Source: Prevotella sp.
GTDB lineage: Bacteria; Bacteroidota; Bacteroidia; Bacteroidales; Dysgonomonadaceae
DNA length: 45,437 bases
NCBI GenBank assembly: GCA_031273295.1
Contig: JAISSD010000172.1
Coordinates: 1 to 45,437 of the forward strand
Direction of reading: 5' to 3'
Shown: piece by piece, positions 1 through 45,437 of the stretch
How positions within the stretch are numbered: position 1 is the stretch's first letter
Layout of the letters: each line of letters starts with the position of its first letter
Translations under genes and position numbers: made by a program
Notes under the pieces: generated by a model
Database searches by the model: none
What the model saw: only the letters and a program-made list of their open reading frames with translations
What the model was told of the DNA's origin: nothing

Positions 1-122
1 AGAGCAAACGCATCTTGATTTATTAGGATTTTCAGCAAAAATCATTATTCCATCCGGCATCCGGCTTTTTCCCTTTCACACTCCTCTTTTTTTGATCGTT
101 CCTGTTTTATTTGATTGAGTGC

Positions 123-320
123 AACTACTCAGGTACTTTTAATAAGCATAAATACCAGATAATCAATTGTATACAATAATAAGAAGAATCAGTCATATTT
201 GAGCGTCAATTTTATAATTCATTGATAATATGCAGTTTATAATTATAGCCTACATTAAACATCAAAATATGAATCGAGATAAATATTTGTAAATCAATTA
301 GTTTTGGTACCTGAGTAGTT
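123..320. repeat. 198-bp structure bounded by perfect 14-bp inverted repeats
   Basis: AACTACTCAGGTAC at 123-136 is the exact reverse complement of GTACCTGAGTAGTT at 307-320. Just outside, GATTGAGTGCAA (113-124) and GATTGAGCGCAA (323-334) form a 12-bp direct repeat with one mismatch, resembling a target duplication. The interior is AT-rich with no ORF of note. This layout fits a small non-autonomous element (MITE-like). A regulatory or recombination site is the alternative. Family unknown. Confidence 0.45.
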
Positions 321-424
321 ACGATTGAGCGCAATCCGGTTGATCATGGAGAAATTTTACGTCGCATATTTGACTCTCTGTCTGCATCTGACTGCAACGT
401 CCCGAATCTAAAAAGAATCTTTGC

Positions 425-451
425 CCCCCAATCGCTACGCTTCATTGGGGG
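425..451 (-). terminator. Hairpin downstream of pfp
   Basis: CCCCCAAT (425-432) pairs with ATTGGGGG (444-451) around an 11-nt loop. It lies about 37 bp past the pfp stop on the minus strand. The T-run on the minus strand is weak and displaced (CAAAGATTCTTTTT), so it is a likely but not ideal intrinsic terminator. Confidence 0.5.
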
Positions 452-487
452 ACATTCGACTATTTGATATTTATATTTTGAGAAAGA

Positions 488-2134
488 TTATTTTCCCTGT
501 TCCAATTTCAATGTTATTGTAGGCTGGTCACACACTTCTGTCGGGCCAAAGTACTGGATAGGACCCGGATAAACAAACTCTGTACCTGTAGCCCATGCTT
601 CACGGTTTGCCGCCAGATATTTGAATGGAGCGCCGTCTAGTTCCACGAGAGCCTTGCGGATAACAGGTTTCATTTCGCCATGGCGCCGTTCCATATTCAT
701 CATCATTGTTACGGGCACGCCACCTGCTATCCATTCGCCGGCGGGAGCAGTGGTGTTGCGTACCGATGACATATATCCTGTTTTTCCTGCACCGATAAGC
801 GCGGCGGCGGTGTAGCCCAGCGAATAGCAATAATCCGCATCGTAGTTGGAGGGAGCCGCACAACGGCCTTCGTATCCGAAAAAATGCACTTGTGAGGCGA
901 ATTTACCCTTGTATTTTCCTTCAGCTTTCATTTCGGCCAGTTTATTGCCTACCATCTCGGCCAGTAGTTTTTCCGTTTCGATAAGAGAAACCTGCACATT
1001 GCCGTGAGGGTCGCGATCCAGCGTCAACTGACGGGCTACAGCGTTAGGCAGGCTTGCAAATACTTTTGCATTATCAGCCGACAGGTTCTTTTTAATATAA
1101 GCCAATTGCCCGTCTTTGGGAACCGCATTAAATTCGTCTTGATGATGCGCGAGGAAGTCGTTTAACTCGGAAATAAGCGCTTTCATCGCAGGAATAAACT
1201 CGATAAGGCCTTCAGGGATAAGTACTGTGCCGAAGTTGTTACCATTGGCGGCTCGGTGCGCCACAGTCTTGGCTATATCTGTCACAATATCATCAAGCGA
1301 CAATTTTTTAGCTTCTACTTCTTCCGAAATGATGCAGACATTGGGCTGTACCTGTAATGCGCATTCAAGGGCAATGTGAGAGGCCGAGCGTCCCATCAGT
1401 TTAATGAAGTGCCAGTATTTGCGGGCAGAGTTACAATCACGCTGGATGTTACCGATTACTTCCGAATATACTTTGCATGCCGTATCGAATCCGAATGATG
1501 TTTCTATCATTTCGTTTTTCAGGTCGCCATCAATTGTCTTTGGACAACCAATCACTTGTACGCCGGCGTCAATGGCCTTGTAATATTCAGCCAGCACGCA
1601 CGCATTTGTATTTGAATCGTCGCCACCGATAATAACCAGAGCTTTGACGTCCAGTTTTTTAAGGATTTCAAGTCCTTTGTCAAATTGTTCTTTTGATTCA
1701 AGTTTTGTACGTCCCGAACCTATGATATCAAACCCGCCTGTATTGCGGTAATCGTCAATGATCTCTCCTGTAAGTTCCTTGTAGTTGTGATCCACCAATC
1801 CGCCCGGCCCCATAAGGAACCCGTAAAGTCGACTGTCTGCATTTAAATTTTTAATTCCGTCAAAAATGCCCGCTATTACATTATGTCCGCCGGGAGCCTG
1901 TCCACCCGATAGGATAACACCTACATTAATAGCCGGATAGGTTGCTTTATCGGAAGTTTCCACAAACTTTAGAGCAGGCATTCCGTATGTATTGGGAAAC
2001 AATTTTTTCACTTCATCCTGATCGGCTACCGATTGAGTCGGCGCACCCTCTTCTATTCTCACAGAACCATACAATGCTTTTGGCATTTTTGGTTTATAAG
2101 CAGCCCTGGCTACTTGTAAAGCGCTTTTTACCAT
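488..2134 (-). CDS. pfp: Diphosphate--fructose-6-phosphate 1-phosphotransferase
   Basis: This is a 548-residue cytoplasmic glycolytic enzyme that phosphorylates fructose 6-phosphate with pyrophosphate, reversibly. Visible motifs are the N-terminal nucleotide loop [10 protein letters not shown] (about residues 76-85), GGDDSNTNA (about 169-177) and [10 protein letters not shown] (about 198-207). The second Asp in GGDD, where ATP-dependent enzymes have Gly, is the known marker of PPi use. The length matches the long, plant-like PFP clade usual in Bacteroidales, about 550 residues, rather than the ~320-residue ATP-PFK. The start is the ATG at 2134; the N-terminus ([18 protein letters not shown]) resembles what I recall of Bacteroides PFP. 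It appears monocistronic, with a 417-bp gap upstream. Confidence 0.95.
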
Positions 2135-2551
2135 CGTTTTTATTGGTTTTATACAGTTAAATCAATCCAGTTCTTTTTAAGGTTCGCAAATTTCGTTATT
2201 TTTTTTTTAATATGAAAGAAATAACCGGCCATATCTACTCTATTTTATACGCCAGGTTCCGGAAATTATAAAATTAAACGATCGATCCATTATGAACAAA
2301 GAAAAGGTTATAGCTTTACTAAACGGTATCGGTAGAGCAAACGATTATACGATAGAGTGATTTCACGGGAAGGGTTATTCACATTAAAGACCTCCGGCCT
2401 GTTTTCCTCTTTGTCTCCCTGCCGAAAAACTTCCCCTGAAATCGCGGGAAAAGATGTGTAGATACTATTGATGTGGAAGGACAGATGCTAAAACAAGCTC
2501 ATAAGATTGTCTGTATCCGCCCAGTACAGGTATGCGTGCATTGTAAATCAT
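2135..2551. other. Intergenic region with an inverted repeat and a tiny orphan frame
   Basis: No gene longer than about 25 codons is supported. A 22-codon frame on the plus strand starts at 2292 (MNKEKVIALLNGIGRAND...) and ends near 2360; it could be the head of a lost gene. GATTTCACGGGAAG just after it is matched 13 of 14 by the inverted copy CTTCCCCTGAAATC about 60 bp later, so a long imperfect hairpin is possible. The part next to 2135 should carry the pfp promoter, but I cannot place it. Confidence 0.4.
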
Positions 2552-3511
2552 TTATCCTTGTGCGGATAACAATTCTTTGACGCAAATGTTCAGACTGTCT
2601 TCCCATTTGGGAATAGCAATATTGAATGTCGCCTTTATTTTAGTCTTGTCCAATACATTGTATTTAGGCCTTGCGGCTTTGACCGGATATTGGTCTGTAG
2701 CGACCGGGTTTACTTTGCAGGTCGTTATTCCGGCATATTTATGTATGGCCAGCGTGAAATCGTACCATGTGCAGGTTCCTTCGTTCGAATAGTGATAGAT
2801 ACCCGGTTTGAAACTGCCGGCTTCGCTGTGGTCAAGTATTTTTATGATTGCATCGGCCAAATCGGTGGCGTTTGTCGGGGTTCCTGTTTGGTCGGCGACA
2901 ACATGGAGGGTCTCGCGCTCTTTGCCGTATTTTATCATTGTTTTCACAAAATTATTTCCAAATATGGAATATAGCCATGCTGTGCGGATAATGATGCTGT
3001 CGGGGCATGTTTTTATCAGGGCCGCTTCGCCTTCTTGCTTCGATTTCCCGTATACAGACAGCGGATTCACGTCATCCGTTTCCATGTAAGGTTTCGACGC
3101 GGCGCCATCATATACATAGTCTGTGGATATATGAATTATTTTAGCGCGGTTGTTTGCGGCTGCAATTCCCAAATTGGCAACGGCGTCGCGATTGATCTTG
3201 TAACATGCCTCCACATCGTCTTCGGCCCTGTCCACTGCTGTGTAGGCGGCGCAATTGACAATATACCCGATATTGTTTTCTTTTATAAAATTTTCGACAG
3301 CTTGCGGGTCTGTAATGTCAAGCTCGGCAATGTCGGTAAAAAAGAAGCGGAAGTTGTTTTCGTGCATGGCGGATATGCGCCTGATTTCACTTCCCAATTG
3401 CCCGTTTGAACCTGTTATGAGGATATTTTTTTGCGTTAATTCAAACAGGAATATATTTTTTGCTGTTTCATTCTGCCAATCCGCCGGTTTGTTTCCTGAA
3501 AAAAAAGCCAT
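2552..3511 (-). CDS. rfbD: dTDP-4-dehydrorhamnose reductase
   Basis: This extended short-chain dehydrogenase makes dTDP-L-rhamnose for surface polysaccharide, using NAD(P)H. The Rossmann motif NILITGSNGQLGSE lies at about residues 29-42. The active-site serine/tyrosine/lysine pattern is visible as HISTDYVYDG and YGKSKQEGE. The C-terminal part matches the RmlD substrate-binding domain. The protein is 319 residues, about 27 longer at the N-terminus than typical RmlD. No ATG sits directly before the Rossmann strand (the codon there is TTA), so the extended start at 3511 is the best available. The extension may be real or may reflect a non-ATG start. It lies 83 bp downstream of fabD on the same strand and may be co-transcribed with it. 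Confidence 0.9.
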   Translation of the reverse strand: MAFFSGNKPADWQNETAKNIFLFELTQKNILITGSNGQLGSEIRRISAMHENNFRFFFTDIAELDITDPQAVENFIKENNIGYIVNCAAYTAVDRAEDDVEACYKINRDAVANLGIAAANNRAKIIHISTDYVYDGAASKPYMETDDVNPLSVYGKSKQEGEAALIKTCPDSIIIRTAWLYSIFGNNFVKTMIKYGKERETLHVVADQTGTPTNATDLADAIIKILDHSEAGSFKPGIYHYSNEGTCTWYDFTLAIHKYAGITTCKVNPVATDQYPVKAARPKYNVLDKTKIKATFNIAIPKWEDSLNICVKELLSAQG

Positions 3512-3594
3512 ATCGATTATGAGTTACAGGTTATTAGCTATAAGTTACGGGTATAGGTTGTTACAAATAAAGCCCTGACTTGTAGCCGGGATCA

Positions 3595-4476
3595 TTATTG
3601 TTTTCCGCTGGTTATCGCGTCCGGAGCTATTTTTTTTACCAGACCCTGTAATACGTTGCCAGGCCCCAGTTCTGTAAATTCAGTTGCTCCGTCAGCCACC
3701 ATGTGTTCTACCGATTGAGTCCATTTCACGGAAGTTGTCAATTGGGCGATAAGGTTCGCCTTGATTGTAGCCGGGTCGGTCTCGCCGGTTGTAGATACGT
3801 TTTGGTATACAGGACATGACGGTTTACTGATAGTTGTTGTATCGATGGCTTCGGACAGTTCTACTTTGGCCGGTTCCATTAGCGGAGAGTGGAATGCTCC
3901 TCCGACTTTTAATTTCAACGCGCGTTTTGCTCCGGCCGCCAATAGCAGTTCACAAGCCTTGTCTATACCTGCATTGGAACCCGATATGACGATTTGCCCC
4001 GGACAGTTATAATTTGCAGGCGCCACAACCTCGTCTGTAATGGATGCGCATATTTCTTCAACCCTGGTATCAGCCAAGCCAAGTATGGCGGCCATAGTTG
4101 AAGGATTAAGCTCGCATGCCTTTTGCATGGCAAGAGCGCGTTTATAAACAAGTTTCAATCCGTCTTCGAAAGAAAGTGCGTTTGCCGCGACCAAAGCCGA
4201 AAATTCGCCCAAAGAGTGGCCTGCAACCATGTCGGGAGTAAAACCGGCGCCCATTGTTTTAGCCAGAATTACAGAATGAAGGAAGATCGCAGGTTGGGTT
4301 ACTTTAGTCTGACGGAGATCTTCGTCTGTACCGTCAAACATCAGGTCTGTGATGCGGAATCCTAAAATTTCGTTTGCCTTTTCAAACATTTCTTTGGCGA
4401 CAGGAGACGTTTCGTACAAATCTTTACCCATTCCTACAAATTGAGCCCCTTGCCCCGGAAATACAAATGCTTTCAT
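3595..4476 (-). CDS. fabD: Malonyl-CoA:ACP transacylase
   Basis: FabD moves the malonyl group from CoA to acyl carrier protein at the start of type II fatty acid synthesis in the cytoplasm. The oxyanion loop FPGQGAQFVGMG is at the N-terminus, the nucleophile elbow GHSLGEFSAL at about residues 88-97, and the catalytic-histidine motif AFHSPLM near residue 198. Length is 293 residues, standard for the family. The start is the ATG at 4476 (MKAFVFPGQG); an upstream TTG is two codons earlier and less likely. No other fab genes are adjacent, as is common in Bacteroidales. rfbD follows 83 bp downstream. Confidence 0.95.
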   Translation of the reverse strand: MKAFVFPGQGAQFVGMGKDLYETSPVAKEMFEKANEILGFRITDLMFDGTDEDLRQTKVTQPAIFLHSVILAKTMGAGFTPDMVAGHSLGEFSALVAANALSFEDGLKLVYKRALAMQKACELNPSTMAAILGLADTRVEEICASITDEVVAPANYNCPGQIVISGSNAGIDKACELLLAAGAKRALKLKVGGAFHSPLMEPAKVELSEAIDTTTISKPSCPVYQNVSTTGETDPATIKANLIAQLTTSVKWTQSVEHMVADGATEFTELGPGNVLQGLVKKIAPDAITSGKQ

Positions 4477-4715
4477 TTTCAATATTTAAAAGTTAAAATA
4501 AGCGGTTAAATTTCAGCCTGCGAAATTAATAAAAAATAGAATATGATTTGGTAAAACAATTCAAAATTAAACGCCGGAAATTTTAAACCGGGCGCTTTTT
4601 GTTTATGGATAATATTATTGAATCAGGTTATTTAACAGCCTGCGGCTTTGACCGGAGGATTGAATTTTATTATTAATTAATCTGGCTTAAAGCATTCCGA
4701 AATCATTAAAAATCT

Positions 4716-4723
4716 TACCTTTG
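4716..4723 (+). promoter_or_regulatory. Bacteroidota -7 element before the pseudouridine synthase gene
   Basis: TACCTTTG is an exact match to the TAnnTTTG element of the Bacteroidota primary sigma factor. It lies 23 bp before the ATG at 4747. A clear -33 TTTG is not seen at ideal spacing, so this is a sequence-motif call only. Confidence 0.4.
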
Positions 4724-4746
4724 TCGTCGATTTATATATCTGTCAA

Positions 4747-5691
4747 ATGAGGAATACATCGAAAAGAGATATTGCGCTACAGGAATTAAAAGTATCACAG
4801 CCTTGTGAATTACTGGATTTTTTGATAAACGGAAAAGTTCGCAAAAGCCGTAATGCCATAAAATCATTATTGGCTCACAAGCAGATAAAAGTAAATGATC
4901 GGTTGGTTACCCAATACAATCATGGACTTGATGCGGGGGACAGGGTTTCCGTGATGAAATTCGACCGGTCGCGGAAAGAAAAAAGGCTGAACGGTTTGAA
5001 AATCGTATTTGAAGATGACGAGATCATCGTCATAGACAAGGAAGCAGGTTTTCTTTCGGTATCTACCGATAAAGAAAAATCGCGGACGGTATACGGGACG
5101 CTGAACGAGTACGTGAAAAAGAATAATAAAAACGACCGTGTATTTGTCCTTCACCGTCTCGACAGGGAGGTCTCGGGACTTATGATATTTGCCCGGAGCG
5201 CCGAACTTCAGGAAATATTCCAGAAAAACTGGAATAATCTTGTGAAAGAATACGTTTATACGGCGGTTGTGGAGGGAAAACCGGAGCAAAAGGAAGGGAC
5301 AATTACATCGTGGCTCACCGAAAATAAAAACTTTGTGATGACGTCGTCGCCGACTGATAATGGCGGGCTGAAATCGGTTACGCATTACAAGGTAGTAAAG
5401 TTTGCCGGACGTTATTCCTTGTTGGATTTCGACCTTGAAACCAGGCGTAAAAACCAGATACGCATACACATGCAATCTGTTGGCCATCCTGTTGCAGGCG
5501 ACAAGAAATACGGAGCTTCGAGCAATCCGGCGAAGCGTACCGCCCTCCATGTTCGCGAACTTGTACTGAAACATCCGGCAACAGGCGAATTGTTGGAGTT
5601 TAGAAGCCCGATCCCGCAGACTATGCGGCAATTGGCGACCGCTCCGTCCGAAGAGGCGGCGCTTTCCCAAACAGAGGATAAAAAACCGTGA
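4747..5691 (+). CDS. RluA-family pseudouridine synthase with S4 domain
   Basis: This predicted rRNA/tRNA uridine-to-pseudouridine isomerase has 314 residues. An S4 RNA-binding fold lies at about residues 18-75 (RKSRNAIKSLLAHKQIKVND). The catalytic domain has the family II motif HRLDREVSGLMIF at about residues 135-147, in which the Asp is the nucleophile. The RRKNQIRIHMQSVGHPVAGD segment is the second conserved RluA block. The C-terminal 25 residues are a polar tail. Substrate position cannot be deduced. The next gene starts 33 bp downstream on the same strand, so co-transcription with the XRE-cupin gene is possible. Confidence 0.92.
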   Translation: MRNTSKRDIALQELKVSQPCELLDFLINGKVRKSRNAIKSLLAHKQIKVNDRLVTQYNHGLDAGDRVSVMKFDRSRKEKRLNGLKIVFEDDEIIVIDKEAGFLSVSTDKEKSRTVYGTLNEYVKKNNKNDRVFVLHRLDREVSGLMIFARSAELQEIFQKNWNNLVKEYVYTAVVEGKPEQKEGTITSWLTENKNFVMTSSPTDNGGLKSVTHYKVVKFAGRYSLLDFDLETRRKNQIRIHMQSVGHPVAGDKKYGASSNPAKRTALHVRELVLKHPATGELLEFRSPIPQTMRQLATAPSEEAALSQTEDKKP

Positions 5692-5724
5692 ATATTAAAA
5701 TTTTGAATTCTTTAAATCAGGAAT

Positions 5725-6279
5725 ATGAATCCGGACATAAAAGAAATAGGACAACGGCTTAAGGGCTTACGCGAAGCCGTAGATATGACGCAAGAACAGT
5801 TTGCGGCCTCTTGCAATATACCGTTGGAAGAATATGTGAAATACGAGTCGGGCGAAGAGGATCTTATGATTGGCGTGCTGAAAGGCATAGCATCTGTCCA
5901 CAATGTGGATGTATCGGCGCTGATGTTTGCCGATGAACCCCGTATGAGCAGCTACTACCTGACGCGCAAAGGCAAAGGGCTGGCTGTAAACCGTGTAGAG
6001 GCATATAATTATCAGACTCTGGCCGGAGGATTCAATAATCGCAAGGCTGAAGTGTTTGAAGTAACGATAGAGCCTGAAAGCAATGATGTTGGGATTCATC
6101 ACAGTACGCATGCCGGACAAGAATTCAATATGGTACTGGAAGGCCGTATGTTATTGCAAATAAATGGAAAAGACCTGATAATGGAAGAAGGCGACAGCAT
6201 CTATTTTGATTCCGGCCTGCCACACGGGATGAAAGCGCTCGACAATAAAAAAGTAAGATTGATAGTTGTTGTTCTGTGA
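5725..6279 (+). CDS. XRE-family regulator with C-terminal cupin
   Basis: A 184-residue predicted DNA-binding regulator. Residues about 5-65 form an XRE-type helix-turn-helix (GQRLKGLREAVDMTQEQFAA). Residues about 105-180 form a cupin 2 barrel with the metal-ligand pattern HHSTHAGQEF and a second motif around GLPHGMKAL. Such HTH-cupin proteins sense small ligands. The gene sits 45 bp upstream of an acyl-CoA synthetase on the same strand, and this pair is, from memory, common in Bacteroidales. I infer that it controls or is tuned to acyl-CoA or acid metabolism; the ligand is unknown. Confidence 0.88.
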   Translation: MNPDIKEIGQRLKGLREAVDMTQEQFAASCNIPLEEYVKYESGEEDLMIGVLKGIASVHNVDVSALMFADEPRMSSYYLTRKGKGLAVNRVEAYNYQTLAGGFNNRKAEVFEVTIEPESNDVGIHHSTHAGQEFNMVLEGRMLLQINGKDLIMEEGDSIYFDSGLPHGMKALDNKKVRLIVVVL

Positions 6280-6324
6280 AGATCTATTGTCTGTAATTCA
6301 TAACCTAATATAACTAACAAACCC

Positions 6325-7977
6325 ATGTTAGAAAGATTTTTAAAACAAACACATTTCACTTCAACTCGGGATTTTGCTGAAAATTATCGTGTCAGGATAC
6401 CTGAAAACTTCAACTTCGGATATGATGTAGTAGACGAGTGGGCAAAGATAGATCCCGCCAAGACAGCTATCTGCTGGGTAAACGACCAGGGAAAGCACAT
6501 TGTTTTTACATTTGCGGATATAAAAAAACAAAGCGATCGTGCGGCGTCTTATTTCCGGTCGTTGGGTATTGGCAAAGGAGATATGGTGATGCTTGTATTG
6601 AAACGCCGTTACGAATTTTGGTTTGCCCTGATCGCTCTTCATAAAATAGGAGCGGTAGCCATCCCTGCCACGCACTTGTTGACAGGGAAAGACATTGTAT
6701 ATCGTAACAATGCAGCCGGTATAAAGGCGATTGTAAGCGTAAACGACGAAACTGTCGTCCAACATGTGAATGATGCGATGTCCGATTCTCCGACTGTAAA
6801 GTTCCGCATCGCTTGTGGCGGGACTGTTCCTGCAGGCTGGCTCGATTTTCATCAGGGACTTGGCAATGCGGAACCGTTTGCCGGGCTTCGGCATGTAAAT
6901 ACAAATGAAGATATCTCTTTATTGTATTTTACGTCAGGGACGACAGGCGAGCCCAAAATGGTAGCCCATAATTTTATTTATCCGTTGGGACATATCGTTA
7001 CCGCAAAATACTGGCATAATCTGAACGAAGATAGCCTGCACCTTACCGTTGCGGATACAGGTTGGGGTAAAGCCGTTTGGGGAAAATTGTACGGACAGTG
7101 GATTGCAGGGGCGGCCATAATGGTATATGACCATGAAAAATTTGTACCGCAGGAAATGTTGCAGATCATACAGGAATATAAAGTGACGTCGTTTTGCGCC
7201 CCGCCTACAGTTTTCAGGTTCCTGATCAGGGAGGATCTGTCCCGGTTTGATTTGTCGTCCCTTCAATATGCCACCACTGCCGGAGAAGCTCTGAATCCTT
7301 CTGTTTATGACGCGTTTCTGGAAAGAACCGGCATCAAGATGATGGAAGCGTTCGGGCAAACGGAAACGACTCCTACCATTGTGACTTTCCCCTGGATGGA
7401 GCCGAAACCGGGAGCAATGGGCGTGCCTAATCCGGCTTATGATATGGACCTTGTTGCTGTTGACGGACGCTCGGTGGAAGACGGTGAAGTGGGAGAGGTG
7501 GTTATTAAAACCGACAAGTGGAAACCTTTAGGATTGTTTATGGGATATTATCGCGACGAGGCTCTCACAAAGCAGGTATATCATGATGATGTTTATCATA
7601 CGGGCGACATGGCTTGGCGCGACGAAGACGGATATTATTGGTTTGTAGGCCGCAGTGACGACGTCATCAAAAGTTCCGGTTATCGCATCGGCCCGTTCGA
7701 AGTGGAAAGCGCTTTGATGACGCACCCCGCCGTTGTGGAATGCGCTGTCACGGGAGTCCCCGACGAAGTCAGGGGACAGGTGGTGAAAGCCACGATTGTT
7801 CTGGCCCGGGATTATAAAAATAAAGCCGGCGACCATCTGAAAAATGAGATCCAAAATCATGTGAAGCAGGTTACCGCTCCGTATAAATATCCCCGTATTA
7901 TCGAATTTGTAGAAGAATTGCCTAAAACGATCAGCGGAAAGATAAAAAGAGCGGAGATCAGAAAGATAGTCAATTAG
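6325..7977 (+). CDS. Acyl-CoA synthetase (AMP-forming, ANL superfamily)
   Basis: This 550-residue cytoplasmic ligase activates a carboxylate as an acyl-adenylate and then a CoA thioester. The P-loop YFTSGTTGEPKMVAH lies at about residues 205-219. Further ANL motifs are FGQTETTP (about 340), YHTGDMAWRDEDGYYWFVGRSDD (given here as key blocks YHTGD and GRSDD, about 427-450) and GYRIGPFEVES. The C-terminal catalytic lysine motif KTISGKIKRAE is at about residues 533-543. Similar Bacteroidales proteins are annotated as acetyl- or medium-chain acyl-CoA synthetases; the chain length used cannot be read from the sequence. It is likely in one operon with the XRE-cupin gene. Confidence 0.92.
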   Translation: MLERFLKQTHFTSTRDFAENYRVRIPENFNFGYDVVDEWAKIDPAKTAICWVNDQGKHIVFTFADIKKQSDRAASYFRSLGIGKGDMVMLVLKRRYEFWFALIALHKIGAVAIPATHLLTGKDIVYRNNAAGIKAIVSVNDETVVQHVNDAMSDSPTVKFRIACGGTVPAGWLDFHQGLGNAEPFAGLRHVNTNEDISLLYFTSGTTGEPKMVAHNFIYPLGHIVTAKYWHNLNEDSLHLTVADTGWGKAVWGKLYGQWIAGAAIMVYDHEKFVPQEMLQIIQEYKVTSFCAPPTVFRFLIREDLSRFDLSSLQYATTAGEALNPSVYDAFLERTGIKMMEAFGQTETTPTIVTFPWMEPKPGAMGVPNPAYDMDLVAVDGRSVEDGEVGEVVIKTDKWKPLGLFMGYYRDEALTKQVYHDDVYHTGDMAWRDEDGYYWFVGRSDDVIKSSGYRIGPFEVESALMTHPAVVECAVTGVPDEVRGQVVKATIVLARDYKNKAGDHLKNEIQNHVKQVTAPYKYPRIIEFVEELPKTISGKIKRAEIRKIVN

Positions 7978-8053
7978 CGCATATATAATGTTTGAGTCGG
8001 ATTTTTCCGGTATATAGCTTCCAGTCAGAATATTTTCCATACTATTATTATGA

Positions 8054-8080
8054 TTTGTAAAGAATAAAAGATTATATTTG
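8054..8080 (+). promoter_or_regulatory. Probable secDF promoter
   Basis: TTTG at 8054-8057 and TATATTTG at 8073-8080 match the two Bacteroidota promoter elements. The spacing (15 bp) is shorter than the usual ~19-21. The ATG of secDF lies 132 bp downstream, leaving a long leader. I see no known riboswitch in that leader. Confidence 0.4.
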
Positions 8081-8212
8081 CACGCCTGAAAGTGTGTATA
8101 TGTCCAAGTTTAGCCTCGTTTCATCGAAAGAGGATTTTGGATGTGTGCGTATTTTGTTTATTTTGAATGAAATAGAAATAATATAAGTAAATAACAAAAA
8201 GTAAAATTTAAA

Positions 8213-11161
8213 ATGCAAAACAAAGGATTTGTAATTACATTTTCAATTCTCCTTACGCTGGTATGCCTGTTTTACCTGTCTTTTACTTTCATAACCAAAA
8301 GTTATGACGCTAAAGCGGAAAAATATGCGACAGCCTGTGCGGTGGCGAATGCAAAAGGTGATCAACTGCTGCAAGACGAGTTGTACAACAAACAATACAC
8401 TCACTATCTTGATTCAATGTCGACCGAAAAGGTTTGGTTCAATTTTACGGATAAAACGGGTTATACGCTCAAAGAATGCCGTGAGAAAGAAATAGGGCTG
8501 GGGCTTGACTTGAAAGGCGGTATGAGCGTTATTGTAGAAGTGGATGCGGCGGCTGTGCTGCATTCGTTGGGAGACCCTGACAACGAGGCGTTTAATGCGG
8601 CTTTGAAAGAAGCTTCCGTCGAAAACGGAAAAGGTAGCAACCGCGACTATATAACTATCTTTGCGGATAAGTTTAAAGCCGCCAACGGCAACGATAAACT
8701 GGCCGGAGTATTCAGTACAAAACTGAAGGATCAGGTAATTCCTACCGACAAGGATGATAAAGTTGTCTCTGCGTTGCGGGCCGAACTTCAAAGTATTGCC
8801 GACAATTCGTTCGATGTGCTTCGCAAACGCATCGACCGTTTTGGGGTTGTTGCGCCTAATATCCAGAAGCTGGATAACCGCGCAGAACGTATTATGATAG
8901 AACTGCCGGGTATCAAAGAGCCGGATCGCGTGAGGAAGTTATTGCAGGGTAGCGCGAATCTTGAGTTTTGGAAAACATATAATGTTGGAGAAATTCAGGG
9001 ATACCTAAGCGCCCTGACAGAGCGTTCACGGGAAGCGTTGGCCGTCCGGAATGCGACGGATACAACTGCGGTAAACGATTCCCTGAAGACGCAGAAACCG
9101 GAAAATCTTGGTTTTACCAAACCCTTCATGGATAATTTTATCAGTGGCGGCGCGGGAGCGATTGTCGGGATTGTTCATAAGAACGATACTGCGGCTGTCA
9201 GCGCTATTCTTCGTAAATTTCAGGACGCCTATCCGCCTGATTTAAAATTCGCATGGGGATTCAAGGCGGAAGATTCGAGGGAAACTCAAATTACATTATA
9301 TGCGCTTCGTGGCGACGGGCTTAAAAAAGGCCCTGCCCTGAACGGCGACGTTGTGGTTTCCGCCAAAGCGGACCAGTCGCAGCATAGCGCCGCATGGGAA
9401 GTGGATATGCAGATGAACTCTATGGGCACGCAACGCTGGGCTACGATTACGGGAGCGGAAAAAGGCAGAAGTATCGCTATCGTGCTTGACGGCGCCGTAT
9501 ATTCCTCGCCGAATGTAAACGACAAGATTGAGGGTGGACGTTCTCAAATCACAGGTAACTTTACGCCCGAAGACGCGAAAGACCTGGAAAACGTATTGAA
9601 GTCGGGTAAGATGAAAGTCGGCGTGCACATTGTGCAGGAAGATGTGGTAGGCCCGTCTTTGGGCCAGGAAGCTATCGAGGCGGGTTTAATTTCATTTATT
9701 CTGGCTCTGATAATCGTCATGGCATATATGTGTCTCGCATACGGGGTTATTCCCGGTTTGATAGCAGACGCGGCCTTATTGCTGAATTTATTTTTCACGA
9801 TGGGTATTCTGGCTTCTTTCGGGGCGGTGATGACATTGCCGGGTATAACGGGGCTTATACTCTCGCTGGGTATGGCGGTTGACGCCAACGTGTTAATTTA
9901 TGAACGCGCCAAGGAGGAACTCAGAGCAGGCAAGAATACCAAAGCGTCTATCATGGACGGTTACAGGCATGCGTTTTCTGCTATTTTCGACGCCAACCTG
10001 ACTTCTGTTATCACAGCGGCCATACTGATCATATTCGGAACAGGCGCTATACAGGGATTTGCTACCACCTTGATCATCGGTATTGTGTCGTCATTTATAA
10101 CAGCTGTGTTCCTGACTCGCTTGTTCTATGATTTCATGCTGGGCAAAGGGAAATTCAGAAATCTGACATTTACGACGCCTCTCACCAGGAATCTGTTTGT
10201 AAATACCGGAATTAATTTTCTGGGAATGACAAGGAAAATTGTCATAGCTTCTGTTGTTATTCTTGTGATCGGTATAGCTTCAATGTTTATTAACGGATTG
10301 AATAAGGGTATTGATTTTACCGGAGGACGCAATTACCTTGTGCGTTTCGACAAGAATGTAAATACGGCCGATGTGGAAAGGGCGTTGTCTCCCGAGTTTG
10401 GAGGGGCTATGGTACGCGTTCTTACCAGCGGATCGGCAAGCCAATCGGCGGAATCATCCCAGGTACGCATCACTACAAACTATAAGATCGAACAAACGAC
10501 CGATGAAGTGGAGGCCGAGACCAAGGCGAAAATGACAAAAGCTTTGCAACCTTATCTGTCGGATGGAAAAGCAATTGACGCTTATATACAAAGTTCCCAG
10601 ACGGTGGGGCCGAGCATTGCCGAAGATTTGGCCAAGTCGGCCTCGATAGCGGTGATTTTGGCGATTGTCTGTATGGGGCTTTACATATTGGCGCGGTTCC
10701 GCGATATTGCTTTCTCGGTTGGTACATTGGTAGCTGTGGCGCATGACGCTCTTGTGGTGATCCTGCTTTATTCCCTGCTATACAAGATAATGCCATTTTC
10801 GATGGAAATCGACCAATCGTTCATTGCCGCTATTCTAACGGTAGTAGGATACTCTATCAACGATAAAGTGGTGATTTTTGACCGTATACGCGAGATAAGG
10901 ACTATTTATCCGAAACGTAATATAACCGAGACGGTAAATGAAGCGCTCAACTCCACATTGGGCCGTACTGTAAATACCGCGGTGAGCACCTTGCTCGGAG
11001 TGTTTATTATCTTCCTGTTGGGAGGCGATACGATCCGCAGCTTTACATTCGCTATCTTTATCGGTATCATTATCGGCACATATTCATCCTTGTTCATTGC
11101 TACGCCGGTGGCATGGAGAATGTTGGACAAGAATAAAAACAAGGTGCGGCAACCGGAGTGA
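8213..11161 (+). CDS. secDF: Protein translocase subunit SecDF (fused SecD-SecF)
   Basis: This 982-residue inner-membrane protein uses the proton gradient to help SecYEG pull secreted proteins outward. TM1 is at residues 7-28. A large periplasmic part follows (about 95-480), with LGLDLKGGMSVIVEVD near the start of the SecD P1 domain. Then come five SecD transmembrane helices (about 490-640), including GMAVDANVLIYERAKEE with the conserved TM4 Asp. A short linker leads to the SecF half, with FTGG near residue 705 and a second helix bundle (about 810-960) with VVGYSINDKVVIFDRIRE. The single-chain fusion is the normal state in Bacteroidota. The gene ends at a strong intrinsic terminator. Confidence 0.97.
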   Translation: MQNKGFVITFSILLTLVCLFYLSFTFITKSYDAKAEKYATACAVANAKGDQLLQDELYNKQYTHYLDSMSTEKVWFNFTDKTGYTLKECREKEIGLGLDLKGGMSVIVEVDAAAVLHSLGDPDNEAFNAALKEASVENGKGSNRDYITIFADKFKAANGNDKLAGVFSTKLKDQVIPTDKDDKVVSALRAELQSIADNSFDVLRKRIDRFGVVAPNIQKLDNRAERIMIELPGIKEPDRVRKLLQGSANLEFWKTYNVGEIQGYLSALTERSREALAVRNATDTTAVNDSLKTQKPENLGFTKPFMDNFISGGAGAIVGIVHKNDTAAVSAILRKFQDAYPPDLKFAWGFKAEDSRETQITLYALRGDGLKKGPALNGDVVVSAKADQSQHSAAWEVDMQMNSMGTQRWATITGAEKGRSIAIVLDGAVYSSPNVNDKIEGGRSQITGNFTPEDAKDLENVLKSGKMKVGVHIVQEDVVGPSLGQEAIEAGLISFILALIIVMAYMCLAYGVIPGLIADAALLLNLFFTMGILASFGAVMTLPGITGLILSLGMAVDANVLIYERAKEELRAGKNTKASIMDGYRHAFSAIFDANLTSVITAAILIIFGTGAIQGFATTLIIGIVSSFITAVFLTRLFYDFMLGKGKFRNLTFTTPLTRNLFVNTGINFLGMTRKIVIASVVILVIGIASMFINGLNKGIDFTGGRNYLVRFDKNVNTADVERALSPEFGGAMVRVLTSGSASQSAESSQVRITTNYKIEQTTDEVEAETKAKMTKALQPYLSDGKAIDAYIQSSQTVGPSIAEDLAKSASIAVILAIVCMGLYILARFRDIAFSVGTLVAVAHDALVVILLYSLLYKIMPFSMEIDQSFIAAILTVVGYSINDKVVIFDRIREIRTIYPKRNITETVNEALNSTLGRTVNTAVSTLLGVFIIFLLGGDTIRSFTFAIFIGIIIGTYSSLFIATPVAWRMLDKNKNKVRQPE

Positions 11162-11267
11162 TCAGGAATCCGTTTAAATTTTTCAGGAATATGATTTTGA
11201 AAGCCAAAATGCTTATTGACTAAAATTTAAACAGTTTCCAAACAAGGTTTAAACTTTTAAATATTAT

Positions 11268-11303
11268 AAACCGGAACGGGCAGATCACCCGTTCCGGTTT
11301 TTT
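11268..11303 (+). terminator. Intrinsic terminator of secDF
   Basis: AAACCGGAACGGG (11268-11280) pairs perfectly with CCCGTTCCGGTTT (11288-11300) around a 7-nt loop, followed by a T-run. It lies 107 bp past the secDF stop. Confidence 0.93.
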
Positions 11304-11642
11304 ATACAAAAAGACGAAAGTTTTATTTATTATATAATGAAATATACCGTGCACGGCATGGTTTTGTGCATGGAAGGCATATGGTAAAAAACGTATGAGT
11401 ATATGAATTCCGTATATATAATATATTCATGCACAAAAGTATGCCGCGTGAAGTATAAATAAACTATATCAGTCTGAATTCTCAAGGCAACATGTGTCTT
11501 TAACGGTGCGACGCACCCGACAAATCCCAAAGAACCGGAGAAAGCCCGAATCACAATTCCAGGATCAAAAGATTAACGGACACAATCAGGAAAATCCCTT
11601 GATCCTGTAAATCAGGGTTCAGACTTGGTCGGCAAGCCTTCC

Positions 11643-11823
11643 TTATTTCTGGATGCAACGAACAGGGTAACCGCACGCACGAGAGTACGCGAACAGAACT
11701 ATTGAAGTAGAGGCCCTTCGCCTTAGTACCGTCAACGGTAGACGACCAGTAGTAGCCGAACGAACCCCCGAACCGGCAGCATCGCGGCTACCGGTGGCAG
11801 GTAAAATGCTTTGCGCCCTTTGT
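11643..11823 (-). pseudogene. Decayed C-terminus of a FISUMP/DUF1566-like protein (copy A)
   Basis: On the minus strand, shifting between the three frames restores a typical C-terminus: FYLP, then ATGSRDAAGS, then FGYYWSSTVDGTKAK with GLYFNSSVR, and finally ACGYPVRCIQK plus a TAA at 11643-11645. This is the end of the 'Fibrobacter succinogenes major' domain (C-type-lectin-like fold). At least two frame changes are needed, so it cannot be expressed as one protein. The N-terminal half is missing. The intact relative is at 12234-12683. Confidence 0.7.
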
Positions 11824-11890
11824 GATTTGTGTTAAATGAATTTGGCCATTCTTTTTTTTGCAGTGCGACAATTTGAATTGAATTGAATTG

Positions 11891-11918
11891 AAAATCGGCG
11901 TGTCAAAATCGGCGTGTC
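11891..11918. repeat. 14-bp tandem duplication
   Basis: AAAATCGGCGTGTC occurs twice head to tail (11891-11904, 11905-11918). It is preceded by three TTGAA-type pentamers (about 11872-11892). It lies between the two FISUMP remnants and suggests slippage or duplication in this decaying zone. Confidence 0.8.
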
Positions 11919-11962
11919 AAACGTCAGTGCGATGCAGTCAAATCCCAAAGGACGGGGACAAT

Positions 11963-12118
11963 CTATTCGACAGACAAAGCTGAAACAAGCTCTGAATACA
12001 ATGCTTTGACGTAGCGAACACTAAAAACCGGATGTCCGATTGTTGTTGATGGCGGGGTTCGCCTGCCGCTGTTAAAGCCGGAACCGCTGTTTTTCAATTT
12101 TTTCCGTCTTCGACCGCT
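11963..12118 (-). pseudogene. Decayed C-terminus of a FISUMP/DUF1566-like protein (copy B)
   Basis: A minus-strand segment open from the in-frame stop at 12119-12121 down to a TAG at 11963-11965 encodes GFNSGRRTPPS, then TTIGHPVFSVRYVK. It aligns with NFNSNRVYP and RTHGFSVRLVK of the intact neighbour. It has no start codon and lacks the N-terminal domain and the YYW segment. Differences from the intact gene are spread over all bases and include length changes, so it is an old paralogue, not a retroelement template repeat. Confidence 0.6.
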
Positions 12119-12233
12119 TTAACGACGATATCATTTTCTCCCCGCATTAAAAGAGGGTATTAGTCACATTTTAATTGCCTGATAATCAAAATATTAAAAA
12201 ACGCATGATATTCATTTGCAATTATTTTGCAAT

Positions 12234-12683
12234 TTATTTTTGCAAGTCTTTGACGAGGCGGACGCTGAAACCGTGCGTCCGGTCGTCGGCGTCGACTGGG
12301 TACACGCGGTTACTGTTGAAGTTCAGGTAGTACGCGTTAAGCCTATCGTACGGCGAGGCTGACCAGTAGTAGCCGCTGTAGCCCCTACCACCCATAGAGC
12401 AATCGGGATTTCGGAAGCCGTCTGCCGGCAAGAATACGCTTTTCTTGCTGTCGCTTAATAACTCGCTGTCGGGGCCAAACCAGCGGCCCTGATTTTCTTC
12501 ATCCCAAGTCGATCCAAGGGCCGCCAGAGCTGCTAATTCTTCATTTGTAGGCAATCTCCAGTCACCTTCTTTAATACCCTTTGATTTGTTCCAATCAAGG
12601 AGGGTTTTTTCTTCGAATGTGACGTTCTTTGTGTCCCATTCCAGACCGTTAATTACCGGTTTTGTTTCATTGATTTTTTCCAT
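12234..12683 (-). CDS. FISUMP/DUF1566-like lectin-fold protein, candidate DGR target
   Basis: A 149-residue protein without signal peptide or membrane segment. It starts with a short lead (residues 1-35), then the EGDWRLPTNEELAAL motif typical of the FISUMP/DUF1566 domain, LPADGFRNP (about 86-94), and the C-terminal segment GYYWSAS to FSVRLVK. These proteins adopt C-type-lectin-like folds and display ligand-binding surfaces. The C-terminal part has N-to-variable changes at codons ending in C: on the coding strand TAC, CGC, TAC, GTC, GAC, GCC, GAC, GAC and CAC occur where relatives typically have AAC. That is the pattern adenine-specific mutagenesis by a diversity-generating retroelement leaves behind. 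No reverse transcriptase or clean template repeat is in the window. Host or phage ownership is open: it lies just outside the integrase, on the same strand. Confidence 0.8.
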   Translation of the reverse strand: MEKINETKPVINGLEWDTKNVTFEEKTLLDWNKSKGIKEGDWRLPTNEELAALAALGSTWDEENQGRWFGPDSELLSDSKKSVFLPADGFRNPDCSMGGRGYSGYYWSASPYDRLNAYYLNFNSNRVYPVDADDRTHGFSVRLVKDLQK

Positions 12684-12698
12684 TACTTTTGTATTTTT

Positions 12699-12911
12699 TT
12701 AAATGTATTTATTCAAACTATCTATGCAGTCATAAACTTTGCCAGAGTGGGATACTGTTTCAAATTCAATCCCGTCGAGGCTGCTCAAAACATCGAGAAC
12801 ATTATCGCATGGATAAGCAAGCGGAAAACTATCGTACCTGCCATCCATTTCATAAACGAAGTAAAACGTGTTGCTTTTTTCTTCGTGGAAAATTTTTACA
12901 AGTTTGCTCAT
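12699..12911 (-). CDS. Small hypothetical protein
   Basis: A 70-residue soluble protein (MSKLVKIFHEEKSNTFYFVYEM...). The ATG at 12911 is chosen because it is preceded by AAAACCAAT, the same leader that precedes the start at 13120. A longer frame from 12944 would overlap the upstream gene. It resembles small beta-rich proteins that occur beside phage integrases, but I do not recognise a family. It lies 15 bp upstream of the FISUMP gene and may share its transcript. Confidence 0.55.
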   Translation of the reverse strand: MSKLVKIFHEEKSNTFYFVYEMDGRYDSFPLAYPCDNVLDVLSSLDGIEFETVSHSGKVYDCIDSLNKYI

Positions 12912-12937
12912 TGGTTTTAATAATTGTGTTTTTTTGT

Positions 12938-13120
12938 TTAACATTCTTCTTCTTCATCATAGTCTTCATCATAGTCGTCGTCGTCGTCATCCAGATATAA
13001 AGGCTTGGCCAAATCGCTGAAATCATCATTTTTTCTATTATGTGAATCATAATCTCCATAAAATTCTTCCTCAATACCCGCGTTGTCATGTTTAGGCATG
13101 CGATAAAATCTACTTTTCAT
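12938..13120 (-). CDS. Small acidic hypothetical protein
   Basis: A 60-residue protein with a basic N-terminus (MKSRFYRMPKHDN) and an extremely acidic C-terminus: about 17 of the last 20 residues are Asp or Glu, encoded by GAY/GAR triplet runs at 12941-12995. Such acidic tails can mimic DNA, but this is only an analogy. The leader AAAACCAATT matches that of the next gene. It is likely a short operon with the genes at 12699 and 12234. The triplet runs are prone to slippage. Confidence 0.5.
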   Translation of the reverse strand: MKSRFYRMPKHDNAGIEEEFYGDYDSHNRKNDDFSDLAKPLYLDDDDDDYDEDYDEEEEC

Positions 13121-13194
13121 AATTGGTTTTAATTTTATTGGTTTATAAAAATAATAAATTAATGCGTATAAATTAATAGTTTATATGATTTTTT

Positions 13195-14061
13195 TTATTT
13201 GCCGGAGAAAAAGGGGTGATCGACCAGTTCCCTGGCATTCTCCGTTTTATTTATGTGAATGTATTTGAACAGTGATTGTTCCGTAGTATGGCCGGTAAAG
13301 AGCATGATTTTGGCAGGCTGTATACCGGCAAGGTAGGCATTGGTTGCGAACGAGCGCCTGCCTGTATGGGTGCTCACAAGCTCCCATTTGTGATAAAATT
13401 TGCGCTCTATCTTCTTGAAGCGCGTGTATTCGATAAATACAGGTTCGTCAAGGCCAATGCGCCGGCATATTTCTTTGATGCTTTTCGAAAAACACTGCTG
13501 GCTTGGCACTCGCGGAAACTGCTTTCCCCACCTGGAAAATATCTCCCTTACAATAGGATGAACAGGGATAACTACGTTTTCGCGCGTTTTTTTTGTGCGA
13601 ATAATAATGTTGTCGCCTGAAATATGTTCGGGACGCAATCGCTTTTCGTCGGAAAAGCGAAGCCCGGTATAACACATTACAATGAAATGATCGCGTATGG
13701 CCGCCTTGGCCGGACGCAATCGCAAAGCGGCAAGGCTATGTATTTCATCAATGGTGAGGTATACCTTTGTAACCTCCTCCCGATGCAATCTGCGTACATC
13801 AAGATAGCCGTCGTCAATTGTATATTGCCTTGCGGCGCGATTCAACACAAAGCACAGCGTGTCGTAATAGTAATTGATACTCGCCACGCGAAAACCTCTC
13901 GGATGGGTGCGAAGGAATTCCATAAAGCCGGTTGTAAGGTCAAAATTAAAGCTGTCAACCTTTAATCCGGGATGAAATTCTTCCAGAATACCGGCAAGAA
14001 TATTGAGATTCTTCCTGCCGGTGGCTTCGTGTACTTTTGCTATGTAATCCTTTATTAGCAT
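13195..14061 (-). CDS. int: Tyrosine-type site-specific integrase
   Basis: A 288-residue phage integrase. The N-terminal SAM-like core-binding region spans about residues 1-100. The catalytic domain shows TGLRFSDEKRL (box I Arg), the beta-strand Lys in IIRTKKTRENVV, HTGRRSFATNAYL (His-x-x-Arg), GHTTEQSLFKYIHI (second His and the Tyr nucleophile). The order R-K-H-R-H-Y is complete, so it should be active. The start is the ATG at 14061, which overlaps the TGA of the upstream gene as TGATG, implying translational coupling. It lies at the left edge of the prophage, transcribed outward, the usual position next to attL. Confidence 0.93.
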   Translation of the reverse strand: MLIKDYIAKVHEATGRKNLNILAGILEEFHPGLKVDSFNFDLTTGFMEFLRTHPRGFRVASINYYYDTLCFVLNRAARQYTIDDGYLDVRRLHREEVTKVYLTIDEIHSLAALRLRPAKAAIRDHFIVMCYTGLRFSDEKRLRPEHISGDNIIIRTKKTRENVVIPVHPIVREIFSRWGKQFPRVPSQQCFSKSIKEICRRIGLDEPVFIEYTRFKKIERKFYHKWELVSTHTGRRSFATNAYLAGIQPAKIMLFTGHTTEQSLFKYIHINKTENARELVDHPFFSGK

Positions 14062-14660
14062 CAAAATGAATTTTTGAAGCAAATGCTTCTACAACTAAAA
14101 TCAACATTGTATGGTGTGCAGTTGTCCGGCGCGTTGGATGCTTTTTCATACCCGTATTGGAATGCAATTACATGCTTGTCACGCACGTATGCTATTCCTT
14201 TTCCGCACCCGGAATATCCGGCATCTCCCATTTCAGATTCTGAAAGCTCTGCTATGCTTCTTACGTTGGCAAGAGAGATATCGAAATATTTGTTGCGGAT
14301 GATTGGTACAGGCTTGCAGGCTTTCGTTTTTTCAACTTCTTCATTAAAAACAGGTTCGGGAGCTTCTGTCGTATCAGGTTCGGACGGCTCTATTCCCGAT
14401 AAAGCCTCTTCGATTTCGCTTTCAACGGATTCCCTTACTTCGATTTCCTGGCTTTTAATCCAGCTATAAGGTTGCGAAGGGCATTCAACCCTTACCGATA
14501 CGCAGAACTCGTCATCTTTTTGGAATATAAACGCCTTGGTACTCATTTTTTTTGTGTTGTAACCCGCATTGTTGAGGTAGATGCGTTTTAACGATTCCTT
14601 TTGCCATACCGTTTGGCCCATTTTTTCGGCCAGTTGCTCAATTGTTACTTTTGCTTTCAT
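14061..14660 (-). CDS. Hypothetical early phage protein
   Basis: A 199-residue soluble protein with three visible parts: an N-terminal ~70 residues (KMGQTVWQKESLKRIYLNN), an acidic Glu/Pro-rich linker (about 85-115), and a C-terminal ~75 residues with a Gly/Cys-rich segment (DAGYSGCGKGIAYVRDKHVIAFQYG) and late cysteines. I do not recognise a family. It is co-oriented and coupled with the integrase. The leader AAAACTGAAACAT-like sequence upstream is shared with the gene at 14698. Confidence 0.6.
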   Translation of the reverse strand: MKAKVTIEQLAEKMGQTVWQKESLKRIYLNNAGYNTKKMSTKAFIFQKDDEFCVSVRVECPSQPYSWIKSQEIEVRESVESEIEEALSGIEPSEPDTTEAPEPVFNEEVEKTKACKPVPIIRNKYFDISLANVRSIAELSESEMGDAGYSGCGKGIAYVRDKHVIAFQYGYEKASNAPDNCTPYNVDFSCRSICFKNSF

Positions 14661-14697
14661 AATGTTTTAGTTTTTTTAAATGTTTCAGTTTTTTTTG

Positions 14698-15063
14698 TTA
14701 GCAGGTTAATCCCAGATTTCTCGCATTTCCTGTCTGGAATAATTCCAGTTTATAAATTTGATTTTCTTTTTCCAATAATTTACATATTGATTCAAAGATC
14801 TCATTTCCGTATTCATTCATTATTCGGATAGCTTCTTCTATCGCGTATTCCGGACAGGAAGCGACGGTGTGCAAGCACATGGTGGTTGAAATCCACCCTC
14901 CCGGTTTTTCGTATTCCATCCCGTCAAACGGGTGTTTGGCTTTTTTGACAATCAGCCGAAATCGTTTGCTGTTACAGGAATCGTTTTTTCTCGTATACAA
15001 TTTTACATATTCATTCTCGAACAAGGTCTCGAATAAATTTTCTTCAATTCTGTTAGCTTCCAT
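14698..15063 (-). CDS. Hypothetical early phage protein
   Basis: A 121-residue soluble protein (starts MEANRIEENLFETLFE) with mixed charge and two to three cysteines; family not recognised. It is the first gene of the leftward early operon and directly faces the CI-like repressor across a 155-bp region with two operator palindromes. That position is where Cro-like or recombination-control genes often lie, but I see no HTH in it. Confidence 0.6.
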   Translation of the reverse strand: MEANRIEENLFETLFENEYVKLYTRKNDSCNSKRFRLIVKKAKHPFDGMEYEKPGGWISTTMCLHTVASCPEYAIEEAIRIMNEYGNEIFESICKLLEKENQIYKLELFQTGNARNLGLTC

Positions 15064-15130
15064 GATGTTTCAGTTTTTTTGTTATTTTTGCATTTCTAAA
15101 ATCAATCATTTGATTTTTATAATGCAAAGA

Positions 15131-15188
15131 TTAGAATTATAATTCTAACAAGCAAATTTTTAAATGTAAAAACAAGAATTATAATTCT
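15131..15188. promoter_or_regulatory. Twin palindromic operators between early operon and repressor
   Basis: AGAATTATAATTCT occurs twice as a perfect 14-bp palindrome, at 15133-15146 and 15175-15188; the first extends to 18 bp (TTAGAATTATAATTCTAA). Centre-to-centre distance is 42 bp, four helical turns. A further half site (TTAGAAT) follows at about 15191. The sites lie between divergent genes, the expected place for CI binding, so I infer that the product of 15219-15545 binds them. Confidence 0.75.
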
Positions 15189-15218
15189 ATTTAGAATGAT
15201 TATAAATAAATATTTATT

Positions 15219-15545
15219 ATGGAAGAAATTATCGATCGAATTAATAAATTGATAAGGGATAACAAAATATCGGAATTGGAATTATCGAATAAAATTGGAA
15301 TAGGACAACGCTCTATTAATTATTATACAAACAAGAGACAAAAACCCAGTTTGGAATTTACGCAAAAAATTATAGAGCTATTCAATATTGATGCCAATTG
15401 GCTTGTCACCGGTAAGGGAGAAATGCTAAAGACTAGCGACGGAATTACAGGATTTGTAAAATTGAACGGATCAATCAGGGAAATAAGCTCGATTGATGAT
15501 CTTAAAATGATACTTGATGAAATAGAATCACGCGAAAGCAAATAA
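15219..15545 (+). CDS. CI-like XRE-family phage repressor
   Basis: A 108-residue predicted lysogeny repressor. Residues about 5-65 form an XRE helix-turn-helix (ELELSNKIGIGQRSINYYTNKRQKPS), written here as two blocks: LSNKIGIGQRS and NYYTNKRQKPSLEF. NANWLVTGKGEM is typical of the segment after the HTH in phage repressors of this group. The C-terminal ~40 residues are too short for a peptidase domain, so RecA-triggered self-cleavage is unlikely; induction may need another factor. It faces the integrase operon across the twin operators. Confidence 0.82.
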   Translation: MEEIIDRINKLIRDNKISELELSNKIGIGQRSINYYTNKRQKPSLEFTQKIIELFNIDANWLVTGKGEMLKTSDGITGFVKLNGSIREISSIDDLKMILDEIESRESK

Positions 15546-15553
15546 AAACCTGT

Positions 15554-16033
15554 CTACTCGTCCTCCACGACAGTCCCCTCCACATCTATTATATGACGCG
15601 CATCATTCCATTTCTTGTTGTGCGCCGCAAGGATTTCATCCAATTTGGTAGCCAATGGCGTGCGATCCTCTCCCTCTTCGCTATTACCCGCCAGCTTGTT
15701 GGGATTCAATTTTTCTATGATAGTCACTAGATTGCCAATGCTTTTTTCCTGCGGTATAAGCTCTATTAACCGCTCGTAAGCCATTGTGCACGCTATTTCA
15801 GCTTTCTTTATTTGCAATTCCTCGAACTGTAGAATATTGCCTGCCCGGCCATGCTCTATCATAGCTATGGCATTTTTGCTTGTTTCGCCCGATAATATCT
15901 CGGGGTGTGCTTTCAGCCACTTCCGTAAAGTTTCCGTGCTTATTTTGAATTTGTTAGCGGTTTTTTGCTGGTTGCGTCCGTTGTCGCGATACCAGCGTAC
16001 CGCCTTGATTTTATCTGTGGGTGAATAAGCCAT
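15554..16033 (-). CDS. Putative terminase small subunit (HTH protein)
   Basis: A 159-residue protein starting at the ATG at 16033 (MAYSPTDKIKAVRWYR). An N-terminal transposase-like helix-turn-helix (QKTANKFKISTETLRKWLK, about residues 19-37) is followed by a helical middle region (about 60-110) and an acidic tail. This matches the usual TerS layout: DNA binding, oligomerisation, TerL contact. It lies apart from terL (14.7 kb) and leftward, convergent with the repressor (8 bp between stops) and divergent from the structural genes. A transcriptional regulator is the main alternative. Confidence 0.55.
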   Translation of the reverse strand: MAYSPTDKIKAVRWYRDNGRNQQKTANKFKISTETLRKWLKAHPEILSGETSKNAIAMIEHGRAGNILQFEELQIKKAEIACTMAYERLIELIPQEKSIGNLVTIIEKLNPNKLAGNSEEGEDRTPLATKLDEILAAHNKKWNDARHIIDVEGTVVEDE

Positions 16034-16105
16034 TGATTTTTTTTCTGTAAATGTACAAAAAAAATATTTGAACACCTTATGTTGTAGATTCTTGCAATAA
16101 TTTTA

Positions 16106-16121
16106 TGAAGTAAAACTTTAA
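16106..16121 (+). promoter_or_regulatory. Candidate late-operon control element, copy 1
   Basis: TGAAGTAAAACTTTAA lies 12 bp before the first rightward structural gene. It matches 15 of 16 bases with the element at 33778-33793 before the second structural operon. Both are preceded by AATAA-type A/T tracts. A phage-specific promoter or activator site is likely; a translational leader element is the alternative. Confidence 0.5.
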
Positions 16122-16133
16122 CAATATAAAAAT

Positions 16134-16700
16134 ATGCCAGCATTCTTAATCCCAATGGCCATCGGGGGCGCGTCCTCGATAATCGGTTCAATTTTAGGAG
16201 GCAGCGCTCGCAAGGCTCAAGAGAAGATGATCAATGCGGAATCGAAGCGCAATGATGATATGTTCAGGAATGATTACTACAAGAATCAGCTTGACAGGAC
16301 GGAAAATCTTGCTGCTTTGCAAAAGGCGCACAAATATTTGAAAGAGAGGGCCGGGATAGACGCCAAAACGGCTGCTGTGACGGGCGCAACGCCGGAAGCT
16401 GTAGCCGCCAACAGGAAGGCTAACATGTCCTCTTACTCTGACTTGATAGGCAATATAGCCGCTCAGGGGTCTGCCGTTCGCGACAGGATACGCGACAGGT
16501 ACGAGGCTAACAGGAGCAATATATTCAACATGCGTAACGGATTGGCGGCCAACAAGGTACAGCAGTACGGGAATCTTGTCTCAAACGGGATTGGTTTGGC
16601 GGCTAACAGTGCGATGGGTATGGCGGGAGTTCCGGCGGGTACCACGGCGGGTACTGTCGCGAAGACTGCCGGCAAGCCAATGGAGTGGACAGTAGTTTAA
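16134..16700 (+). CDS. Putative virion ejection protein
   Basis: A 188-residue protein with a hydrophobic, Gly-rich N-terminus (MPAFLIPMAIGGASSIIGSILGG is summarised as an IP-MAIGGASSIIGS helix, residues 3-22), a charged helical middle and a Gly/Ala/Thr-rich C-terminus. In short-tailed phages, such proteins are packed in the head and form the injection channel in the cell envelope. It is the first gene of the rightward block that leads through another internal protein and the giant polyvalent protein to the portal, which supports this role. No direct family match is recalled. Confidence 0.5.
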   Translation: MPAFLIPMAIGGASSIIGSILGGSARKAQEKMINAESKRNDDMFRNDYYKNQLDRTENLAALQKAHKYLKERAGIDAKTAAVTGATPEAVAANRKANMSSYSDLIGNIAAQGSAVRDRIRDRYEANRSNIFNMRNGLAANKVQQYGNLVSNGIGLAANSAMGMAGVPAGTTAGTVAKTAGKPMEWTVV

Positions 16701-16722
16701 TTCAATTTACAAATTTTTGATC

Positions 16723-18225
16723 ATGTCATTATTAAATTCAAAGACACTGGACGAATTCGTGAAAGAGCGTTTGGCGGCCACGAACGAGGACGTTAACAAT
16801 CCCGTCGCTCCTCCTGCCGGCACCAATCAGGCGACACAGCAGACACAGGCAGTCCAGGGCGCCGGTACTGTGAATCCCGGCGGTACTGTAAATCCTGCAA
16901 ATCCGCTTCCGGCGCAAGCGACACAAGCGGCCGGTACACAGCCAAAAATAGCACAGCCGGCGACGTCGATTGAACAGCAACTTTATAACAATGCCTTCAA
17001 GCCTTACGAGAACTTCAGGGCTGCTGTTTCGGCAAATCCGGCGCCGGCGCCGCTTGCAAAAAGCTACGATTCATATAAGGTGAGTGACGAAGAATTGACA
17101 AAAAAATTCGGCGAGGCTCCCGACCTTACATCCATTATAGAGCTTATCAACGACGACTTGAACAAAAAGAAAGCCGACGTCGAGAAAGCTCGATCACTGT
17201 CGTACATCCCGGCGCTTGCAGATATTGCGGCTTTGATAAGCGATCACATAGGAGCTGCGGGCAACGCGGTGGTTGAAAAAAGGGAATCGGCGACAGGCAA
17301 GCACAACGCTTTTGTTGAAAAAATGCAGGAACTGTACAGGCAATCGGCTGACAGAAAGCCTGAAAGGGTAGCGCAATTGATGATGGAAAATTACAAAAAC
17401 CGTCTGACACGGGAGGGTTTGCGCGACCAGATGCAATCTTCCAGAGCGAATTACGACTTCAATATGCACAATCAGGCTATGGCTGCGTCCAAGGATGCAT
17501 TTGACAGAGCCAAGGAAGATGCGTTGGTTCACGGAAGGAGCATGGATGATGCTTTGAGGGCCGCTCAACTGGCGCAGCAAAAGAAATATAACGATGAAAA
17601 TTTGAGATTGAACAGGCAAAGGCTGGCTTTGTCCGCGTCTGCAGCATCTTCGAAATCTGCCGGGAAGTCACAGACAATATATATTGATGCGGATGCGAAG
17701 GATCCCAATGCGTTCACTGATCATTTTAACAGGAAAATCATTCCTCTGAACCTTCCGCCGGACGCTTTCAAAGATTATGTGGCCATAGGTAGATCGTTGA
17801 TAAAGACAGATCCTGCTTTTGCCAGAAGTCACGGGCTTATACTTAATGAACAGGCGGTAGACAGGACTGGACGTGCTACGGGAAGCTTTGCGATAACAAA
17901 GGATGAGACGCTATATGCCAAGGCGGCGGCACAGTACATGTACGAAAAGAGCCGCGAAGGGCAGACAGGGCAGACAGGGCAGACAGGGCAGGCAGGGCAG
18001 ACAGGGCAGACAGGGCAGACAGACACTCCACCTGCGGGGTCATATCCGTATCGGTTTTGGCCGCTTGAACCGGTTGACCAGATGTATTCGAACCAGCCGT
18101 TGCACCCGTTGCTGGAGCTTCCGGCTATTCCGCAATATGAAGATCCTGCACAGCTTGACCCGAATGATGCACAGCTTGACCCGAATGACCCGGATGATCC
18201 CGGTTTTGAATGGATTGAGGATTGA
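16723..18225 (+). CDS. Putative internal virion protein with low-complexity ends
   Basis: A 500-residue protein starting at the ATG at 16723. Residues about 15-75 are a Gln/Thr/Pro/Ala-rich linker (QATQQTQAVQGAG). Residues 110-310 are long charged helices, probably coiled coil, with one moderately hydrophobic stretch (SYIPALADIAALISDHIGAA). Residues about 320-410 form a compact domain. The C-terminus carries GQT tripeptide repeats and two copies of AQLDPND. Placement between a candidate ejection protein and the polyvalent protein suggests an injected or core virion protein. The GQT tract is encoded by near-perfect 9-bp repeats. Confidence 0.5.
   Translation: MSLLNSKTLDEFVKERLAATNEDVNNPVAPPAGTNQATQQTQAVQGAGTVNPGGTVNPANPLPAQATQAAGTQPKIAQPATSIEQQLYNNAFKPYENFRAAVSANPAPAPLAKSYDSYKVSDEELTKKFGEAPDLTSIIELINDDLNKKKADVEKARSLSYIPALADIAALISDHIGAAGNAVVEKRESATGKHNAFVEKMQELYRQSADRKPERVAQLMMENYKNRLTREGLRDQMQSSRANYDFNMHNQAMAASKDAFDRAKEDALVHGRSMDDALRAAQLAQQKKYNDENLRLNRQRLALSASAASSKSAGKSQTIYIDADAKDPNAFTDHFNRKIIPLNLPPDAFKDYVAIGRSLIKTDPAFARSHGLILNEQAVDRTGRATGSFAITKDETLYAKAAAQYMYEKSREGQTGQTGQTGQAGQTGQTGQTDTPPAGSYPYRFWPLEPVDQMYSNQPLHPLLELPAIPQYEDPAQLDPNDAQLDPNDPDDPGFEWIED
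17959..18023 (+). repeat. 9-bp tandem repeat encoding Gly-Gln-Thr
   Basis: About seven units of GGGCAGACA, one altered to GGGCAGGCA, encode (GQT)n in the internal protein. Because the unit is a multiple of three, copy-number change would keep the frame. Confidence 0.9.
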
Positions 18226-18248
18226 TATTATCAAAAAACAGATATGTT

Positions 18249-21200
18249 ATGCCAATATATGTAGTTAATGGCCGCAAGGCAAATGTAAGAGATGTAGCCA
18301 AGTTCCTGAAATTATATCCGAACGCCCAACCGCTAGACTCCCAACCGACAGGCGGCGCACCTTCAGACAGCGTACCTTATTTGCCGGAAGCGCAGAAATC
18401 GCAACGGCCAGCGCCTGCACCTCCGGCTGTGAGAGCGCCTGCGGTGAGAGTGCCGGAGGTGACGCATCCGGCGGACATGTTCAATCCGGAAAAGCTGGGT
18501 TTTTCAAACGAAGTTATAGATGTGGCTCTTCCAAATGATTATTCGAAGCACAAAGATGATTTGTTAACTGACAGAGAAATATACGAGCATAATGTCAGGA
18601 ATTTGGCAGACGGGGTTGTGAAGGAAAAAGACCCGATAGACCTGTTCGGTGCACAGCTTAATCTGTATAAAAGTAATCCGCGCTATAAAACAGGCAACAC
18701 GTCAACAGATTACAGCAAGCTTCCGATGATTGCAAAGGAATATCTGAAAAAAAACAAGGTGACAGTTGAAGAGCCTATATACAGCGGTGGCGAGGTTCGC
18801 ATGCGCACTGTGAAAAAGAATACGCCGGAACAAATAGAGGCTGTCAAGGATTTCATAGCCAATTCAGAAATGGGTGTGCAATACATGAATTCCCATCAGA
18901 ATGTTATAAAGGAATTGAATAAAGCTATCGATCCTCTTATAAAGCAAGGGGAGGACATAATACACAAGGAGGCGACAGAAGCTATAAACCGGCATGAAAA
19001 GCGCGCAATGACCGACCTCTACGGGCCTGCGATTCCATATTTCGGAGAGAAATACACGCTTGCAAGCAAGGCCGTTAGCTTGTTGAAAAATGCGAAATCG
19101 CTTTTATCCGCAGAAAAAGAGGGGGGCGGCTTCTGGAAAGGTTTAAAACCGAATTTACAGGAAGTGGAGGAATTTTTATCCATGTCTGAATTTTTAGGCG
19201 ACTTGCGGTTGAATGATGTCATAAGCAAGTATGAAAAAAATCCCGAATCGTTAACTGCGGAAGAAAATCTTGCCATACAGGCAAAATTTATAGCCGATCA
19301 GATTATGGCGGGCGTCGACCCCGGTAACTGGTACAATATAGGTTCCACGACAAAGAAGTCGCTTCCGTTCATCAGGGATTTTCTTCTTACGGCTCCGTTA
19401 GGTGGTGAAGTATCAGGTTTTGCCAAAGCGGGCGCATCCAAACTGGCAACCAAGGCGGGCGCGAGCTTGCTTAGTCGAATGGATAACGACTTGCTATATG
19501 CTATTGCACGAAAAACAGTGAACAAAAACACTGTCAGTATTGTAAGAAAAGCGGGAAAAGTGGGAATCGACATGAGTGTACGTCCGGCAGTGCAATCGAT
19601 GTTCTCTCCCTCCAGCTATGCAATGGCTTTCGAGGAAATGCAGGGACAGGCTTATGACAAGGACGCTGACGGAAATATCAAGTTTGGCAATCGCAAATCA
19701 TTCGGTCATGGAGCTGCTTCCGCGTTCATAGAAAATCAAAGCGAGGTACTTGGCGAGGTTGTTATAAACAAAATATTGCAGAAATTCAAGATACCTGTTC
19801 CTAAAGTATTTGATAACAATTTTACAAGGAGAGCGGGTATTCAAGGCCCTTTTGTAGAATTTACAGAAGAAAAGTATGCAGACCTTGCAAATGTTGTCAG
19901 GGGCGAACAAACGATAGAGGGCTTTTTTGACCCGCGTCAGAATCTGGAGACATTCGGGGCTGTGGCTGTAATGCAGATACCTTTTTCTACGGTAAGCACG
20001 CTCGGTTATATGACCGGCAAAATAGGTGATGCGCAGGCCAAGCGTTCGCTAAAAATGGCTTATGAGGCTGCCAGAAGCAATTTGTTTCAGTATTTCGGAA
20101 ATGAAGGTGGAGAAGTGGCGGTTAAAAATTATGAAAATACGGTTCATGCCATGTACAAAAGCGGCAACGCAAAAAAAGCGGAATCGGAATTAAAAAAAGA
20201 GCTTGTGTCCATTATGAATGAGGATGCGATTAGCGATAATGCGAAGAGGGCGATGATAGAATATATTTCTGTATATTTTGCCTATTACGGGATGGACAGG
20301 GGCAGGCTGGACAGGATAAGGGAGCGTCAGCGTCGTGCAGCGGATATTATATCGAAGAATGCCGATGCCAGCGGGCGCGTTATGACTGCCAGAACAAAGC
20401 TGTTTGACGGGGAGGAGATAAATATAAAGGCTGACAATATAGTACTGAATGAGGACGGAACGATAAACAGGGATAAATCAAGCGGTATAATTATCTACGC
20501 CGACCCTGTGGACGGGACGCCCAAACAGCTTTCAATAAACGATATACTGGAGATAACTTCGGTAGACAATGCGGATGACCTCAAGAAAATGGCTGATGCG
20601 GCCATACAGGATGAAACGGAAAAGGCTGATGCAGTGGACGAGGCTCCGGTATTCAACATTGGCGACAATGCCATAGTTACGATTAACGGCGTGGATTTGC
20701 CGGTGATTGTGACTGGACAAACAGAAGGAGGGTATATCGTACAGGATGCGATAGACGGCGCTGTCTACAATGTTGGCGCACTGGATGTCAAGGCGGCTCC
20801 CGAAGCGAAAGATCCTTATGTGGGACAGAGCGTGAATACTGACTACAATGGATCGGCTGTAAAAATAGACGTTACCGGCAGGCAAGGTGACTTTTACACA
20901 ATAGATGTGACTGATAGCGACGGAAATGTATCGTCGCATACTATTGCGGCGGAAGAATTACCGGCTCTTTTTCCTGCTGTGGACAGTGAAACGTCCGGGA
21001 TTGAGGGTGCGGATGCTGTCAGTTTGAAAAGGAAAGAGGGCGAAAGTGAGGGTTCTGCGTCGGGCGAACAAAGCAATTTGACAGATTCGGGCCAGATACC
21101 AAAGGATGAAAAAGGCAATATGCAGTTTGAACTTGTGCCTGTGGAAACGACTGTGAGGGCATTGAAGGAGGTGTACAGTGACGTCGCCAAAGTGCTGGCT

Positions 21201-24200
21201 GTTGTGAATGCCTATACAAGTAAAATTCAAGAACAGCTGAAAGAGGCAAAAGCGCCTGAAATTACTGGCGATATTCGTGAAGATGTAGCCAATCAGCAGG
21301 CCTTCAATCAGAATATGGAAAAGCTTGGCAAAAGTCTGGAATACTGGCAGGGTGTGAAAAATGCCGTGGAGGCGGAAACCAGGCAAACGGATAACGGACA
21401 ACAAAAAGAAGAAATTCCACAGCCGGCTACATTGACGGAAACGGAAGTCGATGTTGTTGAGCCGGAGGCAGGGACTGCTACCGGCCCTGCCGTGGAAACG
21501 GAAAGCAAGGAAGTTGAGGCGGACAAGGCGGTTTACGGGGCAGCGAATAAGATTATCTCTACTGAACGGTACGATGAACTGCGCAAGCAGATGCGCGGGA
21601 AGATGAACAACATGAACAGCGGATTTGACCCGGAACTGTTTATCATCGGCGGCCAGATGGCGATGTACCATATAGAGGCCGGCGCTCACAAATTTGCGGA
21701 TTTTGCGGAAAGGATGATAGAGAGTTTCGGGGACGGTGTTCGCCCGTATTTGAAATCGTTTTACGAGCAGGCGCGATTTGCGGAAGAGATGAAGGTTTAT
21801 GAAAACAAGATTGACGCCTATGATACCGTGAAAGGCTTTGATGTAGACGGCTTCAAGAGCAAGACTCAAGAAGTCAAGGCGCAGGAAGTCAAGGCGCAGG
21901 AAGTCAAGGCGCAAGATGTCAAGGCGCAAGATGTCAAGGCGCAGGAGGTCAAGGCCCGGCCTTCGGTGTTTGACGCGTCGTCTTACGAGGGTGCGGAGCT
22001 GTATCACGGTTCGCCGGAAGGGAAACTCAAGTTCATCGACCCTTATACCCACACCCGGAACTGGAAGGAGGGTATAGGATTTTATACTACCGAAAGCAGC
22101 GAGATGGCCAAAGGGTACGCCGAGGGCAGGACGGCCAAGGGTGAGAGAAAAGGCAAAGCGTCGGAAACGGGTGCTGTGACAAGCGTTGCGTTTCCAAGCG
22201 GGGTGAAGATTCTTGATATGGAGGCTCCTGCTGACATGGAGATGTGGAATGATGTGGCGGAGAGACTGGACGTAATGCCTCCGAAATCCGCCAAAAGCAA
22301 TATGGATGCTTACGGGCAACTGATAGCCGAATACAACGAGGAGACAGACACTGGAGAGGGACAGTACGAGGTTGAAGATGTGTTGCGGGAAGTTTACGGA
22401 TATGACGCTTCGACGCATATAGAGGGCAAAAGGAAGGGTACGCCTCACAGGGTGTTTATCTGGAAAAACGACTCGAAGCTTCCGGGAATCAAGGAATCGC
22501 AGGAAGTCAGGGAAAAAGTAACGGAATCGCAGGAAAAAAGTACGGAAAGCGAGAAAAAAAGCACGGAATCGCAGGGAAAGGTCAAAGAGGGCGAAAGGGC
22601 TACGATACGTTTTTTTAACGGACAGGCTGTAACCGGGGATGTTGTTTCGCGGAAGGACGGAAAGATAAGCGTCAAGGACGGAAGCGGATTCATATACAGT
22701 GTTCCCGAATCAAGAATCATTGATACGGGCGTTAGAAAGCAGGTAGGGAAAGGGAAGTTTACACCCATAGCCCGGGAGGCTCTGGAAAAGATCGTCAAAC
22801 TGTTGAAGAAAACGGGTATGGCCCGCAATGTGTTCATTGACGAGGAGAGTATACGTAATTACGAGGAACGTCTGCAGAGCGTGTTGGAAAGGAAGCAGGA
22901 AATATCGCACGAAAAACAGAAGGGGATTGCTATCGACGCGCTAAGGGCGGCTGAAAAAACGGGTTACATAGACACTGGCAAACTGGATGAAGAAGGGCGC
23001 AAGATAGTTCTCGTGCCAAAATATACAGTGAAATGGTTTTATGGAGAGGACAATCCGGATATAGATTATTTCGACAGCATGGACGAGGCTTTCGAGGACT
23101 TGAAGCATCCGGGTTCTTTTGATGAAGTTAGCGCGTACTTTGTGCCGTATAAGGAAGCGGATGTTTATTTTAAAGTTGCGCGCCTCGACGAGGACGGGGA
23201 TGTAGAGGAAACGAATGACAAACTGGATTTTAATGATGCGCTTGACAAGGGTTTTCTGCCTGAAATATTCAATGGCTTGCGTAGCAAATGGGGGGATACT
23301 TTTTTGGATAACCGGACTTTTGAAAATCCGGTCGAATCTTCGCGGGAGCTTCTGGATGAAGTATATTACAATATCAACAACGATATTATAGATAAATACG
23401 AGGGTTACAGGATAGGAACGATACATACCGGCAAGTACAGGAGTCTGGACATTTACGACAGTAACGACAATCTTGTGGACGTGATACAGTTGCGGATTGC
23501 TGATCATCCTTACAATCCGGCCAACAACGACACGGACGCAAGGAGCGGCAAGTTCATATCGGTGGAGGTTTTTGAAAAGGACCCGACACGCGGGAGGTTT
23601 AACGGGCGTTACAGCCTTCAGTTCAATTCTAATTCGGAGTATGACGAAATAGTGGAGGCGGTGAACGAACGGATACGGGAAATCATCGACGACAACATGG
23701 ACAGTTATGAAGCGAAGGAGATGCGCACACGGGACGGCGGTCGTATTCTGGGCCTTGTGACGGAGGACGGGGATGTTTACATTGACCCAAGCCGGATGAA
23801 TGCCAATACTCCGATACACGAGTTTGGCCACTTGTGGAATACGTTCATATATGAAAATTTCCCGGAATTGTGGGAGGCCGGCAAAAAGCCGGTTATCGGG
23901 TCGACGTACTGGAACGAGGTGATCAATGATGCGGGGTATTCGTATCTGTTGAAGGGTACTTCCAAAGAAAAGGTTACGGAATCGGTACGTACGGGTGAAT
24001 CCATAGACGAGGCTACGGACTATGCTATTAAAAGGGTCATGGATGAGTCTCTGGCTCATTTTATAGGGGACAACGGTGAAGCGGAGTGGCACGCAAGGCA
24101 TGACCTTGGGACTTGGGCCAGAATGAAGGCCTGGCTTCACGATGTGTGGAATGCCATAGGCAAGCGTCTGGGCTTGAAGCCGGGCGTGAATCTTGAAAAC

Positions 24201-27200
24201 ATGACGTTGAAGGATTTTGCGGACATGGCTGTGAAGGATTTGCTTGGCGGTAAAAACCTGTATAAAAAATACGGGGTTACGGAAAAAGGCAAGTGGGGGG
24301 GTCAAAGCAGGGAAAACAGGGCCGGGGAGCGGCAGGCTGACCAGTCAAAATATGACTTCGACGTTGAGGGCATAACGGATGAATCGGCGGTAGAGATGTC
24401 CAGAATAAAGTCGGAAGCGGTTGCCAACGGTACGTTTATGAAGGCTCCGAACGGCAAGAAAACAAATCTGAATGAACGTCAGTGGCTGCAGACAAGGACG
24501 AAATCGTTTATGAACTGGTTCGGGGACTGGTTGAATGACCCGGAAAATGCGAGCAAGGTTGTGGATGAAAACGGGGAGCCAAAGGTTGTGGCGCACAGTT
24601 CCAACAAGGAATTTACCATTTTTAGAAACAAGCAGGAAAACGATAGCGGCTGGCTTGGCGCAGGTTACTACTTCTTTGGAGACAGAAGCATGGATGGCCA
24701 ATACGGGAAAAACGTGATGGAAACATTTTTAAATGTACGCGACCCGTACTATGCCGTCAACGAAGATCAAGAAAGATTAATGGAACTTAATGATAATTCT
24801 GAAAGCGAAGAATTTACAAATAACTTGAAAGAAGAGGGGTTTGACGGTGTATTTTTTAATGGAAACTTAAATCAAGAATGGGTTGCTTTCTCTCCTTCTC
24901 AAATCAAGTCGGCTACGGACAATAACGGGAATTTCGACGAAAGAAGCGATGATATACGGTTTCATCTGGAGGCCGGGGAGGAAGAAAGCGCATTAGAGAA
25001 GACAGTATCGAATATACCCGAGCCTCCGGTGTTTACGAAGAAAGATACTCTGGCGGACATTATGGCCAGGCACAAGCAGTTTGTGGAGGAAACACAAACG
25101 TTTAAAGAGGCGTTTGACGAACTGGTTAAAAAATCGGCTTTGGAGGAATGGCGGGATAACAGGGTAAACGAGTTTCAGGATGACGCGAAGCCTCTGGAAC
25201 GTTTCTTGAAGGCTATCGAGAAGATGGGCGGCAAGCTGTATATGGCTATCGACCCTTACAATGATTATTTCAGAAGCAAGGGCCGGGCAAAACGCGCTTT
25301 GGATGATTACGAAAGGAATTATATCAATCCTCTGGCCGGATACCTGAATGATATTGTGAACGGCAAGCGGCTGGATGTAATTGACAATATTGTATGGAAA
25401 ATCGGGACAAATAAAAAGAAAGGTGAAAGTCTGGACAACTATGACAAGATATCGGTTTACTTGCAGGCCAAAGATATGGTTGAATCGGAGGAGCTGGGGT
25501 TGGTACCGAGAGGCGCGAAGGGTTTTGAAAAAAGTCTGGGCTTTGCGGGCAGTGCGGAAAAGTTCAGGCTTGCACCGCGGGATTATATAGACATGTTTGA
25601 GGACATGCTAGGTATGGACACAATAGACGAACTGTGGAAGCTTGTGAACCGGGCTACGGGTTTTGCACTGGATTACCAGTTGAAGCACGGCTATACCGAC
25701 CAGGACACGTATGACAAATACCGGGGCCGGAAGTATTATGTGCCGGAACGCGGCTGGCGCGAGCGCGACATGGGCAAGGATCAGAAATACGTGAAGGATG
25801 CGGGCAGATTCAACAACAATCCGTACAATGCGGCTTTGGTTAAGGCCAAAGGGCGCGAATCTCTGGCGGGCGACCCTCTGGCTTTCATAAAGAGCATCGC
25901 TCAAAGTTCGATATTGAGCGTGGAAAAGAACCGGACAAAGGCGAAGTTCCTTGATTTTGCATTAAAGAATCAGGATATAGGGCGTAAAACGGGCGCGTTT
26001 ACGATAAAAAAGTTATGGTATGTGAAAACGGACGAGAAAAACGAGGAGGGTCTGAATCTCTACCGGGAGAGCAGCGTACCGCCTGACAGCAAGATGATAG
26101 AGGCAGACAAGGCGTTGCGCGGTCAGATAGCCGAATTGCGCAAAAGTTTAAAAACTGCGAAAACGGAGCAGGACAGGGATGCCATACAGAACGATATAAA
26201 CAGCCTGTCGGGTCAGATACGGATAGCGGGCCGGGTGAATGAAGATCTGGTCACGCAACGCACTTCGGACGAAAAGCGGCAGCATCAGGTGAAGGCCGTC
26301 AAGGACGGGGTGGAGTATGTGATAGAATTGTCGGACGCGGAGGCGGCCAACGTATTGAACCGCAATGCCGGCAAAGCGGAGTTTAGCGGCCAAAAAGGAA
26401 TTACGGTTGTCACAAAAACCATGTCCTCGCTGATGACGCAATACAATCCGGAATTTGCGTTAAGGAATGCGATGCGCGACGCAGGGAGTTCCATAATATA
26501 CAGTCATGCCGAGTTCGGGAACGCCTATACCGGGCGTTATATTAAAAACATAGGCCTTTCGCAGCGTTCGGTATGGGAATATGTACTGGCCAATAACTTC
26601 AAAAACAAGGACAGCTTCGATACCAAAACGGGAAAGATGCTGGAAGAGTTTTTCGAGGACGGGGCGGCCACCGGTTACAGCTACATGAAGGATATAGACC
26701 ACCTGCGCGACGACATGCGCAAACTGGTAGACCCGAACATGTGGCAGAAAGCGGGTACTGCCGCCTTTGACAATACGATAGGGGTTCTGGGTAATGTGTT
26801 CGGTGCATTAACGGAAGCTTCGGAGCTTACTTTTCGCTTTGCCACTTATAAAACCAGCCGTGAAAGCGGTTATACGCGGGAGGAGGCGGCCACGCACGCG
26901 AAGGAAGTGACCGTAAATTTTGACCGTTCGGGGTCTAACAGGTTTTTCAGGTCATTTTTCGCTTTCTTCAATCCGGCCATACAGGGAAGCAGCAAATATT
27001 TGAAAGCGGCAGGGAAATCCCGTGAAATCAGGGTATTGAGCGCCTTGTATGTCGCTATGGGGTATCTCAATACCCTGTTACAGCCGGACGATCCGGACGA
27101 CGAGAGAAGCTGGGGCGAATACGACAGGATGCAGAATCTTGTTTTGGGGTCTGTGAAACTGGCTCTTCCGCAAACGTTCCGGGCATTCCATGGTATCGGG

Positions 27201-28082
27201 GTGCAAGCGGCTCTGGCACAACAGGGACGCAAGACTATAAAGGCTTCGCTGGTGGACGGGCTTAAATATTTTGCGAGCGAATTCTCTCCCGACAGTCCTT
27301 TCAATTTATGGGATGGATTCGAGGTAGACCGTAGCACGAACAGTCTGGGATTTGATTACAAGGGATATGCGCAGAGCGCTGCTCCTACAATGATAAGTCC
27401 GCTTGCGGATGTAGTGTTGAACCGGGATTTTGCGGACAGGAAAGTACACAACGAGCCTTATGTGAAGTCGAAGGAAGGCGCGGTTCCCCATACAACAATG
27501 GGCACAATGAATGTAAGTCCGGCGGCTCAATGGTTTACCGATCATGTCTGGAAACTTGCAGGGGGCCGTCCCGACCTTGAAGCCGTGTCCAATACGGACG
27601 GGTCGCCTATAGGCGGACTGGCTAATGTGAATCCGTCCGATATAGAGCATATTGTGACTGGTTATGTTCCGGGCATTGGCAAGTTTTTGATAGACCTTGC
27701 AGGGTCGGCCATAGCGGTTACGGAGGGTAAGTTTGACGTGTCGAACATGGTAATGGCGCGTGTATTTGTCAAGCCTTACAGGGAGGACAAAGCCTTCTAT
27801 AACGCCTATTACAATCTGAAAGGAAAGGCAAAGGCATACAAAAACATGCTGGACGCTTACGAAAAGGCGGAAAAGAGTGTGGATAACAGTGAATTGAGCG
27901 AATATGCCTCGAAAGCTCTGGACAGGATATACAAAAGCAGGGGTACAAAAGAATCGGAGGTTCTGGATCTTTACCTTGAAGCTGACCGGTTGCTGAAAGA
28001 TATTGACAAAAAAGGGGAGGCTGTATCGAAAGAAGACATAAAGGCCATGGATGCGATGATCATTAAATGGAACAGGAAATAA
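18249..28082 (+). CDS. Giant polyvalent protein: two ART-like modules, zincin peptidase, LPD domains
   Basis: About 3277 residues, starting at the ATG at 18249 (MPIYVVNGRKANVRDVAKFL); an upstream TTG is less likely. Visible parts: residues 400-600, a domain with SFGHGAASAFIENQSEVLGE; about 790-905, small beta domains; about 1094-1176, an LPD-type domain (GGQMAMYHIEAGAHKFADFA); 1207-1236, EVKAQ repeats; about 1243-1411, a first ADP-ribosyltransferase-like module (ELYHGSPEGK, GIGFYTTES); 1857-1861, HEFGH in PIHEFGHLWN, an HExxH zincin site; about 2110-2236, a second ART-like module with His (VVAHSS), Tyr (GAGYYF) and Glu (NQEWVAFSPSQIKSATD) in order; about 2255-3277, a long C-terminal LPD region. 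This matches the described class of phage 'polyvalent proteins', thought to be packed in the virion, injected with DNA and to act on host defences. It ends 20 bp before the portal gene. Confidence 0.85.
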   Translation: MPIYVVNGRKANVRDVAKFLKLYPNAQPLDSQPTGGAPSDSVPYLPEAQKSQRPAPAPPAVRAPAVRVPEVTHPADMFNPEKLGFSNEVIDVALPNDYSKHKDDLLTDREIYEHNVRNLADGVVKEKDPIDLFGAQLNLYKSNPRYKTGNTSTDYSKLPMIAKEYLKKNKVTVEEPIYSGGEVRMRTVKKNTPEQIEAVKDFIANSEMGVQYMNSHQNVIKELNKAIDPLIKQGEDIIHKEATEAINRHEKRAMTDLYGPAIPYFGEKYTLASKAVSLLKNAKSLLSAEKEGGGFWKGLKPNLQEVEEFLSMSEFLGDLRLNDVISKYEKNPESLTAEENLAIQAKFIADQIMAGVDPGNWYNIGSTTKKSLPFIRDFLLTAPLGGEVSGFAKAGASKLATKAGASLLSRMDNDLLYAIARKTVNKNTVSIVRKAGKVGIDMSVRPAVQSMFSPSSYAMAFEEMQGQAYDKDADGNIKFGNRKSFGHGAASAFIENQSEVLGEVVINKILQKFKIPVPKVFDNNFTRRAGIQGPFVEFTEEKYADLANVVRGEQTIEGFFDPRQNLETFGAVAVMQIPFSTVSTLGYMTGKIGDAQAKRSLKMAYEAARSNLFQYFGNEGGEVAVKNYENTVHAMYKSGNAKKAESELKKELVSIMNEDAISDNAKRAMIEYISVYFAYYGMDRGRLDRIRERQRRAADIISKNADASGRVMTARTKLFDGEEINIKADNIVLNEDGTINRDKSSGIIIYADPVDGTPKQLSINDILEITSVDNADDLKKMADAAIQDETEKADAVDEAPVFNIGDNAIVTINGVDLPVIVTGQTEGGYIVQDAIDGAVYNVGALDVKAAPEAKDPYVGQSVNTDYNGSAVKIDVTGRQGDFYTIDVTDSDGNVSSHTIAAEELPALFPAVDSETSGIEGADAVSLKRKEGESEGSASGEQSNLTDSGQIPKDEKGNMQFELVPVETTVRALKEVYSDVAKVLAVVNAYTSKIQEQLKEAKAPEITGDIREDVANQQAFNQNMEKLGKSLEYWQGVKNAVEAETRQTDNGQQKEEIPQPATLTETEVDVVEPEAGTATGPAVETESKEVEADKAVYGAANKIISTERYDELRKQMRGKMNNMNSGFDPELFIIGGQMAMYHIEAGAHKFADFAERMIESFGDGVRPYLKSFYEQARFAEEMKVYENKIDAYDTVKGFDVDGFKSKTQEVKAQEVKAQEVKAQDVKAQDVKAQEVKARPSVFDASSYEGAELYHGSPEGKLKFIDPYTHTRNWKEGIGFYTTESSEMAKGYAEGRTAKGERKGKASETGAVTSVAFPSGVKILDMEAPADMEMWNDVAERLDVMPPKSAKSNMDAYGQLIAEYNEETDTGEGQYEVEDVLREVYGYDASTHIEGKRKGTPHRVFIWKNDSKLPGIKESQEVREKVTESQEKSTESEKKSTESQGKVKEGERATIRFFNGQAVTGDVVSRKDGKISVKDGSGFIYSVPESRIIDTGVRKQVGKGKFTPIAREALEKIVKLLKKTGMARNVFIDEESIRNYEERLQSVLERKQEISHEKQKGIAIDALRAAEKTGYIDTGKLDEEGRKIVLVPKYTVKWFYGEDNPDIDYFDSMDEAFEDLKHPGSFDEVSAYFVPYKEADVYFKVARLDEDGDVEETNDKLDFNDALDKGFLPEIFNGLRSKWGDTFLDNRTFENPVESSRELLDEVYYNINNDIIDKYEGYRIGTIHTGKYRSLDIYDSNDNLVDVIQLRIADHPYNPANNDTDARSGKFISVEVFEKDPTRGRFNGRYSLQFNSNSEYDEIVEAVNERIREIIDDNMDSYEAKEMRTRDGGRILGLVTEDGDVYIDPSRMNANTPIHEFGHLWNTFIYENFPELWEAGKKPVIGSTYWNEVINDAGYSYLLKGTSKEKVTESVRTGESIDEATDYAIKRVMDESLAHFIGDNGEAEWHARHDLGTWARMKAWLHDVWNAIGKRLGLKPGVNLENMTLKDFADMAVKDLLGGKNLYKKYGVTEKGKWGGQSRENRAGERQADQSKYDFDVEGITDESAVEMSRIKSEAVANGTFMKAPNGKKTNLNERQWLQTRTKSFMNWFGDWLNDPENASKVVDENGEPKVVAHSSNKEFTIFRNKQENDSGWLGAGYYFFGDRSMDGQYGKNVMETFLNVRDPYYAVNEDQERLMELNDNSESEEFTNNLKEEGFDGVFFNGNLNQEWVAFSPSQIKSATDNNGNFDERSDDIRFHLEAGEEESALEKTVSNIPEPPVFTKKDTLADIMARHKQFVEETQTFKEAFDELVKKSALEEWRDNRVNEFQDDAKPLERFLKAIEKMGGKLYMAIDPYNDYFRSKGRAKRALDDYERNYINPLAGYLNDIVNGKRLDVIDNIVWKIGTNKKKGESLDNYDKISVYLQAKDMVESEELGLVPRGAKGFEKSLGFAGSAEKFRLAPRDYIDMFEDMLGMDTIDELWKLVNRATGFALDYQLKHGYTDQDTYDKYRGRKYYVPERGWRERDMGKDQKYVKDAGRFNNNPYNAALVKAKGRESLAGDPLAFIKSIAQSSILSVEKNRTKAKFLDFALKNQDIGRKTGAFTIKKLWYVKTDEKNEEGLNLYRESSVPPDSKMIEADKALRGQIAELRKSLKTAKTEQDRDAIQNDINSLSGQIRIAGRVNEDLVTQRTSDEKRQHQVKAVKDGVEYVIELSDAEAANVLNRNAGKAEFSGQKGITVVTKTMSSLMTQYNPEFALRNAMRDAGSSIIYSHAEFGNAYTGRYIKNIGLSQRSVWEYVLANNFKNKDSFDTKTGKMLEEFFEDGAATGYSYMKDIDHLRDDMRKLVDPNMWQKAGTAAFDNTIGVLGNVFGALTEASELTFRFATYKTSRESGYTREEAATHAKEVTVNFDRSGSNRFFRSFFAFFNPAIQGSSKYLKAAGKSREIRVLSALYVAMGYLNTLLQPDDPDDERSWGEYDRMQNLVLGSVKLALPQTFRAFHGIGVQAALAQQGRKTIKASLVDGLKYFASEFSPDSPFNLWDGFEVDRSTNSLGFDYKGYAQSAAPTMISPLADVVLNRDFADRKVHNEPYVKSKEGAVPHTTMGTMNVSPAAQWFTDHVWKLAGGRPDLEAVSNTDGSPIGGLANVNPSDIEHIVTGYVPGIGKFLIDLAGSAIAVTEGKFDVSNMVMARVFVKPYREDKAFYNAYYNLKGKAKAYKNMLDAYEKAEKSVDNSELSEYASKALDRIYKSRGTKESEVLDLYLEADRLLKDIDKKGEAVSKEDIKAMDAMIIKWNRK
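21868..21956 (+). repeat. 15-bp tandem repeat encoding EVKAQ/DVKAQ
   Basis: Six units of about 15 bp (GTCAAGGCGCAGGAA and variants) encode a charged pentapeptide linker just before the first ART-like module of the giant protein. A second, imperfect repeat region (TESQEK/STESE, about 22490-22590) follows the module, so the ART module is framed by flexible repeats. Confidence 0.9.
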
Positions 28083-28102
28083 ACAGATAAAACGGAAATG
28101 CG

Positions 28103-30106
28103 ATGACAGTGGTGAATCATAAGATTTTCAATAAAAAGCGGCTTGGCATAAAGCCGGACAAGCGCTATGAAGTAATGGACAGCGTTCGTTTTTCGTCTGC
28201 AAGGGACGTGTTGGACGAATGTGCGGCCTACTGGTATGACTTGCGGGAATTCAGGTACAAGCGCAAGCGGTGCGGGCGTTACGTGTATGGCAAGCAGTGG
28301 GAGGACGTTATTCCCGACCCGGACAATCCGGGGAGGTTTATCACGGAGCGCCAGTCTATCATGCGTCAGGGAAAAACGCCTTTGCAGAACAACATGATAC
28401 GGCGGTTTTTAAACTCTATCGTAGGTTCGTTCAGGACAAACCAGACGGAGCCTGTCTGCTCGGTGCGGGACAGCGACGAGGCTACCATAGGGGAGATGAT
28501 GACAATCGCGCTGCAGGCTTGCGGGCAGCTTAACCAGACGTCTGAACTGGATGCGACAAATTTGTTTGAATACGCGATATCCGCGAGTGCGTTTTACAAG
28601 GTTAAATACGACATAGTACCCACTAGGGACACGCTTGACGGTATTGTGCTTGTGAACAATCCTTCGCGGATGTTCTGGAATGCCGACATGGAAGATCCGC
28701 GGGGTTGGGATTTGCGCCATATAGGAGAAATCCATGATTTGCGGCTGGCTGACGTGTTGCGGGCGTTTGCGAAAAACAGGAAAGATGCGGAATATATACG
28801 CAGTTTGTACCATGGTATAAACACGCGCATATCTTCTTCGTATGGCAACATGACTACCAAACGGATAGACAATCTGGACTTTTACATTCCGCAGGATGAC
28901 TACACATGCCGGGTGATAGAGAGCTGGCGTTATGAAAGCAAGCAAGCGCTCAGGTGCGTGGACGAGGCCGAAGGATCGCTGTACTGGGCAGACCTGAACG
29001 AGGAGAGGGGTATAATAGCCGAAAACGAGCGCCGTATAAAGGAGGCCGCCTTGCAGGGGGTGGCTATGGACGATGCGCTGCTTATAAAATACAAATGGGC
29101 AGTACACCAGTACTGGTATTACAGGTTTTTCACGCCTTACGGGGATGTGATGGCAGAGGGTGAATCGCCCTACTGGCACAAGGGGCATCCGTATTCGTTT
29201 AACTTTTATTCAACCTTTGACGGGGAGCCACATTCGTTTGTGGAGGACTTGATAGACCCGCAGCGGATGTTGAACAGGATGTATATTTTGCAGGATTTTA
29301 TAATCAGCTCCGGGGCCAAAAACACGCTGGTAGTTGATGCTGACGCTTTGGACGGGAAATCGCCGGAAGAAATCGCCGAGGCATATGTGAAGGTAGGTTC
29401 GGTGATCGTATTGAAAACCAAGCCGGGGGTAAAGGTAAACGAAGTGATGCAGCAATTGCAGACGAACAACAACAATATAGGCACCTACGAGATGATCAAC
29501 CTGATGATGTCTTTCATGAACGACATATCGGGGGTTCACGGGGCATTAAGAGGGGAGGATCCCAAGTCGGGCACTGCGGCCAGCCTGTACGCGCAGGAGG
29601 CTCAAAACGCGGCTACCAACATCATACATCTTGTAAACTCCTTTAACAGCCTTCGTAGCGATCGCGATATAAAACTGATGAAGGTTTTACAGCAGTATTA
29701 CGATTCGCGCAAATTTATAAATACGGCGGGTTCATACTATTCAAAGGAATCGAAATACTATAATCCGGAACGGGTTCAGAATTCGGAAATGGATATATCG
29801 CTTTCACAAAGTACGTCTACTGTGGCTTACCGGTCGGTGATGGATACATTTTTGCTGGACATGTTCAAGGGTGGGGCCATTACTTTGAAGATGATGCTGG
29901 AAAATTCAAATCTTCCGTTCAAGGACAGATTGCTTCAATCGGTAGAATCGGCTGAACAGTCTGCGGAGGAAGGACAGATGAACGGTTTCACCCCGGAAAT
30001 GATGCAGCAGGTGCAAGGCGGTTCAAATCCGGAGGCAATGGCCATGCTGAATCAAAATTTCAGGGGGCAGGAACAGGAAAATAATGAAATAAAGCAGGTT
30101 AATTGA
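28103..30106 (+). CDS. Portal protein (P22-like)
   Basis: A 667-residue portal protein; twelve copies form the ring at one head vertex through which DNA is packaged and ejected. The N-terminus (ARDVLDECAAYWYDLREFRYKRKRCGRY) and the PLQNNMIRRFLNSIVGSFRTN segment (about 94-114) are the usual beginning of P22-type portals, with the later WxxD and EDLIDPQRMLNRMYILQDFI (about 370-390) wing/stem region. The C-terminal ~60 residues are Gln/Met-rich and probably form the barrel. It ends the first rightward block and is followed by a hairpin terminator. A 20-bp gap from the giant gene implies one transcript. Confidence 0.88.
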   Translation: MTVVNHKIFNKKRLGIKPDKRYEVMDSVRFSSARDVLDECAAYWYDLREFRYKRKRCGRYVYGKQWEDVIPDPDNPGRFITERQSIMRQGKTPLQNNMIRRFLNSIVGSFRTNQTEPVCSVRDSDEATIGEMMTIALQACGQLNQTSELDATNLFEYAISASAFYKVKYDIVPTRDTLDGIVLVNNPSRMFWNADMEDPRGWDLRHIGEIHDLRLADVLRAFAKNRKDAEYIRSLYHGINTRISSSYGNMTTKRIDNLDFYIPQDDYTCRVIESWRYESKQALRCVDEAEGSLYWADLNEERGIIAENERRIKEAALQGVAMDDALLIKYKWAVHQYWYYRFFTPYGDVMAEGESPYWHKGHPYSFNFYSTFDGEPHSFVEDLIDPQRMLNRMYILQDFIISSGAKNTLVVDADALDGKSPEEIAEAYVKVGSVIVLKTKPGVKVNEVMQQLQTNNNNIGTYEMINLMMSFMNDISGVHGALRGEDPKSGTAASLYAQEAQNAATNIIHLVNSFNSLRSDRDIKLMKVLQQYYDSRKFINTAGSYYSKESKYYNPERVQNSEMDISLSQSTSTVAYRSVMDTFLLDMFKGGAITLKMMLENSNLPFKDRLLQSVESAEQSAEEGQMNGFTPEMMQQVQGGSNPEAMAMLNQNFRGQEQENNEIKQVN

Positions 30107-30116
30107 AAAAAACGCC

Positions 30117-30124
30117 TATCTTTG
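30117..30124 (+). promoter_or_regulatory. -7 promoter element after the portal gene
   Basis: TATCTTTG exactly matches TAnnTTTG. A TTG lies 15 bp upstream (in AATTGAAAA). No plus-strand gene follows within 3.6 kb, but a terminator does at 30212-30241, so it could drive a short RNA. Confidence 0.4.
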
Positions 30125-30130
30125 TCCTTT

Positions 30131-30241
30131 GAAGATTAGCCGTAATTTTCAATTGTGAACTTCGATTGCTTTCATGGGGTATGATTTCTTTTGATTGTTT
30201 AAATTGTTCGAAAAAAGGCAATATGTAAATATTGCCTTTTT
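30131..30241 (+). ncRNA. Candidate small RNA between portal and packaging operon
   Basis: The ~110-nt interval runs from a TATCTTTG promoter element to a perfect intrinsic terminator and contains no ORF. An RNA starting about 30131 would end in the AAAAGGCAATAT hairpin. It could equally be just the 3' untranslated region of the portal message. No known RNA family is recognised. Confidence 0.3.
30212..30241. terminator. Bidirectional terminator between convergent operons
   Basis: AAAAAGGCAATAT (30212-30224) pairs perfectly with ATATTGCCTTTTT (30229-30241) around a GTAA loop. The arms supply a T-run on both strands. It separates the rightward portal block from the leftward terL block, 28 bp from the latter's last stop codon. 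Confidence 0.9.
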
Positions 30242-30269
30242 CTGTTTTATATTCCCGGACAAGCCCGTA

Positions 30270-30737
30270 TTATTTCCGTTTATAGACCGATTGTTTCCGT
30301 TTAATCAGGGGTATTCCTACTTTCGCCTTGTTGAGGACTGGCTTTAATGTTTTTTGCCAGCGGATATATCGACGCCTCATTTCTATCTTTTCCTCCCTGT
30401 TTGGCGCGTCGTGGCCATATCGTTTGGTGGCTGTGGCATAAAAACACCTGTCTCTTATTTCGAGGTATTTTTGATTTCGGGAAATGATCTTTTGCTTTTT
30501 CTTCAAGGTTATTTCGTCGTTGTTGAGAATAAACAGCCCTCCCGTTTTTGTATCGGGATAAACGAAATATCGTTTGTCGGTGATGAAATGCTTCATGTCG
30601 GCCAGTTTGATAGCCATTCTCAGCCTCAATTTCAGGATAAGCAATAGCCAGATTTGCGCAATCCAGTTTTTTGCGGCGATTAAAAACGTTCCGGTTTCGA
30701 TCCACAGATTTGATTTTACTAAATTTTCCATATTCAT
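30270..30737 (-). CDS. Hypothetical phage protein after terL, one membrane segment
   Basis: A 155-residue basic protein. The ATG at 30737 (MNMENLVKSNLW), four bases after the terL stop, is preferred over a longer frame overlapping terL; the ATG at 30731 is equally possible. Residues about 17-40 (IAAKNWIAQIWLLLILKLRLR) form a hydrophobic, possibly amphipathic helix. A small beta domain (DKRYFVYPDTKTGGLFILNN) and a strongly basic C-terminus follow. Similar small proteins occur next to terL in other Bacteroidales prophages, as far as I recall. Function unknown. Confidence 0.6.
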   Translation of the reverse strand: MNMENLVKSNLWIETGTFLIAAKNWIAQIWLLLILKLRLRMAIKLADMKHFITDKRYFVYPDTKTGGLFILNNDEITLKKKQKIISRNQKYLEIRDRCFYATATKRYGHDAPNREEKIEMRRRYIRWQKTLKPVLNKAKVGIPLIKRKQSVYKRK

Positions 30738-30741
30738 ATAA

Positions 30742-32835
30742 TTAAAATGTTGATTCGTTTCTTGTTTGTTGCTTTTTACGGGTTTTGGGTTCGTGCGGTA
30801 TAAAGGCTTCGGGTATTGGCAGATACTTGAAGTCGTAGCATACGTACACGCCAATTGCGGTAGCCATAAGAATGTCGTCGTGACATCCGTCGATAGCTCC
30901 CAGTTTGCCGTTTTGCTTGATTTCGTACTGGTCGAGTTCGTCGCAGCAAGCGGCGTCCCTTTCGTAATACCCTTCTTCGCGCAGCATATTGACCATATTG
31001 TCGATTACCAGCGTTTTTGAAGATCCATTCATGTGAAAACCCCATTTTGGCGGTAAATTTTCTTTTATCCGTTGCGCTGAATTCCGGCAATACATGTTGT
31101 CGTACACGCCTCCCAGTTCGTCGAGAATATATTCAAAGTGATCGCCTTCGGTTTCTTCCGTTTCGAGGGTGTTGGATTCTATAACCAGCAGGGCATTGTC
31201 GTATATGGAAGCTATCTGCGCCGCCTTCCATGCCAGCAAGTCGTGATCGATGTGTCCGCGCCATTGGGCAACCTTTTCTGGAACGCCGCCGGGTTCGGTC
31301 ATGTATTTTCGGTCGAATACGGAAATTACAGACCAGTCGGCTTCATCGGAGCGGCCTCCTATATCCACGCTTGCCACATAGCGGCGCTTTATATTTTCGA
31401 TGGTCGGTGGCGACCATATTTTTAGCAGGTTATCATCCTTTCGTGGAATGCCCTCAAGTTTTTTCAGGAATGATTTTTTCAGGAATTCCTTTTGTTTGTC
31501 GCGAGTGTCGCAATCTTTCAGAATCAGAGGCGATTCTACCGAAGCATAGAACAAAGGCTCCTTGTTGAATTTGCGCATGTTTTGCACCATGTAAATATCG
31601 AATTTCCTTTTTCCGGAGCTTTGGAAGGCTTCGATGTCGTCGGAAGGATATTCCTGTCTCATGCTCCACTCGTCGGGATATCCGTTTGACATTTGACGGT
31701 ACCAGTTTATCTGTTCGAGTGTCGCGCCCTTATCCCAGAGGTTGTATTCGTAATCGTTCATCGAGTTTATAAAATCGATGAAATTGTCAATTTTGACGGA
31801 ATAGCTTTCGATTTCGAACCATGCAATAAATACGGGGGTCATGTTTCCCTTTCCGGATTTTGATCTTAGCCATTCGCGGTGAAAGAGGTTTCCCACTCCT
31901 TTGGCGGTACTCTCGTATACTATCATTGAATCGGCTACCAGCGGAATCCCCGACGTGACGGAATTCAATATGTCTGCGGGCGTTTTTCCTTTTGTTTCTT
32001 TCCATATACCGATTTCGGTACAGTGGGCCATAACGGCCTCTTCGCCGCGTACACCGTCGGGTTTTTCGGCGCTACCGATTGTTATACGGCAGTCGGGGCC
32101 TGCGATGATGCTTGTTTTGGATGATTTTTCGTAAGGGCGCATTGACAGCGTCTTGCTTGCGCCGTCTGCTATCAGTTCGGGCGGGATATACTTTAACATT
32201 TTGGCGTACATGCCTTTCACGATTCTGGCCGTGTTTTCGATATGGGCGCAAATCACGCTATTCCACTGGCGGTGGTGAAACAGTTGCAGCCATCCCATAT
32301 ATAATTGTACAAGCGTGGAGCCTCCCCACTGCCTTGCCTTTAGCAGAATAATACGTATGGGTACTCCTTTTAGCCGCAGGTATTCGAGGACTTTCAGCAG
32401 TTTTCTTTGTCCGCGGTTCAGAATAAAAGGTATGTCCATTTCAAGAATAACATCCTGCCCTGTAAATGGATCTTTTTTTGGCTTCGGTTTTATTTTGAAG
32501 TAAGACGCAGCGACATATTCAAAATCGGTTCTGACCCTGATTCGTTCTACTTCCAGAATTATTTTTTTTACGGTTTCATTTGTGGGGGGTATATTTAATT
32601 TTTGGAGGTAAGCGTTTATAGAGCCTTCGCTTTTCAGGGCCTTTATCAGGGGGTGCGACATCATTTCGCAAGGCGCAAGGAAGTACGCAATGGGCAGTCC
32701 GTCTATCTTCAGGGGCTCCCTTTTGACAATATCGGACCCGCTACCAAGAAAAGGGTTGTATTGCTTTTCTTCCTTTTGCAGCCTGGCGTTCCGGCTTTTA
32801 TTCTCTTCCCTTATCTGCGAGGCTGTCTGTTTCAT
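30742..32835 (-). CDS. terL: Terminase large subunit
   Basis: A 697-residue DNA-packaging motor. The ATPase half shows the Walker A variant KARQWGGST at residues 166-174. A glycine-linked acidic region around RGEEAVMAHCTEIGIWKE corresponds to the Walker B/coupling zone. The C-terminal RNase H-like nuclease shows SVDIGGRSDEADW (about 486-498, first acidic residue), LLVIESNTLE (second) and DGCHDDILMATA (about 648-659, last). All expected acids are present. The gene is oriented against portal, scaffold and capsid, which is unusual. It overlaps the rhomboid gene by 38 bp and is followed by a small gene after four bases, so this is a tight leftward operon ending at the hairpin at 30212. Confidence 0.93.
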   Translation of the reverse strand: MKQTASQIREENKSRNARLQKEEKQYNPFLGSGSDIVKREPLKIDGLPIAYFLAPCEMMSHPLIKALKSEGSINAYLQKLNIPPTNETVKKIILEVERIRVRTDFEYVAASYFKIKPKPKKDPFTGQDVILEMDIPFILNRGQRKLLKVLEYLRLKGVPIRIILLKARQWGGSTLVQLYMGWLQLFHHRQWNSVICAHIENTARIVKGMYAKMLKYIPPELIADGASKTLSMRPYEKSSKTSIIAGPDCRITIGSAEKPDGVRGEEAVMAHCTEIGIWKETKGKTPADILNSVTSGIPLVADSMIVYESTAKGVGNLFHREWLRSKSGKGNMTPVFIAWFEIESYSVKIDNFIDFINSMNDYEYNLWDKGATLEQINWYRQMSNGYPDEWSMRQEYPSDDIEAFQSSGKRKFDIYMVQNMRKFNKEPLFYASVESPLILKDCDTRDKQKEFLKKSFLKKLEGIPRKDDNLLKIWSPPTIENIKRRYVASVDIGGRSDEADWSVISVFDRKYMTEPGGVPEKVAQWRGHIDHDLLAWKAAQIASIYDNALLVIESNTLETEETEGDHFEYILDELGGVYDNMYCRNSAQRIKENLPPKWGFHMNGSSKTLVIDNMVNMLREEGYYERDAACCDELDQYEIKQNGKLGAIDGCHDDILMATAIGVYVCYDFKYLPIPEAFIPHEPKTRKKQQTRNESTF

Positions 32836-33295
32836 CGTATAATATTGACCTGATTATTGATGATAAAAAACCGAGAGAGAATCCCGTCAGATGTATTAAC
32901 CCGTCAATGCCGGGTATGATAAAACCTGTGGACAGTGACAGGAGGACGAGGGAAAAGAAGGGTATAAACCTGTGAGGGTCTGTTATTACGCTAGCCGCCC
33001 TGATACCGAGCAATATGTATATCAATCCGGAGGCTCCGACCGAAGGCGTACCGGAGGCGGATAAAAAAGCAACGAGAACGGCTCCGGCGTACAGCAACGG
33101 AAAAAATTTGCATTTCATGCTACCGTATGCGAAGTAGAAGCCGGCCATGTTGATCGACAAATGAACAATGGATTTGTGAAATACCATATATATAAAGAAT
33201 GTATATGCAGGAGCGCCGGATGCATATCCGACAGCCGGGCTGTCGACAGGCAAACAGTACATTATAACGCATATTGCAATAAACAGGTATTTCAT
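32798..33295 (-). CDS. Rhomboid-family intramembrane serine protease
   Basis: A 165-residue polytopic membrane protein starting at the ATG at 33295, which overlaps the previous gene's TGA as ATGA. About six hydrophobic segments are visible. The HxxxN motif is H45-N49 (HLSINM). The nucleophile motif GASG has Ser89 and the catalytic partner is His135 (GLIHLTGF). These are the complete Ser-His dyad and oxyanion residues of rhomboids, so activity is likely. Length is near the minimal bacterial six-helix core. The 38-bp out-of-frame overlap with terL shows it belongs to the packaging operon. Substrate is unknown; the capsid protein with a hydrophobic N-terminus or the inner-membrane phage proteins are speculative candidates. 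Confidence 0.85.
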   Translation of the reverse strand: MKYLFIAICVIMYCLPVDSPAVGYASGAPAYTFFIYMVFHKSIVHLSINMAGFYFAYGSMKCKFFPLLYAGAVLVAFLSASGTPSVGASGLIYILLGIRAASVITDPHRFIPFFSLVLLSLSTGFIIPGIDGLIHLTGFSLGFLSSIIRSILYDETDSLADKGRE

Positions 33296-33747
33296 TTTAT
33301 TTTTATTTGCATGGCATATTCGGGCGTCATATAAAATCCGGGGGCCTGGCTGTTTATCACATAATCTATGCCTTCGACTGTTTTGGCCTCTGGATTTTCT
33401 ATTCTCCATTGCAAAAAAACGTTGAACATGTCGAAATACATTTTTCGACGCAGGCGGCTCTTGTGTACGGGCAGCTGTCCCTTCATCATTTTGTTTATGG
33501 TTCTGGCGGCTTCGTGCACTGTAATATAGAAGCGGGGAGCGGGCATGTCCAGAGCTTCGATTACAATAGCCTTTCTTTCCATGAATCTGGCTCTGCGGCC
33601 ATGTTTACGGAGTACATACCTGTAAGCCGCATTGAAATCCGCATCCTTTATCTGTTTAAGCGTATATATCCCGGTATCCATTGTTTCGCTTTCTAGACCG
33701 GATACAAAGATAACATAAACAAACACGAAAAAATAATTTTTCAACAT
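33292..33747 (-). CDS. Hypothetical phage protein upstream of rhomboid and terL
   Basis: A 151-residue protein. From the ATG at 33747, the first ~20 residues (MLKNYFFVFVYVIFVSG) look like a signal peptide or anchor; an internal ATG at about 33681 (MDTGIYTLKQI) would give a soluble ~129-residue form. The body is basic and helical (YRYVLRKHGRRARFMERKAIV). I recognise no domain. It is the first gene of the leftward packaging operon and is coupled to the rhomboid gene by a 4-bp ATGA overlap. A role in packaging or in superinfection is possible but not shown. Confidence 0.6.
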   Translation of the reverse strand: MLKNYFFVFVYVIFVSGLESETMDTGIYTLKQIKDADFNAAYRYVLRKHGRRARFMERKAIVIEALDMPAPRFYITVHEAARTINKMMKGQLPVHKSRLRRKMYFDMFNVFLQWRIENPEAKTVEGIDYVINSQAPGFYMTPEYAMQIKIK

Positions 33748-33777
33748 GTTGTTATATAATTATATATAATAAATTCG

Positions 33778-33793
33778 TGAAGTAATACTTTAA
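33778..33793 (+). promoter_or_regulatory. Candidate late-operon control element, copy 2
   Basis: TGAAGTAATACTTTAA lies 20 bp before the scaffold gene, in the divergent region with the packaging operon. It is nearly identical to 16106-16121, which is also in a divergent region. A TATATAAT-rich tract lies just upstream (33752-33770). Confidence 0.5.
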
Positions 33794-33813
33794 GTTTTTT
33801 CATAAAATAAAAA

Positions 33814-34617
33814 ATGATGGAAGAAGAAGAAAAAGCGACTGTGGTAGAGACCGTTGAGACACCGGATGCAGCGCCTTTGAAAGGGCGCGCCAGATTGATG
33901 GATTATTTGAAATCCAACAGTCCGGATATGAGTTTCGAGAGCGACGATGATGCTATAGATCACATACTGGACCAATATGGCAGGGTGAACGATACGAGTA
34001 ACAGCCTGGCGGAAGGGGTAAGGAAAAATCCCCGCAACGCGGCTCTTATTCAATCGATCATGGGCGGCAAGAACATTGTGCCGGAAATAGTGAAGATGTA
34101 TGGCAAGTCGGCGTTGGAACTGGATCCTGACAGCGAAGAGTTTCAGGAAATCGTAAAGGCGGAGGACGAGCGTATAAAGGAAGAGGCTGACAAGTTTGAA
34201 AGGACGGCCAAACAGCAGCAGGAATTCGACGACAACACGCGCGCATCGGAGGCTGTGTTTCAGGAATTCGCGGAAAAAAACGGTATGGACGATACGCAGT
34301 TTATGGAATTCATGCAATGGGCATACGATACTATATATGCTCCGGCATTTTCGGGAATATACAGTATGGATGGCTTGGAGGCCTTGAAAAAGGCATACGA
34401 TTATGATGCCGATGTGGACAGTGCGATACAGGCGGGAGAAGCGAAAGGGCGCACTCAAAAGATAGTTGAAAAAATACGCAGTGAAAACGGGGGCGGGGAC
34501 GGCATACCGACGTTAAGCGCATCGGGTGGCGCACCCAAAACGGACGCTAAAACGGGGATTCCGTCCGGTGGGCGCCGGAAAGGCAGCTGGGGATCCAACA
34601 CTACATTAATTCAATAA
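33814..34617 (+). CDS. Putative capsid scaffolding protein
   Basis: A 267-residue acidic, mostly helical, soluble protein directly upstream of the major capsid gene (19 bp gap), the standard place for a scaffold. The N-terminus is Glu-rich (MMEEEEKATVVE), the middle has long charged helices (KAEDERIKEEADKFERTAKQ), and the C-terminus is a flexible Gly/Ser/basic tail (GGRRKGSWGSN) of the kind that contacts capsid protein. The start could be either of two adjacent ATGs. No protease domain is seen. Confidence 0.7.
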   Translation: MMEEEEKATVVETVETPDAAPLKGRARLMDYLKSNSPDMSFESDDDAIDHILDQYGRVNDTSNSLAEGVRKNPRNAALIQSIMGGKNIVPEIVKMYGKSALELDPDSEEFQEIVKAEDERIKEEADKFERTAKQQQEFDDNTRASEAVFQEFAEKNGMDDTQFMEFMQWAYDTIYAPAFSGIYSMDGLEALKKAYDYDADVDSAIQAGEAKGRTQKIVEKIRSENGGGDGIPTLSASGGAPKTDAKTGIPSGGRRKGSWGSNTTLIQ

Positions 34618-34636
34618 TATTTAATATTAAAAACAG

Positions 34637-36058
34637 ATGAAACAGATTTTTAAAAATTATTTTGGGAAGGGCGGGTTGATAATCCTGTTTCTTTCACTGG
34701 TATGCGCAATAGCCGGTGTTACCGATGTTGGCGCGGTGAATTCGGCGGAGGCGGTGGCCGGTATATTCACGCCTAACCAGACAGGTCCCGATCCGAGTTC
34801 TCCGGGGGCCGAAAACCAGGGGAAACATGTTGCCGGGGATGTGAGCATCGATACCGGCAAGAATGTGCAGACGGAGCTATTCAAGCCTTACTATGACGAT
34901 GAGATTGTCAAGGTAAGGCCGGACAAGGCGATACTGGATACGATGATGAGGCACCTGACTCCGCGGAACATGTCGTCTATCGACGCGAAATGGGGTTCGG
35001 TGGACATCAAGCCTTTCGAGACGTTTGTAAAGACGGCTTACGAGGAGGACACAACCAGTTCGACGGCGACATTGACGGTAGACAATCCTATCATATTTGC
35101 CAAGTCAAGTACCATATTAGTGAAAGGCGTCTACGGGTTTGACGAATCGGGCACGGTTCAAAGCACGAAGGATTACCTTCAATTGCGTGTAAAGAGTATT
35201 GCCGGGCAGAATATCATCGTTTACGCGACCAACGGGGGGGCATTGACCTCTACGGCATTGCGTCCGAGAACCCAGAAATACGTTCCGTCGATAGACGCCA
35301 ATACGGTTCTTTACCGCCTTGGCAGGGCAGCGACGGAGTTTGACGTGAAAACGCCTCCTACATCTTCCTATCCTGTTATCGACAATAACTATGCGCAGAC
35401 ATTCATGTGCCAGATAGATATTTCGAAATGGTACCAGAAGCAGGACAAGATACTGGACTGGGAGAAAGAGGACATGAACGAGGCGGCCATATATGAATGG
35501 CGCATGGAAATGGAAGGCTCCATTATGTACGGCAAGAAGGGTATGACATACGACGATGACCAGAACATCGATGTTTATACATGTAACGGCATAACCAAAT
35601 ACATGTTTAAAGAATATGAATATACTTCGTTCACGAAGGAAGATTTCATTGACATGACGGAATACATCTTTACCAAAAACAGCGGTTCGAAGAAAAGGAT
35701 ACTGTTTGCGGGTTCGAAATTCATATCCAACATAAGCAAGATAGACTGGACGTTGAACAAGGAGATAACTACGGGCATAGCGGTTGAATGGGGCATCAAG
35801 TGGAATACGATAGAAACGAACTTCGGTACGCTGTATCTGATACATCACGAACTGCTGGATCTGTACGGAGACGCGGATAACGCCTACGTTATAGACCCTG
35901 ACTACCTGTACAAATACATCTGGGAGGCAAGGAGTTCCAAATCTTACGACCAGGAAGCTCTTGGGGTAAAGAAATCGGATACCATTGTGAACTCGGAAAG
36001 CTTCTGTCCGGGTCTGGGTTATCCTAGCTGCCACTGCAAGATCATGAAGGCGGCCTGA
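34637..36058 (+). CDS. Major capsid protein (with hydrophobic N-terminus)
   Basis: A 473-residue protein that fits the SU10-like/DUF5309-like HK97-fold capsid group of Bacteroidales phages: it follows the scaffold and carries segments such as RMEMEGSIMYGKKG and KKRILFAGSKFISNISK in the second half. The assignment rests on context and general resemblance. Residues 12-29 (GGLIILFLSLVCAIAGVT) after a basic start look like a signal peptide or membrane anchor, which is atypical for a cytoplasmic capsid protein. The C-terminus is cysteine-rich (CPGLGYPSCHC), perhaps a metal or disulphide site. A stable hairpin follows the stop. Confidence 0.8.
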   Translation: MKQIFKNYFGKGGLIILFLSLVCAIAGVTDVGAVNSAEAVAGIFTPNQTGPDPSSPGAENQGKHVAGDVSIDTGKNVQTELFKPYYDDEIVKVRPDKAILDTMMRHLTPRNMSSIDAKWGSVDIKPFETFVKTAYEEDTTSSTATLTVDNPIIFAKSSTILVKGVYGFDESGTVQSTKDYLQLRVKSIAGQNIIVYATNGGALTSTALRPRTQKYVPSIDANTVLYRLGRAATEFDVKTPPTSSYPVIDNNYAQTFMCQIDISKWYQKQDKILDWEKEDMNEAAIYEWRMEMEGSIMYGKKGMTYDDDQNIDVYTCNGITKYMFKEYEYTSFTKEDFIDMTEYIFTKNSGSKKRILFAGSKFISNISKIDWTLNKEITTGIAVEWGIKWNTIETNFGTLYLIHHELLDLYGDADNAYVIDPDYLYKYIWEARSSKSYDQEALGVKKSDTIVNSESFCPGLGYPSCHCKIMKAA

Positions 36059-36067
36059 TATAAACAC

Positions 36068-36095
36068 GCCGGTCAACAGAGTTCTGCTGGCCGGC
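36068..36095 (+). terminator. Hairpin after the capsid gene (partial terminator or mRNA stabiliser)
   Basis: GCCGG (36068-36072) pairs with CCGGC (36091-36095), extended inward by further pairs (CAACAGA/TCTGCTG with a mismatch). There is no T-run after it. It lies 10 bp after the capsid stop and could raise capsid mRNA level relative to downstream genes. Confidence 0.5.
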
Positions 36096-36131
36096 TAACT
36101 TTCAATAATAACCGATTAAATATTAAAAATC

Positions 36132-36626
36132 ATGTCGAAAATAAACGTTGTGATATTCAGATTGAAGGGGCTTATGAGCTTAAGCCAGAAGGTTGTTCTG
36201 AACGGTAAAGAAGTCCGGGTGGAATACAGCGGCGGGGGTACTAACGGGAATACCATTATAGGTGGCAGGTACATATCCAGGGATGCCGGCATAATAGAGG
36301 CTATCAAGGCAAGTCAAAGATTCAAGGACGGTCAAATATACATTGAAAGCAGTACATACGAAGACGTCAAGGAATATAAATTGCCGGATGAAACCGCCGG
36401 CTTGAAAGATGCGATAGCGCTTGGGACGTCAAGTCCGGATGAAACCGCCGGCAATCCCGACCTGCTATCCGAGCTTGTGGCCAACCAGCAGCAAGCGCGG
36501 GAGTTCATGACTGAAAAAGGCATTGGCGCGGAGGCTTTGAACAAAATACTGTCGGCGACCGACCTTGTTTCGTTTGCAAAAGAAAAGGGATTTACATTTC
36601 CAAACTGGCGGGCGTTCAATGAATAA
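36132..36626 (+). CDS. Hypothetical head protein
   Basis: A 164-residue protein between the capsid gene and a connector. The N-terminal ~75 residues are beta-rich (GKEVRVEYSGGGTNGNTIIGG) and the C-terminal ~50 are helical. The linker holds PDETAG twice, encoded by an exact 18-bp direct repeat (near 36384 and 36438). The end FPNWRAFNE is Trp-containing and compact. Head decoration or completion is plausible by position only. The stop TAA overlaps the next ATG by one base (TAATG). Confidence 0.55.
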   Translation: MSKINVVIFRLKGLMSLSQKVVLNGKEVRVEYSGGGTNGNTIIGGRYISRDAGIIEAIKASQRFKDGQIYIESSTYEDVKEYKLPDETAGLKDAIALGTSSPDETAGNPDLLSELVANQQQAREFMTEKGIGAEALNKILSATDLVSFAKEKGFTFPNWRAFNE

Positions 36627-37366
36627 TGACAATAAGGGAATTCATATACAAGGTCAAGGTAAAATTACAGGAGCTAACCCCGTATGGTTCGGGGTTGGGC
36701 GTCCTTGACCCCGACACGTCCAGAATAACTCCGTTGACCGAGGGGCTTGTGGTTCTTGACCCGAAAAGGCTTGATAAACCGGGAGAAACTTACATCAAGG
36801 AATGTATCGAGGAGGCGTTTATGTATTTGAGAAACATATCGCCGGCGGATTTGTTGACGGCGGTGGAAATGGACAGGATGTCGACGGTTGCGATACCGAA
36901 TCAGGACGGGAGCGGTCATATATTCCTTCCCGATGATTTTTACTCGTTGAAGATATTCAAGATGATTGGATGGGAGAGGCCTGTGACGGGTAGCATTTCC
37001 ATGGACAACCCGAAATATACCGAGCAGTTCAATCCTTATTTGCGCGGGGGCGTATCGACGCCTGTTTGTGCGGTAGTGAAAACGGACAAGGGTATGAAGC
37101 TGGAATACTATTCGCTGCCGAAAAATTTCAAAAGGCATGAAATTGAATACGGTTATTACTTTCCAAAGCTGAAAATAGACATTCACGATCCGGACGCTTC
37201 GATTTTTGACAACATGGATGAAAGGTTGCTGTATGTGCTGGTTTACCTGACGGCGGCCAGAGTTCAATTCATTTACGAACAAAGCGATCTGTACGAGAAG
37301 TCAAAACAGCTGGCTCTGGAAGATTTGCAAATCATAAAAGCTGCAATGAATAATGAGCGAACATAA
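36626..37366 (+). CDS. Putative head-tail connector (adaptor) protein
   Basis: A 246-residue soluble protein. The N-terminal helices (TIREFIYKVKVKLQEL, ETYIKECIEEAFMYLRNI), the central beta part (IFLPDDFYSLKIFKMIGW) and the C-terminal helix (YEKSKQLALEDLQIIKAAMN) resemble ring-forming adaptor proteins that attach below the portal. Position after the capsid gene and before tail genes agrees. It is coupled to both neighbours: 1-bp overlap upstream and 14-bp overlap downstream. Confidence 0.6.
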   Translation: MTIREFIYKVKVKLQELTPYGSGLGVLDPDTSRITPLTEGLVVLDPKRLDKPGETYIKECIEEAFMYLRNISPADLLTAVEMDRMSTVAIPNQDGSGHIFLPDDFYSLKIFKMIGWERPVTGSISMDNPKYTEQFNPYLRGGVSTPVCAVVKTDKGMKLEYYSLPKNFKRHEIEYGYYFPKLKIDIHDPDASIFDNMDERLLYVLVYLTAARVQFIYEQSDLYEKSKQLALEDLQIIKAAMNNERT

Positions 37367-38069
37367 TAAAATAAATAAACAGGATCGTGTAAGATTTGAA
37401 GATTACAAGGGGGCCTTCAATTCGATACAGGACATATACACGAAGTATCCCAAGGGATATTACGGGTGGTGGGCGTATATTGATCCTGCAGGGGAGACTC
37501 CTGCGGTGAACACAAGGTATTTTGTTTATTGGAGTTCCATAAATAACGCATGGCAGTCGATGTTTGACTTGCTGGATATAGAGGAAAGGTTACGTATCGT
37601 AAACGAACGTCTGGACACTGTGAACGAGCGTTTGGACACTGTGAACGAACGTCTGGACACTGTGAACGAACGTTTGTCGGCCATAGACGAAATCAACGGC
37701 TTCAATCTGGGTTGCCAGACGGTGGATACAGTGTCGGGCATTATACCTATGGGTACTACTACGGCAACCATATCAGCCGGGGAGGCATTGTCTTTTGCGG
37801 AGACAGAGCGGTTCAAACCGGGTTATGTGGCATCTATCCGCGTAAGGAACACATCGGCGGGTATTGTGTTTGTCACGCTTCCGCAGACGGCTGAATACGA
37901 GGTAGACAAGTGGTATCAGGCGGCGGTTTATCCGGGCATGGTAACGGAGATAATTGTACGGTGCATCGCTCCCGGCAAATATGCGATAACATACATTGTC
38001 AACAAGAAATCGGAGGTAGTGCTTTCGCCTCCTGCGGCTACATTCGATGCTGCGGGCAACACGATGTAA
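37353..38069 (+). CDS. Tail/fibre protein with heptad repeats and half a BACON strand
   Basis: A 238-residue protein. Residues about 1-75 contain Trp/Tyr-rich WWAYIDP, as in tail attachment domains. Residues about 78-112 are four RLDTVNE-type heptads, a trimeric coiled coil. Residues about 115-220 form a beta domain. The last residues, VVLSPPAATFDAAGNTM, look like the first strand of a BACON (bacteroidetes-associated carbohydrate-binding often N-terminal) domain that stops abruptly. The rest of a BACON domain begins at the next gene's start. The 14-bp overlap with the connector gene implies co-translation. Confidence 0.65.
   Translation: MSEHNKINKQDRVRFEDYKGAFNSIQDIYTKYPKGYYGWWAYIDPAGETPAVNTRYFVYWSSINNAWQSMFDLLDIEERLRIVNERLDTVNERLDTVNERLDTVNERLSAIDEINGFNLGCQTVDTVSGIIPMGTTTATISAGEALSFAETERFKPGYVASIRVRNTSAGIVFVTLPQTAEYEVDKWYQAAVYPGMVTEIIVRCIAPGKYAITYIVNKKSEVVLSPPAATFDAAGNTM
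37584..37680 (+). repeat. 21-bp tandem repeat encoding RLDTVNE heptads
   Basis: Near-identical 21-bp units (CGTCTGGACACTGTGAACGA plus one base, with silent changes) encode consecutive coiled-coil heptads in the tail protein. The number of heptads sets the length of the rod and could vary by slippage. Confidence 0.88.
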
Positions 38070-38103
38070 ACGAATAGAGTTTTAATCATTAAAATATTTA
38101 AAC

Positions 38104-38400
38104 ATGGCAACATTAAAAACAATCGCCGTAACGGGAATAACGGCCGGCGTAGCGGTAACTGCCGTATCCGATCAGGGTTGGTGTACTGTAGCAGGCGGAT
38201 CGTTTGTCGGGAACGGCAACTTTACAATCCAGTGCGGAGCATACTCTTCTACGGATTCGGATCGTAGCGCAAATGTAACTGTAACGTCGTCGGACGGTGC
38301 GACGGCTGCTATTGTAACGGTATCGCAATTGCGTCAGTCGGTTATATTGTTAACACCCAATGCCGTCACGTTTGACGCTGCGGGCAACGTATTGACTTAA
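38104..38400 (+). CDS. Single BACON-domain protein, domain out of register
   Basis: A 98-residue protein. It begins in the second strand of a BACON domain (MATLKTIAVTG, then DQGWCTV with the conserved Trp), runs through SDRSANVTVTSSDG and AAIVTVSQ (the usual domain end), and then adds ILLTPNAVTFDAAGNVLT, which is the first strand of the next BACON domain. The stop then comes, and the following gene supplies that domain's remainder. The start is the ATG at 38104, with an ATTAAAATATTTAAAC leader like other phage genes. It is in the same frame as the following gene, separated by TAA and four sense codons (ESRI). Confidence 0.7.
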   Translation: MATLKTIAVTGITAGVAVTAVSDQGWCTVAGGSFVGNGNFTIQCGAYSSTDSDRSANVTVTSSDGATAAIVTVSQLRQSVILLTPNAVTFDAAGNVLT

Positions 38401-38412
38401 GAATCAAGAATA

Positions 38413-39486
38413 ATGGCGACCAAACAGAAGGTAACAGTATCCGGTGTGGAGCCGGGTGTAAGCTGGCAGGCGATATCGAACCAGACATGGCTAAAGGTAA
38501 CGGATATTGTGTCTACTGCCGATGAAGATTCGTTTAACGTGTCGGTTGATGTAAATGCGTCGGATTCTCGCGCGGGTATAGTGACCGTTATCCCGTCGGA
38601 CAACGGGAGCAACGGTACGGTACAGGTATCGCAGCAAGGGGATTCGGTGGCAATACTGAACATAAACCCTGTTTCGACGACTATTCCGGCAGCGGGCGGC
38701 CAGTTTTCCCTTGTGGTACAATGCAATACCAACTGGGATACAGTCTATGATGTGTCTGTCATATCACTTAGTCCGGCCAGCGGAACGGGTAACGGGGTCA
38801 TCAATGTCACGGTATTGCCCAACACGGGTTCTGATTCAAGGGATCTTACGGTTACAGTATTTACCGATTCGCTTATGGCGCAGTGCGAAATCAGTCAGGA
38901 TGCGCCTGCGCATAGCATATCCGTAGACCCCGCTCTGCTTCAACCTGACGGATGGGGAGGCTCCTACAATACATACCTGGACAGCGATACATCGTGGAAT
39001 GTACAAAGCAAGGATGAATGGCTGGACACTACACCGCAATACAGCGGTGGAAGTATAGACGTGATGATCCATGTAGAGCCAAATCCATCGGTAATGGATT
39101 CACGTAGCGGGCAGATTGTGTTTCAAACCGCCGACGGTTCGGCTACTGCAACCATGACTGTTGACCAGATGCCTCACGTGCCGGATGTTAACATTAAAAA
39201 CTACAGGGCGGACGCGGTTCGCTATGTATTGATGGCGGCCGGTTACACTCCGGCGGGCGATTATTACGGTTATAGTTCGGTAATTTTACAAAACGGAGAA
39301 TCGAACGATCATGCATGGAGCGGCTTTAGCAGCGATTTTCCAGTGAATGACACTAACGCCAACACGATTTACAGGGGCGTTGGCGATACAGTATATGCGT
39401 GGACGTGGGCAGACGGCGATATATGGACGGAGTTGACGTCATTCGTGCTAGCCAGCATGGCGGTACAGAATGTAGAGATCTATTAG
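38413..39486 (+). CDS. Multi-BACON tail protein
   Basis: A 357-residue protein. It starts in the second strand of a BACON domain (MATKQKVTVSG, NQTWLKV). It continues through VQVSQQG (about residue 75), a second BACON (about 80-165, NPVSTTIPAAGGQFSLVV to CEISQDA), a third more diverged one (about 167-260, ending MTVDQM), and a ~95-residue C-terminal domain rich in Tyr/Asn (YYGYSSVILQNGE). BACON domains in Bacteroidales phages are thought to bind glycans or mucin. Its first domain lacks the first strand, found instead at the end of the previous gene. TAG stop at 39484. Confidence 0.75.
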   Translation: MATKQKVTVSGVEPGVSWQAISNQTWLKVTDIVSTADEDSFNVSVDVNASDSRAGIVTVIPSDNGSNGTVQVSQQGDSVAILNINPVSTTIPAAGGQFSLVVQCNTNWDTVYDVSVISLSPASGTGNGVINVTVLPNTGSDSRDLTVTVFTDSLMAQCEISQDAPAHSISVDPALLQPDGWGGSYNTYLDSDTSWNVQSKDEWLDTTPQYSGGSIDVMIHVEPNPSVMDSRSGQIVFQTADGSATATMTVDQMPHVPDVNIKNYRADAVRYVLMAAGYTPAGDYYGYSSVILQNGESNDHAWSGFSSDFPVNDTNANTIYRGVGDTVYAWTWADGDIWTELTSFVLASMAVQNVEIY

Positions 39487-39498
39487 GGTCAAAAAAAA

Positions 39499-39529
39499 CG
39501 GGGGCGCTTCCATTCGGGGGCGCTTCCAT
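39499..39529. repeat. Duplicated 15-bp GC-rich unit
   Basis: CGGGGGCGCTTCCAT occurs at 39499-39513 and 39515-39529, with period 16, in the 78-bp gap before the fibre gene. It is a direct repeat, not a hairpin. It might be a binding site or a duplication scar. Confidence 0.85.
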
Positions 39530-39564
39530 GCGGGGATATTTAAAATAAAAAAACAGACAAGGAC

Positions 39565-42500
39565 ATGTTAACAATTACAACCAGCGAGAATCAGGTATTC
39601 CTGCAGGCGGGCAGCAAGGATAAAATTCCTTTTTACAAGGGTCAGTTGCGTTACAGAATATCTGCGGACAGGCTGTCGATGTACATATGGCCTCAAGAGA
39701 CGTCGTTTATGGACGCGAAATGGGCTGACGGCATAACGTTTGACGGGCAGGCCATGACCAGAGAGAACGCCTTTGATTTACTGGAAGAGATAGGCATAAA
39801 GGGGGGCGGGGGGGCATCGGATATACCGGACGGTTACTGGTTTGCGGATGACGGGGCCAGGGACAGTTATTTTGCGGCTCGTCCCGACGAATTAAAGGAC
39901 GGGTTGACAATAGCTGTGGGTTCGGGTGCAACGCCTGACGATTACACCTTTGAGCAGTATAGTGTAGCGGCTGGCGAATGGCGCGATGCTACGCGCATAT
40001 TCAGAGGCCCGCGCGGGGAGAAAGGCGACCAGGGCATACAGGGTATACAGGGTGAGAAAGGCGACAAAGGGGATACCGGGGACAAGGGCGATACCGGGGA
40101 ACGCGGCGTTCAGGGCCTGAAAGGGAACGACGGGGCTCCGGGCGCGACGGGAGAAAAAGGCGATAAAGGCGACAAGGGCGATACCGGAGAGAAAGGCGAC
40201 AAGGGCGAAGATGCGGCCAACCTGAATTACACGGGTGAATGGATTAGCGGGACTACATACAACGAAGATGCGCCGTCAAGGTATGACCAGTGTACATATA
40301 ACGGTAATGCCTATGTAGCTATTGCGGCCTCCGGGTTCATTTCCACGACAGACCCTGAAACGGATACGGTGAACTGGGCGTTTTACGTGGCCAAGGGCGC
40401 TCCGGGAGAAAAAGGCGACAAGGGCGACAAAGGGGATACCGGGGAGAAAGGCGACAAGGGGGATGACGGAAGTATAGACGTCGATTCCTTTATGGAAATG
40501 ACGTCGGATTCGGATACGGTAACTCGCGGGATAGACGGAACAACCGGCAAGGTAATATTTCAGGCGATAGCCGGTACGGGCGATGTGGAATCGGTTAACG
40601 GATTAACGGGCGATGTAGTTCTGAACGGGGACAACATCACAACGGACGGGGAGGAAACGCTGAACGGGAGGTTTTCCGATATTGACGGGAAGATATCCGG
40701 GAAGGTGGACAAAGTGATAGACAATGACGTATTTACCCGTACAATATACGACAACGGGTCAATTAAAACAATATACAAGGCGGATAATTCGTATGATTAT
40801 TTCTTTTCCGAAAGCGACGGGGGCGGTTATATGTCGTATGATGCGACAACCGACACGTTATCGTTTGGCGGAGCAAACCGGGACAGTACGGATCCGCTCG
40901 TGTACGAGATATATGTAAAAAACAAAACGACAGGACTGGGCAACCGGTTGATGTGGCGATGGTCGGGAGACAGCGCGGGCGTTGGAGAAATAAAGACATA
41001 TTATACTTCGGGCAAAACGGACGGCTCGGCTACGGCCGATGACGAGGTGGCCGTCAAAAAACAGGTTGACGCCAAACAGGATACCTTGTCGGCCGGTGCG
41101 GGCATAAGCATCACAGGCAATACGATAACGGCAAGCAATACCGGGTTGAAAGCCACTATATTTTACGATGACGTAACTTCGAGATGGAACATCCAGACGG
41201 GAGGGGTTCATCCGGAGTATTTCGCCTACCTGTGCGACACGGATTATACCGTTCTGGACAAACAGGGCGGCGCGGTAGACGCCGGAGGCACATACACCTA
41301 CTTCCTGATTCCTGAAAATCCGGAAGGTGTTTTCTTTGTTGTTTCGGGCACGGAGTTTAACATCGGGGATACCCTTGTCATAGACTCTGACGACTGGATA
41401 GACGGCAAGCCGAATTATTACACGAAATCAGCCATTGACGAGCTGCTGTCAACGAAAACGGATATATCGGGCAGCGTCAAGGATGTTACAAGCGGGCAAA
41501 ATATCACGGTGGTAGCCACCGTCAATGCGGACGGTTCGAAATCATACCGGATTGCGGGAACTGCCGGAACGGTGAATTATTACTCGTCGACCGATGCTCC
41601 TACCGTCCAGAAAGTGGGCGACCCGGCGAGCGTCGGGGGGGCCACCCTTACGCCTATAGGTTCGGCTCCGATGAGTCCGAGTGTCGGCGACCGTGTGATT
41701 TGCGATAACAGCCTGCAATTCATGATCGATACGATAACGGCAAATTACGTATTGGGAGCGACAACGCAGCTGCCGCCCACATCGGCGTCGTGGAATACGC
41801 TTGGCGGTTCGCTGAACAACAATCAGTTTGTCAAGGCGAAAACACAGGACGGCACGAACGAGTTGTCTGTTTTGTACGCGGATCCGGATGATACGGTTCA
41901 GGTAGGCGGCACGGCGTGGAACGGGTTGAATCTCAAAACGGGAGCGACACAAAGGGTTACGCATAACGGCGCGCATCAACTGGCGTGGGTGGAAGAGGTA
42001 ACGGCGGAACAGGACAGGGCTGAACAGGCCGAAAGCGATTTGCAGACCAATATCAACCAGGTTGAAGATATAGCCAACAGCAAATGCGCCATAGACGACA
42101 CCAACGCCACGGCTAGCACAACCTATTCGAGCAACAAGATACTGGCGGTATTTGGCGGGGCGATCATCAACCTGCCTAACAGGGAACTTGTTTCACAGCT
42201 GCCGGATTATACGCTCATTACGCAGCCGACCCTTTGTTTTGTCGGGGAGACGCACACGCAATGGTTCTGTTCGGCTCAGGGCGATGACTGGGTGAACACG
42301 GGTGGCACATTCATAACAGTCTCCCAGCTTGAAGATTATCTGAATACGAACGGCTACCTGAAACAAACGGACGTTGTGGACAATTACAACTCGGAGAGCG
42401 CCGTCAGGCCGTTATCCGCCAGGATAGGCAAGGTGTTGAAGGACTTGACAGACACGGCGCTCACGGCAATAACGACTTTGCAGGGCTATTTTTCGGAAGG

Positions 42501-43215
42501 GAAAGCCAAACAGGCGCTGGTAGCGGACAAACTCTCGGCTGAAAGGACTATTTCAATTACCACAACCGGTGCGGCTGCCGGTAGCGGGTCGGCGATATTC
42601 GATGGCAGCGGCAACGCAGCGATTACATTTGTTACCACCGCTCCGGCAACACCTGCTCCGACGCCTAAAATACCATTCAGTACAAGTGTTGTCGCAACCT
42701 CGTCAAGCACCGAATATATTAACTGCGGATATTACCAGTGGTATCTTTCGTCTGCCAGCTGGAACAAGGGCAGGGCGGTTCAATGCGTGGGCAATGTGGT
42801 GCCGATGCTGGCAATGGACTACGGATGGAATACAGCCAATTGCGAGGTGTCCATATCTTGCGGTTACAATACTATTGGGAGCGCGTATGCATACTTCAAG
42901 GGTGGCAACTATGTGCCTTATCTGGGATTGAAGCTGGTGGTTAATGAAAGCGGCAACGCCATAAACGATCCAGTCAACAGCGACAATCCACAGATACCGG
43001 CATGGAGCGCCAGATTATTTCTTGTAGTTGGCGTGCCGGGAGGAAGCTATACCATACGGAAGCAAGTGGCAATGTCGGCATACCAGGCGTATTATATCCC
43101 TCATAGCGGAAGTATTACACTGGCCGACCAAAGTATGAGTTCCAAGAATCTGGGAACGGCAAAGCCATCCGGATTGACGGATATTACAATTCGCCGGCTA
43201 GACCAAATATCGTAA
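39565..43215 (+). CDS. Collagen-like tail fibre/receptor-binding protein
   Basis: A 1216-residue fibre. Residues 1-145 form an attachment domain. A Gly-X-Y collagen-like rod lies at about 146-217 (GEKGDKGDTGDKGDTGE pattern), a ~60-residue Trp/Tyr-rich module resembling small carbohydrate-binding modules at about 218-277 (YTGEWISGTTYNEDA), and a second Gly-X-Y stretch at about 276-302. The shaft continues with motifs such as VESVNGLTGDVVL, NYYTKSAIDELL and heptads near residue 810. The C-terminal ~200 residues (GYYQWYLSSASWNKG) are probably the receptor-binding tip. It follows the BACON genes and precedes lysis genes, the usual fibre position. Confidence 0.85.
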   Translation: MLTITTSENQVFLQAGSKDKIPFYKGQLRYRISADRLSMYIWPQETSFMDAKWADGITFDGQAMTRENAFDLLEEIGIKGGGGASDIPDGYWFADDGARDSYFAARPDELKDGLTIAVGSGATPDDYTFEQYSVAAGEWRDATRIFRGPRGEKGDQGIQGIQGEKGDKGDTGDKGDTGERGVQGLKGNDGAPGATGEKGDKGDKGDTGEKGDKGEDAANLNYTGEWISGTTYNEDAPSRYDQCTYNGNAYVAIAASGFISTTDPETDTVNWAFYVAKGAPGEKGDKGDKGDTGEKGDKGDDGSIDVDSFMEMTSDSDTVTRGIDGTTGKVIFQAIAGTGDVESVNGLTGDVVLNGDNITTDGEETLNGRFSDIDGKISGKVDKVIDNDVFTRTIYDNGSIKTIYKADNSYDYFFSESDGGGYMSYDATTDTLSFGGANRDSTDPLVYEIYVKNKTTGLGNRLMWRWSGDSAGVGEIKTYYTSGKTDGSATADDEVAVKKQVDAKQDTLSAGAGISITGNTITASNTGLKATIFYDDVTSRWNIQTGGVHPEYFAYLCDTDYTVLDKQGGAVDAGGTYTYFLIPENPEGVFFVVSGTEFNIGDTLVIDSDDWIDGKPNYYTKSAIDELLSTKTDISGSVKDVTSGQNITVVATVNADGSKSYRIAGTAGTVNYYSSTDAPTVQKVGDPASVGGATLTPIGSAPMSPSVGDRVICDNSLQFMIDTITANYVLGATTQLPPTSASWNTLGGSLNNNQFVKAKTQDGTNELSVLYADPDDTVQVGGTAWNGLNLKTGATQRVTHNGAHQLAWVEEVTAEQDRAEQAESDLQTNINQVEDIANSKCAIDDTNATASTTYSSNKILAVFGGAIINLPNRELVSQLPDYTLITQPTLCFVGETHTQWFCSAQGDDWVNTGGTFITVSQLEDYLNTNGYLKQTDVVDNYNSESAVRPLSARIGKVLKDLTDTALTAITTLQGYFSEGKAKQALVADKLSAERTISITTTGAAAGSGSAIFDGSGNAAITFVTTAPATPAPTPKIPFSTSVVATSSSTEYINCGYYQWYLSSASWNKGRAVQCVGNVVPMLAMDYGWNTANCEVSISCGYNTIGSAYAYFKGGNYVPYLGLKLVVNESGNAINDPVNSDNPQIPAWSARLFLVVGVPGGSYTIRKQVAMSAYQAYYIPHSGSITLADQSMSSKNLGTAKPSGLTDITIRRLDQIS

Positions 43216-43226
43216 TCCCGATGTTT

Positions 43227-43288
43227 AAACAGGGTAAAAAAGTAATGAAAAACAGGGTAAAAAAGTAACGAAAAACAGGGTAAAAAAC
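43227..43288. repeat. Three 23-bp tandem repeats between fibre and holin
   Basis: AAACAGGGTAAAAAAGTAA with a short spacer recurs three times with a period of exactly 23 bp (CAGGGT at 43230, 43253 and 43276). The unit is not a multiple of three and the gap has no frame. It may be a regulatory array or a slippage product. Confidence 0.88.
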
Positions 43289-43298
43289 GGGTAGAATC

Positions 43299-43841
43299 AT
43301 GGAACTTATAACGGTAATCAATCAGGTGATCGCCTCCACAATGGACAGGATATTGAGAATACTGTCTACGGCGTGGGGATGGGCCGGAACATTCGTTGCA
43401 TTTGCCGGCACATGGGTAGTGTCGTGGCTGGGGGTGACGCGGGAAATGTGTCTGTATCTGGTTTTTGCGGCTATCGTGATGGATTTGGCTTGGGGTATAG
43501 CCTCGTCGGTGAAGAGGAAGATATTCACATTGAGCATCGGATTTACGAAAACGGGGGTAAAGCTGGCGGTGTATCTGTCGATATTGACAATGGCGGCCAT
43601 AGCTGAAAAAGTGATGGCCGACGACTGGAGTCTTCTGTTTCGCCTGACGTCGGCGGTGCTGACGGTGGCGGAAGCGGTAAGCATCTGCGGGCATATATTG
43701 ATAGTGAAGCCGGATACGCCCGTGATAAGGCTGCTATGGAAGGTGTTGCGAAGCGAAATTGCCCGGAAAATGGGTGTGGAGGTGGCTGATATTGAGGAAT
43801 TTATTAATCAAAACAAGAATGGCGACAACAAGGATCACTGA
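43299..43841 (+). CDS. Phage holin (holin superfamily IV-like)
   Basis: A 180-residue inner-membrane protein. Hydrophobic segments lie at about residues 24-46 (AWGWAGTFVAFAGTWVVSWLG), 50-68 (MCLYLVFAAIVMDLAWGIA), 83-101 and 110-135. The MDLAWGIASSVKRK segment after the second helix is typical of the 'toxin secretion/phage lysis holin' family. It makes lesions that release the endolysin at the end of infection. The C-terminus is charged and cytoplasmic. The endolysin gene starts 23 bp inside its 3' end, in another frame. Confidence 0.85.
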   Translation: MELITVINQVIASTMDRILRILSTAWGWAGTFVAFAGTWVVSWLGVTREMCLYLVFAAIVMDLAWGIASSVKRKIFTLSIGFTKTGVKLAVYLSILTMAAIAEKVMADDWSLLFRLTSAVLTVAEAVSICGHILIVKPDTPVIRLLWKVLRSEIARKMGVEVADIEEFINQNKNGDNKDH

Positions 43842-44235
43842 AAATTTTACGCTGGAGGAATTATGCCATTCCGATACGGCAGCGGCAAGGGGATTGAAAA
43901 ACATCCCGGACGAAGATCAAGTGGATAACTTGAAACGGCTGGCAATAAATCTGTTACAGCCTGTAAGGGACAGATATGGCAAGGCGATGCATATAAATTC
44001 GGGGTTCAGATCGCCGGAGGTGAACAAAGCCGTAAACGGCAGCCCCACGAGCGATCACATGCACGGAAAGGCGGCGGACGTGAGGACTGACAATCCGAGG
44101 GAACTGTTTGACCTGGTGCGCAAGTCCGGATTGTCATTCGACCAGTTGATACTTTACCCTTCATTTGTGCACATGTCGTTCAGATACAATGCAAACAGGA
44201 ATCAGGTATTGTATGCCAAAGGAGTACATCCATGA
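43819..44235 (+). CDS. Endolysin, M15-family peptidase
   Basis: A 138-residue peptidoglycan hydrolase starting at the ATG at 43819 (MATTRITENFTLEEL). It matches the zinc DD-/LD-peptidase family M15: SGFRSPEVN (about 61-69), SDHMHGKAADV with zinc ligands His80 and Asp87, and FVHMSF with His118. Length is that of the minimal catalytic domain, with no cell-wall-binding domain or signal peptide, so export depends on the holin. It overlaps the holin by 23 bp and the next gene by ATGA. Confidence 0.92.
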   Translation: MATTRITENFTLEELCHSDTAAARGLKNIPDEDQVDNLKRLAINLLQPVRDRYGKAMHINSGFRSPEVNKAVNGSPTSDHMHGKAADVRTDNPRELFDLVRKSGLSFDQLILYPSFVHMSFRYNANRNQVLYAKGVHP

Positions 44236-44795
44236 AAGAAATATTCTTGATACTGACATTCCCGGTGTTGTTTTCTGTCGGTTTGCTTGCGGGATTTTTC
44301 ATCGGCAAGTCAACTGTGGATACGGAAGTCAAAACCGAGTATGTGAGAGGCGAGGCAGTGACGGGATCGGTAAGTCCGACGCAGTTTGAGGCGGTAAATG
44401 AAGATAGGCCGGACGTCGTTTATCGGGATACCGGCAGTGTAAAGTATGTGAACTTGCCGGCTGATACGGCTGCTATCATTGCAGACTGGGAGACAAAGAG
44501 GACGTACCGGCTTACGGCATTTGACAATGAAAAAGGCAAACTGGAGCTGTTTCCGGTGATTCAGTTCAACAGGCTGTCGGCGCTGGATTATTCGTTCACG
44601 CCGGTGATAGAGAGGCAAATGGCGTATAGAACCAGAGTATGGCAACCGTTTGTATCGGCATCATGGTCCAGCATCGGGTATACGGGCGCAGGCGGGGGCG
44701 TGTTCTATCACAATATCGGTTTTGAATACCAGTATCTGAAAGGCCTGCGGAACGGGGATAAGGGACATTTGCTTGGGGTGAAGTGGCGGTTCTAG
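44232..44795 (+). CDS. Spanin-position protein, DUF6808-like
   Basis: A 187-residue protein. An N-terminal transmembrane anchor (IFLILTFPVLFSVGLLAGFFIG, residues 4-25) precedes a periplasmic region (about 30-130, VKTEYVRGEAVTGSV). The C-terminal ~55 residues alternate polar and aromatic residues and end in WRF (GVKWRF), as in outer-membrane beta-barrel strands. It resembles proteins annotated DUF6808 in Bacteroidales prophages. Third in the lysis cassette, coupled to the endolysin by ATGA, it holds the position of Rz-type spanins. An inner-membrane-to-outer-membrane linker is my inference. Confidence 0.65.
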   Translation: MKEIFLILTFPVLFSVGLLAGFFIGKSTVDTEVKTEYVRGEAVTGSVSPTQFEAVNEDRPDVVYRDTGSVKYVNLPADTAAIIADWETKRTYRLTAFDNEKGKLELFPVIQFNRLSALDYSFTPVIERQMAYRTRVWQPFVSASWSSIGYTGAGGGVFYHNIGFEYQYLKGLRNGDKGHLLGVKWRF

Positions 44796-44843
44796 CAAAA
44801 ATATACCATTGCGTTATTATTGGTTTTTAGTTGATTATTTTGG

Positions 44844-44875
44844 AAGCCGCCTCGCCTGTGAAGGTAGGGCGGCTT
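44844..44875 (+). terminator. Intrinsic terminator of the lysis operon
   Basis: AAGCCGCC (44844-44851) pairs with GGCGGCTT (44868-44875), with an inner CCT/AGG extension, followed by TTGGTTTTG. It is 48 bp after the stop of the last lysis gene. Confidence 0.85.
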
Positions 44876-44891
44876 TGGTTTTGAAAAAGAT

Positions 44892-44924
44892 AAACCCGGA
44901 GCCTCCTTCGGGAAGTCCGGGTTT
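44892..44924 (-). terminator. Intrinsic terminator of the leftward right-end genes
   Basis: AAACCCGGA (44892-44900) pairs with TCCGGGTTT (44916-44924), with an inner CC-TTCG-GG tetraloop. On the minus strand it is followed by TATCTTTTTC. It lies 57 bp after the stop of the leftward gene at 44981. Confidence 0.85.
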
Positions 44925-44980
44925 GACAGAATTACATTGTCCATAATCAGTAGAACTGCACAGGGCAAAGATATAAAAAA

Positions 44981-45199
44981 TTAAACGATATTCAATTCTT
45001 TCATCCTTGCAGCCAGCGTTTCTTCGTAAATTTCCATAACCGCCCGCTGCTTCCAAAGAAGATTCCTGTTATTTTCGGACAAATCGAAAAACTTGCCGGT
45101 GTTGATAAAGGCTTTCAGCTTCCCTATCTTTTCATTCAATTCAGCGCGCTCGTTAACTAGCCGCGTTTTAAAATCTTCCTGTGTTTTAGTTGTTTCCAT
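44981..45199 (-). CDS. Small coiled-coil phage protein
   Basis: A 72-residue protein from the ATG at 45199 (METTKTQEDFKTRLVNERAELNEKIGKL...). The whole sequence is helical with heptads of Leu/Ile. Small proteins of the form 'RVxxEKxELNEKIxKLxxFI...LSxxxxxLLxxQxxxMxxYxxxLxxRM' are, from memory, very common in Bacteroidetes phages, crAss-like ones included; their function is not known. An upstream in-frame ATG (45271) exists but would overlap the next gene. A gap of 7 bp separates it from that gene's stop, suggesting one leftward transcript. Confidence 0.7.
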   Translation of the reverse strand: METTKTQEDFKTRLVNERAELNEKIGKLKAFINTGKFFDLSENNRNLLWKQRAVMEIYEETLAARMKELNIV

Positions 45200-45206
45200 A
45201 ATTGTT

Positions 45207-45437
45207 TTATATAATATTTGTTTTACAAGGCTCCTTGGGAGCGTTATTTTGATTTTCGTGAATATTGCCAATTATTTCCATTAATTCGCAATCATGGCAA
45301 CCCACGTAATTTTTTACAATTGGAAGCGTATTTTTTTTGCCGGGTAATTCAAAATAGAAACCGGCTATGTCTACTTCATTGCCATTAATCTTCCGGTATA
45401 CATGCCCGAATCGACAGATAACCCGTATTTCTTCAAG
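45207..45437 (-). CDS. Hypothetical phage protein, N-terminus cut by window edge
   Basis: The minus strand is open from the right edge to a TAA at 45207-45209, giving 76 codons with no start in view. It encodes RFGHVYRKINGNEVD, IAGFYFELPGKKN and a Cys/His cluster YVGCHDCELM that could bind zinc. It lies 7 bp upstream of the small coiled-coil gene on the same strand and continues the leftward operon. No family is recognised. Confidence 0.6.
   Translation of the reverse strand, partial: LEEIRVICRFGHVYRKINGNEVDIAGFYFELPGKKNTLPIVKNYVGCHDCELMEIIGNIHENQNNAPKEPCKTNII

What the first reader, a model, noticed from the sequence alone, without database searches (positions are those of the whole stretch)
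37995..38500. BACON domains split across consecutive gene borders at the same internal position
The gene ending at 38069 stops after VLSPPAATFDAAGN(TM), and the gene ending at 38400 stops after LLTPNAVTFDAAGN(VLT). Both endings are the first strand of a BACON domain. Each next gene starts with MAT plus the second strand and the conserved Trp. The break falls at the same turn twice and the restarts are alike (MATLK, MATKQ), so random decay is unlikely. I infer modular tail proteins in which one subunit completes the fold of the next, similar in principle to donor-strand complementation in pili. The second junction is in one frame (TAA then ESRI-M), so stop readthrough is an alternative.
Basis: partly seen in the sequence, partly recalled or inferred. 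Interest (0 to 1): 0.75.

Follow-up and report, generated by a model that had tools for sequence, protein, structure and literature searches.

The report
Phage fibre proteins sharing split domains
In a virus of a Bacteroides-type bacterium, neighbouring genes each seem to encode part of the same small protein fold, so the end of one protein probably plugs into the next and clips a fibre together, much as bacterial pili are assembled; this has not yet been tested in the laboratory.

Summary
In a Bacteroidota prophage, P1 (37353-38069) and P2 (38104-38400) end in a strand-A-like peptide of a BACON (Ig-like) domain; P2 and P3 (38413-39486) begin at strand B, with no upstream start that could add strand A. 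Two further prophage loci in one other genome of the genus show the same split: a P1 homologue ending NPVFTGFDKDGN*, then a gene starting MAKT[IL]TIAG. In one of them another gene lies between the halves, and at 3 of 4 junctions stops exclude readthrough or frameshift fusion. Of 182 BACON domains, 9 lack room for strand A: these 4, plus 3 cut by locus ends and 2 in interrupted frames. Tails and deficits balance: P1 to P2 to P3. The two window tails share 10 of 14 residues, 6 through synonymous codons. Most likely: donor-strand complementation between separate chains, joining a base (P1), link (P2) and tip (P3). It works like pilus donor-strand exchange but is not a pilus. New variant of a known kind.

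The parts
37353..38069 (+). P1 (238 aa): proposed base/donor. N-terminal domain shared with proteins at the same place in related prophages, coiled-coil-like stretch, C-terminal beta-rich domain (by inference), donor tail
   Evidence: ORF; N-terminal model built from six relatives, P1 not among them, E 1.9e-5 and 2.3e-6; coiled-coil Pfam matches about 72-115, all below cut-off; C-terminal domain aligned with homologues
38019..38060 (+). P1 donor strand VLSPPAATFDAAGN, followed by TM and the stop 38067-38069
   Evidence: strand-A matrix rank 5 of 2,234
38083..38085 (+). TAA in the P2 frame between P1 and P2; a slip out of the P1 frame cannot fuse P1 to P2
38104..38400 (+). P2 (98 aa): proposed link. 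One BACON domain without strand A plus a C-terminal donor tail
   Evidence: PF13004 E 4.6e-10; own model from position 37 of 104
38347..38388 (+). P2 donor strand LLTPNAVTFDAAGN, followed by VLT and the stop 38398-38400
   Evidence: rank 1 of 2,234
38413..39486 (+). P3 (357 aa): proposed tip. First BACON without strand A, two complete BACON domains, C-terminal part of about 100 aa without a Pfam match
   Evidence: PF13004 E 6.2e-18, 3 stretches; own model from 39, 3 and 6; C-terminal part
38413..38643 (+). P3 acceptor domain (BACON without strand A)
34637..36058 (+). Major capsid protein (context; used to find relatives)
   Evidence: SU10_MCP E 8.7e-29
39565..43215 (+). Collagen-like tail fibre protein downstream (context). 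A 199-aa gene with, by eye, a similar N-terminus lies between donor and acceptor in G020:C218
   Evidence: Collagen E 4.8e-14, tail fiber PHROGs; L030 4676-5275

Best explanation
P1, P2 and P3 are separate subunits of one virion appendage, most likely a tail fibre. The last 14 or so residues of P1 insert as strand A into the groove left in P2's BACON domain, and the last residues of P2 insert likewise into the first BACON of P3; the joints are non-covalent. P1 is donor only (base, bound to the virion by its N-terminal domain), P2 acceptor and donor (link), P3 acceptor only (tip). Shown: the anatomy, the recurrence, stops that exclude readthrough or frameshift fusion at 3 of 4 junctions, the one-to-one balance, and amino-acid conservation of the tails. 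Inferred: the docking, its order, and the place in the virion.
For: (1) P2 and P3 begin at strand B; the preceding proteins end with a strand-A-like peptide. (2) The same split is in two prophage loci of one other genome of the genus, whose P1 C-terminal domains match P1 at 32-34% identity. (3) In G020:C218 a 199-aa gene lies between donor and acceptor; the same leader precedes the acceptor in both G020 loci. (4) A P1 homologue in the window's own genome (G000:C267) has no tail (end score -1.1), and the BACON domains of the next gene lie well inside it. (5) P1 and P2 tails: 14 codons, 4 identical, 6 synonymous, 4 non-synonymous; the G020 tails: 18 codons, 17 identical, 1 synonymous. (6) The three distinct tails end in Gly-Asn; at the second position about half of the other domains have Gly (83 of 179) and Asn is not among the six commonest, as if no A-B turn were needed. 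(7) In the solved chain 8va4 the stretch that aligns with strand A of P3's second domain is in the same chain as the rest of the domain.
Against: The G020 tail fits the strand-A matrix only modestly (2.83, rank 65 of 2,234). The C123 P1 homologue and the C267 one do not appear among the matches of the N-terminal model, so the base role rests on P1 and the C218 homologue. Both G020 contigs end with the first BACON domain, so their acceptor genes are seen only in part. Only two genomes show the split: no further case among the matches listed in 150 relatives that were checked, nor among the matches at E <= 1e-8 in 395 class and E <= 1e-9 in 393 order genomes that were checked, nor in the viral contigs reached. 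By the short Pfam model the acceptor domains look nearly complete, so they might fold without strand A.
Confidence: 0.6

Rival explanations
1. Evolutionary leftovers: a longer fibre chain was broken into several genes at a recombination-prone BACON boundary; the tails do nothing and the acceptor domains fold without strand A.
For: Three related prophages (G167, G087, G187) have one chain of 1114-1270 aa with the same N-terminal domain at this place; the short Pfam model is nearly filled by P2.
Against: The tails are alike at protein level through synonymous changes and stop at the same place in two phage lineages. In the 13 oriented capsid-gene loci plus window searched, only the window and G020:C218 had BACON matches, so a simple fission of those long chains is not seen.
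Confidence: 0.17
2. Self-completion (circular permutation): P2's own C-terminal strand fills P2's own groove.
For: P2 has both a deficit and a tail.
Against: P1 has a tail but no BACON match, and P3 a deficit but no strand-A-like end (score -4.6); the G020 P1 tails would be unexplained too.
Confidence: 0.1
3. Stop-codon readthrough or frameshifting makes longer chains with complete BACON domains.
For: P2 and P3 are in one frame, with a single TAA between them.
Against: After the donor's stop and before the acceptor's ATG, the acceptor frame holds 1 stop at P1/P2, 3 at G020:C123 and 19 at G020:C218, where a whole gene intervenes. TAA is in general the least leaky stop (recalled).
Confidence: 0.05
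4. Assembly or sequencing artefact created the stops.
For: Draft genomes (G000 in 312 contigs; the G020 loci lie in contigs deposited as a MAG).
Against: Four junctions in two assemblies show the same border, with spacers of 34, 12, 73 and 812 bases and an ATG; a base error would not create these.
Confidence: 0.03

Closest known systems
Chaperone-usher pili and Bacteroidetes type V pili (donor-strand exchange; recalled)
   Same: An Ig-like subunit lacks one strand, which a neighbouring subunit supplies; base, link and tip kinds of subunit
   Different: Here the donor strand is C-terminal and would supply strand A of a BACON domain (in chaperone-usher pili an N-terminal extension takes the place of strand G; recalled). 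The genes lie in a phage structural cluster; no chaperone or usher was seen among the genes scanned
TasA biofilm fibres (donor-strand exchange outside pili; PMC9674648, search listing with title and start of abstract only)
   Same: Donor-strand assembly of a fibre that is not a pilus
   Different: A bacterial biofilm protein, not a three-protein phage appendage
BACON tandem-repeat proteins of crAss-like phages (PMC6949934, passages seen)
   Same: BACON domains near tail genes of gut phages, proposed for host binding
   Different: The passages seen describe repeats within ORFs and no domain split over two genes ('split' and 'adjacent gene' occur 0 times). The window's nearest named relatives by capsid protein are BF1-TP2, BKO1-TP3 and BS-TP4
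Long single-chain proteins of related prophages (G167, G087, G187)
   Same: Same place after the capsid gene; their N-termini are among the six used to build the N-terminal model that P1 then matched
   Different: One chain of 1114-1270 aa, without BACON matches, instead of several genes. The proteins at this place in BF1-TP2 and BKO1-TP3 were not matched by the N-terminal model

Membership tests
BACON domain (PF13004 / PF19190) | Sequence match above the family cut-off | tested here: met
   PF13004: P2 39.8 and P3 65.0 bits against 25. PF19190: P3 44.4 met, P2 20.4 not met
BACON domain (PF13004 / PF19190) | Strand A in the same chain, as in 173 of the 182 domains compared | tested here: not met
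   P2, P3 domain 1 and the two G020 acceptors have no room for it
Donor-strand-exchange pilus system | Subunit lacks one Ig strand and the neighbour supplies it | tested here: inconclusive
   Sequence anatomy fits; docking could not be tested
Donor-strand-exchange pilus system | Chaperone and usher, or lipoprotein export, of the subunits | tested here: inconclusive
   None seen among the window proteins scanned; not every gene of the window was scanned and no signal-peptide test was run
crAss-like phages (Crassvirales) | Nearest relatives by structural proteins are crAss-like | tested here: inconclusive
   Capsid protein matches SU10_MCP and 3 of 50,697 phage records, none named crAss, taxonomy given only as 'Viruses'; a distant relationship was not tested

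The most novel reading that the evidence does not exclude
P2 both accepts and donates the same kind of strand, so it could join to itself and form a chain of variable length between a virion-bound P1 and the tip P3: a phage fibre that polymerises by donor-strand exchange without chaperone or usher, with modules held by a common plug and socket.
Probability: 0.12. Interest if true: 0.85.

Novelty: new variant of a known kind. Interest (0 to 1): 0.58.

Why it matters
If true, it adds a way to build a tailed-phage fibre: separate gene products clipped together by donated Ig strands. Such a plug and socket would let phages of Bacteroidota exchange fibre modules as whole genes, and it can be tested with three small proteins. 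Six searches of the held full-text library listed no paper that, from its title and start of abstract, describes donor-strand assembly in a tailed-phage fibre or with a BACON domain; the listed papers were not read for this except passages of two, and most subscription journals are not held.

Tried and rejected
Relatives of P1, P2, the 36626-37366 protein and the capsid protein in viral contigs: none confirmed. The G020 P1 C-terminal domain in viral contigs: none; in genome contigs only the two loci already known. P1, P2, P3 and the G020 acceptor against phage records: only weak matches, or none. Acceptor profile A2 in viral contigs: 2 loci, BACON far inside a long frame. P1 C-terminal domain against solved structures: 0 matches; against Pfam: none. 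L064 and L103, two BACON frames interrupted within strand A, look like lipoprotein genes with a frame break and were set aside. Readthrough and frameshifting as the general explanation were rejected on the stops at the junctions. Dropped before the count of 182: 15 overlapping loci and identical domain copies. Of the matches listed (itself a capped list) 60 stretches were fetched, chosen by hand, besides the loci that the searches brought.

Full report
Context. The window is a whole contig (G000:C300) of a draft genome of 312 contigs. It holds a prophage beside chromosomal genes such as SecDF. Structural genes include a portal protein 28103-30106, a terminase on the other strand 30742-32835 and an SU10-type capsid protein 34637-36058. 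The capsid protein matches 3 of 50,697 phage records, Bacteroides phages BF1-TP2, BKO1-TP3 and BS-TP4, and 11 of 199 related genomes, the window's own included.

Observation. P1 (37353-38069) ends SEVVLSPPAATFDAAGNTM. P2 (38104-38400) starts MATLKTIAVTG and ends SVILLTPNAVTFDAAGNVLT. P3 (38413-39486) starts MATKQKVTVSG. P2 and P3 are BACON proteins. I built a 104-position model from 127 BACON domains that have at least 28 residues before the conserved core, a choice that favours complete domains. P2 and the first domain of P3 match it from 37 and 39, the other two P3 domains from 3 and 6. The frame of P2 opens 18 bases and that of P3 12 bases before the ATG, with no other ATG, GTG or TTG, so these genes have no room for strand A. 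By Pfam's short PF13004 model, however, P2 is nearly complete (5-60 of 61).

How unusual it is. Of 182 distinct BACON domains in the loci held then, 173 have room for strand A. The other 9 are P2, P3 domain 1, the two G020 acceptors, 3 domains cut by a locus end and 2 in interrupted frames. With a strand-A matrix from 127 strands that exclude the window and G020's L030/L031, P2's tail is 1st and P1's 5th of 2,234 frame ends; the G020 tail is only 65th. The tail-less P1 homologue of G000:C267 scores -1.1 and the end of P3 -4.6; the internal strands of P3 score 16.1 and 9.2.

Recurrence. In genome G020 (same genus; the same two contigs are public as a MAG named Prevotella sp.) two loci hold a P1 homologue that ends MMYIMNVNPVFTGFDKDGN*. 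A later gene starts MAKTITIAG or MAKTLTIAG, again at strand B. In C123 the spacer is 73 bases. In C218 it is 812 bases and holds a 199-aa gene, with the same leader before the acceptor. Both contigs stop with the first BACON and share their last 119 bases, probably an assembly break, and G020 showed no continuation. The C123 homologue has a different N-terminus that the N-terminal model does not list. In 101 family genomes the P1 C-terminal domain was found only in G000 and G020; in 393 order genomes only in G000, plus one weak match (G226, E 7.6e-4, not examined). Acceptor matches with E below 1e-30 in 150 relatives, 395 class and 393 order genomes were only those of G000 and, in the relatives, G020.

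Selection. P1 and P2 tails share 10 of 14 residues through 4 identical and 6 synonymous codons; TFDAAGN is the same with 3 synonymous changes. The two G020 tails differ by 1 synonymous change in 18 codons, while their 102-codon C-terminal domains, tail included, differ by 12 non-synonymous and 16 synonymous codons. This suggests that the tail is kept as protein; the samples are small and no formal test was made.

Mechanism. Donor without acceptor domain: P1. Acceptor and donor: P2. Acceptor without tail: P3. The numbers close for the chain P1-P2-P3. Self-filling leaves P1 and P3 unexplained. Fusion by readthrough is possible only at P2/P3; elsewhere the acceptor frame is closed. I therefore favour donor-strand complementation between separate chains. 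An N-terminal model from six relatives, three of them long single chains (1114, 1158 and 1270 aa), matches P1 with E 1.9e-5 and 2.3e-6, which suggests that P1 is the virion-bound base of a fibre; P3 would be the tip. These two points are inference, as is the docking.

What could not be done. By sequence, three solved chains match the acceptor profile (8va4, 3zmr, 9s8x); in 8va4 the stretch that aligns with strand A of P3 domain 2 lies in the same chain, just before the stretch that aligns with the acceptor profile.

Literature. PMC6949934 (passages) describes BACON tandem repeats in phage ORFs near tail genes. PMC13370021 (passages) describes BACON proteins of gut phages that bind epithelium. 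Searches combining donor strand or strand complementation with phage terms, BACON with phage and tail and BACON with donor-strand listed nothing on donor-strand assembly of tailed-phage fibres, judged from titles and starts of abstracts; PMC12207478, on a filamentous phage, holds the word donor-strand once and was not opened.

Verdict. Real, recurrent in two genomes, alike at protein level; mechanism likely but unproven; a new variant of donor-strand assembly.

Noticed in passing
37599-37682: Four tandem heptads VNERLDT (21 bases each) in the coiled-coil-like part of P1, perhaps a stalk of variable length.
   Followed up: no
39500-39529: GGGGGCGCTTCCAT twice, between P3 and the collagen-like fibre gene.
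   Followed up: no
18222-28082: Open frame of 3286 aa just before the portal gene; BKO1-TP3 and BS-TP4 have still longer genes before theirs, one annotated 'DarB-like antirestriction'.
   Followed up: no
L006 (G000:C267), reverse complement 805-1860 and 1865-3340: The same genome holds another locus with a tail-less P1 homologue, followed by a protein with repeated NGKLY-type motifs and BACON domains.
   Followed up: partly
L064 and L103: In two BACON lipoprotein-like genes the frame is interrupted within strand A; sequencing error or slippage, not examined further.
   Followed up: partly
L282, L290, L303, L307, L318, L355, L374, L392: Viral contigs in which a protein ending in FDA[QLK]GN plus a few residues is followed by one starting MA with a DG..L.FP motif; a recurring gene border met by the pattern scans, without BACON.
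   Followed up: no
L007 5128-7155, L008 4811-6925: Genes annotated 'tail spike protein' in BF1-TP2 and BKO1-TP3 whose place, and for BF1-TP2 the record's own structure match, point to the large terminase.
   Followed up: no
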